Shown here piece by piece: positions 1 through 46,922 of a stretch of DNA of 46,922 nt. Made by a program: the position numbers and the translations under genes. Numbering within the stretch: the first letter of the stretch is position 1; every line of letters begins with the position of its first letter. The DNA comes from a virus. The notes below the pieces were generated by a model that was not told where the DNA came from, did not search any database, and was given only the letters and a program-made list of their open reading frames with translations. Where the stretch lies: positions 1 through 46,922 of the IMG/VR virus record IMGVR_UViG_3300007280_000004; one strand, 5' to 3'.

Positions 1-1263
1 GCTACTAGCTTAATAGATGATACAGATTTAGAGTTACACTTAGATGCAGGAGACAGCAGTTCTTATAGCGGAAGCGGTACTACTTGGAGCGATTTAGCTA
101 ATAGTAATGATGGAATAATAAGTGGTCCAGATTATGACGAAGAGTTAGGAGATTGGTTTGATTTTGACGGGAGCGATGATATAGTTACAATAACTTCAAC
201 AGCAACCTCACCAATAGACCCTACAGCTAGTTTTTCTGCTGAAATATGGGTTTATCACAATGACTTAACTGGACATCAAACGTATGTATCTAAATATGGT
301 GGCACATCGGCTACACAATCTTACATATTTGGTTTAGATAATTCTACTAATAAACCACGACTCGTAGAATCTACAGGGAGTGGGTTTAATACAAGAATTG
401 CTAATACTGCTATAACTGCAAATACTTGGACACATATTGTAGTTACTTCTACGGCTTCAGCAGTTAAATTTTACATTAATGGCGAACCTGAAGGTACAAT
501 AACAAGAACACAAACAAGAGTTACAGGTACAACACAATCTACCACTATTGGCAAAAGGGCAACAACAACCCAAACTCTTAATGGAGCAATAGGGCAAGTA
601 AGGATGTATTCTGCTGCTTTAACCCAAGAACAAGTACGCCAAAACTACCGATTCACTAAAAACGATTATCCTAATGGGTTTAATGGGACGTTGACTAATA
701 TGACAAGTAGCGACTGGAACTCTAGCGGATATTTTACATTTAGTGCTGATAATGATAGAATACAACCTTCTTTTCAACCTAATGTAACAGTTCCTTTTAC
801 GATGTCTGTTTGGGTAAAAAGAGAAAGTGGAAATTCAGGATCTAAAACTGTAATTGATTACACTCAAAACACAGTATTAAATGGTGCTTATCCTGGTATT
901 GGAATTTTTCATAGTGGAACGGGTGATTACATGCTGGTTAATTCGGGAACAAGTGCACCCGGAGCAGGGTACACCGAAATACCGTTTGGAGCATATACAA
1001 GCGGTCAATTTGACCATTTAGTTTTTGTGTACAACGGAGGGACTAGTTGTAAGACTTATATAAATGGAGTTGGTACTTCTTACACACTTAGCACAGCTAT
1101 AGTGCAACCAAACTCATCCACTAATTTTGTAGTTGGTAATAGTTATGTTAGTACTTGGAGTGCTTCAAGAATGAGCGTTTCGGATGTTAAGTTTTATAGT
1201 AAAGCATTAACAGATGCAGAAGTAACAACGCAATATAATATCGGATACGACGGAATAGGATAA
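1..1263 (+). CDS. LamG-domain tail/adhesin protein, 5' truncated
   Basis: The frame is open from base 1 without a stop, so the start lies outside the window and 420 residues are visible. Two similar halves (about residues 5-205 and 225-418) each look like a concanavalin A-like/LamG jelly roll. Each shows the pattern of an early Trp-Val core strand, then FYINGE or TYINGV, then GQVRMYSAALT or SDVKFYSKALT near its end. LamG folds bind glycans, and in phages they usually sit on tail fibres or spikes, so a receptor-binding or virion-surface role is inferred. The stop overlaps the holin start (TAATG), which suggests co-translation with the lysis genes. An internal ATG at 604 should not be taken as the start, because the first LamG copy lies upstream of it. 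Enzymatic activity is not evident. Confidence 0.8.
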   Translation, partial: ATSLIDDTDLELHLDAGDSSSYSGSGTTWSDLANSNDGIISGPDYDEELGDWFDFDGSDDIVTITSTATSPIDPTASFSAEIWVYHNDLTGHQTYVSKYGGTSATQSYIFGLDNSTNKPRLVESTGSGFNTRIANTAITANTWTHIVVTSTASAVKFYINGEPEGTITRTQTRVTGTTQSTTIGKRATTTQTLNGAIGQVRMYSAALTQEQVRQNYRFTKNDYPNGFNGTLTNMTSSDWNSSGYFTFSADNDRIQPSFQPNVTVPFTMSVWVKRESGNSGSKTVIDYTQNTVLNGAYPGIGIFHSGTGDYMLVNSGTSAPGAGYTEIPFGAYTSGQFDHLVFVYNGGTSCKTYINGVGTSYTLSTAIVQPNSSTNFVVGNSYVSTWSASRMSVSDVKFYSKALTDAEVTTQYNIGYDGIG

Positions 1264-1676
1264 TGGCAAAGAAAAAATTTAAAGACACCAACGTTGGGAA
1301 ATTCTTGCTTCAAAAGATACCTAACGTTGTTGGGGCTATTGCAGGTGATACACCTGTTGGCTCTGTAATACAAGCTATAATCGGGGGCAGTGATATGTCC
1401 CCAGAAGATAAAGAAATAGCTCTTAAAAAATTAGATATTGAAAGAGCTGAAATAGACGGAACCACAAGAAGATGGGTGGCGGATGCAAGGTCAGGAAGCT
1501 GGCTTGCTGCTAACGTGCGCCCACTAACATTAGTATTTTTAGTAACATCCTATGTTGCTGGTTGGTACATGGGTTATCCATTAGATGATATAACAGGCCT
1601 ACTTACAATAGTTATTGGCGGATACTTCGGCTCACGAGGTGTTGAAAAAGTATTTGGAAATAATAAACACAAATGA
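1263..1676 (+). CDS. Holin of the 3-TM (GTA-release-like) type
   Basis: This 137-residue protein resembles the 3TM holin family first described for gene-transfer-agent release. It has a basic N-terminus, then a Gly/Ala/Ile-rich hydrophobic stretch (about 16-42). An amphipathic acidic segment follows, then the conserved-looking RRWVADARSGSWLAANVRPL (residues 69-88), then two hydrophobic segments (about 89-122) and a basic tail. Holins of this family oligomerise in the inner membrane and release the endolysin to the cell wall. The start overlaps the stop of the LamG gene by one base, and the M15 peptidase lies about 210 bases downstream, so the genes form a lysis cassette. Function is inferred from family resemblance and context. 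Confidence 0.78.
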   Translation: MAKKKFKDTNVGKFLLQKIPNVVGAIAGDTPVGSVIQAIIGGSDMSPEDKEIALKKLDIERAEIDGTTRRWVADARSGSWLAANVRPLTLVFLVTSYVAGWYMGYPLDDITGLLTIVIGGYFGSRGVEKVFGNNKHK

Positions 1677-1840
1677 TAAATACAGATTTGAAAATATACG
1701 GATTAAATTTTACTGCGTTATTCGCAAGCAGTGATATGGCTATTGGGCTTAACCCTATGCTACAAACAATTGTTCTTTTATTAACTATTATATATACAGC
1801 TATTAATATTTATAAAAAGATATGTGATGGCAAAAGTTGA
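1673..1840 (+). CDS. Small single-TM protein of the lysis cassette
   Basis: This 55-codon ORF starts at an ATG overlapping the holin stop (ATGA arrangement) and ends at TGA 1838-1840. Residues about 29-47 form one hydrophobic helix rich in Leu/Ile/Val, followed by a short basic tail (IYKKICDGKS). Size, topology and position between holin and endolysin suggest a holin accessory, antiholin or spanin-like partner, but no signature decides among these. It is too short to appear in standard ORF lists. Being translated is inferred from the tight overlap and the clear membrane segment. Confidence 0.5.
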   Translation: MINTDLKIYGLNFTALFASSDMAIGLNPMLQTIVLLLTIIYTAINIYKKICDGKS

Positions 1841-1889
1841 TGCTTTAAAAATAGAATTACAACACAAGAAAAACAAAAAATAATATTAT

Positions 1890-2240
1890 ATGAAATACTT
1901 TACAGACGAGGGAGACTTTAAAGGCAACATGCATAAAATGGACCCTAAGCTTTTAGATATGTTAGATTCTTTAAGAGAAGCTTATGGGCATCCAATAGTT
2001 TTAAATTCATCATATAGATCTCCAGATCATCCAATTGAAGCTAAAAAATCTAAACCTGGTGAGCATACATATGGTGCCGCTGTGGATATAAAGTGTGTAG
2101 GAGGAGAAGCTACTTTTAAATTAGTTAAAGCTGCTATTGACGTTGGGTTCACTCGTATAGGTATTTCAAGAAAAAGTAACTTTGTACACGTAGGCATAGG
2201 GTACCCCGATGCACCGAGTATGACAATATGGACATATTAA
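1890..2240 (+). CDS. Endolysin, M15-type zinc peptidase
   Basis: This 116-residue protein matches the Peptidase_M15_3 (D-Ala-D-Ala carboxypeptidase/L-Ala-D-Glu endopeptidase-like) family. The substrate-binding SSYR motif is at 40-43. The zinc ligands H59 and D66 lie in GEHTYGAAVD, and H100 lies in FVHVGI. There is no signal peptide, so export would depend on the holin. Length is typical of the catalytic core alone, with no cell-wall-binding domain. In the cell it would cut the stem peptides of peptidoglycan at lysis. The start is set by the ATG after a stop-rich A/T leader, and the stop abuts the next gene directly. Confidence 0.9.
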   Translation: MKYFTDEGDFKGNMHKMDPKLLDMLDSLREAYGHPIVLNSSYRSPDHPIEAKKSKPGEHTYGAAVDIKCVGGEATFKLVKAAIDVGFTRIGISRKSNFVHVGIGYPDAPSMTIWTY

Positions 2241-2459
2241 ATGAAATTAATTAGAAAAATATCAGTTGGTCAAGATTATAAGAATGAAGCAATGCATTAT
2301 TCTGTAGGCCAAGAAGTTTACGGCGGTCATACTATTTGTGACATACTAGAAGAGGATAACGGCTATCATATATATATTCAAAAAGATGGCGCACAACTTC
2401 CTTGGAAGCACTTCAACGAAAACATGGCTGTTTCAATCGAATACAATTTAGATTATTAA
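2241..2459 (+). CDS. Hypothetical 72-aa protein
   Basis: This ORF fits exactly between the endolysin stop and the next ATG with no spare bases, which supports its being real. The product is small, soluble and mixed alpha/beta in pattern, with no membrane segment or metal motif. It begins with a strand-like MKLIRKISVGQ and carries a repeated aromatic/charged pattern (GYHIYIQKDG). I do not recognise the family. Its position between lysis and packaging genes does not fix a role. Confidence 0.6.
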   Translation: MKLIRKISVGQDYKNEAMHYSVGQEVYGGHTICDILEEDNGYHIYIQKDGAQLPWKHFNENMAVSIEYNLDY

Positions 2460-3035
2460 ATGAGGTCTTTATACAATTATATTATATCTACTGAAAATCG
2501 CTACGATAATAAAACCAGCGTTGGCGATAAAGAACTTATATTAAACACAGAAGTTACAGAACGGGATTACCGCTTTGTTAATAGAATTGGCAAGGTGGTT
2601 TCAACACCTATTAATTTTAGCACGCCTATTGAACCAGGCGACGAAGTAATTGTACACCACAATGTATTTCGTAGATGGTACGATGCGCGTGGTAATGAGC
2701 GTAACTCTGGTAGCTTTATAGACGAGGATAAGTACTCTGTTTATGGGGATCAGATATTTGCTTATAAAAGAAACGGTGAATGGAGAGGTTTACCTGAATT
2801 TTGTTTTGTAAAGCCGTTACCTAACGAAGACAAATGGAGCACTTTAAGCGAACGTAAATTAGCTGGAGAGCTTACATATACTAATGACTATTTAGAGTCC
2901 TTAGAATTGTCCACAGGAGATGTGGTCGGGTTTACACCTGCTTCTGAATATGAGTTTATCATAGATGATACCAAATTATATAGAATTCAATCAAAAGACA
3001 TTACTATCAACTATGGACATAAAGAAAAAACGTGA
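2460..3035 (+). CDS. GroES-like co-chaperonin candidate
   Basis: The 191-residue protein has two segments that resemble the beta-barrel of GroES and the phage gp31-like co-chaperonins. The first is IGKVVSTP followed by IEPGDEVIVHHNVF (about 43-70). The second is STGDVVGFTP, then YEFIIDDTKLYRIQSKDITI (about 151-183), which parallels the GroES pattern of GD-V-F, a connecting hairpin, then a strand leading to a conserved S-DI. Between them lies an insertion of about 80 residues. Known phage co-chaperonins pair with host GroEL to fold the capsid protein, which would fit a late gene just upstream of terminase and capsid. Similar proteins are found in marine phages. The assignment rests on pattern recognition only; a head-completion or other small beta protein is possible. 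Confidence 0.45.
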   Translation: MRSLYNYIISTENRYDNKTSVGDKELILNTEVTERDYRFVNRIGKVVSTPINFSTPIEPGDEVIVHHNVFRRWYDARGNERNSGSFIDEDKYSVYGDQIFAYKRNGEWRGLPEFCFVKPLPNEDKWSTLSERKLAGELTYTNDYLESLELSTGDVVGFTPASEYEFIIDDTKLYRIQSKDITINYGHKEKT

Positions 3036-3270
3036 GCAACTACTCAAAGCTGCTGAGAACGCAATTAACGAGCTTATCAAAGTTATGGATAAGAAAATGG
3101 ATTTAAATGAAGTAGATCCTGAAAAAGTTAAAATCTCAGCTTCAGCTTATAGATTAGCAATGGAAGATTCCATGGCTATGATAGCTAAAGTAGAAGAACT
3201 CGAAGCTTTAAGCAAAGAAGATAAAAAAGATAAAAAAGAATTTTTTGGTGTGGAGGGCCGTGCTAAATAA
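3013..3270 (+). CDS. Small helical protein in the terminase-small-subunit position
   Basis: The 85-residue product starts at ATG 3013 (MDIKKKREQ), overlapping the end of the previous gene by 23 bases. A longer frame from 2965 adds 16 residues but overlaps more. It is almost all charged helix, with a Lys-rich N-terminus and an acidic/Lys-rich C-terminal tail (EDKKDKKEFFG). Its stop overlaps the TerL start (TAATG). Position directly ahead of the large terminase and helical content fit a DNA-recognising terminase small subunit, but no helix-turn-helix is clear, so that is inference only. Confidence 0.55.
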   Translation: MDIKKKREQLLKAAENAINELIKVMDKKMDLNEVDPEKVKISASAYRLAMEDSMAMIAKVEELEALSKEDKKDKKEFFGVEGRAK

Positions 3271-5507
3271 TGTACAAGCAAACTTTATATGCTATACATA
3301 CCGAACATCTTAAGCGTAAAGATGTAAAAAATAACAACAGATATAAAAAATTTAAATACGGTTATAATTTAGATTTAGATTGTGTAATAATAAGCAAAGA
3401 CGGCACACTCGGTGAAATATACGAGATACAAGGTTTGCGAATTGGATTGCCTTCAAAGCCTAAAGAAATTAATGGCAGCGAAATAAAAAAAGAAGATCAG
3501 GTGTTTATAAAAACACAAAAGCCTGCATCTTTAAATAAAATAAAAACAATCTATGATTTTAAATTACTTCCAGAAGATATTAAAGAACAGTACTACGGGT
3601 ATATTGAAACCGAGTTTACTCGTCGCAATGATGGTTATTGGTTCATGCGGAACGGTGAGCCGTGTTACATTACAGGATCACATTACGTATACCTCAACTG
3701 GACAAAGATTGATGTGGGATCACCGGATTTTAGAGAAGCAAATAGAATCTTCTACTACTTCTGGGCTGCATGCACAGCTGATGCGCGAAGTTATGGAATG
3801 TGCTACCTTAAGAATAGACGTTCAGGATTTTCCTTTATGGCATCGTCAGAGACTGTTAACCAGGCTACTATATCTAGAGATGCTAGATTTGGGATCTTAT
3901 CAAAGTCAGGTGGAGATGCTAAAAAGATGTTTACGGACAAAGTTGTACCAATCTCAATTAATTACCCGTTCTTTTTCAAACCCATCCAGGATGGTATGGA
4001 AAGACCGAAGACAGAACTCTCGTATAAGATACCCTCGCGTAGACTCACTAGAAAGACACTTACCGAGTCTTCCGAAGGAGAGGCTGAAAAAGGCTTGGAC
4101 ACAACGATCGACTGGAAGAATACAGGGGACAACTCGTATGATGGAGAGAAATTACAACTCCTCATCCATGATGAATCGGGCAAATGGGAAAAGCCCGATA
4201 ATATCCTCAACAACTGGAGGGTTACAAAAACCTGTCTTAGGCTCGGAGCAAGAATAGTTGGCAAGTGTTTAATGGGTTCAACTTCAAATTCTTTAGATAA
4301 AGGAGGAGAAAATTTTAAAAGATTATATAATGACTCAGACCTTGCAAAAACAAAACGAAATCGTAATGGGCAGACTGCTAGTGGATTATACTCTTTGTTC
4401 ATTCCTATGGAATGGAATTACGAAGGATTCATCGACAAGTATGGTATACCTGTCTTTGATACTCCGGAAAAGCCAGTCGAAGGAATCGACGGAGAGCTTA
4501 TCTACGTTGGAGTTATCGAGCATTGGGAGAATGAAGCAGATGGGCTTAAGCAAAATGCTGACGCTTTAAATGAATTTTATAGACAGTTTCCAAGAACAGA
4601 GCAACATGCATTTAGAGATGAAACTAAAAATTCAATATTTAATCTAACAAAAATATACCAGCAGATAGATTTTAATGAAGAAATGGTTATGTCTGGTTAC
4701 GTAACACAAGGTTCATTCCAGTGGCAAAATGGTATCAAAGATACAAAAGTAGAATGGAGACCACATAAAGATGGAAGATTCAAGTTGTCTTGGGTTCCAC
4801 CAGTGGAAATGCAGAATAATATTATTATACAAAATGGTATTAAATACCCAGGAAATAAAGATTTAGGCGCTTTTGGCTGTGATAGTTATGATATATCAGG
4901 AACAGTTGATGGCGGTGGTTCTAACGGTGCTCTGCACGGGTTAACAACTTTTTCGTTGCACCCCGATGTACCACCATCACAATTTATACTAGAGTATGTT
5001 GCAAGGCCTCAAACTGCTGAAATATTTTTTGAAGACGTGCTTATGGCCATTGTATTCTATGGCATGCCACTTTTGGCGGAGAATAACAAACCACGGCTAC
5101 TGTATCACCTTAAACGTAGGGGATATAGAGGATACTCGATGAACAGGCCTGATAGAACACGTAATAAGCTTTCTGTATCTGAAAAAGAATTAGGAGGTAT
5201 TCCTAACTCCTCAGAAGATATAAAACAAGCACACGCTGCAGCAATTGAATCTTATATTGAAAATAATGTAGGTGAAAAATCTGATGGTGAATACGGAACA
5301 ATGTATTTCCAAAGAACACTAGAAGATTGGTCTAAATTTAATATTAACGCTCGTACAAAATATGATGCATCTATAAGCAGTGGTTTAGCTATAATGGCTT
5401 GCCAGCGGCATTTATATGCACCTAAAAGTGCTAGACAGAATAAACAAATTGATTTTGGTTTCTCAAAGTACAATAACTCAGGACTAAAAAGTAAAATAAT
5501 ACAATAA
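3270..5507 (+). CDS. terL: Terminase large subunit
   Basis: The 745-residue protein is the packaging motor, with an N-terminal ATPase and a C-terminal RNase H-like nuclease. A divergent Walker A is seen at KNRRSGFS (181-188), which lacks the classic GKT/S but resembles other terminase Walker A motifs. Walker B is LQLLIHDE (295-302) and the coupling motif is MGSTSN (335-340). The characteristic FPRTEQHAFR (440-449) leads into the nuclease, whose first acidic cluster is GCDSYD (536-541). It would cut concatemers and pump DNA into the prohead through the portal encoded next. The central part of the gene has higher GC and different codon choice from both ends (see findings). Confidence 0.93.
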   Translation: MYKQTLYAIHTEHLKRKDVKNNNRYKKFKYGYNLDLDCVIISKDGTLGEIYEIQGLRIGLPSKPKEINGSEIKKEDQVFIKTQKPASLNKIKTIYDFKLLPEDIKEQYYGYIETEFTRRNDGYWFMRNGEPCYITGSHYVYLNWTKIDVGSPDFREANRIFYYFWAACTADARSYGMCYLKNRRSGFSFMASSETVNQATISRDARFGILSKSGGDAKKMFTDKVVPISINYPFFFKPIQDGMERPKTELSYKIPSRRLTRKTLTESSEGEAEKGLDTTIDWKNTGDNSYDGEKLQLLIHDESGKWEKPDNILNNWRVTKTCLRLGARIVGKCLMGSTSNSLDKGGENFKRLYNDSDLAKTKRNRNGQTASGLYSLFIPMEWNYEGFIDKYGIPVFDTPEKPVEGIDGELIYVGVIEHWENEADGLKQNADALNEFYRQFPRTEQHAFRDETKNSIFNLTKIYQQIDFNEEMVMSGYVTQGSFQWQNGIKDTKVEWRPHKDGRFKLSWVPPVEMQNNIIIQNGIKYPGNKDLGAFGCDSYDISGTVDGGGSNGALHGLTTFSLHPDVPPSQFILEYVARPQTAEIFFEDVLMAIVFYGMPLLAENNKPRLLYHLKRRGYRGYSMNRPDRTRNKLSVSEKELGGIPNSSEDIKQAHAAAIESYIENNVGEKSDGEYGTMYFQRTLEDWSKFNINARTKYDASISSGLAIMACQRHLYAPKSARQNKQIDFGFSKYNNSGLKSKIIQ
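3950..4560 (+). other. GC-elevated tract inside terL
   Basis: Hand counts per 60 bases over 3961-4260 give about 43-48% G+C. The interval then falls to about 28% at 4261-4320 and rises to 37-47% until 4560. Neighbouring stretches are near 30-37%. The tract uses codons such as CTC, TCG, CCC and ATC that are rare elsewhere in the block. It covers the Walker B and coupling motifs. The reading frame is unaffected. It could be a recombination or co-conversion tract. Confidence 0.5.
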
Positions 5508-5510
5508 GAA

Positions 5511-7871
5511 ATGGCAGAAGCTACAGGATATGCTACTCAATTTCCCAGCCAATCGGTTAGTGACGCAGTTAAATCTAGCGAAGACTACGGAATGGAAGTG
5601 GCTTTGGGTATTCAAAACGAATGGTTTAGAAAAAATTCCGGTACAGGAAGGTACATTCAAAACCAACGCGATTTTCATAAACTACGTTTATATGCTCGCG
5701 GTGAACAATCTATTCAAAAATATAAAGATGAATTTTCTATAAACGGAGATTTATCTTATTTAAACTTAGACTGGAAGCCCGTACCTATTATTCCAAAGTT
5801 TGTAGACATCGTTGTAAACGGCATGCAAGACAGGTTGTTTACAGTAAAAGCTTTTGCTCAAGACCCTGCTTCTGTTAAAGAACGAACAGATTATGTAGAG
5901 GGTGTGCAAGATGACATTATAGCAAAAGAATATATAAAACAACTTGACGAAACTTTAGGTGTTGATACAAGAAATGTAACAGCGGAAGGTACACCCACCT
6001 CTAAAGACGAGTTAGAGCTTTACATGCAAATAGCATATAAACCCGCTATAGAAATTGCTCATGAGCAAGCAATTGATAATGTATTTAAAAGAAATAGCTA
6101 TACCGAAATAAAAAAACGTCTTGATTATGATCAAACCGTTTTGGGTATTGCGGCTGCCAAACATACATTTAACAATACAGACGGTATTAAATTAGAGTAT
6201 GTTGATCCAGCTAATTTAATATACTCATACACAGAAGATCCAAATTTTGAAGATTGTTATTATTTTGGAGAAATAAAACAAATAAAATCAAATGAGTTAA
6301 AGAAACAATTTCCAAACCTTTCTGATGAAGATTTTAAAGACGCGGTAGAAAAATCATCAAATTACAATAATTACGATTATACTAATAATGATTCAAACGA
6401 TAGTGTGGATTCAAACACGCTAACTGTATTATATTTTAATTGGAAAAGTTGGGAAAAAACAGTTTACAAGGTTAAAGAAACCGCGTCTGGTGCTAAAAAA
6501 GCGATTAGAAAAGATGATTCTTTTAACCCACCTAAAGATCAAAGAGCAAGATTTGAAAAAATAGAAAAACTTTCTGAAACGATTTACGAGGGGGTTATGG
6601 TCTTAGGAGCTAATAAGCTTTTAAAATGGGAGAAAGCCAAAAACATGGTTCGACCCGATTCTAATGTAAACAGCGTAATGATGAATTATGTTGTTAGCGC
6701 ACCTAGAATGTATAAAGGCAAAATTGAAAGCTTAGTTGGAAGAATGGTAACTTATGCTGATTTAATACAGTTAACACATTTAAAATTACAACAAGTTATT
6801 CAAAGGATGACCCCGTCTGGTGTTTACGTTGATGCTGATGGCTTAGCTGAAATTGATTTAGGTAACGGAACGAGCTATAACCCACAGGAGGCATTGAATT
6901 TATACTTTCAAACAGGTTCTATTATTGGTAGATCAATGACTGTTGACGGCGAAATGAATGCAGGCAAAGTGCCAATCCAAGAATTGCCCGGTGGAGGCGG
7001 ACAGCAAAGCGCTTTACTAATACAATCTTATAATTATTACCTACAAATGATTAGGGATGTAACGGGATTAAACGAAGCTAGAGATGGTTCAGACCCCGAC
7101 CCTAAAGCATTAGTAGGTATACAAAAGCTCGCTGCTGCGAATTCTAATACAGCAACAAGGCATATACTTCATTCGTCTATGTATATCACCACCGCATTAG
7201 CTGAAGCAATTTCTATTCGCGTAAAAGATGTTTTAGAGTATCACCCGCAAAAAGAGGCTTTTATTAATGCTATAGGAGCATTTAGCGTTGGTGCTTTACA
7301 AGAGTTAGAAAATTTATACTTGCATGATTTTGGTATATTTTTAGAATTAGATCCCGATGAAGAAGAAAAACAATTAGTAGAAAGGAATATTCAAGTTGCT
7401 TTATCTAAAGATCAAATTCATTTAGAAGATGTGATTGATATTAGGCAAGTAAAAAATATAAAATTAGCAAATCAACTTCTTAAACATAGGAGAACGCAAA
7501 AAGCAGCAAAAGATCAAGAAAGAGCAGAACGCAATATAAAAGCTCAAGCAGATGCTAACGCTCAAGCAGCCCAAGCGGCAGAAATGGCCAAAGCACAAGC
7601 AGAGCAAATAAAAGCACAAGCAAAAGTTCAAGTAGCTGAAGCACAATCTAATTTTGATATTAAAATATTAGATAGAGAAGCAGAAACAAAACGCAAGCTA
7701 ATGCAATTTGAGTTTGATCTTAATGTTAAGCTTAAAGAAATGGAGATTGATGCAAAAAAAGAAATTGAATTTAATAAACCAGTATCAAATCCAAAACCAA
7801 AAAAAGGATTTGAGTCAAGCGGTAATGACGTTTTAGGCGGTATTAACCTAGGCGGATTTGAACCGCAATAA
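5511..7871 (+). CDS. Portal protein
   Basis: The 786-residue protein follows TerL and precedes scaffold and capsid genes, the normal portal position. It has a long mixed N-terminal part and a central LVGRMVTYADLIQLTHLKLQ helix. A segment around GLNEARDGSDPDPKALVGIQ is typical of podovirus-type portals. The C-terminus (about 650-750) is a long Ala/Gln/Lys-rich coiled coil (repeats of AQAAQAAEMAKAQAEQ), as seen in portals with an extended barrel or crown. Twelve copies would form the DNA channel at one capsid vertex. Assignment combines the pattern, length and order of genes; no enzymatic motif is expected. Confidence 0.82.
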   Translation: MAEATGYATQFPSQSVSDAVKSSEDYGMEVALGIQNEWFRKNSGTGRYIQNQRDFHKLRLYARGEQSIQKYKDEFSINGDLSYLNLDWKPVPIIPKFVDIVVNGMQDRLFTVKAFAQDPASVKERTDYVEGVQDDIIAKEYIKQLDETLGVDTRNVTAEGTPTSKDELELYMQIAYKPAIEIAHEQAIDNVFKRNSYTEIKKRLDYDQTVLGIAAAKHTFNNTDGIKLEYVDPANLIYSYTEDPNFEDCYYFGEIKQIKSNELKKQFPNLSDEDFKDAVEKSSNYNNYDYTNNDSNDSVDSNTLTVLYFNWKSWEKTVYKVKETASGAKKAIRKDDSFNPPKDQRARFEKIEKLSETIYEGVMVLGANKLLKWEKAKNMVRPDSNVNSVMMNYVVSAPRMYKGKIESLVGRMVTYADLIQLTHLKLQQVIQRMTPSGVYVDADGLAEIDLGNGTSYNPQEALNLYFQTGSIIGRSMTVDGEMNAGKVPIQELPGGGGQQSALLIQSYNYYLQMIRDVTGLNEARDGSDPDPKALVGIQKLAAANSNTATRHILHSSMYITTALAEAISIRVKDVLEYHPQKEAFINAIGAFSVGALQELENLYLHDFGIFLELDPDEEEKQLVERNIQVALSKDQIHLEDVIDIRQVKNIKLANQLLKHRRTQKAAKDQERAERNIKAQADANAQAAQAAEMAKAQAEQIKAQAKVQVAEAQSNFDIKILDREAETKRKLMQFEFDLNVKLKEMEIDAKKEIEFNKPVSNPKPKKGFESSGNDVLGGINLGGFEPQ

Positions 7872-7900
7872 AATTATTAACTATTATATATTATTAAATT

Positions 7901-9115
7901 ATGGCAAAATGGACAGTTAAAGGAATTGTTGATGACAATCCTAAAACAAAACAAGAAACAGAACAAGCAGTGCTTGACAAAGCTGTTGAAAAAGGAGAAA
8001 TAGAGCCTTCTTCTGCAGGACAAGAAGAAGAGATTCCTAAAATTAATCTAGATGAATTAAACAAACCAAAAGATGCCGTTCAAGAGCAAAGCACAGATGA
8101 AGTTTCTGTACGCGACGAACCCAAAGCTAGCGAAGAAGTTCAAAAGCAAAACAACGAAGAAACAGCTGAAGAACCTACCGTCGAAAGCCCAATCGAACTC
8201 GTCCAAGAAGAAGAAGAAGAAGCGCAAGTAAAAGATCAACCAAAAGTTGATGAACGCGCAGCACAAGTAAACAAACAACCAGAACCAGTTCAAGAACAGG
8301 TACAATTACCTGAAAATGTAGATAAGCTGGTCAAGTTTATGGAAGAAACTGGAGGATCTTTAGAAGACTATGTTAGACTTAATAAAGACGTTTCTGAGCT
8401 TCCAGATGGAGATGTGTTAAGGGAATACTATTCACAATCAAAACCTTGGGACTCAACTGATATTAATGAGTACATGGAAGACCAGTTTTCATTTGATGAA
8501 GATGATGACCCAAGAGAAATACGCGCAAAAAAACGTGCGTTTAAAGAAGAACTTTATAATGCTCGTAAGTTTTTTGAAACAAATAAAGAAAAGTACTACG
8601 CGGATCTTAAGTTAAGCCGTAACCAGGAAATTCCGCAAGAGTATCAAGAAGCCTATAACAATTATAATGAATATAAACAAGGATTAGAAACAAACGATCT
8701 ACTCGCTAAAATATTTTTAGATAGAACAGATAAAGTGTTTTCTGATAACTTTAAAGGATTTGATTTCCAAGTTGGAGACAATAAATTCCGATACAAAGTT
8801 AACGATGTTGCAAAAACAAAAGAAACACAATCTGATATTTCTAATATTATTAAACCTTACTTAAATGAACAAGGTGAAATTTCTGACGTTAAAGGATACC
8901 ATAAAGCTATGTTTGCTGCACGCAATGCAGATAAATTAGCTCAGCACTTTTATGAGCAAGGTCGTGCCGATGCTCTGCGTAATAGTGCTAAAGAAGCTAA
9001 AAACATAAATATGGACCCAAGGCAAGAAGGAACGGTGCAAACCAAATCCGGTCAGAAGTTTAGAGTTGTTTCGGGAGATTCTAGTTCAAAACTAAAAATC
9101 AAGCTAAAACAATAA
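7901..9115 (+). CDS. Scaffolding-like protein
   Basis: The 404-residue product lies immediately before the capsid gene. Residues about 10-135 are a low-complexity Glu/Gln/Lys/Pro-rich region with acidic runs (QEEEEEA), predicted to be disordered. The rest is charged helix (about 145-360) ending in a basic tail (SSKLKIKLKQ). Scaffolding proteins of podoviruses have this acidic, helical build and a basic C-terminus that touches the capsid shell. Function is inferred from composition and position. The A/T leader before its ATG includes TTATTAAATT, also present upstream of the gene at 10583. Confidence 0.68.
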   Translation: MAKWTVKGIVDDNPKTKQETEQAVLDKAVEKGEIEPSSAGQEEEIPKINLDELNKPKDAVQEQSTDEVSVRDEPKASEEVQKQNNEETAEEPTVESPIELVQEEEEEAQVKDQPKVDERAAQVNKQPEPVQEQVQLPENVDKLVKFMEETGGSLEDYVRLNKDVSELPDGDVLREYYSQSKPWDSTDINEYMEDQFSFDEDDDPREIRAKKRAFKEELYNARKFFETNKEKYYADLKLSRNQEIPQEYQEAYNNYNEYKQGLETNDLLAKIFLDRTDKVFSDNFKGFDFQVGDNKFRYKVNDVAKTKETQSDISNIIKPYLNEQGEISDVKGYHKAMFAARNADKLAQHFYEQGRADALRNSAKEAKNINMDPRQEGTVQTKSGQKFRVVSGDSSSKLKIKLKQ

Positions 9116-9127
9116 AAAATTTAAAAA

Positions 9128-10513
9128 ATGGCTAATTCATTTATTAACAACTTAACACCTGCGCCAACTAAAGGTGAGTTGTTTCAAAACAATTACATTA
9201 CAGACTTTGATTTCGCAAACCAATTTTTACCAGACGTATATGAGAAGCAAGCTGAGATTTATGGAAACCGTTCTATCGGATCTTTCTTACGCTTAGTATC
9301 TGCTGAAATGCCTTCTGCATCTGACGAAATTCGTTGGGTAGAACAAGGAAGATTACACGTACGTTACGACAACGTTGGTGTAACAACAAATACATTTACA
9401 GTTACACTACCAACAGGAGTTGATAAAGCTGCTGTTCGTGTAGGTCAAACAATTATGGCTCAAGGATTAACTTCTGCTGATGTTGCAACTGGAGGAGTGC
9501 TTAAAGGTGTGGTTACAGCTGTTCACGCTTCAAATAACACTTTTACAGCTATATGTTATACTGCTGCTAACTGGGGGACTGTAGCTTCCGCAGACCACGC
9601 AACTGTTTTAGTATATGGGTCTGAATTTGCTAAAGGAACTGATGGAATGCAGGATACTTTAGAAGCAGAATACAGCTCTTATACTAACAAGCCTATTATC
9701 TTAAAAGATAACTACGCTATTAATGGATCTGACACTGCTCAAATCGGATGGATTGAAGTTACTTCTGAAAATGGAGCTTCTGGATACCTATGGTATTTAC
9801 AGTCTGAGCACGAAACTCGTCAACGATTTGAAGACTACCTAGAGATGTCCATGGTTGAAGCTGTTAAGAAAGACGCATCATCCTCATTAGGGGCTGGTTA
9901 CTCAGGATCTGAAGGTTTATTCGCTGCTTTAGAAGCTCGCGGAAACGTAATGGAAGATCTAGCAACATCATCTGATATTATTGCTGACTTTGATACTATT
10001 CTTAAAAACTTAGATAAGAATGGAGCTATTGAAGAAAATATGGTATACGCTAATAGAGCACTATCTTTAAAAATTGATGATGGTTTAGCTGCTAAAAACT
10101 CTTATGGATCTGGAGGTACATCTTACGGTGTATTCAACAATTCTGAAGATATGGCGCTTAACTTAGGTTTTGCTGGTTTCCGTCGTGGATCTTATGATTT
10201 CTACAAAACAGACTGGAAATACTTAAATGACTTTGGAACAAGAGGTGGTTTTGATGACATCCAAGGAACTATCATTCCTGCAGGAACATCTACTGTTTAT
10301 GACCAAGATTTAGGTAAAAACATCAAGCGCCCATTTTTACATATCCGTTACCGCGCTAGCGAAACTGATGATCGTAAAATGAAGACTTGGATTACAGGTT
10401 CTGTAGGAGGAGCTTACACTTCATCTGTAGATGAAATGAGAGTTAACTTCTTATCTGAGCGTTGTTTAATTACACAAGGAGCTAATAACTTCTTCTTATT
10501 GAAAAAAGGATAA
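9128..10513 (+). CDS. Major capsid protein
   Basis: The 461-residue protein has the length, codon use and position of a major capsid protein. Its N-terminal region (FANQFLPDVYEKQAEIYGNR, about 29-48) matches capsid proteins of uncultured marine and Bacteroidota podoviruses as I recall them. An HK97 fold is expected. Residues about 80-175 are beta-rich and Ala/Thr/Val-rich (for example VRVGQTIMAQG, VVTAVHASNNTFTA) and look like an inserted surface domain. The gene is followed by a perfect hairpin that may set the level of downstream expression. No protease gene is apparent beside it, so maturation cleavage is not evident. Confidence 0.85.
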   Translation: MANSFINNLTPAPTKGELFQNNYITDFDFANQFLPDVYEKQAEIYGNRSIGSFLRLVSAEMPSASDEIRWVEQGRLHVRYDNVGVTTNTFTVTLPTGVDKAAVRVGQTIMAQGLTSADVATGGVLKGVVTAVHASNNTFTAICYTAANWGTVASADHATVLVYGSEFAKGTDGMQDTLEAEYSSYTNKPIILKDNYAINGSDTAQIGWIEVTSENGASGYLWYLQSEHETRQRFEDYLEMSMVEAVKKDASSSLGAGYSGSEGLFAALEARGNVMEDLATSSDIIADFDTILKNLDKNGAIEENMVYANRALSLKIDDGLAAKNSYGSGGTSYGVFNNSEDMALNLGFAGFRRGSYDFYKTDWKYLNDFGTRGGFDDIQGTIIPAGTSTVYDQDLGKNIKRPFLHIRYRASETDDRKMKTWITGSVGGAYTSSVDEMRVNFLSERCLITQGANNFFLLKKG

Positions 10514-10531
10514 ACCTTTGATGTAGAATTT

Positions 10532-10554
10532 ACCCCTGATGAATTTTCAGGGGT
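10532..10554 (+). terminator. Hairpin after the capsid gene
   Basis: A perfect 8-bp inverted repeat, ACCCCTGA (10532-10539) and TCAGGGGT (10547-10554), encloses a 7-base loop. It is followed by a T-rich but interrupted stretch (ACTTTCTGCTTTT). It could be a leaky rho-independent terminator that lets capsid mRNA exceed downstream mRNA, or an mRNA-stabilising 3' end. Confidence 0.6.
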
Positions 10555-10582
10555 ACTTTCTGCTTTTATTAAATTATATATT

Positions 10583-11308
10583 ATGAAAAATTGGAATATT
10601 AAAGATAGAACTTATGTTCTGTCAAATGGTATGTCACCTTTGACATACACGATTAAGTCGAAAGGAATACTTTGGTTTGACGAAAAAGAAGGTGTACAAA
10701 GGGAAATAAGGTATGCACCTAATCAAAAGTCTTTATTTAGAGACGAGCAAGATGAATACGCTAGATTAGAACATATTACTTTTGTTGATGGATCTTTAAC
10801 AGTTTCTAGGGAACAAGTACTATTACAACAATTACTTTCACATTATCATCCGTCAGCAGGAATAAAATGGCAGGAGTTAGACCCCGCTAAAGAAGCTTTA
10901 GACGAAGTTGAAATGATTGAAATAGAACTTGAAGCAATGCGTTTAGTTCAAGAATTAGAGGTTGAACACTTAGAAGCTATATTAAGAACTGAAATTGGTT
11001 CTGAAGTAACAACCATGTCTTCAAAAGAAATAAAAAGAGATTGTTATTTATTTGCAAAAAACAGTCCTGAATTATTTGTTGAAATTGCTAATGATGACGA
11101 TATAAAACTTCGTAATTTAGCTAATAGATCTGTCGAAGCTAAGATAGTTAACTTAACTGATGACAATACTGTTTTCAAATGGGCAACTAACGGTAAAAAA
11201 ATTATGACCGTCCCTTTTGACGAACATCCATATACTGCGTTTGCGCGATTCTTAAAAACAGATGAAGGTGTAGACGTTATGAAAGCAATTACTAAAAAGC
11301 TTTCATAA
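10583..11308 (+). CDS. Conserved phage protein next to capsid gene, unknown function
   Basis: The 241-residue protein starts with a strand-rich part (about 1-80, with LTYTIKSKGILWFDEKEG). A long acidic helix follows (about 95-150, EMIEIELEAMRLVQELEVEH). A compact C-terminal part contains NLTDDNTVFKWATNGKKIM. No membrane segment or catalytic motif is visible. Lying between capsid and connector genes and flanked by hairpins on both sides, it may be a head-associated or neck protein. I do not recognise a defined family, so the role is inferred only from context. Confidence 0.6.
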   Translation: MKNWNIKDRTYVLSNGMSPLTYTIKSKGILWFDEKEGVQREIRYAPNQKSLFRDEQDEYARLEHITFVDGSLTVSREQVLLQQLLSHYHPSAGIKWQELDPAKEALDEVEMIEIELEAMRLVQELEVEHLEAILRTEIGSEVTTMSSKEIKRDCYLFAKNSPELFVEIANDDDIKLRNLANRSVEAKIVNLTDDNTVFKWATNGKKIMTVPFDEHPYTAFARFLKTDEGVDVMKAITKKLS

Positions 11309-11315
11309 AATACCA

Positions 11316-11343
11316 GGTTATAGCTATTGGTTTAGCTATAACC
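11316..11343 (+). terminator. Perfect 10-bp hairpin between neck genes
   Basis: GGTTATAGCT (11316-11325) and AGCTATAACC (11334-11343) pair perfectly around an 8-base loop. No T-run follows, so it is not a classical terminator. It could be an RNA-processing or stability element, or an operator. Confidence 0.45.
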
Positions 11344-11368
11344 AACTAATAAATTAAAACAATTATAA

Positions 11369-12043
11369 ATGGCAGTCTCAATAAACAGAGTATATGAAAC
11401 AGTGCTATCTGTTTTAAATAAAGAGCAGAGAGGTTATTTACCACCTGAAGAATTCAACAGGTACGCTACTCAATCTCAACAAGAAATATTTGAAAAGTAT
11501 TTTTATGAGCTAAGCAGAGCAACTGCTACATATGGTAAAAAGCAAGATATTGCGAACGTTCCAGCACATATATTAGAAAAGCTTTCTAGTTTTAAAGCGA
11601 ACGCTACTATGTCTGATCTTAACCTACCTAGTGATTTATATAGAATAGAAAGTATATTATATAATGCAATACCTGCTTTTGAAAAAACATTAGCTGAGTC
11701 TGGGTATTTAGAAAGATCTACTCTAACACAAGGAACCACAGATTCGCCATATTTTACAAGGACTGGAAACACAATTGTTTTATACCCTGTAAAAGGCGGC
11801 AGTGATGTTATTACAATAGAATATTATAAAAAAATATCAGCAGATCCTGTATGGGGTGGAACAACTATTAATGGAAGCCTTGTTAATAATGCTGGTGCTA
11901 CCACTGATTTTGAGCTGCACGAGAGTGAAGAGTCTGAACTTATAACAAAAATATTAATGCTTGCAGGGGTCGCCGTAAGAGCAGCTGATGTATCACAAGC
12001 AGCTACAATGATGAATCAACAAATAAAACAATCTGAACAATAA
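11369..12043 (+). CDS. Neck/connector-like protein, paralog 1
   Basis: The 224-residue product begins MAVSINRVYETVLSVLNKEQ and shares a repeated N-terminal pattern with the next gene: V-S-I-x-R-V-Y-x-T-V-L, then EFN-YA-Q-Q-EIFEKYFY. The C-terminal ends also match in type (DFELHESEESELITKIL against DFELHPSEFPELVIKIL). Position after capsid and before the tail genes suggests a head-to-tail ring or adaptor protein. In crAss-like virions several ring proteins occupy this location. Its stop overlaps the next start (TAATG). Function is inferred from order and paralogy. Confidence 0.65.
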   Translation: MAVSINRVYETVLSVLNKEQRGYLPPEEFNRYATQSQQEIFEKYFYELSRATATYGKKQDIANVPAHILEKLSSFKANATMSDLNLPSDLYRIESILYNAIPAFEKTLAESGYLERSTLTQGTTDSPYFTRTGNTIVLYPVKGGSDVITIEYYKKISADPVWGGTTINGSLVNNAGATTDFELHESEESELITKILMLAGVAVRAADVSQAATMMNQQIKQSEQ

Positions 12044-12969
12044 TGAGTGTATCAATCGATAGAGTTTATCAAACGGTTTTAACCATTGTAAACAAAGAGG
12101 GGGTTGCTTATATTATGCCACAAGAATTTAACTTGTATGCAAACCAAGCACAATTAGAAATATTTGAAAAATATTTTTATGATGAATACCGCGATAATAT
12201 AAAACCACCTGTAAAAGGACATTACACTAGTGAAAATATAACAGAAAAACTGGCTATATTTAATAGAGAAGATAACTTAGTTGAAACATTGTATAAAAGT
12301 GGTGTTTGGAAATTTGAAGCTCCGTCTACAACATTTACGGTAGGAGCAACAAACCAATTGTTAGCAGCAGCTTCATCCACTGATGTTTGGAACTTACCAT
12401 CTTCATTTGATTCTATAAGTGCTAACAATATAAAATTATTTACAGATTCTGCCGGGGCTAACGAATATTTTGGTGATTATGAAATTTATGCAATTGGCGA
12501 TTCTAAATTTATATTTTCTTCAGTAAGCATTACAGGTTTATACGCCTTTAACATTACTCAAGGAGCTGTAAAGCATACACCCTATAAATTAATTGGGTTA
12601 TATTCTAATGGTATAAATATATCTGAAGTTGATAGAGAAAAAGTTTCTTTCTTATTAAGATCTCCATTAACAACTCCGTCTTCTTCACAGCCAGTATATT
12701 ATAGGGTTAATGAAACTGGAGGTGAATTAAGTGACGTTAAAATATACCCAAATACTATAAACGGTGTATCTGCATATTATATCCGTAAGCCAATTGACCC
12801 TTCATGGGCAGTTGCCGACGCTGATAAAGTTGATTTTGAATTACACCCTTCTGAATTTCCAGAGTTAGTAATTAAAATACTAGCATATATAGGGGTTACT
12901 ATAAACAGAGGTGATATTGCACAATTTGCGCAAGGAGAAGAAGTTAAAATTGCTAATACTCAACAATAA
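12043..12969 (+). CDS. Neck/connector-like protein, paralog 2
   Basis: This 308-residue protein is the tandem paralog of the preceding gene. N- and C-terminal thirds align by eye: the start MSVSIDRVYQTVLTIVNKEG, the segment NQAQLEIFEKYFYDEY and the tail DFELHPSEFPELV. The centre (about 85-190) carries an additional beta-rich stretch absent from paralog 1, with FTVGATNQLLAAASSTDVWN and an Ala/Gly-rich part. Both neighbours overlap in TAATG, so all three neck genes are probably co-translated. A ring, adaptor or stopper role in the connector is inferred; no direct homology to a characterised ring protein can be proved here. Confidence 0.65.
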   Translation: MSVSIDRVYQTVLTIVNKEGVAYIMPQEFNLYANQAQLEIFEKYFYDEYRDNIKPPVKGHYTSENITEKLAIFNREDNLVETLYKSGVWKFEAPSTTFTVGATNQLLAAASSTDVWNLPSSFDSISANNIKLFTDSAGANEYFGDYEIYAIGDSKFIFSSVSITGLYAFNITQGAVKHTPYKLIGLYSNGINISEVDREKVSFLLRSPLTTPSSSQPVYYRVNETGGELSDVKIYPNTINGVSAYYIRKPIDPSWAVADADKVDFELHPSEFPELVIKILAYIGVTINRGDIAQFAQGEEVKIANTQQ

Positions 12970-13901
12970 TGGCAGAGTCTAGAAAACTATATACGCCAAA
13001 AGCGTACTATGCAAAACACCAAGGTGATACAGCTAATATACCCGACGACTATAAAGGACTCGGGTATTACCGCAGAACTAATCTTGAGGATGCAATAAAT
13101 AACTTTATTGTAGCGTATATTGGAGAAGACAAAGCTTTAGCTAAAGTACCTAGATACGAAGTAGATTTTTGGGCACAACGAGGTGTGCAGGAGTTTAGTT
13201 ATGACATCTTACATAGTGAGAAAAGTGTAGAAATAGAATTAAGTGATGCTTTAACATTTCCTTTGCCTCAAGACTTTGTTGCGTATAATGCAATATCTCA
13301 AATGGAAAAAGATGGCACTAAAACCAGATTGTTCCCGCAGCGAAAAGTAAACAACCCAACCGCTCCGCTACAAGATGATGATTATGAATTTACTTTTGAT
13401 TCTAATGGAGATCTACAAGAAGCTAGTAAATCTACATCTATAACTAAATTTCAAGATGCTAGCAATTACGAAACAGATAATAGTGACAGAACAGAGCGTT
13501 TTATAGACGATGACTACCCATATGAAAATAAAAGATATGGCAGTAATCCAGAAGATATGAATTTGGTCCCTACTTTTGTACTAGACGAAGCAAATGGACT
13601 GATCTATTTTGATGGGTCATTGAAGAAAGATAAAACAATCGTTTTAGACTACATTTCTGATGGCTTAGCTGATAATGGAGATCTTACTAAGGTTTACATT
13701 CCAAAGCTTGCTGAAGACGCCCTATACGCTTATATGCTATACAACTTATCTAAAGTTCGACCAACGCTTGCTGGTATTATACCTTTATACAAAAAAGAAG
13801 CTAGTTCTAAGATGCGTAACGCTAAATTGCGTCTTAGCAATTATAATTTACCAGAGTTAGCTCAAGTGCTAAGGGGTAAAGCTAAATGGATAAAGCATTA
13901 A
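12969..13901 (+). CDS. Head-tail connector/adaptor-like protein
   Basis: The 310-residue product has a charged N-terminus. Its core contains YEVDFWAQRGVQEFSYDIL (about 61-79), then FPLPQDFVAYNAIS, and a C-terminal helix bundle ending in LAQVLRGKAKWIKH. This layout (helical N-core, a beta segment with LPxDFV, helical end) is seen in connector or ring proteins of podoviruses and crAss-like phages. It overlaps the previous gene in TAATG and is followed by an 87-base A/T intergenic region before the split tail protein. Assigned by order and pattern. Confidence 0.65.
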   Translation: MAESRKLYTPKAYYAKHQGDTANIPDDYKGLGYYRRTNLEDAINNFIVAYIGEDKALAKVPRYEVDFWAQRGVQEFSYDILHSEKSVEIELSDALTFPLPQDFVAYNAISQMEKDGTKTRLFPQRKVNNPTAPLQDDDYEFTFDSNGDLQEASKSTSITKFQDASNYETDNSDRTERFIDDDYPYENKRYGSNPEDMNLVPTFVLDEANGLIYFDGSLKKDKTIVLDYISDGLADNGDLTKVYIPKLAEDALYAYMLYNLSKVRPTLAGIIPLYKKEASSKMRNAKLRLSNYNLPELAQVLRGKAKWIKH

Positions 13902-13930
13902 TAATATACTTTTTGCAATATTTATGCAAT

Positions 13931-13954
13931 ATATATTATATAAATATAATATAT
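13931..13954. promoter_or_regulatory. A/T palindrome before the tail genes
   Basis: An 11-bp perfect inverted repeat, ATATATTATAT (13931-13941) and ATATAATATAT (13944-13954), has a 2-base centre. Immediately upstream is a direct repeat of TGCAATA (within 13915-13935). The region 13902-13988 is otherwise gene-free and over 90% A/T. It may hold a promoter or operator for the tail operon or be a weak hairpin. In A/T-only sequence palindromes also arise by chance. Confidence 0.3.
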
Positions 13955-13988
13955 TTAATAAAATAGTATTTTAAACAAAAATAATTCA

Positions 13989-16241
13989 ATGGCCGAAAGC
14001 AAAAGAACATTTCAAGCCGCTAAAATAGAGCGTGATCTAGATGAAAGATTAGTTCCTCCGGGAGCATATAGAGATGCTCTAAATGTAAGTGTTGCATCTT
14101 CAGAAGATGCTAATGTTGGAAGTTTAGAAAACTTGAAAGGTAATAAACAAGTATTAAGTTCATTTCCAAGTTATTTAGATAACAGCACAAACATAGGTGT
14201 AAAAGTTATTGGATCTATATCTCATCCGGAAGAAAATAAAATATACTATTTTTTCACAGGAAGCAACACTGATGGAATTGTAGAATACGACAATTCAGTG
14301 TCTCCAGCTGTAATAAAGCCTATAATCCTAGATGGAACAGAAGGTGTAAGTGTAATAACACAAGAAACCTTTACTTTTGCTGATGCTTTTGCAAGTGGAA
14401 CTATTTCAATAGACGGCGTAATATCTTTAGACGCTCAAAACGGTATAATAACCTGCTTAACCGAGAACTTTAATGAAACTGTTGATAATGCAAAAGTAAG
14501 AACTGTACAAGCTAATGTTAAAGCTCCTATTGGATATGCTAATACAGGACAATTTGTTTCTGGAACTTTATCAATTACTCAGCCTGCAAAAGGCGACCCT
14601 GTAGTATATTTAAAAGCAACAACAAATATAACAGATACCACAGCCACTTTTAACGGCTATTATACGTTTAATCCAGGTTTAACAGCTATAGGATTTAAAT
14701 ATATAGAAAATACAGGTGGATCAACAAGTCATACATTATATGACGAACCATTTTACGCAGGAATACCACAGGTCTACGGCAGAACAATAACGTTTTATGA
14801 CGCCGATACCCGAAAAACTTCTTTGCTTAACGTTCCGTCAAGTGACATTACAGTAGAAGATAAAAATGGGGCCGCTATATCAAGTAGTAATTATTCTATT
14901 TCTTCTGAATCACAAAATAGGCCGGCAATATTAGAATTTGATGAAAACTATAATATACAAGATTCGTTGCCTATAACATCTTTCCAAACCTCAACTGCTA
15001 CATCTACATCAACAGGTGTGTCACAGTCTCATGTAGAAACATCCGGAACAAATGTTCCTGTAACACCTATAGTTGCACAATTTAAAGCAGACATCACAGG
15101 GCTAACACCTGATACACAATATGTTGTTTTAGCTTACGCAACAAACTCTATAACAACAACTTATACGCCAATTGCAAAATTTAAAACAAATGTAGCGTCA
15201 GTAACATTACCTACATTCAGCAGCTCATCTGCTGTAGCAGGTACATCTTTAGTAACATTTAGAGCAACCCCTAACTCAAATGGAGGGGACACTGGGGCAA
15301 CATTATATGTCGTATCAAATGAACAAAGTACCGATAATATTGCAGCTTATAAATCAGCAGCTTATACGTTGGTCGGGGGAGGGACAGTAGCAGGTTATAC
15401 TTTATCAACCCTAGGGTCTTGGACAAGCGGCACGCAACAATCTGTTAGCGTTTCTACAACAGGTGGCAACTATAGAAAAGGCTTAGTTTTTGCTAAAAAT
15501 TCTTCTCCTTTACAAGACGGGACAGACAATGCTGGGTTTAAATTTGATACAGCTTTTGTACAAGCAACAGCAAACGTGCCTAATGTTAATGGGGCAGCTT
15601 CGTTTTCGGGATCTATGACTGGAACTACCGGAACAATTACAGCTGGACAAACATTAACATTTGTTTGGAGTGGTACTTCTACTGTTACAACATTACCAGT
15701 TGGAGGGCACACGGGAATGCATGGACAAATGACAGGCACGGGACTAACATGGATAACCTCTGGAGTTACAGGTAGTCCTTATAACGTCAACACAGTTGGA
15801 GGAACATCTTCTTGGAATGTAACAAAAACAATCACAGCACCAACTAGTCCGGGAACATATACATGGGATATGCGTGTGTTTTATGATAGTAATACGCAAG
15901 CCAATGGACAGGTCACAGGGTCTGTAACAGTTCCATCTCCACCACCTACTAGCGGAACTTTCACTTTAGATGCGGCTTTCCGTGTAGGGCCTAATATTGG
16001 GCAAACATATGGTGGTGGCATAGGCACAGGATTATTAGTTACAGGAAATCAATCAAGCACACAAATTGCTTCAGGAGATACAATACGTATTACATACAAT
16101 AACGGAAATAGTAGCGTTGATTTAGATATTACGAGCACCACTTATGGTTCTTCAGATAGCTTTTTTGGTTATACCTTAGCTGCTGGTACAGGAGGAATTG
16201 GATTTTCAAGCGGAACCACACTAAACTGGAGTCAAGTATAA
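13989..16241 (+). CDS. Muzzle/stabilisation-type tail protein, part A (N-terminal blades plus Ig/FN3-like domains)
   Basis: Residues 18-35 (DERLVPPGAYRDALNVSV), then SSEDANVGSLENLKGN and KIYYFFTGSNTDGIVEYD (84-101), are the N-terminal hallmarks of the beta-propeller tail protein of crAss-like and related podoviruses (muzzle or P22 gp10-like stabilisation protein). In that family one chain continues with the segments here found in the next two large ORFs. From about 350 the protein is Ser/Thr/Gly-rich and beta-stranded, with an FN3-like unit ending near TPDTQYVVLAYATN. It ends in an Ig-like region (about 520-665) and a last domain of about 80 residues. It probably closes the neck and displays host-binding domains. 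It has its own start with an A/T leader. Confidence 0.68.
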   Translation: MAESKRTFQAAKIERDLDERLVPPGAYRDALNVSVASSEDANVGSLENLKGNKQVLSSFPSYLDNSTNIGVKVIGSISHPEENKIYYFFTGSNTDGIVEYDNSVSPAVIKPIILDGTEGVSVITQETFTFADAFASGTISIDGVISLDAQNGIITCLTENFNETVDNAKVRTVQANVKAPIGYANTGQFVSGTLSITQPAKGDPVVYLKATTNITDTTATFNGYYTFNPGLTAIGFKYIENTGGSTSHTLYDEPFYAGIPQVYGRTITFYDADTRKTSLLNVPSSDITVEDKNGAAISSSNYSISSESQNRPAILEFDENYNIQDSLPITSFQTSTATSTSTGVSQSHVETSGTNVPVTPIVAQFKADITGLTPDTQYVVLAYATNSITTTYTPIAKFKTNVASVTLPTFSSSSAVAGTSLVTFRATPNSNGGDTGATLYVVSNEQSTDNIAAYKSAAYTLVGGGTVAGYTLSTLGSWTSGTQQSVSVSTTGGNYRKGLVFAKNSSPLQDGTDNAGFKFDTAFVQATANVPNVNGAASFSGSMTGTTGTITAGQTLTFVWSGTSTVTTLPVGGHTGMHGQMTGTGLTWITSGVTGSPYNVNTVGGTSSWNVTKTITAPTSPGTYTWDMRVFYDSNTQANGQVTGSVTVPSPPPTSGTFTLDAAFRVGPNIGQTYGGGIGTGLLVTGNQSSTQIASGDTIRITYNNGNSSVDLDITSTTYGSSDSFFGYTLAAGTGGIGFSSGTTLNWSQV

Positions 16242-16251
16242 AAAATAAATT

Positions 16252-16455
16252 ATGCGTAGATTTAAAAATAAATGGAAAATAGTTTTAGAAAATTCTTTGT
16301 ATTACTTAGAGCACAACAAAGGCACTACTGATGATAACCCTATATGGGTTAGAGAAAATATAGACGGTTTTGTTACAAAAGAAGGGGCGGATGATTACTT
16401 ATCTAAAACTGTTATTTTAGAAAAACAATTATACGTGGACAATAGAGACAATTAA
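16252..16455 (+). CDS. Hypothetical 67-aa protein between split tail genes
   Basis: The small soluble protein begins with a basic segment (MRRFKNKWKIVLENSLYYLE) and has no membrane helix. It lies 10 bases after part A and 3 bases before part B of the split tail protein, so it belongs to the same transcript. Sequence features (NPIWVRENIDGFVTKEGADDYL) do not match a family I know. It might be a small assembly factor or a remnant of the chain between the two parts. Confidence 0.5.
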   Translation: MRRFKNKWKIVLENSLYYLEHNKGTTDDNPIWVRENIDGFVTKEGADDYLSKTVILEKQLYVDNRDN

Positions 16456-16458
16456 AAT

Positions 16459-19400
16459 ATGGCAAGTTCAATATTAAATTTTAAAGATGATAATTTAATC
16501 ACCGGGGTTAATATTATTGATGGTATGTTGTTTTTTACAGACAACGAAAACGAGCCTAAAAAAATAGATATAGAAGCTTTTAAAGCTGCTAACCATTCTT
16601 CAGGTACCACTAATATTTACGGCAGAGCATTTCAGGAAAGAGATATAACGGTTATTAGGCCGGCTCCCATGAGTGCTTTATCTACTCAATTAACAACGTT
16701 AGACACCGATACTAATGTAATAACCCCTTACGCTCAAGAAGTGCAGGTTGCAACAAAAAATGCAATTGTTGATAGCACTACTAAAGCTAAAATGTACGGT
16801 TACGTAGCTTCTAATAGTGCCCCGGTAGCTTCTTATGGTTTTTACTATCTTAAAGCTTCGTCTTTGCCAAGCGTATTGGAACTAACAGGGGGAATAAAAG
16901 TAGAGTCAACAAGCTTAGATAGTAGTGGAAATTTTAGTTTTACACTAGATACTTTAGAAGAGAATACTAGGTATTATTTTATAGCTTTTGGATTTAATAA
17001 TATTGGGCAAGAAATATTAGCAGATAATATTTTAACTTTTAGGACTAAAAATGCTACACTTTCGTTAACAGCCCCAGTTTGTCAAACATTAGAGCCTACT
17101 AGAAAAGATTCAGCTGGTAATTATGTTTTTAGAGGCAAAATAACAGACACTGGAGGTGCGGCTACAAACACTATTGAGGCTAGCTTTTACTATATAGAAT
17201 ATGGCTTATTAGATGGTATAGCTAAACCCTCAACACTTGTGGGTGTATCAGGAGCTAGAAGAGTACAAGCTAGGCTAAACGCGAGCAGCGGAGACTATGA
17301 GTTTAATTTTAATACCGGTGAATATTTTTATGTAGAATTTCATGTTTTAACATCCGAAGGTGATGACGAAGGAGGGGTTAAGGGCGGCTTAGGTGTGACA
17401 GGCGTAACAACAGTGTTAAAACCTAAAGTTAGATACATAAATAGCGAAATAGTTAACGGAACTCCTTTAGACATTATAGTAGAAGGCCAAGTTACCAAAC
17501 AAAATGGTATAATAAGTGAAAGAGGTTTTTATGTTTCAAAAACAGAATCAAATTTAGAGCAGAACTATTACCAGCATGTGAGCAACAACAATTTATACAA
17601 GGTAGTTGTGCCTCACAATCAATTAAATGCTACGGATGTATTTAAACTTAGCCTATCAAGTATCTCTGGTTTTACAATAAACAGAGGAGAAACAATATAT
17701 GTAATGCCTTTTGCTTCTAATGGAGTTGAAGGTATTGGAGGCCAAGTGCCAATAACTATACCTGCTTTACAAGGCGGTAATGAAACTGATATTGTAGTAC
17801 CTACTATAACAACCGCAGCAATTGAGCTTGTGGGAACGGCCCAAGAAATTGAATTAAAAGTAGGAGCATTGTGCGTGGCAAATGGTATAGACGAAACCGT
17901 AGATACCGGTCTCTCTAGCGATAGATCTAAAATATCAGCTATGGGGGTTTACGTATATAAAGGAACCTTTAATGAGTTAGATAATCTTAGCGACACTGAA
18001 AAACAGAAAAAAATGCTTGAATTATTTAATTCAGGTAACAATATTACTCAAATAACTTTTACACAAGCAAATGCTTTAAGTATTATAAATGCTAATGCCC
18101 AAGCTATCAACGTAACCACAGTTGGTAGGCTTGTTCAGCAAAAATTTAAAGGTAATCCAAAGGTTCCTATAGATAGAGGGTTTCATTATTACACAATGGC
18201 ATGGGCGACCAATCAAGTAGGTGCTGGATATGGACTTGTTACAGGTATTAAAATAGAAGAGGCGGAAGAAACAATTCCTAGCTTTATAACTAATCCCACT
18301 GTTTTTAATGAATCTACAAATGGTATAAAATTCACGGGATATTTAAGTGGTTTTTGGGGAGACGTACAAGGTGATATTTATGATGCGGGGTTCGTTTATT
18401 CTGTTGAAAAACCGTTTAATCCAAATAATGCAAAAACAATTAGTTTATTAAGTTTAAATGGTAATGGAATTATTAAAAATAATTCTACTGTAGCTAAACT
18501 TAATCAAAACTGGGATGACCCAGTTCCATCTACAGCTGAAAGATCTTGGCAGATTGAAGTTCACCAATCAGACCCAGCGACAGTAAACATGCTACAAACT
18601 GGTATTACTGCAACTGTTCAAGCTTATATTCAAATGTCTAGTGGCGGGGTTAAACATTTTGCTAAAACAATTGGTTTTAATGGTGCATCTTCACCTAGTA
18701 CACAACAATGGACTACCTTTGAAAATGCAAAAACCGTAGGTACTCCTAGTTTTATGTTTTTTAATGTTGAAGAACCTAGCATTAATCAAACTCAAGCAAT
18801 GGTTAAAGGCAAAATTGCTACAGGGGATGATCAATTAAGATTATCTAATCTTTTTGAAGATTCAACCGCTGGTATATATTTTGCTAAATCAGCTGACCAC
18901 AATACAGCATCCGCCTTAATTGCAAATGGCACAAAAGTAAAACCACCATTTAATTTTCAAGATCAACCTAGTTCATATGTTCATTTTCAATATAAGTTTG
19001 GAGAAAGAAATTACGATGATACCTTTGCGGGAGGTTTTGATGGAGTTGCATTAGAAGCAGGCACAGAATACGCTATGGTATGCAAAGTGGTTAATTCCGC
19101 AGGCAATGCTGTTTCTGATGTATTACGTTTTACAACTGATCCAATTGTTTCAGTCCCTTGGGTCGATAGTAATTCTGAATTTAGACTAGGAGCAGATCCG
19201 AGCCCTGCTATATACGCTACAGGGACGGTTAAGGGGGGTGGAAATCATATAAGATCTTCGAACAAGTTACATTATATAAAAGCTAGTGATTTTACAGGAT
19301 CAACCCCTGACGAGCTAATAGCGGACCCAGACAGTAGTGTTATAACCGACGGCGTCAAGCTCAATGGCTCTAGTGCTGTGTTTGCTAATATATATGATCT

Positions 19401-20124
19401 TAGTCCTGGTACTGTATACAAGCTGTGCTGGGAATTAGATTTTGTTGATCACGGAATTATAAAATCCAAGGTTTTTGAACAAAAAACATATGGTAATGTT
19501 GCAGTGCCTGTTGTTTATGGTGTTTTTTCTGATACTGTAAGTTTAGAGTTTAATCATAACGGAGATGTAATAAGTAGGGGAGGGGGCCTGGACGAGGTAC
19601 ATACTGAAGCTAATTCTGGCCCTTATAATTCTGTTAAAATAACAACTATTCCTCCTACTTCTGATTTTGGTTTTAAAAAAGGAAATGGTGATTGGAGCTT
19701 TATGGGAGTTAGAAAAGAAACATCTAATGGTTTTAAATATCTTACTTTTCAGCCGCATACTCTTTTTGAGCCCGGTATCGCAGCTCCTCGACAAAGATGG
19801 ACATTACAAGTGTATAATTTAAATGATCCCTCAAAATTAATTAATATTTCTTTATTTCAAATGTCAAACCCAGGCGATGGAGGTTTTGCGAGCGGGGATT
19901 ATGGGAGTGATGGAGTTAGGCAACATGAAGAAAATAATAGTTTGTATGGAAACAACGGGTTTGGTCCTACTAACGCAACCCCTTCTGACCCAACCGATAC
20001 TGATGGTGCTCCTGGAAATAATACAGGCTTATTGATAAAAGATGACGACGTTATGGACCAAAATGGAGACCCTGTGTGGGACAACAACCCTATTCCTCCC
20101 TCGTTACTTGGAGGTTTTTTATAA
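16459..20124 (+). CDS. Muzzle/stabilisation-type tail protein, part B (propeller segment plus FN3-like array)
   Basis: Residues 11-36 contain NLITGVNIIDGMLFFTDN followed by EPKKI, and ERDITVIRPAP is at 60-70. These are the middle hallmark segments of the same beta-propeller family as part A. From about 95 the 1221-residue chain is an array of FN3/Ig-like units. Each unit has a Y-GFYY or GFYVSK strand, then an ENTRYYFIAFG or GTEYAMVCKV strand, then FRTK or FTTD. At least four such units are recognisable, in the style of Bacteroidota surface proteins. The last 80 residues are Gly/Asp/Asn-rich and likely flexible. A virion-surface adhesive role is inferred. No self-cleavage motif was seen. Confidence 0.66.
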   Translation: MASSILNFKDDNLITGVNIIDGMLFFTDNENEPKKIDIEAFKAANHSSGTTNIYGRAFQERDITVIRPAPMSALSTQLTTLDTDTNVITPYAQEVQVATKNAIVDSTTKAKMYGYVASNSAPVASYGFYYLKASSLPSVLELTGGIKVESTSLDSSGNFSFTLDTLEENTRYYFIAFGFNNIGQEILADNILTFRTKNATLSLTAPVCQTLEPTRKDSAGNYVFRGKITDTGGAATNTIEASFYYIEYGLLDGIAKPSTLVGVSGARRVQARLNASSGDYEFNFNTGEYFYVEFHVLTSEGDDEGGVKGGLGVTGVTTVLKPKVRYINSEIVNGTPLDIIVEGQVTKQNGIISERGFYVSKTESNLEQNYYQHVSNNNLYKVVVPHNQLNATDVFKLSLSSISGFTINRGETIYVMPFASNGVEGIGGQVPITIPALQGGNETDIVVPTITTAAIELVGTAQEIELKVGALCVANGIDETVDTGLSSDRSKISAMGVYVYKGTFNELDNLSDTEKQKKMLELFNSGNNITQITFTQANALSIINANAQAINVTTVGRLVQQKFKGNPKVPIDRGFHYYTMAWATNQVGAGYGLVTGIKIEEAEETIPSFITNPTVFNESTNGIKFTGYLSGFWGDVQGDIYDAGFVYSVEKPFNPNNAKTISLLSLNGNGIIKNNSTVAKLNQNWDDPVPSTAERSWQIEVHQSDPATVNMLQTGITATVQAYIQMSSGGVKHFAKTIGFNGASSPSTQQWTTFENAKTVGTPSFMFFNVEEPSINQTQAMVKGKIATGDDQLRLSNLFEDSTAGIYFAKSADHNTASALIANGTKVKPPFNFQDQPSSYVHFQYKFGERNYDDTFAGGFDGVALEAGTEYAMVCKVVNSAGNAVSDVLRFTTDPIVSVPWVDSNSEFRLGADPSPAIYATGTVKGGGNHIRSSNKLHYIKASDFTGSTPDELIADPDSSVITDGVKLNGSSAVFANIYDLSPGTVYKLCWELDFVDHGIIKSKVFEQKTYGNVAVPVVYGVFSDTVSLEFNHNGDVISRGGGLDEVHTEANSGPYNSVKITTIPPTSDFGFKKGNGDWSFMGVRKETSNGFKYLTFQPHTLFEPGIAAPRQRWTLQVYNLNDPSKLINISLFQMSNPGDGGFASGDYGSDGVRQHEENNSLYGNNGFGPTNATPSDPTDTDGAPGNNTGLLIKDDDVMDQNGDPVWDNNPIPPSLLGGFL

Positions 20125-20155
20125 AATAATTAAAAAAATATCATAATATTTAAAA

Positions 20156-23100
20156 ATGGCAGAAAAAAAACCTTTTGAAAAAATATTCCCTTACTTTAGT
20201 TATAGGTGGAGATATGAGGATGGTCAGTACTCGCCATATGCGGTATTTACAAAAGCTCAGTTTGTTTCGAAAGACCCAAATATTTCAGATTACTTAAAAA
20301 AGGGGCATAATACATCTGTTGTAAATGAGTTAAAAGTAATTAACTTAACGAACATACCTAGAGGAGGACCTGACGTCGTTGCAATAGATATACTATATAG
20401 AGAATCTATTTCTACTACTATATATATATTAAAAACCATTGAAATAAGTAAAAACGATAGGGGTTCAGGTTTTGAAAGCATTCAAATTGATAAAAGATCT
20501 TTTGGATCAGCATTACCTGATTCTCAACTTTCTCGCCATTTTGATAATGTGCCTTTAAAAGCTAAAGCACAAGAAATAACAGCGAATCGGTTAATGTATG
20601 GTAATTATACTCATAAATATGACATACCTGAACCGTTAAGAATAAAAGTTAATGTTACCCCTGTGCTACAACCGCACAATGGTCCATCTGTTAAAACAAA
20701 TAGAGATTACGAAGTTGGCGTTGCATATTTAGACGCATACGGGCGTGTAGGTAATTTGCTCACACAAAGCATAAGTGGTTCAGACGGTGAGGGTTCTGTT
20801 TTTACAACTGATTTTAAATATAAAAATAGAATAAATTTAACAGCTCAAATATTAAGCCCTCCGCCTACATGGGCAAAATCGTTTAGATATTATATTAAAG
20901 ACAAGTCTAACGCACACTTTAACTTAACAGGTTTTAATATATATAATGATGGGTCTGCGTCTGATAATTCTTCTGATAACGTATATGTACAGTTTAATTC
21001 AAATGACAGAAACAAGATTACAGAAGAAAGCATACTAATACCTAGAAGACATGACTTTGATGAAACAGATGTTTTGTTTACAGCCGAGTCAAGACACCCT
21101 GTGTTGGATATAGAAAACGAAGCACCTGATATAGTAATAAACCAGGTTAATGAAAGAAAGTTAGTAAAAATAGCTGAGTTTAAAGATGTAAAATCTGGAA
21201 GTGGGACTAGTATGCTGATACACTCTTCGTACTCAAACATTAACGTAGCCACTGTAACTACTTCAAATACTTTTTTTCACTTAAAAGATAGAAGCGGTGA
21301 AACTCATGATTCTCAGGGAAATGTTCAATTTTTTAATGATTACATAAGGAGTCAAGACGACAACCCAGCGCAATTATTTGACAGTAAAAAAACGCCAATA
21401 AACAACGTTGGAGGGTTACAAACAGTAGACATTAGTGCGTATCCCGAAAGGCTAGCAATTGAGCTATCTAATAACAACGGAACTAGTGACAGATGTTTAA
21501 TAGATAGTATAGAGTACGGGGTTGCTTCAAGTAGTCAAAGAAATTCTTTTAAAATAACTTTAGGGACCACATTAGACGAATCAGGAGCATTAACTTCAAC
21601 TACAGGTTTTACTACTGTTCCAAGTAGTTTTAAAATGGACACCTACGATCAATCTATAAGGTTTTTTAAATTTGGTATTTCTGACGATGGTAAGGATAAA
21701 CTTAAAGGCTCCTTTTTTGTTAAAATACCGAGGGAGGTAGCTAATAATACAGGTATTACAGCTTTACCAACAGGTCAAACTCCATATAATGAAGATGGAA
21801 ATATTATTACTACCAACATAAAACAAATAAATTTTGAAACAGAGCCTGTTGATGAGTCAAATTTAAACCTATACTGGGAAGACGGTAACACAAGGCCTAT
21901 AAGCAAACATAATAATATAAACCATTTAGAATGGTCTAATTGTATAGCCACTAAAACGAGTAAAACAGGGGATGTTTATTTAGAAAGTATTAATTTACTA
22001 GATAAATTTAACACTGTTAGTATGGCTAAAGGCACCAGAGTAAACACCCCTGACACTAGGTATGCTAAAGAAACTAGAAAAGCTGGTTTAATTTTTTCAG
22101 GGTTATATAATTCTAAAACAGGAATTAATGAACTAAACCAATTTAGTCTAGCCGATGGCATTCAAAAAGAACTTGAACCTAATTATGGCGGAATACAAAA
22201 GCTATACACATTAGATACAAATTTATTAGCATTTGCTGAAGATAAAGTCTTTAGAATACTAGCAGATAAAGATGCGCTTTTTAATGCAGATGATGGAGTT
22301 AACGTAACTGCTACTAATTTAGTTTTAGGGCAAGCAATGGTTTACCAAGGAAATTATGGGATTAGCACACACCCTGAATCTTTAATATATTTTAATAACC
22401 AGCTTTATTTTACAGATGCAAAAAGAGGAGCTGTAATGCAATTAACCCCATCTAACGGTCAATTATTTCCAATTAGCTCAAGAGGTATGTCAAATTTCTT
22501 TAGAGATAGATTACACTCAGCAGACGAACTTATTGGCATGTATGATGGACATAAAAAGCAATATGTATTATCTATTAAAGGTTATGATCAAAACGACCTA
22601 TCTATAGGTTCTGAATCAATACCTAATGAAACCAGCGATATAACTATTGCTTATAGCCCTAGGTCTGAATCTTGGCCATCTAGATATAGTTTTATTCCCG
22701 AAAGCGGTTTGTCTATGAACAATAAGTTTTATACTTTTAAACAAGGGAAAGCGTATGTTCACCATAACGATTCGGTTAATAGAAATACATTTTATGGAAC
22801 AGCTTATAATTCAGAGGTTGAGTTAATATTTAACGATGACCCTATGGCTGTAAAAGAGTTTTTAGCTTTATCTTATGAAGGTACTACAGGCTGGTCAGTT
22901 AGTAAAATTGATACAGAAAGTAACGATCCAGCACTAACATCTACATGGCCATTTGTTAAAAAAGAAGATAAATATTTTGCGCCTATAGTTAGCCAAGAAA
23001 ACTATTATGGTGTTACTGACCAAAGTTTGGGATCTGCAACAGCCGATGATGGTTCAACCGTGTATGTACAAGGTACACGTGATAAATCAGGCATTAAAGG

Positions 23101-23191
23101 TTTTTACAACAAAGTAAGAATGCAAAATACAGCCACAGCAAAAGCAGAAATATTTGCTATAAACACAGAAAATTTTATTAGTCAAACTTAA
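20156..23191 (+). CDS. Muzzle/stabilisation-type tail protein, part C (C-terminal propeller)
   Basis: The 1011-residue protein opens directly with FPYFSYRWRYEDGQYSPY (11-28). In single-chain homologues this segment follows the ITVI region of part B. Further family-like segments are MYGNYTHKYDIP (147-158), the YEVGVAYLDAYGRVGN stretch, and the C-terminal blades at about 650-830 (INELNQFSLADG, YFTDAKRGAVMQLTP, GMYDGHKKQYVLSIKG). It has no FN3-like array. Parts A, B and C together cover the family's hallmarks in order, so they probably co-assemble. Its leader before ATG is A/T-only, like other genes here. Confidence 0.7.
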   Translation: MAEKKPFEKIFPYFSYRWRYEDGQYSPYAVFTKAQFVSKDPNISDYLKKGHNTSVVNELKVINLTNIPRGGPDVVAIDILYRESISTTIYILKTIEISKNDRGSGFESIQIDKRSFGSALPDSQLSRHFDNVPLKAKAQEITANRLMYGNYTHKYDIPEPLRIKVNVTPVLQPHNGPSVKTNRDYEVGVAYLDAYGRVGNLLTQSISGSDGEGSVFTTDFKYKNRINLTAQILSPPPTWAKSFRYYIKDKSNAHFNLTGFNIYNDGSASDNSSDNVYVQFNSNDRNKITEESILIPRRHDFDETDVLFTAESRHPVLDIENEAPDIVINQVNERKLVKIAEFKDVKSGSGTSMLIHSSYSNINVATVTTSNTFFHLKDRSGETHDSQGNVQFFNDYIRSQDDNPAQLFDSKKTPINNVGGLQTVDISAYPERLAIELSNNNGTSDRCLIDSIEYGVASSSQRNSFKITLGTTLDESGALTSTTGFTTVPSSFKMDTYDQSIRFFKFGISDDGKDKLKGSFFVKIPREVANNTGITALPTGQTPYNEDGNIITTNIKQINFETEPVDESNLNLYWEDGNTRPISKHNNINHLEWSNCIATKTSKTGDVYLESINLLDKFNTVSMAKGTRVNTPDTRYAKETRKAGLIFSGLYNSKTGINELNQFSLADGIQKELEPNYGGIQKLYTLDTNLLAFAEDKVFRILADKDALFNADDGVNVTATNLVLGQAMVYQGNYGISTHPESLIYFNNQLYFTDAKRGAVMQLTPSNGQLFPISSRGMSNFFRDRLHSADELIGMYDGHKKQYVLSIKGYDQNDLSIGSESIPNETSDITIAYSPRSESWPSRYSFIPESGLSMNNKFYTFKQGKAYVHHNDSVNRNTFYGTAYNSEVELIFNDDPMAVKEFLALSYEGTTGWSVSKIDTESNDPALTSTWPFVKKEDKYFAPIVSQENYYGVTDQSLGSATADDGSTVYVQGTRDKSGIKGFYNKVRMQNTATAKAEIFAINTENFISQT

Positions 23192-23196
23192 ATTAA

Positions 23197-23682
23197 ATGA
23201 ATATAATCAAATCTATTAAAAATAAACTATTAAATAAATCTTTTAAAAGCAAAACAGAAAATGCTTTGAATAAAATATACGCTACAGAATCTAACGAGGT
23301 TCTCATACATAATAATGGGAAGCTTGTTAGAGAAGGTGGTGATTTATTTAAAATTGAAAACGAAACGACAGACGGTATTTATTTAAGAAGGATGTTGCTT
23401 AATAAAGGAACAGCTATAATAAGTGCTATACACAAGCGAGATCACGCTTGGTTTTTGCTTGAAGGAGATATAACTATATCTACCGCTGCAGGCAAAGAAA
23501 ATTACACAGCACCTTATGTCGGTTTTTCAAAAGCAGGTACCCAACGGGCTATTTATGCAAACGAAATGTCTATATTTCAAAACGTGTTTCAAAATCCGTT
23601 GGATCTAAAAAGCATTGATGATTTAGAAGATTATAATTATTGTATGACTGAAAGCGAATATAAAAAATATAAAAATAAATAA
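23197..23682 (+). CDS. Cupin-fold phage protein
   Basis: The 161-residue protein contains a compact jelly-roll pattern (about 60-140): GIYLRRMLLNKGTAIISAI, HKRDHAWFLLEGDI, then GKENYTAPYVGFSKAGTQRA and NEMSIFQNVF. The HKRDH and EGD residues sit where cupins bind metal, although the second histidine motif is not intact. Similar small cupin-like proteins occur in tail regions of many phages with unknown function. It starts five bases after part C of the split tail protein and precedes internal virion genes. A structural or assembly role is more likely than an enzymatic one. Confidence 0.6.
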   Translation: MNIIKSIKNKLLNKSFKSKTENALNKIYATESNEVLIHNNGKLVREGGDLFKIENETTDGIYLRRMLLNKGTAIISAIHKRDHAWFLLEGDITISTAAGKENYTAPYVGFSKAGTQRAIYANEMSIFQNVFQNPLDLKSIDDLEDYNYCMTESEYKKYKNK

Positions 23683-23684
23683 CT

Positions 23685-24317
23685 ATGGCAGGATTATTAG
23701 CAGCTGCAGCTGTAGCAGGAGCGGTAGCAGGGGGCACAAAAATAATAGGCTCCCTTATCGGAGGCGGAAAAAGAAGACGCGAAGCTAAACGAGCACAAGC
23801 CGAATTAAATGCTCGAAAAGCGGCTTTTGAAAACTTTCAATTTACAAACGCTTACAAAGGTTTAGAAAACGTAGCTGAAGATTTAACTATTAATCAAGAC
23901 GCGGCACAGTTTCAAGCTCAACAATCTGATGCAGCATTAGCGCAAGCTATGCAAGCAGCGGTAGCTTCAGGCGGTGCGCCTGGAGGAGCTCAGGCAATTG
24001 CTCAAGCAGCTTTACAGTCTAAAAGAGGTATATCTGCTGATATAGCTAGACAAGAACAAGCTAATGAAATGGCGAGAGTTAATCAGGAAGCTAAACTGCA
24101 GCAGTTAGAAGCAGCTGGTGAAGAAGATATTCAGTCACAGCGATACCTTCAAAAAGGTGAATTGTTAAACATGGCTGCTGGAAGAAAAGCGGCAGCTGAT
24201 GCAGTTAGAGCGAGATCAACGCAAATGCTTGTTGGTGGTATAGGTGAAATAGCTGGGGGCGTTGCAAGTGGTATTGGAGGTGCTGAAGGCTTTGCTAATC
24301 CATTTAAAAAAGATTAA
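23685..24317 (+). CDS. Internal virion/ejection-like protein (Ala/Gln-rich)
   Basis: The 210-residue product has a Gly/Ala hydrophobic N-terminus (about 1-28) followed by a basic patch (GGGKRRREAKRAQ). A long Ala/Gln-rich helical region extends to about 175, and a second Gly-rich hydrophobic segment precedes the short tail. This architecture resembles the small internal virion proteins of podoviruses (T7 gp14-like, P22 gp7-like) that insert into the host envelope during DNA ejection. Order supports this: small, medium (next gene) and giant internal proteins follow one another. Sequence homology to those proteins is not demonstrated. Confidence 0.6.
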   Translation: MAGLLAAAAVAGAVAGGTKIIGSLIGGGKRRREAKRAQAELNARKAAFENFQFTNAYKGLENVAEDLTINQDAAQFQAQQSDAALAQAMQAAVASGGAPGGAQAIAQAALQSKRGISADIARQEQANEMARVNQEAKLQQLEAAGEEDIQSQRYLQKGELLNMAAGRKAAADAVRARSTQMLVGGIGEIAGGVASGIGGAEGFANPFKKD

Positions 24318-24318
24318 T

Positions 24319-26388
24319 ATGAGTAGTCCATTATATAGAAGACAATTAGTTACAGGTGGTGTTAATATAGGTTTAGTTTCTGCTGCTGGTGCCCCACAAA
24401 ATTTAGTAGGGGAAGCAATCGCTGGAATAGGATCCGCTATTGGAGAAGCTATTGCTGCGGGTAAAAAGAAAGAAGAAGGTTTAAATTCTGACGAAAAAAA
24501 AGATGATGCTATAAACTACCAAGATGTTTTTGGCAAAATGGGACAAGACGTTCCATCTGAAGGATTTGATTTGCCAGAAATAGGAGGATTATCTAACGAT
24601 ATTGAAAATAAAATTAATACCGGAATATCACCTACTGATAATTTAAACCCAGGGGCTGATGCTGCGCAAAATCAAAAAAAGTATACAGATAGAATGGCTT
24701 GGAATGAGCTGAGCGAAGAACAAAAAGCTCTACTTCAAAAAGAGCAAGGTATAACTAATTTTGACCAATTTACAATAGCAGCTTCTGCTTGGAGATTAAA
24801 AAATGATCCAAAAAGTGAAAATGTAAATATAGCCACAAAGGATGAAAAAAGAGACCAAGCTGTTTCAACACCTTATAATTTCTTAAAAGGAATACTACCC
24901 CCTACAAAAAGGCTAGCAGATTCTCCTTTCGAAAGAAGGAGAGGCCGTCGTGTAGTTAACAACACAGCAAGAGTTTTTTCAGGGTCGTCAACATCGGACA
25001 TCGTACAAACGCCGGGTGTTCCAACTACAGCTTTTGATGCGGGACAACAATCTGGTTACACAGAAGGCAGAACGTATACTGAAAAAATGCGTAGAATGTC
25101 CGCACCGTCTTGGATGGGTGTTGGTGCTGCTGCCGCTGAGGGCTACAACATGAGCGTTGATAGAGTTAACTATAGAAAACAGGTTGCCGCTGATTTACAA
25201 GATTATTATGAAGATAAATTTGCTGAATTTGATGTAGATAGCACAGGCGTTGGCAATGTTTGGAACGCTTCTGTTCAAGAGGTTTCTATGAATCTAAAAG
25301 AAGACTGGCTTAACCATCAGAAAAATCGCGATGCGGCAAGGAAAGATGGGCAATTTACAGATTGGAGCCTAACACAAGAAAAATTTAAAAATCAAATTCA
25401 AGAATTAAAAAGTGTTAACGAGGCATATAAAGCTTATCAAGCTAAAACAAACGAAGGTCTTGAAAAAGACGAATATGACTTTCATGCTTCTGGTCCTAAA
25501 AATACTGATATACTTCTTGGTATAGCTACAGGAAAAGGTATTACAGGCGTTTTTAGAAATGAAAACGGGGACATTATGGCAGGAGGATCTACACCTGGCG
25601 GCTTAGGCTATGTTCAAAGCGTAAAACAATATTTAAACGCTCCAGTTAAAATGGTTCCTAAGAAAAACGCTTTTGATTATGTTTCTGGAGTGACAGCAAA
25701 GTTTGAAGAAATGTACGGAGATAAATTTGTTCAAAAACAAGATGCTAATGGCAATATGGTAAAAACGCCTATTAGTATGGACGCTATTAAACCTTATTTA
25801 ATGCGCATGTTTGATGCAGAGCTAGACAGTGAAAGTCTTGTAAGAGCGTACGCTAGTGTAAACAATTGGGAGCAAGATGGTTTAGATTACGATGCGTTTA
25901 ATACTGCTATCAAAAACGGTGAAAACCCAAAAGATTTTGTAAAGCAAAAAATGTTTGAAGTAGCTACACAATTATTATCACCAGGTCAAGCTGCGCGTGA
26001 AGAAAAAGTAACTGGTGTTTCTACAGCAAGAGAAAAAGCAAAACTCGACGAAGAGAAAGAGCAAAGACAAAAAGAGATTAATTCAAAAAAGCCTACAATT
26101 ACCAAAGCAGAAAATTCAGCTAATCAACAAGTAGCAGATTTTTATGAAGATAAAAGTGTTTGGCTTAGAACAAATGTAGGTTCTGATTATGAAATGCAAG
26201 ATACAGAGCTTGTTATTAGCCCAGGAACAGAAGACGAGTTAAGATATGATCTTAACAGAAAAGAAGATAATATTGCTTTAATCAGAGAATTTAGCAAAAA
26301 ACCAGGAGGGCAGGCTGGTGTAGATTTTGATTTATTTGTTAAAAATGCTATTGACAAAAGAAGAAAAAAAAGAAAATTATTACCATAA
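24319..26388 (+). CDS. Internal virion-like protein, 689 aa
   Basis: The chosen start is ATG 24319, one base after the previous stop. The longer frame from 24262 overlaps 19 codons of the preceding gene and is less likely. The N-terminal part has Gly/Ala-rich segments (GGVNIGLVSAAGAP, AIAGIGSAIGEAIAAG). Then come an acidic region and a long helical body with charged repeats, ending in a Lys/Arg-rich tail (DKRRKKRKLLP). No lytic or peptidase motif is visible. Position between the 210-residue protein and the giant protein suggests the middle component of an ejection complex (T7 gp15-like by order). It is not a recognised homologue. Confidence 0.58.
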   Translation: MSSPLYRRQLVTGGVNIGLVSAAGAPQNLVGEAIAGIGSAIGEAIAAGKKKEEGLNSDEKKDDAINYQDVFGKMGQDVPSEGFDLPEIGGLSNDIENKINTGISPTDNLNPGADAAQNQKKYTDRMAWNELSEEQKALLQKEQGITNFDQFTIAASAWRLKNDPKSENVNIATKDEKRDQAVSTPYNFLKGILPPTKRLADSPFERRRGRRVVNNTARVFSGSSTSDIVQTPGVPTTAFDAGQQSGYTEGRTYTEKMRRMSAPSWMGVGAAAAEGYNMSVDRVNYRKQVAADLQDYYEDKFAEFDVDSTGVGNVWNASVQEVSMNLKEDWLNHQKNRDAARKDGQFTDWSLTQEKFKNQIQELKSVNEAYKAYQAKTNEGLEKDEYDFHASGPKNTDILLGIATGKGITGVFRNENGDIMAGGSTPGGLGYVQSVKQYLNAPVKMVPKKNAFDYVSGVTAKFEEMYGDKFVQKQDANGNMVKTPISMDAIKPYLMRMFDAELDSESLVRAYASVNNWEQDGLDYDAFNTAIKNGENPKDFVKQKMFEVATQLLSPGQAAREEKVTGVSTAREKAKLDEEKEQRQKEINSKKPTITKAENSANQQVADFYEDKSVWLRTNVGSDYEMQDTELVISPGTEDELRYDLNRKEDNIALIREFSKKPGGQAGVDFDLFVKNAIDKRRKKRKLLP

Positions 26389-26399
26389 AATAAAATAAT

Positions 26400-29300
26400 A
26401 TGTTCGAATACGACGGAGATCAATATACAGAGCAAGAAATAATTGATGCTGCTTCTAAAGCTGGGTTAAGTTTTGAAGATTACACATCTAAACATGGTAT
26501 AATTGCTGTTGTTCAAGAGGGAAAGACAAACGCCACTGCGGAGGAAACTGCACCTGTAGTGGCAGAAACACCCGTAGATACGGATTTGCAGTTGGAAAAT
26601 GGTTCTTTGGATTTTCCAGGAAAAGTAGTTAGAATAAAAAGGAAAGACGCTGCAAGGGGATACGATGAATACAGCTATGCTGAAATTCAACAAAAAATTC
26701 AAGATCCTAACTTTAGAAAAGGACAAAAAAGATTTGAAAATGTAGAAGCATATGTTGACGCATTTGGAGGTCAAGCACAAATTGTTGATTTAGGAGCTGA
26801 GCAGGTTGGAGATTTAAAAGATTCTAGCGAAAGAGAAGCTACTGAAGCGGTTAAGTTTGAAGATGGCCCATCTGTGCCGGTAAGCGATTTTGAACAAGAA
26901 GTAGAAGTCGTACAGGGCTTTGAAGAAGTTAATAAATTAAACTTTGAGGCAGAAAACAATATAGTTGAAAATTATGCGGACATAGATGCTTATAATGAAA
27001 TAGGGTCAAAAAGTGTAGGCGAAATTAATTTTGAATTGCCTAAGCAAGAGCTAGATAAAAGCATACAAGACAAGTATACTGCTGGTTTTGGCGAAGATAA
27101 ATTCATTAAAACCTTTGATAGCCAAGTCCTTAATATAAAACAAGAGGATATTGATAAGAAAGGTGGCGAAATATTAAGCAAATATAAGTTTAATAAAGAA
27201 ACTGGTGAATTCCCTGATAAAGATTCAGAGCGGAAAGCTTTAGAGGAGTTTGAAGAATATCAAACTAATTTAATACAAAACGCAAGAGAAAACTCTGTAG
27301 GCTATCAATCAAGAATAAAAGCGTATAAAAATGCTTTTGTTAATGAGATTGAAAAGCAAAATACTAAGTTTGATGAAATAAAAGCACAAGAGCTGTCTGA
27401 TAAAACAGTACAGGAGGTATTGCCTCCTGTTGCTAGAGATGTGTTAAATTTTATTGGCATTGACACAGCTGTAGCAAGAACTGTGCTTGAAGCTACAAAA
27501 AGTGCTACCATGGGCCTACCAGCTGTTGGCGGGATGGATAAAATGCAATCTCTAGGTGTACTTAGAGATGCTCACCAGTCTTTGAGAGCGCGTGCAAATA
27601 ACCAAAACACCTTTGAGGGAGAAGATACCGTTATAAACGGGGTGGCTGTAAGTGAATATACACCTATAAGAGTAAAGAACCCATTATATACACAATGGAA
27701 AAACTCAGACCCGGACACACGAGATATTAACCCTCCTAGAGAATTTTCTTTTACATTAATAGATACAGAAAAGCAAAGACAAGCTGGACAATATGTAGAA
27801 GGTGGGAACAAAAGGTTTAAAACCATACATGGGTCTGGAATAGTCAATTATTTTGATACTGAGTTTGAAGCGGAGACTTTCTTTAGTAAAAGAATGGGGG
27901 AAACGGCTGACGATGTATATAAGCTTTTTGATTTAAAGAGCGACTTTGACGGCATGCTGTCAAAAATAAAGGCCGCACCTGAATTTACTAACGAAAAGGG
28001 TGAGTATGATTCTTCTAAGTTTACGTATGAAAATTTAAGAGATGCTATAGGTACAACAGCTACTCAAATGCTAATGGCTAGGCTTACACTTGGTCTTTCT
28101 TCTTATTCTCAAGAAACTGGAAACATGTTCGAACAAGTGTTAGAAGGTAAGGCGGTTGAGAAGTATGGAGAAGAATTTTTAGCACTAAGCGAAGATAAAA
28201 AGTTAGAAAAATATCTGCAGTTAACTAAAGACGGCGAGATTAACTACAATGATATTCGCATAAGCGGTACGCAGATCGCTTCTTTAGATTTATTCGGTTC
28301 GGCCACCGCATTAAATCAAGTTCCAAAAATTGACGGTTCAATAATCAGAAACTTGATGAAAAGCAACTGGAAAGGCGCGGTAAAAGAAGGTAAAAATGTT
28401 GCTAAAAATGCATTGAAAGGTGGTTTAACAGAAGTACCCACTGAATCTGCACAAGAACTAATATCCGGAAGAGAAGTTAATAAGCAGCTCTACGGCATGG
28501 AGGGTGCATATGTTACTGATGAACAAATAAGATCTGTTAAAGAAGTAGGTTTTCAGTCTTTAATAGGTGTTTCAGGAACAGTAGCTAGTGGTAATACAGC
28601 AGCTAGAGGTATAAGACATTTAAAAAGAAAATTAGCTACAGGAAACAATAGAGCTATTCTTAATGATGCTAAAGCGGCATTGGGAGATGTAGATCTCGTT
28701 TATGAGTCTAGCGTAAATCAGGTTAACAAAAAACTTAAAGAAGGCTCGCTTTCAAAATTCGAAGCCGATGCTGAGTTACGTAGATTAAAAAATTCTAGAG
28801 ACAACCAAATAACTGCTTTATATAAAGCGCAAGAAGTCGCAACAGGTAGCAAATACAAAAATTACGAACCTGAAGCAAGAGAGGAAGCCTTAAACCTAAT
28901 AGTTGATAACCTTTATTTAAACGAAAAAGTTAGTGACATTGATGCTGATGCTGAAAAAGCAAAAGCTACAGGTTTTTACAGCGAAGATGACTTTGATGGA
29001 AGAAAGCAAGCTATTAAAGATAAAATGGTGGACAACGAGATTGAACGCCAAATTATTGATGCTAAGCAAAATTATCTTTATGCTGGATCTCAAATGAGAG
29101 AATTTATAAATAATAATCCAGATAAATTTAACAATGCACGTGCTGTAGCGTTTGAAACTAGACAAGAAGCTGAGGAGTATTTTAAAACAAAATTTGGTAA
29201 AGATTTTAAACCTGAAGGTAGATATAAACAACTATTAGATGGTGATGTATTTGGATTTTATGATCCAGATAAAAACCTTATAATTGATGTAAAAGAAAAT

Positions 29301-32300
29301 CTATTTAACCAAGGAAACGGAAATAGAGAATTACAACTACGAAATGCTAGAATAGCTTCTAACGTTGTTTATCATGAAGGTGGTCATGCTTTAATGTCAA
29401 CATTGGAGGACTCAGAATTAGCTTCAATTAAAGAAGGTTTAGAAGATTTTATGGCTAATTCATTAGACCCTAAAATAATTTCTGTATACAATTCTGTAAA
29501 ACAAAGAGAAGCAAACCAGAAAAACAAAAAGAAAAGGATAGTTAATGAAGAATTTATAGCTAGTGTTTCAGATGCTTTAAGAGAATATGATATAGCTAAA
29601 GGCGATGTTGCTACGCAAGCTGGTTTATCAAAGCTTGGTACTTTAATAAATGGCAAGCTATCTACCGCGGCGCCTGCTGGTTTATCTTTCAAAGGATTAG
29701 AAAGCGGTACTCAGACTTTAGAGTTTATTAAAAAATATAACACTTTTACTGGAACTGTAGATCCTCAGTTTAGTGAAGGTCGTACTGTAACTCCTTCTGG
29801 TGAAGAAAAAGATACAACAGTTAGCGAAGAACAAGTTGCTTCTGAAATAGTGGGAGAAGTAAGGTTTGAAGATGATTCAATAAACGAGCAGTTTAAAGCA
29901 TTTGCTTATGACGGTAAAGTTAACAATGCTCCTGAATCATTCCATGCTATGGCCGCTTATCAATATGAGCCATTAGCTCAAGCGGTTGTTAATACATTAG
30001 CGAATAAAGGTATTGTAAGCGGATCAGCAGAACAAAATAACCTTATAATGGGCTATTTGGAAGACGCAACAAATAGACAAGAATTAGTAGAACAGCTTGT
30101 TATTCCTGTCGGAGGTAATCAAGCAAGTTCTTTACTAGGTTTGGCTAAAACGTATAATCCAGAAATTGGTTCTTTTGGCGGTTATGCTAAAGGGTTTTTA
30201 GCAGCTCGGGCTATTAGACAGCTTGAGAATAAAATGAAAGCTTCCTTTATTGGTTCTCAAAAAATAGATTCACCTGAGTCAAAAGAAATTGAAGCAGGAG
30301 AACAGCAGATTGAGATTACGCAGCCTGTAGTTGAGCGTTTAAAGTTGAATGATAAAATATCTGAAGATTTAAATAAGCTTGGCGAAATGGCTATAATACA
30401 AGCTGAAAAAGCTATAACAAGCAAAGATCTTTCAGATTTAAAGAAAGTAAACCTTAGAAATAAAACTTTTGGTGATATTTTTGCTAAAAGATTATTTAAT
30501 GATGTTAAAAACGTACTTGGTAAGAACACTAAAACAAAAAGTGATTTTACAGACTTTTTAAACAACAACTATGATGCTTTATCTGATATAGCCTTAAACT
30601 ATATTGATTTTCAAAAAGGTTCTGGCCCAGCATCAGTTTGGTCTTTAGACAGTCCGCCTACTAGAGAAGAGTTTATAGAATACTACGAAGCTAAAGATGA
30701 AAAAACTTCAACTAGAGGTGATCGTAAAAAGTCATTGAATAATGCTATAGCTAGAGCAATATCTAACGATGTTAGAAATAAAATGGTTGATGATAACCCA
30801 TCAATTAATGAAGGCTTTGAAAAAGTAGCTGGAATACCATTAGCTAGTGAGGTATTATATGATTTACCTTTACAAGAAAAGAAAGATTGGTTTGTTACGT
30901 TAAAAGACGCCGAAGTTGATTTAAAAGGTGTTAAAATATCGTCTTTATCTACAGAGGCAGAGATTGATGCCTTGATAGACTATTATGAGCAACACGTATG
31001 GTCACACATACCTAAAGGATTATTTATTTGGAGTGAGGCTGATACTGGCAACGTTCTTAATAAAAATGTTGGTGCTGGAATTATATCTAAAGCAGGAGCG
31101 CTAAATCAGCCAATATTAGATGAAAAAGGCAATCCTCAAATGGTGAAAAGAGGCAGTGTTATGAAGCCTAATAAACCAAGATATGAGCTTGCTAAATACA
31201 TGGCTGAGCAGACAAAAATAAGAGCCAACGCTTTTAAAAACTGGGGTGATGATATTTTACTTGATGGTAAACCAATAGAAAAATATAGAAATGACCATTA
31301 TTCTAAAACGGTACAAAAACCATTAGAAAATATTGCAGCCGCATATAAGAATGGTAAATCACCTAGCCAAAGTGATATTGATGTCGTAGTAGCTTTTAAT
31401 AGAAAAAATAGAGCTATTGGTGAAGAAGTCTACAAAAGATTTAATAAAGCTATAAAAGACGATAAACAAAACGCGATAGGAATTGCTGCTTTCTTAAAAT
31501 TAGCGGGTAACGACACTGAGCATTTTAATAGACAATTAGCTGAAGTTGTGGGCATATCTCACACTCCGGAAGGTAGAGGTAAAACTTATGAGTGGGAACA
31601 CGCTATGCAACAAGTCCACGTAGGTAAAACTCTATTAGCTGCAATGCTCGATAAAGATAGAAATTTCGATGCCGAGTTTGCTGCTATAATGAATAACTTT
31701 AAGTTAATTGGTTTAGACAATAAGCATAACCATATGCTTAATAAGACCGGCTACAAAAACTCTATGGGTAAAGGCTGGGATGTGTTTAAAAGTTCTTGGC
31801 TATCAAGATATTTTAATGATCAAGTTGCTGAAATAGGTGGTATACCTCCTAACAGTTTAGTTGGATTAGATGGAAGAACATTTGATGAAATATACAACGT
31901 TGATGTAAACGGTAATTCTACTAAGGCTTTAGCATCTGAAAAACTTAGTGATGAATTTAACCAAATGCTTGAAAGAGTAAAAGGTGTTAAAGCAGAAGCA
32001 AGATATTCACAAGACAGGGCTAATAAACTAGCAGGTAACAAAGGTAAATTTAAATTCTTTGTCCCTTATTCTGCTGAAGATTATTTAGGTTTAGTTTACC
32101 CTACTCTTGGTAAGGGCAAAGAAGGTGATAGAAACTTACAATGGTACAAAGATAATATTGTTAATCCTTTTGCCATTGGTATTGCTAACTACGAAAAAGC
32201 TAAGGTTGAATCATTACAACAATGGCGTAATCTTAAAAAGCAAGTTAGTAAAACACCAGCCAAGCTTAATAAAGAAGCTACGCGTGGATTTACCAATGAA

Positions 32301-34283
32301 GAAGCTGTAAGGGTTTATTTATGGAACGAACAAAATGTAGTTCCAGATACGTTAGCCAAGAAAGATGTAGAAGCACTAGTTAAGCATGTAGAAGATTCTA
32401 AAGACTTAACTGCTTTTGCTGAAAACGTAAAAGGTATTGTAGGAATTGAAGGTTATCCGCCGCCAAATGAAAACTGGATTTCAGGTTCATTAACTATTGA
32501 CTTAATAGACAATATTAATACGACTAAAAGATCTGAGTTTTTACAGCAGTGGCAAGATAATGTTGATGGTGTGTATAGCAAAGATAACATGAATAAGCTT
32601 AAAGCTATTTATGGCGAACGTTATACAGAAGCGTTAGAAAACATATTACATAGAATGAAGACCGGAAGGAATCGTCCATCTGGCGCAACAAGATTAGAAA
32701 ACCAATTTATGAATTGGATTAATGATTCTGTTGGTACTGTAATGTTTTTTAACACTAGATCTGCATTACTTCAAACAATATCTTCTGTAAACTTTTTAAA
32801 CTGGAGTGATAATAATCCATTAATGGCTGGTAAAGCATTCGCTAATCAACCACAGTTTTGGAAAGACTTTTCTGATTTGTTTAATTCTGATTTTCTTAAA
32901 TCACGTAGAAGTGGTTTGAAAAATGATATTAATGCAGACGAATTAGCTAAGTCAGCAGCATCTTCAGATAATAAAGTCAGAGCAGCACTTAGTTCTTTAT
33001 TAAAAGCAGGTTTCTTACCTACTCAAATTGCAGATAGTTTTGCAATTAGTATTGGCGGTGCTAGCTTTTATAGAAACAGATATAACACTTATAAGAAAGA
33101 TGGTTTATCTGATCAAGAGGCTAAAGATAAAGCAATGCTTGATTTTCAAGAAACAGCTGAAGAGTCTCAACAATCATCAAGACCAGATAGAGTTTCAATG
33201 CAGCAAGCAAGCGGTTTAGGGCGTGTTATATTAGCTTTTGCTAACACACCTATGCAATATACTAGATTGACTAAAAAAGCTGCATTAGATCTTGTTAATG
33301 GACGCGGTGATTGGAAAACTAATATGTCTAAAATATTATATTATGGAGCTGTACAGAATATTATATTTACAGCTTTACAACAAGCAATGTTTGCAATGCT
33401 ATTTGATGATGATGAAATAGATGATGAAGAACAAACTGAAGCATCTACTAAAATAGTTAATGGTATTGCGGATACATTCTTAAGAGGATCTGGTGTTGGA
33501 GGAGCTGCTGTAGCTACCATGAAAAATATTATTATGGAAATTATAAAGCAGAAAGAATCTAAACGACCTGATTATACTAAAGCTGCATTAAAGCTAACTA
33601 CTTTATCTCCACCGGTTGACACTAAAATAAGAAAGTTAATGTCAGCAGGTAGAGCTTTTACTTATAAGCAATCTTTAAAAGATATGAATCGCTTAGGTAT
33701 AGATATTGATAATCCTGCAGCATTAGCAACAGGGCAAGTACTTTCAGCGGTAGCAAACCTACCAGCTGATAGAGCTATACTTAAAATGCAAAATGTTAAA
33801 GGAGCTTTAGATACAGAACACGAAGCTTGGCAAAGAATAGCTATGGGATTAGGATTTGCTGATTGGCAATTAGGTATTGATAAAGATAAATCAAGTGGTA
33901 AACGCCTTGTAAAATCTAAAAGGCTTTCAAAAAGAAAAGGTAAAACTAGAAGAAAATCTCCTGCTAAAAGACTAGAAAGAGGTGTAGCTGGTAAAGCTTA
34001 TAATGATGGCTCTATTGAGGTAGACCCCAACCTATCTCCCGTTGAACGTGAAAAAACTATTGTTCATGAAAAACAGCATATTAAAGATATGAATGCTGGT
34101 AAACTTAATTATGATGATAATTATGTTTATTGGAATGGTAGTAAGTATCAAAGAAAGAATGGTAAGATTAAATACAAGGGTAAATCTTATGAAGAAGGCC
34201 ATAAAAAATTACCTTGGGAAAAGCGAGCATATGATGCTGAGCCAACTACCAAAGAAATTAAAAAGCGACAAAAGCTATACTAA
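26400..34283 (+). CDS. Giant internal virion/polyvalent-type protein with two HExxH motifs
   Basis: This 2627-residue ORF is the largest in the window. The N-terminus is acidic (about 30-300) and is followed by long helical stretches. A first metalloprotease-like motif is HEGGH at 992-996 (VVYHEGGHALMS). A sigma-region-2-like patch lies near 1250-1275. A block near 2140-2340 (LLQTISSVNFLNWSD, then LAFANTPMQYTRLTKKAALD, then a hydrophobic helix ILYYGAVQNIIFTALQQAMF) resembles internal virion proteins of uncultured marine phages. At the extreme C-terminus a second motif, HEKQH (2556-2560), is followed by WEKRAYDAE, a possible third zinc ligand. Such giant proteins are known as ejected cargo or polyvalent proteins. 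It probably enters the host with the DNA; neither peptidase activity is proved. Confidence 0.7.
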   Translation: MFEYDGDQYTEQEIIDAASKAGLSFEDYTSKHGIIAVVQEGKTNATAEETAPVVAETPVDTDLQLENGSLDFPGKVVRIKRKDAARGYDEYSYAEIQQKIQDPNFRKGQKRFENVEAYVDAFGGQAQIVDLGAEQVGDLKDSSEREATEAVKFEDGPSVPVSDFEQEVEVVQGFEEVNKLNFEAENNIVENYADIDAYNEIGSKSVGEINFELPKQELDKSIQDKYTAGFGEDKFIKTFDSQVLNIKQEDIDKKGGEILSKYKFNKETGEFPDKDSERKALEEFEEYQTNLIQNARENSVGYQSRIKAYKNAFVNEIEKQNTKFDEIKAQELSDKTVQEVLPPVARDVLNFIGIDTAVARTVLEATKSATMGLPAVGGMDKMQSLGVLRDAHQSLRARANNQNTFEGEDTVINGVAVSEYTPIRVKNPLYTQWKNSDPDTRDINPPREFSFTLIDTEKQRQAGQYVEGGNKRFKTIHGSGIVNYFDTEFEAETFFSKRMGETADDVYKLFDLKSDFDGMLSKIKAAPEFTNEKGEYDSSKFTYENLRDAIGTTATQMLMARLTLGLSSYSQETGNMFEQVLEGKAVEKYGEEFLALSEDKKLEKYLQLTKDGEINYNDIRISGTQIASLDLFGSATALNQVPKIDGSIIRNLMKSNWKGAVKEGKNVAKNALKGGLTEVPTESAQELISGREVNKQLYGMEGAYVTDEQIRSVKEVGFQSLIGVSGTVASGNTAARGIRHLKRKLATGNNRAILNDAKAALGDVDLVYESSVNQVNKKLKEGSLSKFEADAELRRLKNSRDNQITALYKAQEVATGSKYKNYEPEAREEALNLIVDNLYLNEKVSDIDADAEKAKATGFYSEDDFDGRKQAIKDKMVDNEIERQIIDAKQNYLYAGSQMREFINNNPDKFNNARAVAFETRQEAEEYFKTKFGKDFKPEGRYKQLLDGDVFGFYDPDKNLIIDVKENLFNQGNGNRELQLRNARIASNVVYHEGGHALMSTLEDSELASIKEGLEDFMANSLDPKIISVYNSVKQREANQKNKKKRIVNEEFIASVSDALREYDIAKGDVATQAGLSKLGTLINGKLSTAAPAGLSFKGLESGTQTLEFIKKYNTFTGTVDPQFSEGRTVTPSGEEKDTTVSEEQVASEIVGEVRFEDDSINEQFKAFAYDGKVNNAPESFHAMAAYQYEPLAQAVVNTLANKGIVSGSAEQNNLIMGYLEDATNRQELVEQLVIPVGGNQASSLLGLAKTYNPEIGSFGGYAKGFLAARAIRQLENKMKASFIGSQKIDSPESKEIEAGEQQIEITQPVVERLKLNDKISEDLNKLGEMAIIQAEKAITSKDLSDLKKVNLRNKTFGDIFAKRLFNDVKNVLGKNTKTKSDFTDFLNNNYDALSDIALNYIDFQKGSGPASVWSLDSPPTREEFIEYYEAKDEKTSTRGDRKKSLNNAIARAISNDVRNKMVDDNPSINEGFEKVAGIPLASEVLYDLPLQEKKDWFVTLKDAEVDLKGVKISSLSTEAEIDALIDYYEQHVWSHIPKGLFIWSEADTGNVLNKNVGAGIISKAGALNQPILDEKGNPQMVKRGSVMKPNKPRYELAKYMAEQTKIRANAFKNWGDDILLDGKPIEKYRNDHYSKTVQKPLENIAAAYKNGKSPSQSDIDVVVAFNRKNRAIGEEVYKRFNKAIKDDKQNAIGIAAFLKLAGNDTEHFNRQLAEVVGISHTPEGRGKTYEWEHAMQQVHVGKTLLAAMLDKDRNFDAEFAAIMNNFKLIGLDNKHNHMLNKTGYKNSMGKGWDVFKSSWLSRYFNDQVAEIGGIPPNSLVGLDGRTFDEIYNVDVNGNSTKALASEKLSDEFNQMLERVKGVKAEARYSQDRANKLAGNKGKFKFFVPYSAEDYLGLVYPTLGKGKEGDRNLQWYKDNIVNPFAIGIANYEKAKVESLQQWRNLKKQVSKTPAKLNKEATRGFTNEEAVRVYLWNEQNVVPDTLAKKDVEALVKHVEDSKDLTAFAENVKGIVGIEGYPPPNENWISGSLTIDLIDNINTTKRSEFLQQWQDNVDGVYSKDNMNKLKAIYGERYTEALENILHRMKTGRNRPSGATRLENQFMNWINDSVGTVMFFNTRSALLQTISSVNFLNWSDNNPLMAGKAFANQPQFWKDFSDLFNSDFLKSRRSGLKNDINADELAKSAASSDNKVRAALSSLLKAGFLPTQIADSFAISIGGASFYRNRYNTYKKDGLSDQEAKDKAMLDFQETAEESQQSSRPDRVSMQQASGLGRVILAFANTPMQYTRLTKKAALDLVNGRGDWKTNMSKILYYGAVQNIIFTALQQAMFAMLFDDDEIDDEEQTEASTKIVNGIADTFLRGSGVGGAAVATMKNIIMEIIKQKESKRPDYTKAALKLTTLSPPVDTKIRKLMSAGRAFTYKQSLKDMNRLGIDIDNPAALATGQVLSAVANLPADRAILKMQNVKGALDTEHEAWQRIAMGLGFADWQLGIDKDKSSGKRLVKSKRLSKRKGKTRRKSPAKRLERGVAGKAYNDGSIEVDPNLSPVEREKTIVHEKQHIKDMNAGKLNYDDNYVYWNGSKYQRKNGKIKYKGKSYEEGHKKLPWEKRAYDAEPTTKEIKKRQKLY

Positions 34284-34288
34284 TTAAA

Positions 34289-34324
34289 AAAGGGGATGAT
34301 ACCAATTACGGCGTCATCCCCTTT
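34289..34324. terminator. Bidirectional rho-independent terminator
   Basis: AAAGGGGATGA (34289-34299) and TCATCCCCTTT (34314-34324) form a perfect 11-bp stem with a 14-base loop. On the minus strand the stem is followed by a run of T; on the plus strand by TATTATTTTAT. It lies exactly between the converging virion and replication blocks, so it can end both transcripts and prevent antisense reading. Confidence 0.88.
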
Positions 34325-34330
34325 ATTATT

Positions 34331-34552
34331 TTATAAAACTAACTGTAAAATATTTAGTCCTAATAGAATATAAAACCCAAATTTATATATTTGAATTATT
34401 GTATTCTCTCGTGAATTATAAACGTTATCAGAATCATCTAATGAAATATCATCAACTAATTCTTTAACTTCTAATGCTTTTTCTTCTAAAGCGTTTTCTA
34501 ATTCTCTGATGCGTTCTTTAGCATCTGCAAATGTAAATCTTTTTTTTGCCAT
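34331..34552 (-). CDS. Small coiled-coil membrane protein
   Basis: The 73-residue product has an N-terminal charged coiled coil (ADAKERIRELENALEEKALEVKEL would fold as heptads, about 9-32). It then has an acidic linker and a single C-terminal hydrophobic helix (about 54-73, FGFYILLGLNILQLVL) running to the end. It would sit in the inner membrane with the coil in the cytoplasm. It is the last gene of the minus-strand block, between nrdA and the terminator. Function is unknown; a membrane anchor or host-modulating role is possible. Confidence 0.62.
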   Translation of the reverse strand: MAKKRFTFADAKERIRELENALEEKALEVKELVDDISLDDSDNVYNSRENTIIQIYKFGFYILLGLNILQLVL

Positions 34553-34572
34553 AATTTTGTTTTAATTAATAA

Positions 34573-36330
34573 TTAACCATCACACGATAAGCAATCTGGA
34601 TCCATAGCAGCAGCTGCTATATCTCCACGTAAAACACTTTCGGTCCTAACATAATATAATGTTTTAATACCGCGTTTCCATGCTTCAAAGTGCACTTGGT
34701 TTAACCACTTTGGCTGTGCTTCTGAAGGGAAAGCTAAATTTAAACTAACCGACTGATCAATATAATCTTGTCTTATTCCTGCTTGATTAATTAATTCTAA
34801 CTGATTAATTTCTTTAAATGTTTTAAACACATTCTTTACTGCTTCCCCGTCTTCATATTCTTGGGTAAGTCGTCCTCTGTGATCGTAATACCATCCATCA
34901 AGTTCTTTGATGTCTTGTACTGATCCACCATCTGCAAGTATTTTATCCCAAGTTTCTTTGGTATCAATACCAATTTTTCTAAGTACTTTTTTAAGCTCAT
35001 TGTTTTTTCTTATAAAGGTTCCTTTTGCACTTTGTTCGGTAAATACATTAGCAGCCCATGGCTCAATGCCTGGTGATACATTGCCAGATAATTTTGAATT
35101 TGACACTGTTGGCGCAACAGCTCGTAAATGTGTATTTCGCATGCCTGTACCTACACACCAAAGAGGTTCACCATAAATTTCAGCTAATTCTCTACTCGCT
35201 CTTTCAGTCTCTATTTTTATTTTTGAGAAGATCTCCCTGGTCTTGAACTGGGCTAGCAATCCTTCGAAGGCTATCCCGTTCTTCTGGAGTAAGCTGTGCC
35301 AACCCAAGACTCCTAACCCTAGGGCCCGTCCCTTCACAGCGGACCGCACAGAATTTTCGAATCCCCTTAGGCCCTTCGCCCTCTGTATGAATTCTTCCAG
35401 GACACCGTCCAAGAACCATGTCGCATCGTATACCAGGTTCGTATCCTTCCATTCGTCGTATTTTTCTAAATTTAATGATGATAAACAGCAAACAAAACTA
35501 TGAGACTCATCAGTGTGCAATGTGATCTCTGAGCATATGTTTGTCATATGTACTTTTAATCCGTTCGCTTTGTAAGCCTCTGGGTTAACTTTATTCGTGT
35601 TGCCTTTAAAAAGGATATATGGTTCACCAGTAGCTTTACGTTTTTGGAGTAGCTTTCCCCATCTTTTCCTAGCGTCTTGATCTCCCGCTTCAAGTTTTCG
35701 CATAAACTTATCGCCAACGACAGCACACTGATGTAGGTTAAGAGATTGTCTGTTGACGTCTCCTTTAGGTTCCCTAATTTCAATCCAGTCGAGGAAGTCA
35801 TCGTGTTCAATGTTGATATTAACACTTGCAGCTCCTCTTCGTACGGAACCTTGATTGGTTGCGAGTATAGTTGAGTCATAGATTTTGCAAAAAGGGACAA
35901 CGCCGTCTGAAGTTCCATTACCTGTAATTTTAGCTCCGGCGGGTCTAATCATATTAACACCAATACCAACTCCCCCACCGTGTTTTGCGAGCAGCATCAT
36001 TTCTAAATTCTTTTGTCCAATATCCTGTATTGAATCTGCAACGTCTATACCAAAACAACTTATTGGTAAGCCGCGATCTGTGCCTGTGTTAGAAAGCACA
36101 GGAGACGCTAAACACAACCAACCCTGCCATATATACTCAAAAAACTTTTCAGCTAGTTCTGGCTTGTATAAACGCCTCGCAACAGCGTTAGACACTCTCA
36201 TATAAGCGTCACGCGGTGTCTCTCCTTGCAAAAGATAACCTCCTGATATAGTTTTCTTATATACTTCAGTATCTCCCCAAGAAGGATAATCTTCTCCTTT
36301 TTTCCATTCGTTATTCCACATACCTACCAA
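34573..36330 (-). CDS. nrdA: Class I ribonucleotide reductase, large subunit
   Basis: The 585-residue protein reduces ribonucleoside diphosphates to dNDPs together with NrdB. Catalytic residues are all seen: N264, C266 and E268 in TNICSEI; the redox pair C92 (PISCFG) and C281 (FVCCLSSLNL); the radical-transfer tyrosines Y559-Y560 (TLYYVRTES); and a C-terminal redox C580-x-x-C583. There is no N-terminal ATP cone, so dATP inhibition at the activity site is probably absent. The start overlaps the nrdB stop by seven bases; M4 would remove the overlap. The gene is mosaic in base composition, with a sharply GC-rich tract at 35228-35460 (see findings). Confidence 0.94.
   Translation of the reverse strand: MVGMWNNEWKKGEDYPSWGDTEVYKKTISGGYLLQGETPRDAYMRVSNAVARRLYKPELAEKFFEYIWQGWLCLASPVLSNTGTDRGLPISCFGIDVADSIQDIGQKNLEMMLLAKHGGGVGIGVNMIRPAGAKITGNGTSDGVVPFCKIYDSTILATNQGSVRRGAASVNINIEHDDFLDWIEIREPKGDVNRQSLNLHQCAVVGDKFMRKLEAGDQDARKRWGKLLQKRKATGEPYILFKGNTNKVNPEAYKANGLKVHMTNICSEITLHTDESHSFVCCLSSLNLEKYDEWKDTNLVYDATWFLDGVLEEFIQRAKGLRGFENSVRSAVKGRALGLGVLGWHSLLQKNGIAFEGLLAQFKTREIFSKIKIETERASRELAEIYGEPLWCVGTGMRNTHLRAVAPTVSNSKLSGNVSPGIEPWAANVFTEQSAKGTFIRKNNELKKVLRKIGIDTKETWDKILADGGSVQDIKELDGWYYDHRGRLTQEYEDGEAVKNVFKTFKEINQLELINQAGIRQDYIDQSVSLNLAFPSEAQPKWLNQVHFEAWKRGIKTLYYVRTESVLRGDIAAAAMDPDCLSCDG
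35228..35460 (-). other. GC-rich tract inside nrdA
   Basis: Hand counts for 35221-35460 give 29, 35, 31 and 30 G+C per 60 bases (about 52%). The 60-base flanks are 20 (35161-35220) and 17 (35461-35520), that is 28-33%. Within the tract coding uses CTG, AGG, GTC and GGC, rare elsewhere in the window. The protein stays intact and conserved in type. Boundaries are abrupt at both ends. Confidence 0.65.
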
Positions 36331-37292
36331 ATATCTTCAAAATCTTCTCCTTCATTAGCTTTTGAGTAGTCGGTGGGACGTACAGCAAAAAAATCAGTAT
36401 GGGTATGGCCACCAGTAAGGTGATAAAACCAATCAAGGGCTTCGGCTCCTGATTCATCGTAACTAAAGTATGACCCGAGGTCGATGTAACCGAGCTCAAC
36501 AAGCTTTTCGTTAAGTCGCTTTCTAATAAATTGTTTAAGATCATATGCTTTTAAATTTTCTATATCTCCTAATTCGAACATTTTGTCTATATACTGCTCT
36601 TCCGCTGCTAGCATAGACTCTGCCGCTTTTATAACGTCTTCGCGGCAAGCTTCAAGTAGATTCTCATCTTCTTCGCACATATGCCTAAATAACTGACAAC
36701 CCATTTTAGAATGTAAAGACTCATCTCTTACACTCCATTTCATTTGTTGTCCAATTCCTTTAAGTAAGTTGCGTAATTGAAATGAATATAAAACTGCAAA
36801 AGCAGAATATAAACTAACCCCCTCAGCAAAGGCTGAGAATATAGCAAGCGATTTACCAATACCAACAGTATCGCTACCTTCATAAGCAACAAGGTTTTCA
36901 AATCTTCCCATAGTTGCTTCGTCTTGTAAAAAAGCTTCAAAGTTTTCAAGTCCTAATGTTTCATTTAAATAACTATAAGCAACTGCGTGTATTGTTTCTT
37001 GCGACCCAAACATCATTGCCATCTGTTGTATTTCGTGTTTAGGAAACCACCCTACAACTTTTTGTGTCCAATAATCAGATACAGCGCACTCTGTTTGTGC
37101 AAAGCCTAATAAAATATTACCAACTAAGTTTTTTTCAGAAGGTGTAAGCTTCTCATTCCAATCTTTTACGTCACCCGACATAGGTATTTCAGTGTGCAAC
37201 CAAAAAGCCTGCGCTTGTTTTAACCAACCTTCTGTGTAGTAATCTGGATATTCAAAAGGTTTGTAAGGTATTCTTTCATCAAATAATCCCAT
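36324..37292 (-). CDS. nrdB: Class I ribonucleotide reductase, small subunit
   Basis: The 322-residue ferritin-like protein carries the di-metal site and radical tyrosine. Expected ligands are seen in order: E68 (QTECA, in the position usually Asp), E99 and H102 (QETIHAVAY), E157 (FAEGV), E191 and H194 (RDESLH). The radical tyrosine is Y106, four residues after H102 as in E. coli NrdB. It partners NrdA, with which it overlaps by seven bases, and it overlaps the upstream membrane protein gene by 14 bases, so the three are likely co-translated. Metal type (Fe or Mn) cannot be read from the sequence. Confidence 0.94.
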   Translation of the reverse strand: MGLFDERIPYKPFEYPDYYTEGWLKQAQAFWLHTEIPMSGDVKDWNEKLTPSEKNLVGNILLGFAQTECAVSDYWTQKVVGWFPKHEIQQMAMMFGSQETIHAVAYSYLNETLGLENFEAFLQDEATMGRFENLVAYEGSDTVGIGKSLAIFSAFAEGVSLYSAFAVLYSFQLRNLLKGIGQQMKWSVRDESLHSKMGCQLFRHMCEEDENLLEACREDVIKAAESMLAAEEQYIDKMFELGDIENLKAYDLKQFIRKRLNEKLVELGYIDLGSYFSYDESGAEALDWFYHLTGGHTHTDFFAVRPTDYSKANEGEDFEDIW

Positions 37293-37551
37293 ATAAATAT
37301 ATCATGTAGCCTACCGCTACGTTTACGTTAATTAATACCAAGTTCCATTGTTTAGCTAACCATACTTGCGGTATACCAAGCAACCCCCCTACTATATAAG
37401 TTATAGCTCCTATTTTACCATAAGGTAATAAATAAGGAGACATCATAATAAAAGCTGCACTCATATAACCAAGTCTTTGGCCTATTCGCTCAGCTGGCTT
37501 TAGCTTACGGTCTTTTACTAAAGATTTTAAAAATTTACGTTTTATCGACAT
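37279..37551 (-). CDS. Small membrane protein upstream of nrdB
   Basis: The 90-residue product has a strongly basic N-terminus (MSIKRKFLKSLVKDRKLK), then two to three hydrophobic segments (about 28-43, 46-62 and 70-89). Orientation with the N-terminus in the cytoplasm is predicted by the positive-inside rule. It overlaps genes on both sides by 14 to 17 bases and is therefore part of the nucleotide-metabolism transcript. I do not recognise a family. A role in envelope modification or superinfection exclusion is possible but unsupported. Confidence 0.62.
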   Translation of the reverse strand: MSIKRKFLKSLVKDRKLKPAERIGQRLGYMSAAFIMMSPYLLPYGKIGAITYIVGGLLGIPQVWLAKQWNLVLINVNVAVGYMIYLYGII

Positions 37552-37738
37552 CTTCGTTTTCTTTAGCTTTAGCTTTTAGTTTTTCTACAGTTTCTTCATA
37601 ATCCGGCAGCATTTGTATAAAAGCATACAAACCTGCTAACCTTTCATCTAAAACTTTTATTTCTTTTATTAGTTGTTCTGACACTCCTTTTAGTGTGCCA
37701 ATTCTACTTGCTAATTCAGTTCTCGTTGGTGTGCTCAT
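37535..37738 (-). CDS. Small coiled-coil protein
   Basis: The 67-residue protein is almost entirely heptad-patterned helix: TLKGVSEQLIKEIKVLDERL at 15-34, then a second Lys/Glu-rich helix. It has no membrane segment. It overlaps the membrane protein gene downstream and the 51-codon ORF upstream. Dimerisation through the coil is likely. Function is unknown. Confidence 0.58.
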   Translation of the reverse strand: MSTPTRTELASRIGTLKGVSEQLIKEIKVLDERLAGLYAFIQMLPDYEETVEKLKAKAKENEDVDKT

Positions 37739-37871
37739 CTTCTTTATATATTGTTAATATGAATTCTATAAGTGGGAAGTACAACACGTGCTCTGTCGTA
37801 TCCTCATTCTCGTATGTTCTTATTCCAAGTAATATCCCAGGATAAGTACCTATTTCAAGTTGCCAATTCAT
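37716..37871 (-). CDS. Short conserved-looking 51-aa protein
   Basis: The ORF runs from ATG at 37871 to TGA at 37716-37718 and fills most of an otherwise empty interval. The sequence (MNWQLEIGTYPGILLGIRTY, then HVLYFPLIEFILTIYK) has a strand-rich pattern. I associate this pattern with a small conserved protein of Bacteroidota phages of unknown function. It overlaps the gene downstream by 23 bases and the micro-ORF upstream by 17 bases. It is too short for normal ORF cut-offs. Confidence 0.6.
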   Translation of the reverse strand: MNWQLEIGTYPGILLGIRTYENEDTTEHVLYFPLIEFILTIYKEDEHTNEN

Positions 37872-37956
37872 TTTTTTGTTCTTGTAAGTAATAATTAAGC
37901 ATTTTCATGTGAAATGCAATTCGTTCTTTATAATGGCTAACCAAAGTAAAATCCAT
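37855..37956 (-). CDS. Micro-ORF, 33 aa
   Basis: A 33-codon frame (MDFTLVSHYKERIAFHMKML, then NYYLQEQKNELAT) overlaps the end of the 75-residue gene upstream by 20 bases and the start of the 51-residue gene downstream by 17 bases. The sequence is a regular amphipathic helix, which argues for coding. It could serve to couple translation of its neighbours. No family is recognised. Confidence 0.4.
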   Translation of the reverse strand: MDFTLVSHYKERIAFHMKMLNYYLQEQKNELAT

Positions 37957-38164
37957 GCTTTCTTCCGATCTCGTCAAGCTCTCTAGAGTTGTATCTGGTG
38001 TGATCTTTAATGTATTTTCTAACATCTTTTTCTAATTTACGTCTTTTATAATGTAAAGCTGCTAACTTCTTCTTTTTTCTTTGATTATCTGAATCGTCCT
38101 GTCCACTTCTTTCTGATTTTGCGGTTTGTAGCACGTCCTTCCATCCTGGTTTTGTGTAAGCCAT
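37937..38164 (-). CDS. Small basic hypothetical protein
   Basis: The 75-residue product is rich in Lys and Arg (NQRKKKKLAALHYKRRKLEK at 27-46), with a helical middle and a short end YNSRELDEIGRKHGFYFG. It overlaps the 3' end of the nuclease gene upstream by 103 bases in another frame. That is unusually deep for this genome but compatible with dense packing. The basic character suggests nucleic-acid contact. Function is unknown, and the overlap lowers confidence. Confidence 0.45.
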   Translation of the reverse strand: MAYTKPGWKDVLQTAKSERSGQDDSDNQRKKKKLAALHYKRRKLEKDVRKYIKDHTRYNSRELDEIGRKHGFYFG

Positions 38165-38508
38165 AGTTTAAATAGTTTCCATCTTAAAGGGAAAGACTCA
38201 TTAGCCCTTCCCTTGCATTCAATTATGTAGTCTTTTCCAGTAAAGTCAGGTGTATATTTAATTCCCAAGATCTTTTTAATCCCTCGGTTAGTGTAATCAC
38301 CTTTTCCGTTGGCTTGTTTTTCATAAGATTCATTTGGAAAATTAAAACCTTCGATAAGATTGAAAACTTCACCTTCATATTTTTGAAATAGTTTTTCTTT
38401 TTTTAGAGCCATATATGTGTATCGCTCAAGACCTGATGCAAAGTTAATTCCATCGTAACTTATTTTTTTAGCCTGTACTGGACCACGTTTTTTACTTTTG
38501 CGTCTCAT
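38062..38508 (-). CDS. PD-(D/E)XK nuclease, endonuclease I-like
   Basis: The 148-residue protein shows the catalytic layout of the phage T7 endonuclease I (Holliday-junction resolvase) group. E28 lies in SGLERYTYM, D88 in KYTPDFTG, and E97 and K99 in YIIECKG; spacing of the last three matches the PD...ExK fold. A basic N-terminus (MRRKSKKRG) would help DNA binding. It could resolve branched DNA before packaging and help degrade host DNA. A DUF1064-like or other small PD-(D/E)XK nuclease is the alternative. It overlaps the pyrophosphatase-like gene upstream by 17 bases. Confidence 0.75.
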   Translation of the reverse strand: MRRKSKKRGPVQAKKISYDGINFASGLERYTYMALKKEKLFQKYEGEVFNLIEGFNFPNESYEKQANGKGDYTNRGIKKILGIKYTPDFTGKDYIIECKGRANESFPLRWKLFKLWLTQNQDGRTCYKPQNQKEVDRTIQIIKEKRRS

Positions 38509-38803
38509 ATGTTACTTCTATATCTCCAGGATACATTGTACTTGTTGATGTATAGTTTGATTCTTTATATTCTTCAACTAATTTATCTTGCAATACCTCA
38601 GTGGCTGAATGCTTTAGCTTTTCAATATAGTTAACAGCATCCATCAATTCTTCTTGTAAGTGATTAAGCCAAGCTACTAGGGGTGCATCATCATCAGCTA
38701 AAGTAACACCATACTTTTTAAAACCTACATCAGAACGTTTTATAAAACTTTCTACAACTGATTTAATTACAGGGTCACGAAATTCATATTCTTTCTTTTC
38801 CAT
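38492..38803 (-). CDS. MazG/dNTP-pyrophosphohydrolase-like protein
   Basis: The 103-residue protein has a pattern common in phage dATP/dGTP diphosphohydrolase-like and MazG-related (all-alpha NTP-PPase) proteins: KKYGVTL, then WLNHLQEELMDAVNYIEKL (45-63). EELMD provides the metal-binding EExxD type motif. A second acidic pair, as in full MazG, is not clear, so catalytic ability is uncertain. It follows the GIY-YIG/MazG fusion gene with a one-base gap, so two pyrophosphatase-like genes are adjacent. It would clean or balance the nucleotide pool. Confidence 0.65.
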   Translation of the reverse strand: MEKKEYEFRDPVIKSVVESFIKRSDVGFKKYGVTLADDDAPLVAWLNHLQEELMDAVNYIEKLKHSATEVLQDKLVEEYKESNYTSTSTMYPGDIEVTYETQK

Positions 38804-38804
38804 A

Positions 38805-39569
38805 TTAGTTATCTTTTACAAAAGTTCCATTAATCATTTTACCAGTTCTATTAGATATTTCATCATAAGCAGCGCTAATACAATCTTCAATGCTGAGGTT
38901 GTTAAGATAGGCGAGATTAGTGAGAACAACAACACAATCACCAATAGCGTCAATAATACCGTCTCTGTCATTTTTAAGTACGGACTGCGATAATTCTCCG
39001 GCTTCTTCATATAATTTAATTAGTTGTGTTTTTAAATCCCCTTTGTCATATAAACCACGCTCCTTAGCCCATTCTCTAATTAATTCAAATTGATTTATTT
39101 GATTATTTTTTGGATTAAAAGCTTTAGCTTCTGCCATTGCTTTGTTATATACGTAACAAGTACCGGGACCAAACTGGCTAGCATGTACATTAGATATAAC
39201 CCAATCAATTTTATCTTCTGTGTCCAAGACATAAGTTTCTTTGTTTGTTTTAATTTTTAATCCCGACAAAAAACTACTATCAATATCTTTTTTAGGTATT
39301 TTGAATGTTGTAGTAAATTCCGAAGAAGAGTGTTTATTCATACTTTTTCTTTTTTTGAATAGGTCTTTATACAAGTTTCTATCTACTTTATATCCTAAAT
39401 CTTGTTGTAATATTCTTTCAGCTTGTGAAGCTTCTGCTATACTATCAGTTTGCAGTAGTATCTCATATTCCCCTTGTTTATAACCTTGAGTTTCTACAAC
39501 ACGTTTTTGAATGTCTGTTGTGCAACCAATTTTTACACCTGGTATATGATAAACTTTATATTTACCCAT
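38805..39569 (-). CDS. GIY-YIG-like/MazG-like fusion protein
   Basis: I choose M at 39569 as start because its ATGGGTAA overlaps the stop of a small upstream ORF; an ATG at 39596 adds nine residues. Residues about 1-65 resemble a GIY-YIG nuclease domain: KYKVYHIPGVKIGCTTDIQK, then EASQAERILQQDLGYKVD. After a linker (66-165), the C-terminus is MazG-like: LYEEAGELSQSV (motif EExxE) and GIIDAIGDCVVVLTNLAYL (motif with D-x-x-D). The second domain would hydrolyse NTP or dNTP to NMP and pyrophosphate. The N-terminal domain would bind or nick DNA if its active-site Arg/Glu are functional. Such a combination is unusual. Confidence 0.7.
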   Translation of the reverse strand: MGKYKVYHIPGVKIGCTTDIQKRVVETQGYKQGEYEILLQTDSIAEASQAERILQQDLGYKVDRNLYKDLFKKRKSMNKHSSSEFTTTFKIPKKDIDSSFLSGLKIKTNKETYVLDTEDKIDWVISNVHASQFGPGTCYVYNKAMAEAKAFNPKNNQINQFELIREWAKERGLYDKGDLKTQLIKLYEEAGELSQSVLKNDRDGIIDAIGDCVVVLTNLAYLNNLSIEDCISAAYDEISNRTGKMINGTFVKDN

Positions 39570-39705
39570 CGTGTTTTTTGTTTTTATATTTTTCAATTAT
39601 TTTTCTACTGTGTTCAGTTAAGAATTTACTCATATAGTTATTCTTTTTAAACCAGTAATCAAACTCCGACGTTGAGTTCTGCTTTGATGGGTGGGTGTGG
39701 CTCAT
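39562..39705 (-). CDS. Short 47-aa protein overlapping thyA end
   Basis: ATG at 39705 opens a frame that overlaps the last 47 bases of thyA and ends at TAA 39562-39564, inside the start of the GIY-YIG/MazG gene. Residues 14-43 (SEFDYWFKKNNYMSKFL and a basic helix) read like a real helical protein, and an internal ATG at 39633 offers a 23-residue alternative. It explains the gap between thyA and the next gene. No family is recognised. Confidence 0.42.
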   Translation of the reverse strand: MSHTHPSKQNSTSEFDYWFKKNNYMSKFLTEHSRKIIEKYKNKKHDG

Positions 39706-40489
39706 ATCCTGCTATATTTATCATGTGTTCTCCTGGTATTCTTAAAAATCCTCCCGCTCCTTCAATAACATTAAGTCCCCAATCGACGCTAACAGAAGGC
39801 AACTTCCGAAAATCACGGGATAATTGCTCTTTAGCTTGATCGATATGATTGTTGTACAAATGACAATCGCCCAAGGATACAATAAGCTCGCCAGGCGTGT
39901 AATCTGTACCTTTAGCAAGCATAAGTAAAAGTAAACCATACATTGCAAAATCATAAGGAAGACCAAGGAAAACATCGGCGCTTCTTTGATTCCACATAAG
40001 ATCCATTTTCCCATCATTTATATATATTTGAAAACCATAATGGCATGGAGGAAGAGCCATATCGTGTATAGCACTTGCGTTCCAAGCGCTAACCATAAGG
40101 CGTCGCGATTGCGGGTTTTTTTTGATGTCACGTATAAGTTTAGTAATCTGATCAACACCATTAAAGTCACGCCACTGCACACCGTAAACAGGACCAAGAG
40201 TACCATCTGTTCTACCGGACCGTTTATAATCCGCATCCCAATAAGTAACCCCATTATCGTTAAGGTACTTAATATCCGATCGTCCTTGAAGTATCCATAA
40301 AAGTTCTGTAACTGCATGATTAAAATATATTTTTTTAGTTGTCAACAGTGGAAACCCGAGTGCCATGTTATGTCGTAATACTCTTCCAAAGACAGATCGC
40401 GTCCCAACGCCTGTTCTGTCCTTTTTAGGTTTTCCTCCGTGGACAAGTGATGAAAGTAATCCTCTATATTCATCTTGTACGTTTCTCAT
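39659..40489 (-). CDS. thyA: Thymidylate synthase
   Basis: The 276-residue enzyme makes dTMP from dUMP with methylene-tetrahydrofolate. Seen are R25 in DRTGVGT, the catalytic C149 in ALPPCHYGFQ, the phosphate-binding RSADVFLGLPYDF segment and the SLGDCHLYNNHIDQ motif near the C-terminus. Length is typical of bacterial/phage ThyA, with no insertion or intron. The end (AELNVGV) lacks the usual closing Ala-Val but is otherwise conserved in type. It overlaps the 93-residue gene upstream by 20 bases, inside the dNTP-synthesis/replication transcript. Confidence 0.95.
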   Translation of the reverse strand: MRNVQDEYRGLLSSLVHGGKPKKDRTGVGTRSVFGRVLRHNMALGFPLLTTKKIYFNHAVTELLWILQGRSDIKYLNDNGVTYWDADYKRSGRTDGTLGPVYGVQWRDFNGVDQITKLIRDIKKNPQSRRLMVSAWNASAIHDMALPPCHYGFQIYINDGKMDLMWNQRSADVFLGLPYDFAMYGLLLLMLAKGTDYTPGELIVSLGDCHLYNNHIDQAKEQLSRDFRKLPSVSVDWGLNVIEGAGGFLRIPGEHMINIAGYEPHPPIKAELNVGV

Positions 40490-40751
40490 AATAAAATTTC
40501 ATTAAATTAAATGTTTCCTGCCATACTATTTCGCTTATATAAACAGTTGGCGTTTTGTGTATCTTTCGATAATTAGGCATAAAAGATATACCTATATTCC
40601 ACTCTTCTGGATAAGGATCTGATGTTGTAGGTATAGGAGAAATTATAATACCATTATCAATACAATATTTGTGCCATTTTAATTGTTCGTCTGAAGCTAC
40701 AAATCCCGTATTTAAACCAACATAGCCTTTCTTTTTTTTAGCCCATGCCAT
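40470..40751 (-). CDS. Conserved small phage protein, unknown function
   Basis: The 93-residue product begins with a basic stretch (MAWAKKKKGYVG) and has a compact alpha/beta pattern: IISPIPTTSD, then WNIGISFMPNYRKIHKTPTV, then a final helix NLMKFYYEKRTR. I associate this pattern with small proteins near primase-helicase or thyA genes of Bacteroidota phages, without known function. It shares one base with the primase-helicase stop and overlaps thyA by 20 bases. A DNA-replication accessory role is inferred from position only. Confidence 0.55.
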   Translation of the reverse strand: MAWAKKKKGYVGLNTGFVASDEQLKWHKYCIDNGIIISPIPTTSDPYPEEWNIGISFMPNYRKIHKTPTVYISEIVWQETFNLMKFYYEKRTR

Positions 40752-42457
40752 TAGTCATCCCAAGGTAAACCATTAGCAGCGGGCTCAGCAACTGGTATAT
40801 AATCTCCAGACGCGTGGTTCCATTTAAAGTGAGCTTCAGCTTGATTTTCTCCTAAATTCTGAAACTTAACTTTAAGTACTTTTACTTTAACGGTATTGTT
40901 GCTGTAATTCCTATGCACTAATAATCCGTGATAGCTTGCATCATACCATTCACCACCACCTTTAATATTATACATGGTTGGTTCATCCATAGTACCATCA
41001 TCTCGCTTATACATTTTAGTAGGGTGCGCAACTATAATAACTAACACATCATATTTTTTAGCAAATGTCTCAATACGCGCAAGATATTCCATAGTAGAAT
41101 CTGTTATAGACATATCAGCTGCACCTTTCATTTTAACTTTATTAAAAGGATCAATTACTAAGCATTTTATACCTTTACGTTTAACTAGCTCCGCACCTTT
41201 TTTAAGCACTGCGTCTAAATCATATCTTTCTGTTTCAATAAAATAAAAGTTATCATTAACACGTTCGAAGCATTGGTTCCATTTATCAGTGCCTAAGTCA
41301 GATTCTTTAGGCATCCAACCACCTACTTTTCTAATTAACTTATGTGCATGCAAAAAAGTTGGTTTGTTCTCTGGTGAAGCAAAAGCTGTTTTCCAACCAT
41401 ATTTTAATTGGTAACCCACAGCCATTCTATCAACAAAATCAGACTTACCACTACTAGGAACTCCTGTGACAGTAATAAATTGCCCGGTATAAGTACTAAA
41501 AATGCTATCAAAGTTATCAAGACCGACTTGATAACCTGGCTTAAAACCTTCATAAATAAATTCTTCAAGTTCATCATTTATATCTCCTACTGTTACTACG
41601 TTTTCTAAGGGTACAGCTGCAGACTCACTAATAACCCTACGAAGCATACTAGGCCCGAGAGCAATAAGATAGTCGTTAGCGTCTTTGTGTGCTCCAAATG
41701 ACGCTGTATAACATACTTCAGCGCCGAACCTTCTGATAAATTCTGCTTTGAGGTTTTCGCCTGGTTCATCTTGATCGAGTGCGAGTATAATTTTGGATTT
41801 ATCCTCAAAATATTCAATGCAGTTATCCAAGTAATCAAGGTTAAGGCGATTAAGAGTAGCTCCGTTTGGTACAGATACCACGTTATTGATGCCAGCTTCA
41901 ACAAAAGCCAAAACATCCATCTCACCTTCCACAATAACACAAGTGTCATTATTAACAATACTGTCAATATTATAGAATACCTTTTCTGCGTCTTTAACAA
42001 GTTTGAAATTTTTTCTACCATCTCTATATTTTATATTAATTAGTTCGTCATTTATAAAATAATTAAATTGAATAGTATTTTCATTCTTACCGGTTTGCGG
42101 CATCCACTCAATGCCTTCTGATATCCGTAATTGTTTAAGGGTAGATTGTGAAATACCTCTACCCTCAAACCATTTAATTACATTGTCGGTTAAATCAGTT
42201 GCATTAACCCATTCAGGTTTAACATATACTTTATCACCTCCGCCTTTACGCTTAAAAGTGTGCAACTGAAATACCTCATCACAATTCATACAAGTACCAA
42301 GACCACGTTCCCAATCGTACATAGCGCATTTAGCTTTACGATTTTCAGGTTTTCTATCAGCTGAGCACTTAGGGCATATACCTTCACGCTTACCAACCTC
42401 AAGATCATACTGATTGAATGTTTCAATAGTAAATCCATTGATCTCTGTTGTGTTCAT
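40751..42457 (-). CDS. Bifunctional primase-helicase (T7 gp4-like)
   Basis: The 568-residue protein joins a zinc-ribbon, a Toprim primase and a RecA-fold helicase. Cysteines C28, C31, C56 and C59 form the zinc site. Toprim E178 is in IVEGEMDV, and D228/D230 are in ALDQDEPG. Walker A is GVPSSGKS (332-339), Walker B is IKCLVIDPF, and VIIVAHP follows. It would unwind the fork as a hexamer and lay down primers for a phage DNA polymerase encoded outside the window. Length is like T7 gp4 (566). SSB lies just upstream, so the two are co-expressed. Confidence 0.93.
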   Translation of the reverse strand: MNTTEINGFTIETFNQYDLEVGKREGICPKCSADRKPENRKAKCAMYDWERGLGTCMNCDEVFQLHTFKRKGGGDKVYVKPEWVNATDLTDNVIKWFEGRGISQSTLKQLRISEGIEWMPQTGKNENTIQFNYFINDELINIKYRDGRKNFKLVKDAEKVFYNIDSIVNNDTCVIVEGEMDVLAFVEAGINNVVSVPNGATLNRLNLDYLDNCIEYFEDKSKIILALDQDEPGENLKAEFIRRFGAEVCYTASFGAHKDANDYLIALGPSMLRRVISESAAVPLENVVTVGDINDELEEFIYEGFKPGYQVGLDNFDSIFSTYTGQFITVTGVPSSGKSDFVDRMAVGYQLKYGWKTAFASPENKPTFLHAHKLIRKVGGWMPKESDLGTDKWNQCFERVNDNFYFIETERYDLDAVLKKGAELVKRKGIKCLVIDPFNKVKMKGAADMSITDSTMEYLARIETFAKKYDVLVIIVAHPTKMYKRDDGTMDEPTMYNIKGGGEWYDASYHGLLVHRNYSNNTVKVKVLKVKFQNLGENQAEAHFKWNHASGDYIPVAEPAANGLPWDD

Positions 42458-42460
42458 ATA

Positions 42461-42520
42461 TTAATCTTCTAAAGTGTTACCATCTCCGCTGTCTGAAATC
42501 CAGTCATCCCAATCTACCAT
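42461..42520 (-). CDS. Possible 19-aa micro-ORF
   Basis: A 19-codon frame (MVDWDDWISDSGDGNTLED) fits exactly between the SSB stop and the primase-helicase start. The peptide is very acidic with two Trp, resembling an SSB-type acidic tail. It may be a real micro-protein or only a translational coupling leader. The alternative start further upstream in the same frame lies inside the SSB gene and is unlikely. Confidence 0.25.
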   Translation of the reverse strand: MVDWDDWISDSGDGNTLED

Positions 42521-42521
42521 A

Positions 42522-42848
42522 TTAAAACGGTAGATCAGGCTCTGGTGCAGACTGCTGTGGAGCTGCAAAATTGTTTTGCTGAGGTGCTTGGCCACCTTCT
42601 CGTGGCGCAGGTTCAACATTTTGACCGTTGCTCCATACAACTTTAACATTACCTAAATAAGACTTAGGCATTTTAGCATCTCGCTCTTCTTTAGTTTGCT
42701 CTGTTTGAATATAGCCTGAATCGCCATATTGCCCGAGTTCATCATTCAACACGATTGTAATAGGATAATACTTACCTTTCTTACCTTCGTATATTTTAGC
42801 TTTTTCAATTTTAGTTAAATCAATGTTAGCTGAAATAATACTTGCCAT
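42522..42848 (-). CDS. Single-stranded DNA-binding protein
   Basis: The 108-residue protein has a short strand-rich OB-fold-like core (about 1-75, with NIDLTKIEKAKIYEGKKGKY and ITIVLNDELGQYG). A Pro/Gln-rich linker follows (REGGQAPQQNNFAAPQQ), then the acidic tip EPDLPF. A disordered linker ending in an acidic DLPF-type tip is the hallmark of bacterial and phage SSBs, where it recruits replication partners. The core is shorter than in E. coli SSB. Context between recombination genes and primase-helicase agrees. The core identity is inferred from tail and context. Confidence 0.78.
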   Translation of the reverse strand: MASIISANIDLTKIEKAKIYEGKKGKYYPITIVLNDELGQYGDSGYIQTEQTKEERDAKMPKSYLGNVKVVWSNGQNVEPAPREGGQAPQQNNFAAPQQSAPEPDLPF

Positions 42849-42849
42849 A

Positions 42850-43017
42850 CTAATATGTGGTTAATTGGTTAAACATTCTGCGCATTTGGTTTTTGGTTGC
42901 TCCAGTAGATCTACGCAAATTATCTACTGCTTTTGTGTGTGATTGGTTTGTGTAAAAGTTTTTTTCACTTGTTGTTACTCCTGTAACGTCGCACGTTCTT
43001 TTTCGTGTTCTTGCCAT
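42850..43017 (-). CDS. Small basic conserved protein
   Basis: ATG 43017 (MARTRKRTCDVTG) is preferred over the longer frame from 43092, which would overlap the exonuclease gene. The 55-residue product is basic, with TRKRTCDVTGVTTSEKNFYT and a helical end AVDNLRRSTGATKNQMRRMF. A single Cys makes a zinc finger unlikely. I associate this pattern with small proteins in Bacteroidota phage replication regions. It probably contacts nucleic acid, but function is unknown. Confidence 0.6.
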   Translation of the reverse strand: MARTRKRTCDVTGVTTSEKNFYTNQSHTKAVDNLRRSTGATKNQMRRMFNQLTTY

Positions 43018-43027
43018 AATATAAAAT

Positions 43028-43759
43028 TTAAAGGGTTTTCGATATATAAAATTGTGAGAAGTCTCCATCGTTGTTAACAAAAAATTCTTCATAAGCTTGT
43101 ACTGCTCGTGCTACTTTATTCGATCCGGATTGAATAAATTTATCACTGCAATCAAACAAGCCCATTTGGTGTGTTTTCTTGTCAATAACTATAAATACTA
43201 ACTCATAGCCAAACATTTGACTATAAATATAAGCTTGACTGTCGTAGTTAAACTTATAAGCGCTATTTGTAAATCTATTAATATCACCAGTTGTTTTTAA
43301 ATCTACAACTAATTGTTGTGTATGATTTACAATATCAGCTTTACCTTTCCACTGCATGCCCTCGAGCTCTATTAAACCAGGTACTTCATATTCTACATTT
43401 CCTTCTTGTATTAAGTCTCTAAAAAGATCATTACTTAATACGGTTTCTCTCATTACTTCAATTTCATCAGCTTCTTTCTCAAGCAAACAAATATCACCGT
43501 CTGATAATTCTTTGTATACTTTTGTATTACGAGTAGATGATTTAATGATCTTGTACTTATCAAGCTTATGAGGCTCAAGGATACATGTGTGAAAATAACC
43601 GCCAATAACCATTGCAGGTGTCGCGGGTGATTGCTTCTTGAAATCAAGAGGATTATTTAGCAATGCTCCGATATCACTATTACTTAAATATGTTTTACCA
43701 AACTCACCATAATAGTGCTCATCATCGCGTAGCTTATTTAATACCTCTTTTTTATCCAT
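43028..43759 (-). CDS. PD-(D/E)XK exonuclease (recombination)
   Basis: The 243-residue protein matches the RecE-like/DUF3799-type group of phage exonucleases. Visible motifs are GGYFHTCILEP (His and Glu of motif I), WKGKADIV (Asp of motif II), LVVDLKTTGD (D-x-K of motif III) and YDSQAYIYSQM (the Q-x-x-x-Y helix). It would resect 5' ends to give 3' single strands for the ERF annealase, whose gene overlaps it by eight bases. The pair is a standard phage recombination module used in replication restart and concatemer formation. Confidence 0.82.
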   Translation of the reverse strand: MDKKEVLNKLRDDEHYYGEFGKTYLSNSDIGALLNNPLDFKKQSPATPAMVIGGYFHTCILEPHKLDKYKIIKSSTRNTKVYKELSDGDICLLEKEADEIEVMRETVLSNDLFRDLIQEGNVEYEVPGLIELEGMQWKGKADIVNHTQQLVVDLKTTGDINRFTNSAYKFNYDSQAYIYSQMFGYELVFIVIDKKTHQMGLFDCSDKFIQSGSNKVARAVQAYEEFFVNNDGDFSQFYISKTL

Positions 43760-44327
43760 TCTGTAGTTGTTTCAAAGCATCCGCTTCAATTATATATTTT
43801 TGTTGTAGTGTAGTAAGCAAACCGCCATTAGATAAAAACTTTTTAGCTTTATCAATATTACCCATATTAATTACAGGTTTATCATTAGGCTGTTTACCTG
43901 TGCCTGGTATTGTGCGATGTATAGCACTTTTACCATGATTATTAGTAGCATCGGCGTCTGCTGTATCATCAATCAATAGTAAATTACCTAATGCGTACTT
44001 CTTACCATAAGATGAAGCTGAACCAAACTTTTGTGGCATTTGCATACCCTTTTGATTTAAGTCAACACCTACAATAGCTTTAGCTTTAATAGAATCTTTA
44101 CCATCAGAAATTGTTGCAACACTCTCAATGATTGGAAAATCCGAATGTTCTGAAAGAACAATGTTCTCATCAATAGTTACATAAACATCTAACTCTTGCA
44201 AGAAAGGTTTAATAGCTTCAAGAATATCTTCGGCAGACCTAAAGAAATAGTTACCAAAGTTATTCTTACGACTTTTTTTAGCTTTGAAGTCGTGCTGAAT
44301 TTTACTTAGCTTTTCATTTATATTCAT
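43752..44327 (-). CDS. ERF-family single-strand annealing protein
   Basis: The 191-residue protein has an N-terminal helix-rich segment (KLSKIQHDFKAKKSRKNNFG) with NYFFRSAEDILEAIKPFL. The ERF signature FGSASSYGKKYALGNLLLID follows at about 101-120, with DTADADATN after it. The C-terminal third is a linker and a short helical domain. ERF proteins anneal complementary strands produced by the partner exonuclease encoded just downstream with an eight-base overlap. Length fits the smaller phage ERF proteins. Confidence 0.85.
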   Translation of the reverse strand: MNINEKLSKIQHDFKAKKSRKNNFGNYFFRSAEDILEAIKPFLQELDVYVTIDENIVLSEHSDFPIIESVATISDGKDSIKAKAIVGVDLNQKGMQMPQKFGSASSYGKKYALGNLLLIDDTADADATNNHGKSAIHRTIPGTGKQPNDKPVINMGNIDKAKKFLSNGGLLTTLQQKYIIEADALKQLQNG

Positions 44328-44560
44328 ACTTTATTTAATTTGTGCCAATCTTTATTGGCTAGTTTTAATGTGCGTGTTCCGTAGGAACCTTTATTATAAT
44401 AGGTGTTGTGATAGTCTTGTTCAATCTTTTGATTAAAGTTTTCTTTATCTTTGCTTTTGTTTTCAATGTTATAGTAGTTTAAACCTTCTGTAACGTTTGT
44501 AGCATCACCTCTATCTATAATGTCATCTTCGATGTCATAAAGTTTATTTAAATTATTCAT
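44324..44560 (-). CDS. Hypothetical acidic 78-aa protein
   Basis: The protein is Asn/Asp/Lys/Tyr-rich (MNNLNKLYDIEDDIIDRGDA, then EQDYHNTYYNKGSYGTRTLK), soluble and without a recognised domain. It overlaps the ERF start by four bases (ATGA), typical of coupled genes. It lies between the sigma-like gene and the recombination pair. Function is unknown. Confidence 0.52.
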   Translation of the reverse strand: MNNLNKLYDIEDDIIDRGDATNVTEGLNYYNIENKSKDKENFNQKIEQDYHNTYYNKGSYGTRTLKLANKDWHKLNKV

Positions 44561-44581
44561 AATATATATTACATAAAAAAG

Positions 44582-45325
44582 TTAATAAGTATAGCTATTT
44601 TCCAAGTATTTTTCAATTATTTCTTTAACGTGTTCTTGTTGCATCTTTTTCAAAGCTTTAGCTTTTGTTTTTTTTACCCATATTTCTGATTTATTAAAAA
44701 ATTCTGCAATTTTTGATACAGGTTTTTTTAAATCATAAGCTTCATCAACGCCAAAATACATACATAAAACTTGCTTCTCGTGTAGTGTTAGTTCTTTACT
44801 CATTAAGTCATGTAAAAAATCATTTAATAATTCGTTATCATAGCTGTACGGCTCATCGGCAACATCTAAATAGTATTGACTAAAGAAAGATGAAAACGTT
44901 TTTGTTAAAAATATATCTGTTTGGTAATTACTATCGTATTTACCGCTGTGAGCACTCCCGTGAGGTTTCATAGTATAATATGACTCAGGGATTCTAATAG
45001 TCTCTCTATCGCGAGCTATGGCTCTTCTAATTCCGTTCTTTATATTCAATTTTAAATAGTTTGTTATTATACCAGGACGTTCGTTTTCGTTTGCGCTGTC
45101 GATAAGCTCCCAGTCTAACTTATCCCATGCTCTGTAAAAAGAAACATAGCCTTCTTGTAATAAATCTGTTAAATCTAAAACACCTATACGAGGATAAGAT
45201 CGTTCAAATATATTAGCTAAAGATTTTGGCCATTCTATATATGGAGCGCGCAAAGCATCAATTCTTTCGAATATATCGAGAGATTTTAAATGTGATTTGT
45301 AAGTTGCATGGCTATACCACTTCAT
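44582..45325 (-). CDS. Sigma-70-like factor
   Basis: The 247-residue protein carries sigma-type regions in order. LDLTDLLQEGYVSFYRAWD (50-68) parallels region 2.1-2.2, which binds the RNA polymerase clamp. A segment YLKLNIKNGIRRAIARDRET, then IRIPESYY, parallels 2.3-3.0. From about 180, LTLHEKQVLCMYFGVDEAYD, then SKIAEFFNKSEIWVKKTKAK, parallels region 4 with its helix-turn-helix. It probably redirects host RNA polymerase to phage promoters, for example those of the virion block. A 20-base A/T spacer separates it from the next gene. Which promoters it uses is not evident. Confidence 0.78.
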   Translation of the reverse strand: MKWYSHATYKSHLKSLDIFERIDALRAPYIEWPKSLANIFERSYPRIGVLDLTDLLQEGYVSFYRAWDKLDWELIDSANENERPGIITNYLKLNIKNGIRRAIARDRETIRIPESYYTMKPHGSAHSGKYDSNYQTDIFLTKTFSSFFSQYYLDVADEPYSYDNELLNDFLHDLMSKELTLHEKQVLCMYFGVDEAYDLKKPVSKIAEFFNKSEIWVKKTKAKALKKMQQEHVKEIIEKYLENSYTY

Positions 45326-45552
45326 GTTGTTAATAGTTTTAGTCTTCTACTGTATTTTCTTATTAATTCAGCCTTATGTTTTAGTTTTTTTACAGGCATA
45401 CGGCCTCGTGCGGAGCCCGTCATCACGTCATCTATTATTTCTGAACGTAATGTACGTATTGCTTGCCAAAGATGCTCAGCGTGGTCTTTTTTCCGGGCGT
45501 TTCTTCTTAGGGTTTTTGCGAAAGCTTTTAATTTTTGTAGTAATGTCTGCAT
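45322..45552 (-). CDS. Small basic hypothetical protein
   Basis: The 76-residue product is rich in Lys/Arg/Leu helix (KLKAFAKTLRRNARKKDHAE at 7-26, and a second helix KKLKHKAELIRKYSRRLKLL near the end). It overlaps the sigma-like gene start by four bases. It could bind nucleic acid or host RNA polymerase. There is no recognised family. Confidence 0.52.
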   Translation of the reverse strand: MQTLLQKLKAFAKTLRRNARKKDHAEHLWQAIRTLRSEIIDDVMTGSARGRMPVKKLKHKAELIRKYSRRLKLLTT

Positions 45553-45584
45553 AATTTGTGTATAGCAAATGTGTGTATAATTTT

Positions 45585-45671
45585 TTACTCATAATGTTTA
45601 TCTAATAATATGTTAGCAACTTCAATACTTATTTCGTTTTTATTGTATAATTCCCATATAAGTCTACTCAT
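45585..45671 (-). CDS. Micro-ORF, 28 aa
   Basis: A 28-codon frame (MSRLIWELYNKNEISIEVAN, then ILLDKHYE) starts in an overlap with the stop of the 36-codon frame upstream (ATGAGTAG) and ends 32 bases before the next start. It reads as a regular helix. Its place in a chain of overlapping short frames supports translation, but it is too small for a confident call. Confidence 0.38.
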   Translation of the reverse strand: MSRLIWELYNKNEISIEVANILLDKHYE

Positions 45672-45774
45672 TTCTTAATTGTTTAATTAGTTCTCTTATT
45701 AATTGTTCAGCTGTACCTGTCATTTTTACTGTATCGCTTATAATTAAAGTGTATTCTTTTTTATTTTTATTCAT
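45664..45774 (-). CDS. Small protein, 36 aa
   Basis: This frame starts inside the ligase stop (ATGAATAA overlap) and ends in an overlap with the 28-codon frame. Residues read KEYTLIISDTVKMTGTAEQL and then a basic helix, a strand-plus-helix pattern I associate with tiny proteins of Bacteroidota phages. It fills a stretch left empty by longer-ORF annotation. Function is unknown. Confidence 0.45.
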   Translation of the reverse strand: MNKNKKEYTLIISDTVKMTGTAEQLIRELIKQLRNE

Positions 45775-46630
45775 AATTACGCAATGCTTTAGCACGAGGA
45801 AAACGATATGCACCGGCTGGTGTACGCTCGAAGTACTCGAATGTTAATGTTTTACCGATGTAACTGTTGATACTGTTAAGTACATTACGACGTTGTGTCA
45901 TAGTAAGTGTAGGCCATGGAACTTCAACTACTCGATTGTCTGAATCAGTACCGATGAACTTACCAAGGCCGCCTTCGAACTTACCTTTACCTTCAACGTA
46001 GCCAGTGATCGTGATCTCGGTGTCGGACCAGTCTTTGACTTTTTGTAAGTTGTTTGAACGTCGTTGGTCGTATGGGTTGTTGTTGCGGAGCATTGAGCCT
46101 TCATATTTGTTTGATTTGTTTTGTTTGTGAAACTTTTGCACGTCGTCATTGCTGAATACAACTTTAGTATCAACTAATTGTATAGAACGCCATTTGTATA
46201 AACTTTGATAACCTGTGATTGCTAACGTACGGTCGATAAACGATAAGCTTGGTTGTTGGCTATCGAAAAGGTCATAGCAGTGGAATTGTAAAGAACTAGC
46301 CGCTTCGAACTTATCAGCTTGCGTTGGTTTTTGTTTGCGGACGAGTGAGATGATTTTATTAAAATTATCGCGATACTTATGATTGTACAATTCGCCATCA
46401 AGAGTAACATTAGGATTGTCTGTGAAGAAAGGTTTAAGCTCAGTGATAATATGTTTAACATTTTTAAATGGTTTGTGGTTGCGTGAGAACGCACCGTGTT
46501 GATTAATGTAGCAACGTACACCGTCAAGCTTAGGTTGTACAAAATGTGCATTAGGCCAGTTGATTTCGTTAGCTACTGGTTTAGCTAGCATTACTTTAAA
46601 GTCTGTCATATTCTTGTTTGTATTTTTCAT
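45767..46630 (-). CDS. ATP-dependent DNA ligase
   Basis: The 287-residue enzyme seals nicks. Nucleotidyltransferase motifs are seen in order: I, QPKLDGVRCY with the AMP-accepting K34; III, LDGELY with E80; IV, YEGSMLRN; V, NLQKVKDW. The C-terminus (TITGYVEGKGKFEGGLGKFI to FEYFERTP) is the OB domain. Size is like small viral ligases (T7 has 359). M8 at 46609 (MTDFKVMLA) is an equally possible start, since it shortens the overlap with the upstream gene from 35 to 14 bases. It joins Okazaki fragments made with the primase-helicase. Confidence 0.93.
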   Translation of the reverse strand: MKNTNKNMTDFKVMLAKPVANEINWPNAHFVQPKLDGVRCYINQHGAFSRNHKPFKNVKHIITELKPFFTDNPNVTLDGELYNHKYRDNFNKIISLVRKQKPTQADKFEAASSLQFHCYDLFDSQQPSLSFIDRTLAITGYQSLYKWRSIQLVDTKVVFSNDDVQKFHKQNKSNKYEGSMLRNNNPYDQRRSNNLQKVKDWSDTEITITGYVEGKGKFEGGLGKFIGTDSDNRVVEVPWPTLTMTQRRNVLNSINSYIGKTLTFEYFERTPAGAYRFPRAKALRNYE

Positions 46631-46922
46631 ATAGTTCTTTTAATTCTTGTACTAATTCGTATTTTTCTTGTTCTATGTATTTATTTGCTTTTAAAGCAAT
46701 GTCGTTCATTTTATCTAATATCACTTCTTTTGGTGATTTGTGACGTATATTTCCAAAACCATCTGTTTCATATTGATGAAACTCTTCAGGTGTCATTGGC
46801 TCAAATGATTCAAAAATATGCATTCCTGTTATATCATTACCATTAGCTGCTTGTGATATTATAAAGCGCTCAGCAGCTATATACGCAGCGCGCATTTTTA
46901 ATATGTCGTACTGCGCTTTAAG
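46596..46922 (-). CDS. Hypothetical helical protein, probably 5' truncated
   Basis: The frame is open to the window edge: nine codons precede the first ATG at 46895 (LKAQYDILK before MRAAYIAAERF) and read as the same helix. The start is therefore probably outside. The visible part has a short Pro/Phe-containing middle (IFESFEPMTPEEFHQYETDG) and a charged C-terminal coiled coil (NKYIEQEKYELVQELKELYE). It overlaps the ligase. No family is recognised. Confidence 0.55.
   Translation of the reverse strand, partial: LKAQYDILKMRAAYIAAERFIISQAANGNDITGMHIFESFEPMTPEEFHQYETDGFGNIRHKSPKEVILDKMNDIALKANKYIEQEKYELVQELKELYEKYKQEYDRL

Follow-up and report, generated by a model that had tools for sequence, protein, structure and literature searches.

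Gene content and context of the locus

The window, i.e., the whole stretch of 46,922 nucleotides that was analyzed, is part of a 47,903-base virus record (IMG/VR IMGVR_UViG_3300007280_000004). Its terminase, portal, capsid, and ring-type genes are followed by three large open reading frames (ORFs), here called A, B, and C (Table 1), which including their stops span positions 13989-16241, 16459-20124, and 20156-23191. They lie in three different frames and end in TAA. As a preliminary description of this DNA had stated, each has its own ATG and A/T-rich leader. The motifs which that description had placed at the gene starts were located there: the first residues of A are MAESKRTFQAAKIERDLDERLVPPGAY, LITGVNIIDGMLFFTDN occupies residues 13-29 of B, and FSYRWRYEDGQYS starts at residue 14 of C.

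Table 1. Features of the muzzle locus in the window
Feature	Coordinates	Strand	Evidence
Tail protein gene immediately 5' of A	12969..13901	+	phrog_13977
A core (residues 1-102): putative muzzle N terminus (ring-joining part) and propeller blade 1	13989..14294	+	phrog_14478, gp44 alignment, fused-only HMM
A array: variable inserted domains, possibly Ig/FN3-like	14295..16238	+	Low, uneven conservation across relatives
67-aa ORF separating A and B	16252..16455	+	Position; relatives have other, unrelated genes there
B core (residues 1-72): putative propeller blade 2	16459..16674	+	gp44 alignment, fused-only HMM, L016 match
B array: ~1150 residues of variable inserted domains	16675..20121	+	fn3 in 2/10 relatives, dN/dS
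C: predicted IG1, blades 3-7, IG2, distal domain, and C-terminal ring-joining part	20156..23188	+	crAss_MUZ_C, phrog_14478, fold model

Upstream of A, matches to phrog_6681, 6547, 13704, 14543, and 13977 reproduce the order expected around a muzzle gene (portal, capsid, ring proteins, muzzle). The structural gene order of Cellulophaga phage phi38:1 is similar, with a virion structural protein gene at the position of phrog_13977. Two adjacent ring-type genes (11369-12043 and 12043-12969) both belong to PHROG 14543 and are 41% and 30% identical in two stretches, while the close relatives L001 to L004 (related loci are numbered with the prefix L) carry a single PHROG 14543 gene. The ring gene thus seems to have been duplicated in the window lineage, with an insertion.

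Directly 3' of the muzzle, an acetyltransferase-like gene is present in several relatives (L001, 13123-13527; L005, 17433-17843; L092, 15575-15985). The window has a different gene there (23197-23682, 161 aa), which is 62% identical to its counterpart in L004. Downstream of the tail genes, positions 26400-34283 encode a 2627-residue protein without a Pfam match.

Identification of A, B, and C as pieces of one muzzle protein

The proposal that one muzzle protein is split into three genes was confirmed by a Pfam match, a fold match, core profiles, and a phylogenetic tree: A, B, and C are, in this order, consecutive portions of a single ancestral muzzle (tail nozzle) protein of the crAss001 type. 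Pfam crAss_MUZ_C (PF25729) matched residues 875-944 of C (E value, 2.4e-10; 41.2 bits against a cutoff of 27), and C matched phrog_14478 with an E value of 3.9e-81. The start of A matched the start of the same family (residues 5-162 versus 2-143; E value, 4.5e-14). The closest annotated sequence relatives are the single-chain phrog_14478 proteins of Cellulophaga phi38:1 and Flavobacterium elemo phages; phi38:1 (recorded as Pervagoviridae) and Elemovirus, rather than Crassvirales records, are the nearest named relatives.

For C, a search against PDB sequences gave no convincing relative, and one was obtained by fold comparison only. The AlphaFold model of C had the phicrAss001 muzzle as its top PDB matches (7qol_P, E value of 1.9e-16; 7qok_A, E value of 4.1e-16). 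Its alignment with 7qol_P (Z score, 14.4; root mean square deviation [rmsd], 5.8) covered 556 residues between muzzle residues 176 and 1244, a range that spans the crass domain inside IG2. Other nozzles ranked below the crAss001 muzzle (SU10, Z score of 12.4; P22, 11.3; T7, 9.7 to 9.8). Profile comparison additionally matched C residues 670-1007 to residues 1055-1370 of gp44, the phicrAss001 muzzle protein. No match was obtained with tblastn of B or blastn of the A-B stretch, both against phages, and hhalign of the short C1, C2, and C3 cores against gp44 alone was uninformative.

The part of the muzzle that precedes the C alignment was found in the other two ORFs. The A core aligned to gp44 residues 1-128 and the B core to residues 108-187, up to the start of IG1, the first Ig-like domain of the muzzle. 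Profiles built from single-ORF relatives (fused-only HMMs) detected the A core of the window with an E value of 3.1e-28 and the B core with an E value of 1.3e-25, and the B core also matched the fused protein of L016 from residue 247 of the latter. As the compact fused relative L061 aligned to the crAss001 muzzle from residue 50 and C from residue 176, the muzzle stretch 50-175 is the share of A plus B. Residues 57-170 of L061 aligned with YWTD propellers, LRP6 among them, over about 84 residues, which corresponds to two blades.

By strand pattern and gp44 alignment, the A core is read as blade 1 and the B core as blade 2, so that the N-terminal ring-joining part and blades 1 and 2 appear to be present in A and B. 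In the fold alignment, C starts at IG1, not at a blade, and keeps the fold of gp44 from there on. From the gp44 and L061 alignments, one break would separate blade 1 from blade 2 and the other would separate blade 2 from IG1. AlphaFold confidence was moderate for C (mean pLDDT of 66, with low values for residues 845-1011) and poor for fused L061 (44.9); from the latter model, only the N-terminal strands and the fold matches were used. Therefore, the blade borders rest on the crAss001 alignment and strand patterns.

The domain order of the three ORFs is shared with gp44 (PDB 7qol, 7qok; PMC10172136), and parts of all three have sequence similarity to it. gp44 likewise has a domain inserted at the IG1 position and is encoded after a ring protein gene. 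However, the 1371 residues of gp44 form a single chain in which blades 1 and 2 are not separated by a large insert, whereas the window encodes three chains with arrays. phi38:1 gp097 and the Flavobacterium elemo proteins, with 1324 and 1470 residues, are likewise single chains. Their loops at the two break sites are short, and their structural genes are arranged much as in the window (portal, structural genes, muzzle). The beta-propeller nozzle fold of C is shared more widely, by P22 gp10, T7 gp12, and the SU10 nozzle, but these are single chains that lack the large distal domain and are not known to be split (PMC10172136).

Conservation of the three-gene layout

The ORFs of 174 loci were searched with six core profiles. 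In 104 distinct contigs the full core set was found in the same order in a single ORF, as the preliminary description had stated for crAss-like and related podoviruses, and the order of the cores is therefore not due to chance. The fused ORF of L016, for example, contains the three motifs at residues 20, 258, and 520. The separate A, B, C layout was present in 26 distinct contigs, i.e., the window and 25 further IMG/VR contigs (31 loci before repeated contigs were removed), as well as in a Bacteroidetes metagenome-assembled genome (MAG) contig found among genome contigs (L180). In the window and these 26 further contigs, the single-polypeptide form of the muzzle, which is usual without defining the family, was not found. 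Both the bacteria infected by the named relatives and the MAG contig, possibly a binned virus, point to Bacteroidetes as the probable hosts.

Across the three-gene members, the parts are bounded by TAA stops and their own ATGs, with gaps of 3 nt to 1.4 kb and variable relative frames. In ten members checked, B started 12 residues before the LIT motif and C started 15 to 16 residues before YRW, with an in-frame stop just upstream of both ATGs. Most relatives carry a gene of 69 to 84 aa between A and B, and some have none or two genes there. The preliminary description had pointed to a 67-codon ORF at this place; its position was corroborated, but its sequence is not conserved, differs from the 69- to 84-aa genes, and had no match in PHROG or Pfam.

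These boundaries bear on two ways in which the breaks might be only apparent. Assembly errors, sequencing errors, or decay are negligible as an explanation, in keeping with the earlier judgment that sequencing error is unlikely: the layout is common to 27 contigs from many samples, the stop and ATG boundaries are clean with conserved starts, and all parts are under purifying selection. The conserved layout shows that the A/B and B/C breaks are not frameshifts of this assembly. Such artifacts do seem to occur in the family. The muzzle of Maribacter phage Panino (L006, position ~10277) is annotated as two genes, apparently because of one frameshift within the propeller part of C, and L046 looks broken compared with its close relative L045; neither was counted as a further split.

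It is also highly improbable that expression yields one chain through programmed frameshifting, ribosome bypassing, stop codon readthrough, intron splicing, or protein splicing. Introns and recoded stops are known in crAss-like phages, intron endonucleases are annotated in crAss001, and the fused relatives indicate that a single chain is functional. However, the gaps range from a few nucleotides to 1.4 kb with extra genes inside, relative frames differ among relatives, A and B end in TAA, and, in the members checked, the ATGs of B and C keep the same register and are closely preceded by an in-frame stop. Rfam families, introns included, were absent from the window region and eight related loci. 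Recoded stops were rejected, as the stops of 20 plus-strand ORFs comprised 18 TAA, 2 TGA, and no TAG. Readthrough from the small ORF into B was likewise rejected: the two share a frame in the window, but the frame is variable in relatives.

Inserted arrays and the origin of the breaks

In the window, the A and B cores are followed by arrays of about 650 and 1150 residues, respectively, and conservation of the A array among relatives is low and uneven. Each break had been proposed to follow a long inserted array, and the median loop lengths between cores agree with this (638 and 1214 aa in the three-gene clade versus 103 and 173 aa in fused relatives). An Ig/FN3 identity of the arrays is weakly suggested by sequence: fn3 was detected by Pfam in 2/10 B proteins (best E value, 3.1e-5), and the Pfam search of the window's own A and B returned no significant Ig-like, FN3, or BACON domain in the arrays. 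One fused relative has a 1493-aa loop, and loop expansion alone therefore does not force a break. Single-ORF fused muzzles of more than 3700 residues with very large inserts were observed in L016 (9263-20435) and L052.

In the tree of C cores, the three-gene clade was monophyletic (support, 0.999), with 22 members, of which 21 have three genes and one is partial with C only. L032 was its sister (support, 1.0), and fused forms lay outside. In L032, A is separate while B and C are fused. As L032 has the A/B break only and occupies this sister position, the A/B break most simply preceded the B/C break. The A-B loop of L032 is expanded and broken (1041 aa, including a 506-aa gene), while its B-C loop is 28 aa and unbroken; in this comparison, the loop that expanded is the loop that broke.

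Selection, divergence, and possible exchange

In close pairs, dN/dS was 0 to 0.12 for the A core and likewise 0 to 0.12 for the B core, up to 0.32 for C, and up to 0.47 for the arrays; in close pairs of relatives, the A array ranged from 0.04 to 0.47 and the B array from 0.15 to 0.33. In most close pairs, the A and B cores had the lowest dN/dS of all parts. At equal divergence of C, conservation of the B core matches that in fused proteins, whereas the A core of the three-gene clade, when compared with fused relatives, has an identity of 0.39 to 0.41 versus an expected 0.47 to 0.48. Overall, the selection pattern fits blades that are still locked into a shared fold.

The slightly faster divergence of the A cores would also agree with a reading in which C closes alone and A and B are separate adhesin fibers that dock on the muzzle or elsewhere via their old blade segments. 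Indeed, all domains after muzzle residue 176 are retained in C, its model folds as a propeller, and in three relatives (L021, L022, and L025) the array gene carries no blade. We nevertheless consider this reading rather unlikely. The whole blade sequence is kept in the A and B cores, which match fused-only profiles with E values of ~1e-20 to 1e-30 and in most close pairs experience stronger purifying selection than any other part. Furthermore, C opens at IG1, where a fused chain would go on, and the downstream order is intact.

Exchange of adhesin modules at gene boundaries, as suggested earlier, received some support. Between L013 and L015, the A arrays are 74% identical over their full length, while the B arrays are 28% and C 68% identical. 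In L021, L022, and L025, the A array is a gene of its own (369 to 376 aa); the L021 array gene shares 81% identity with the fused form of L023. Covalent attachment of array to blade is therefore not universal. Arrays may thus be exchanged or rearranged at gene ends.

Proposed assembly of the split muzzle

We consider it likely that the three chains coassemble and build a single muzzle propeller, A and B each acting as a cartridge of blade plus adhesin. The ancestral muzzle was split at the two loops that carry long accessory inserts. C would make the subunit body (IG1, blades 3 to 7, IG2, and the distal domain), to which A would add the N-terminal ring-joining part plus blade 1 in trans and B would add blade 2 in trans. 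The separately translated chains would associate and close one seven-bladed propeller per subunit, and six such propellers, presumably a hexamer, would make up the tail-tip gate. The C-terminal arrays of A and B would project outward and could touch the cell surface. As each array terminates together with its gene, recombination at gene boundaries could remove, add, or swap arrays while leaving the reading frame of the gate intact.

A working principle of this type is known from the incomplete propellers of Sec13, which is completed by a blade of Sec31 or Nup145C, and of Seh1, which is completed by a blade of Nup85 (PMC8907234). These are eukaryotic coat and pore proteins with one donated blade, and no homology is claimed. 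A beta-propeller is usually seen as one closed chain, whereas the tail-tip gate studied here appears to consist of three chains with cuts between blades. Propellers of the muzzle and nozzle type have been described before; the new aspect is the split between blades into separate genes. A published account of such a split was not found in the literature searched, which excludes many subscription journals. The arrangement suggests a route by which Bacteroidetes phages could diversify surface-contacting parts while the tail gate stays undisturbed.

Splits at other loops

We give roughly even chances to a broader view of the muzzle as a platform with plug-in blades, in which separate blade-plus-adhesin cartridges complete a conserved propeller in trans, the arms are swappable and could even be mixed within one hexamer, and splitting occurred repeatedly, at more than one insertion loop. 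The division of a large protein into subunits could be studied in the natural series of fused, half-split, and fully split forms that these phages would offer. Breaks appear to have arisen independently outside the three-gene clade. In L151, a separate break bounded by a clean stop and an ATG divides B from C. Three lineages (the group of L005 [split muzzle gene at 14854-17412], L089, L090, and L092; L154; and L158) are broken at a third loop, near residues 808-829 of C, and an ATG opens every downstream part that was read. As L151, L154, and L158 are single contigs, each of these breaks could still be an error. Caudoviricetes phage ctfjg026 (MW202828), together with L089, L090, and L092, resembles the window in having a muzzle divided at an insertion loop, with an additional gene separating the parts, but a different loop is broken and the group lies on a different branch of the tree. 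The gene inside the third-loop break in L005, L089, and L092 encodes 183 to 311 aa and is annotated in MW202828 as a putative glycosidase.
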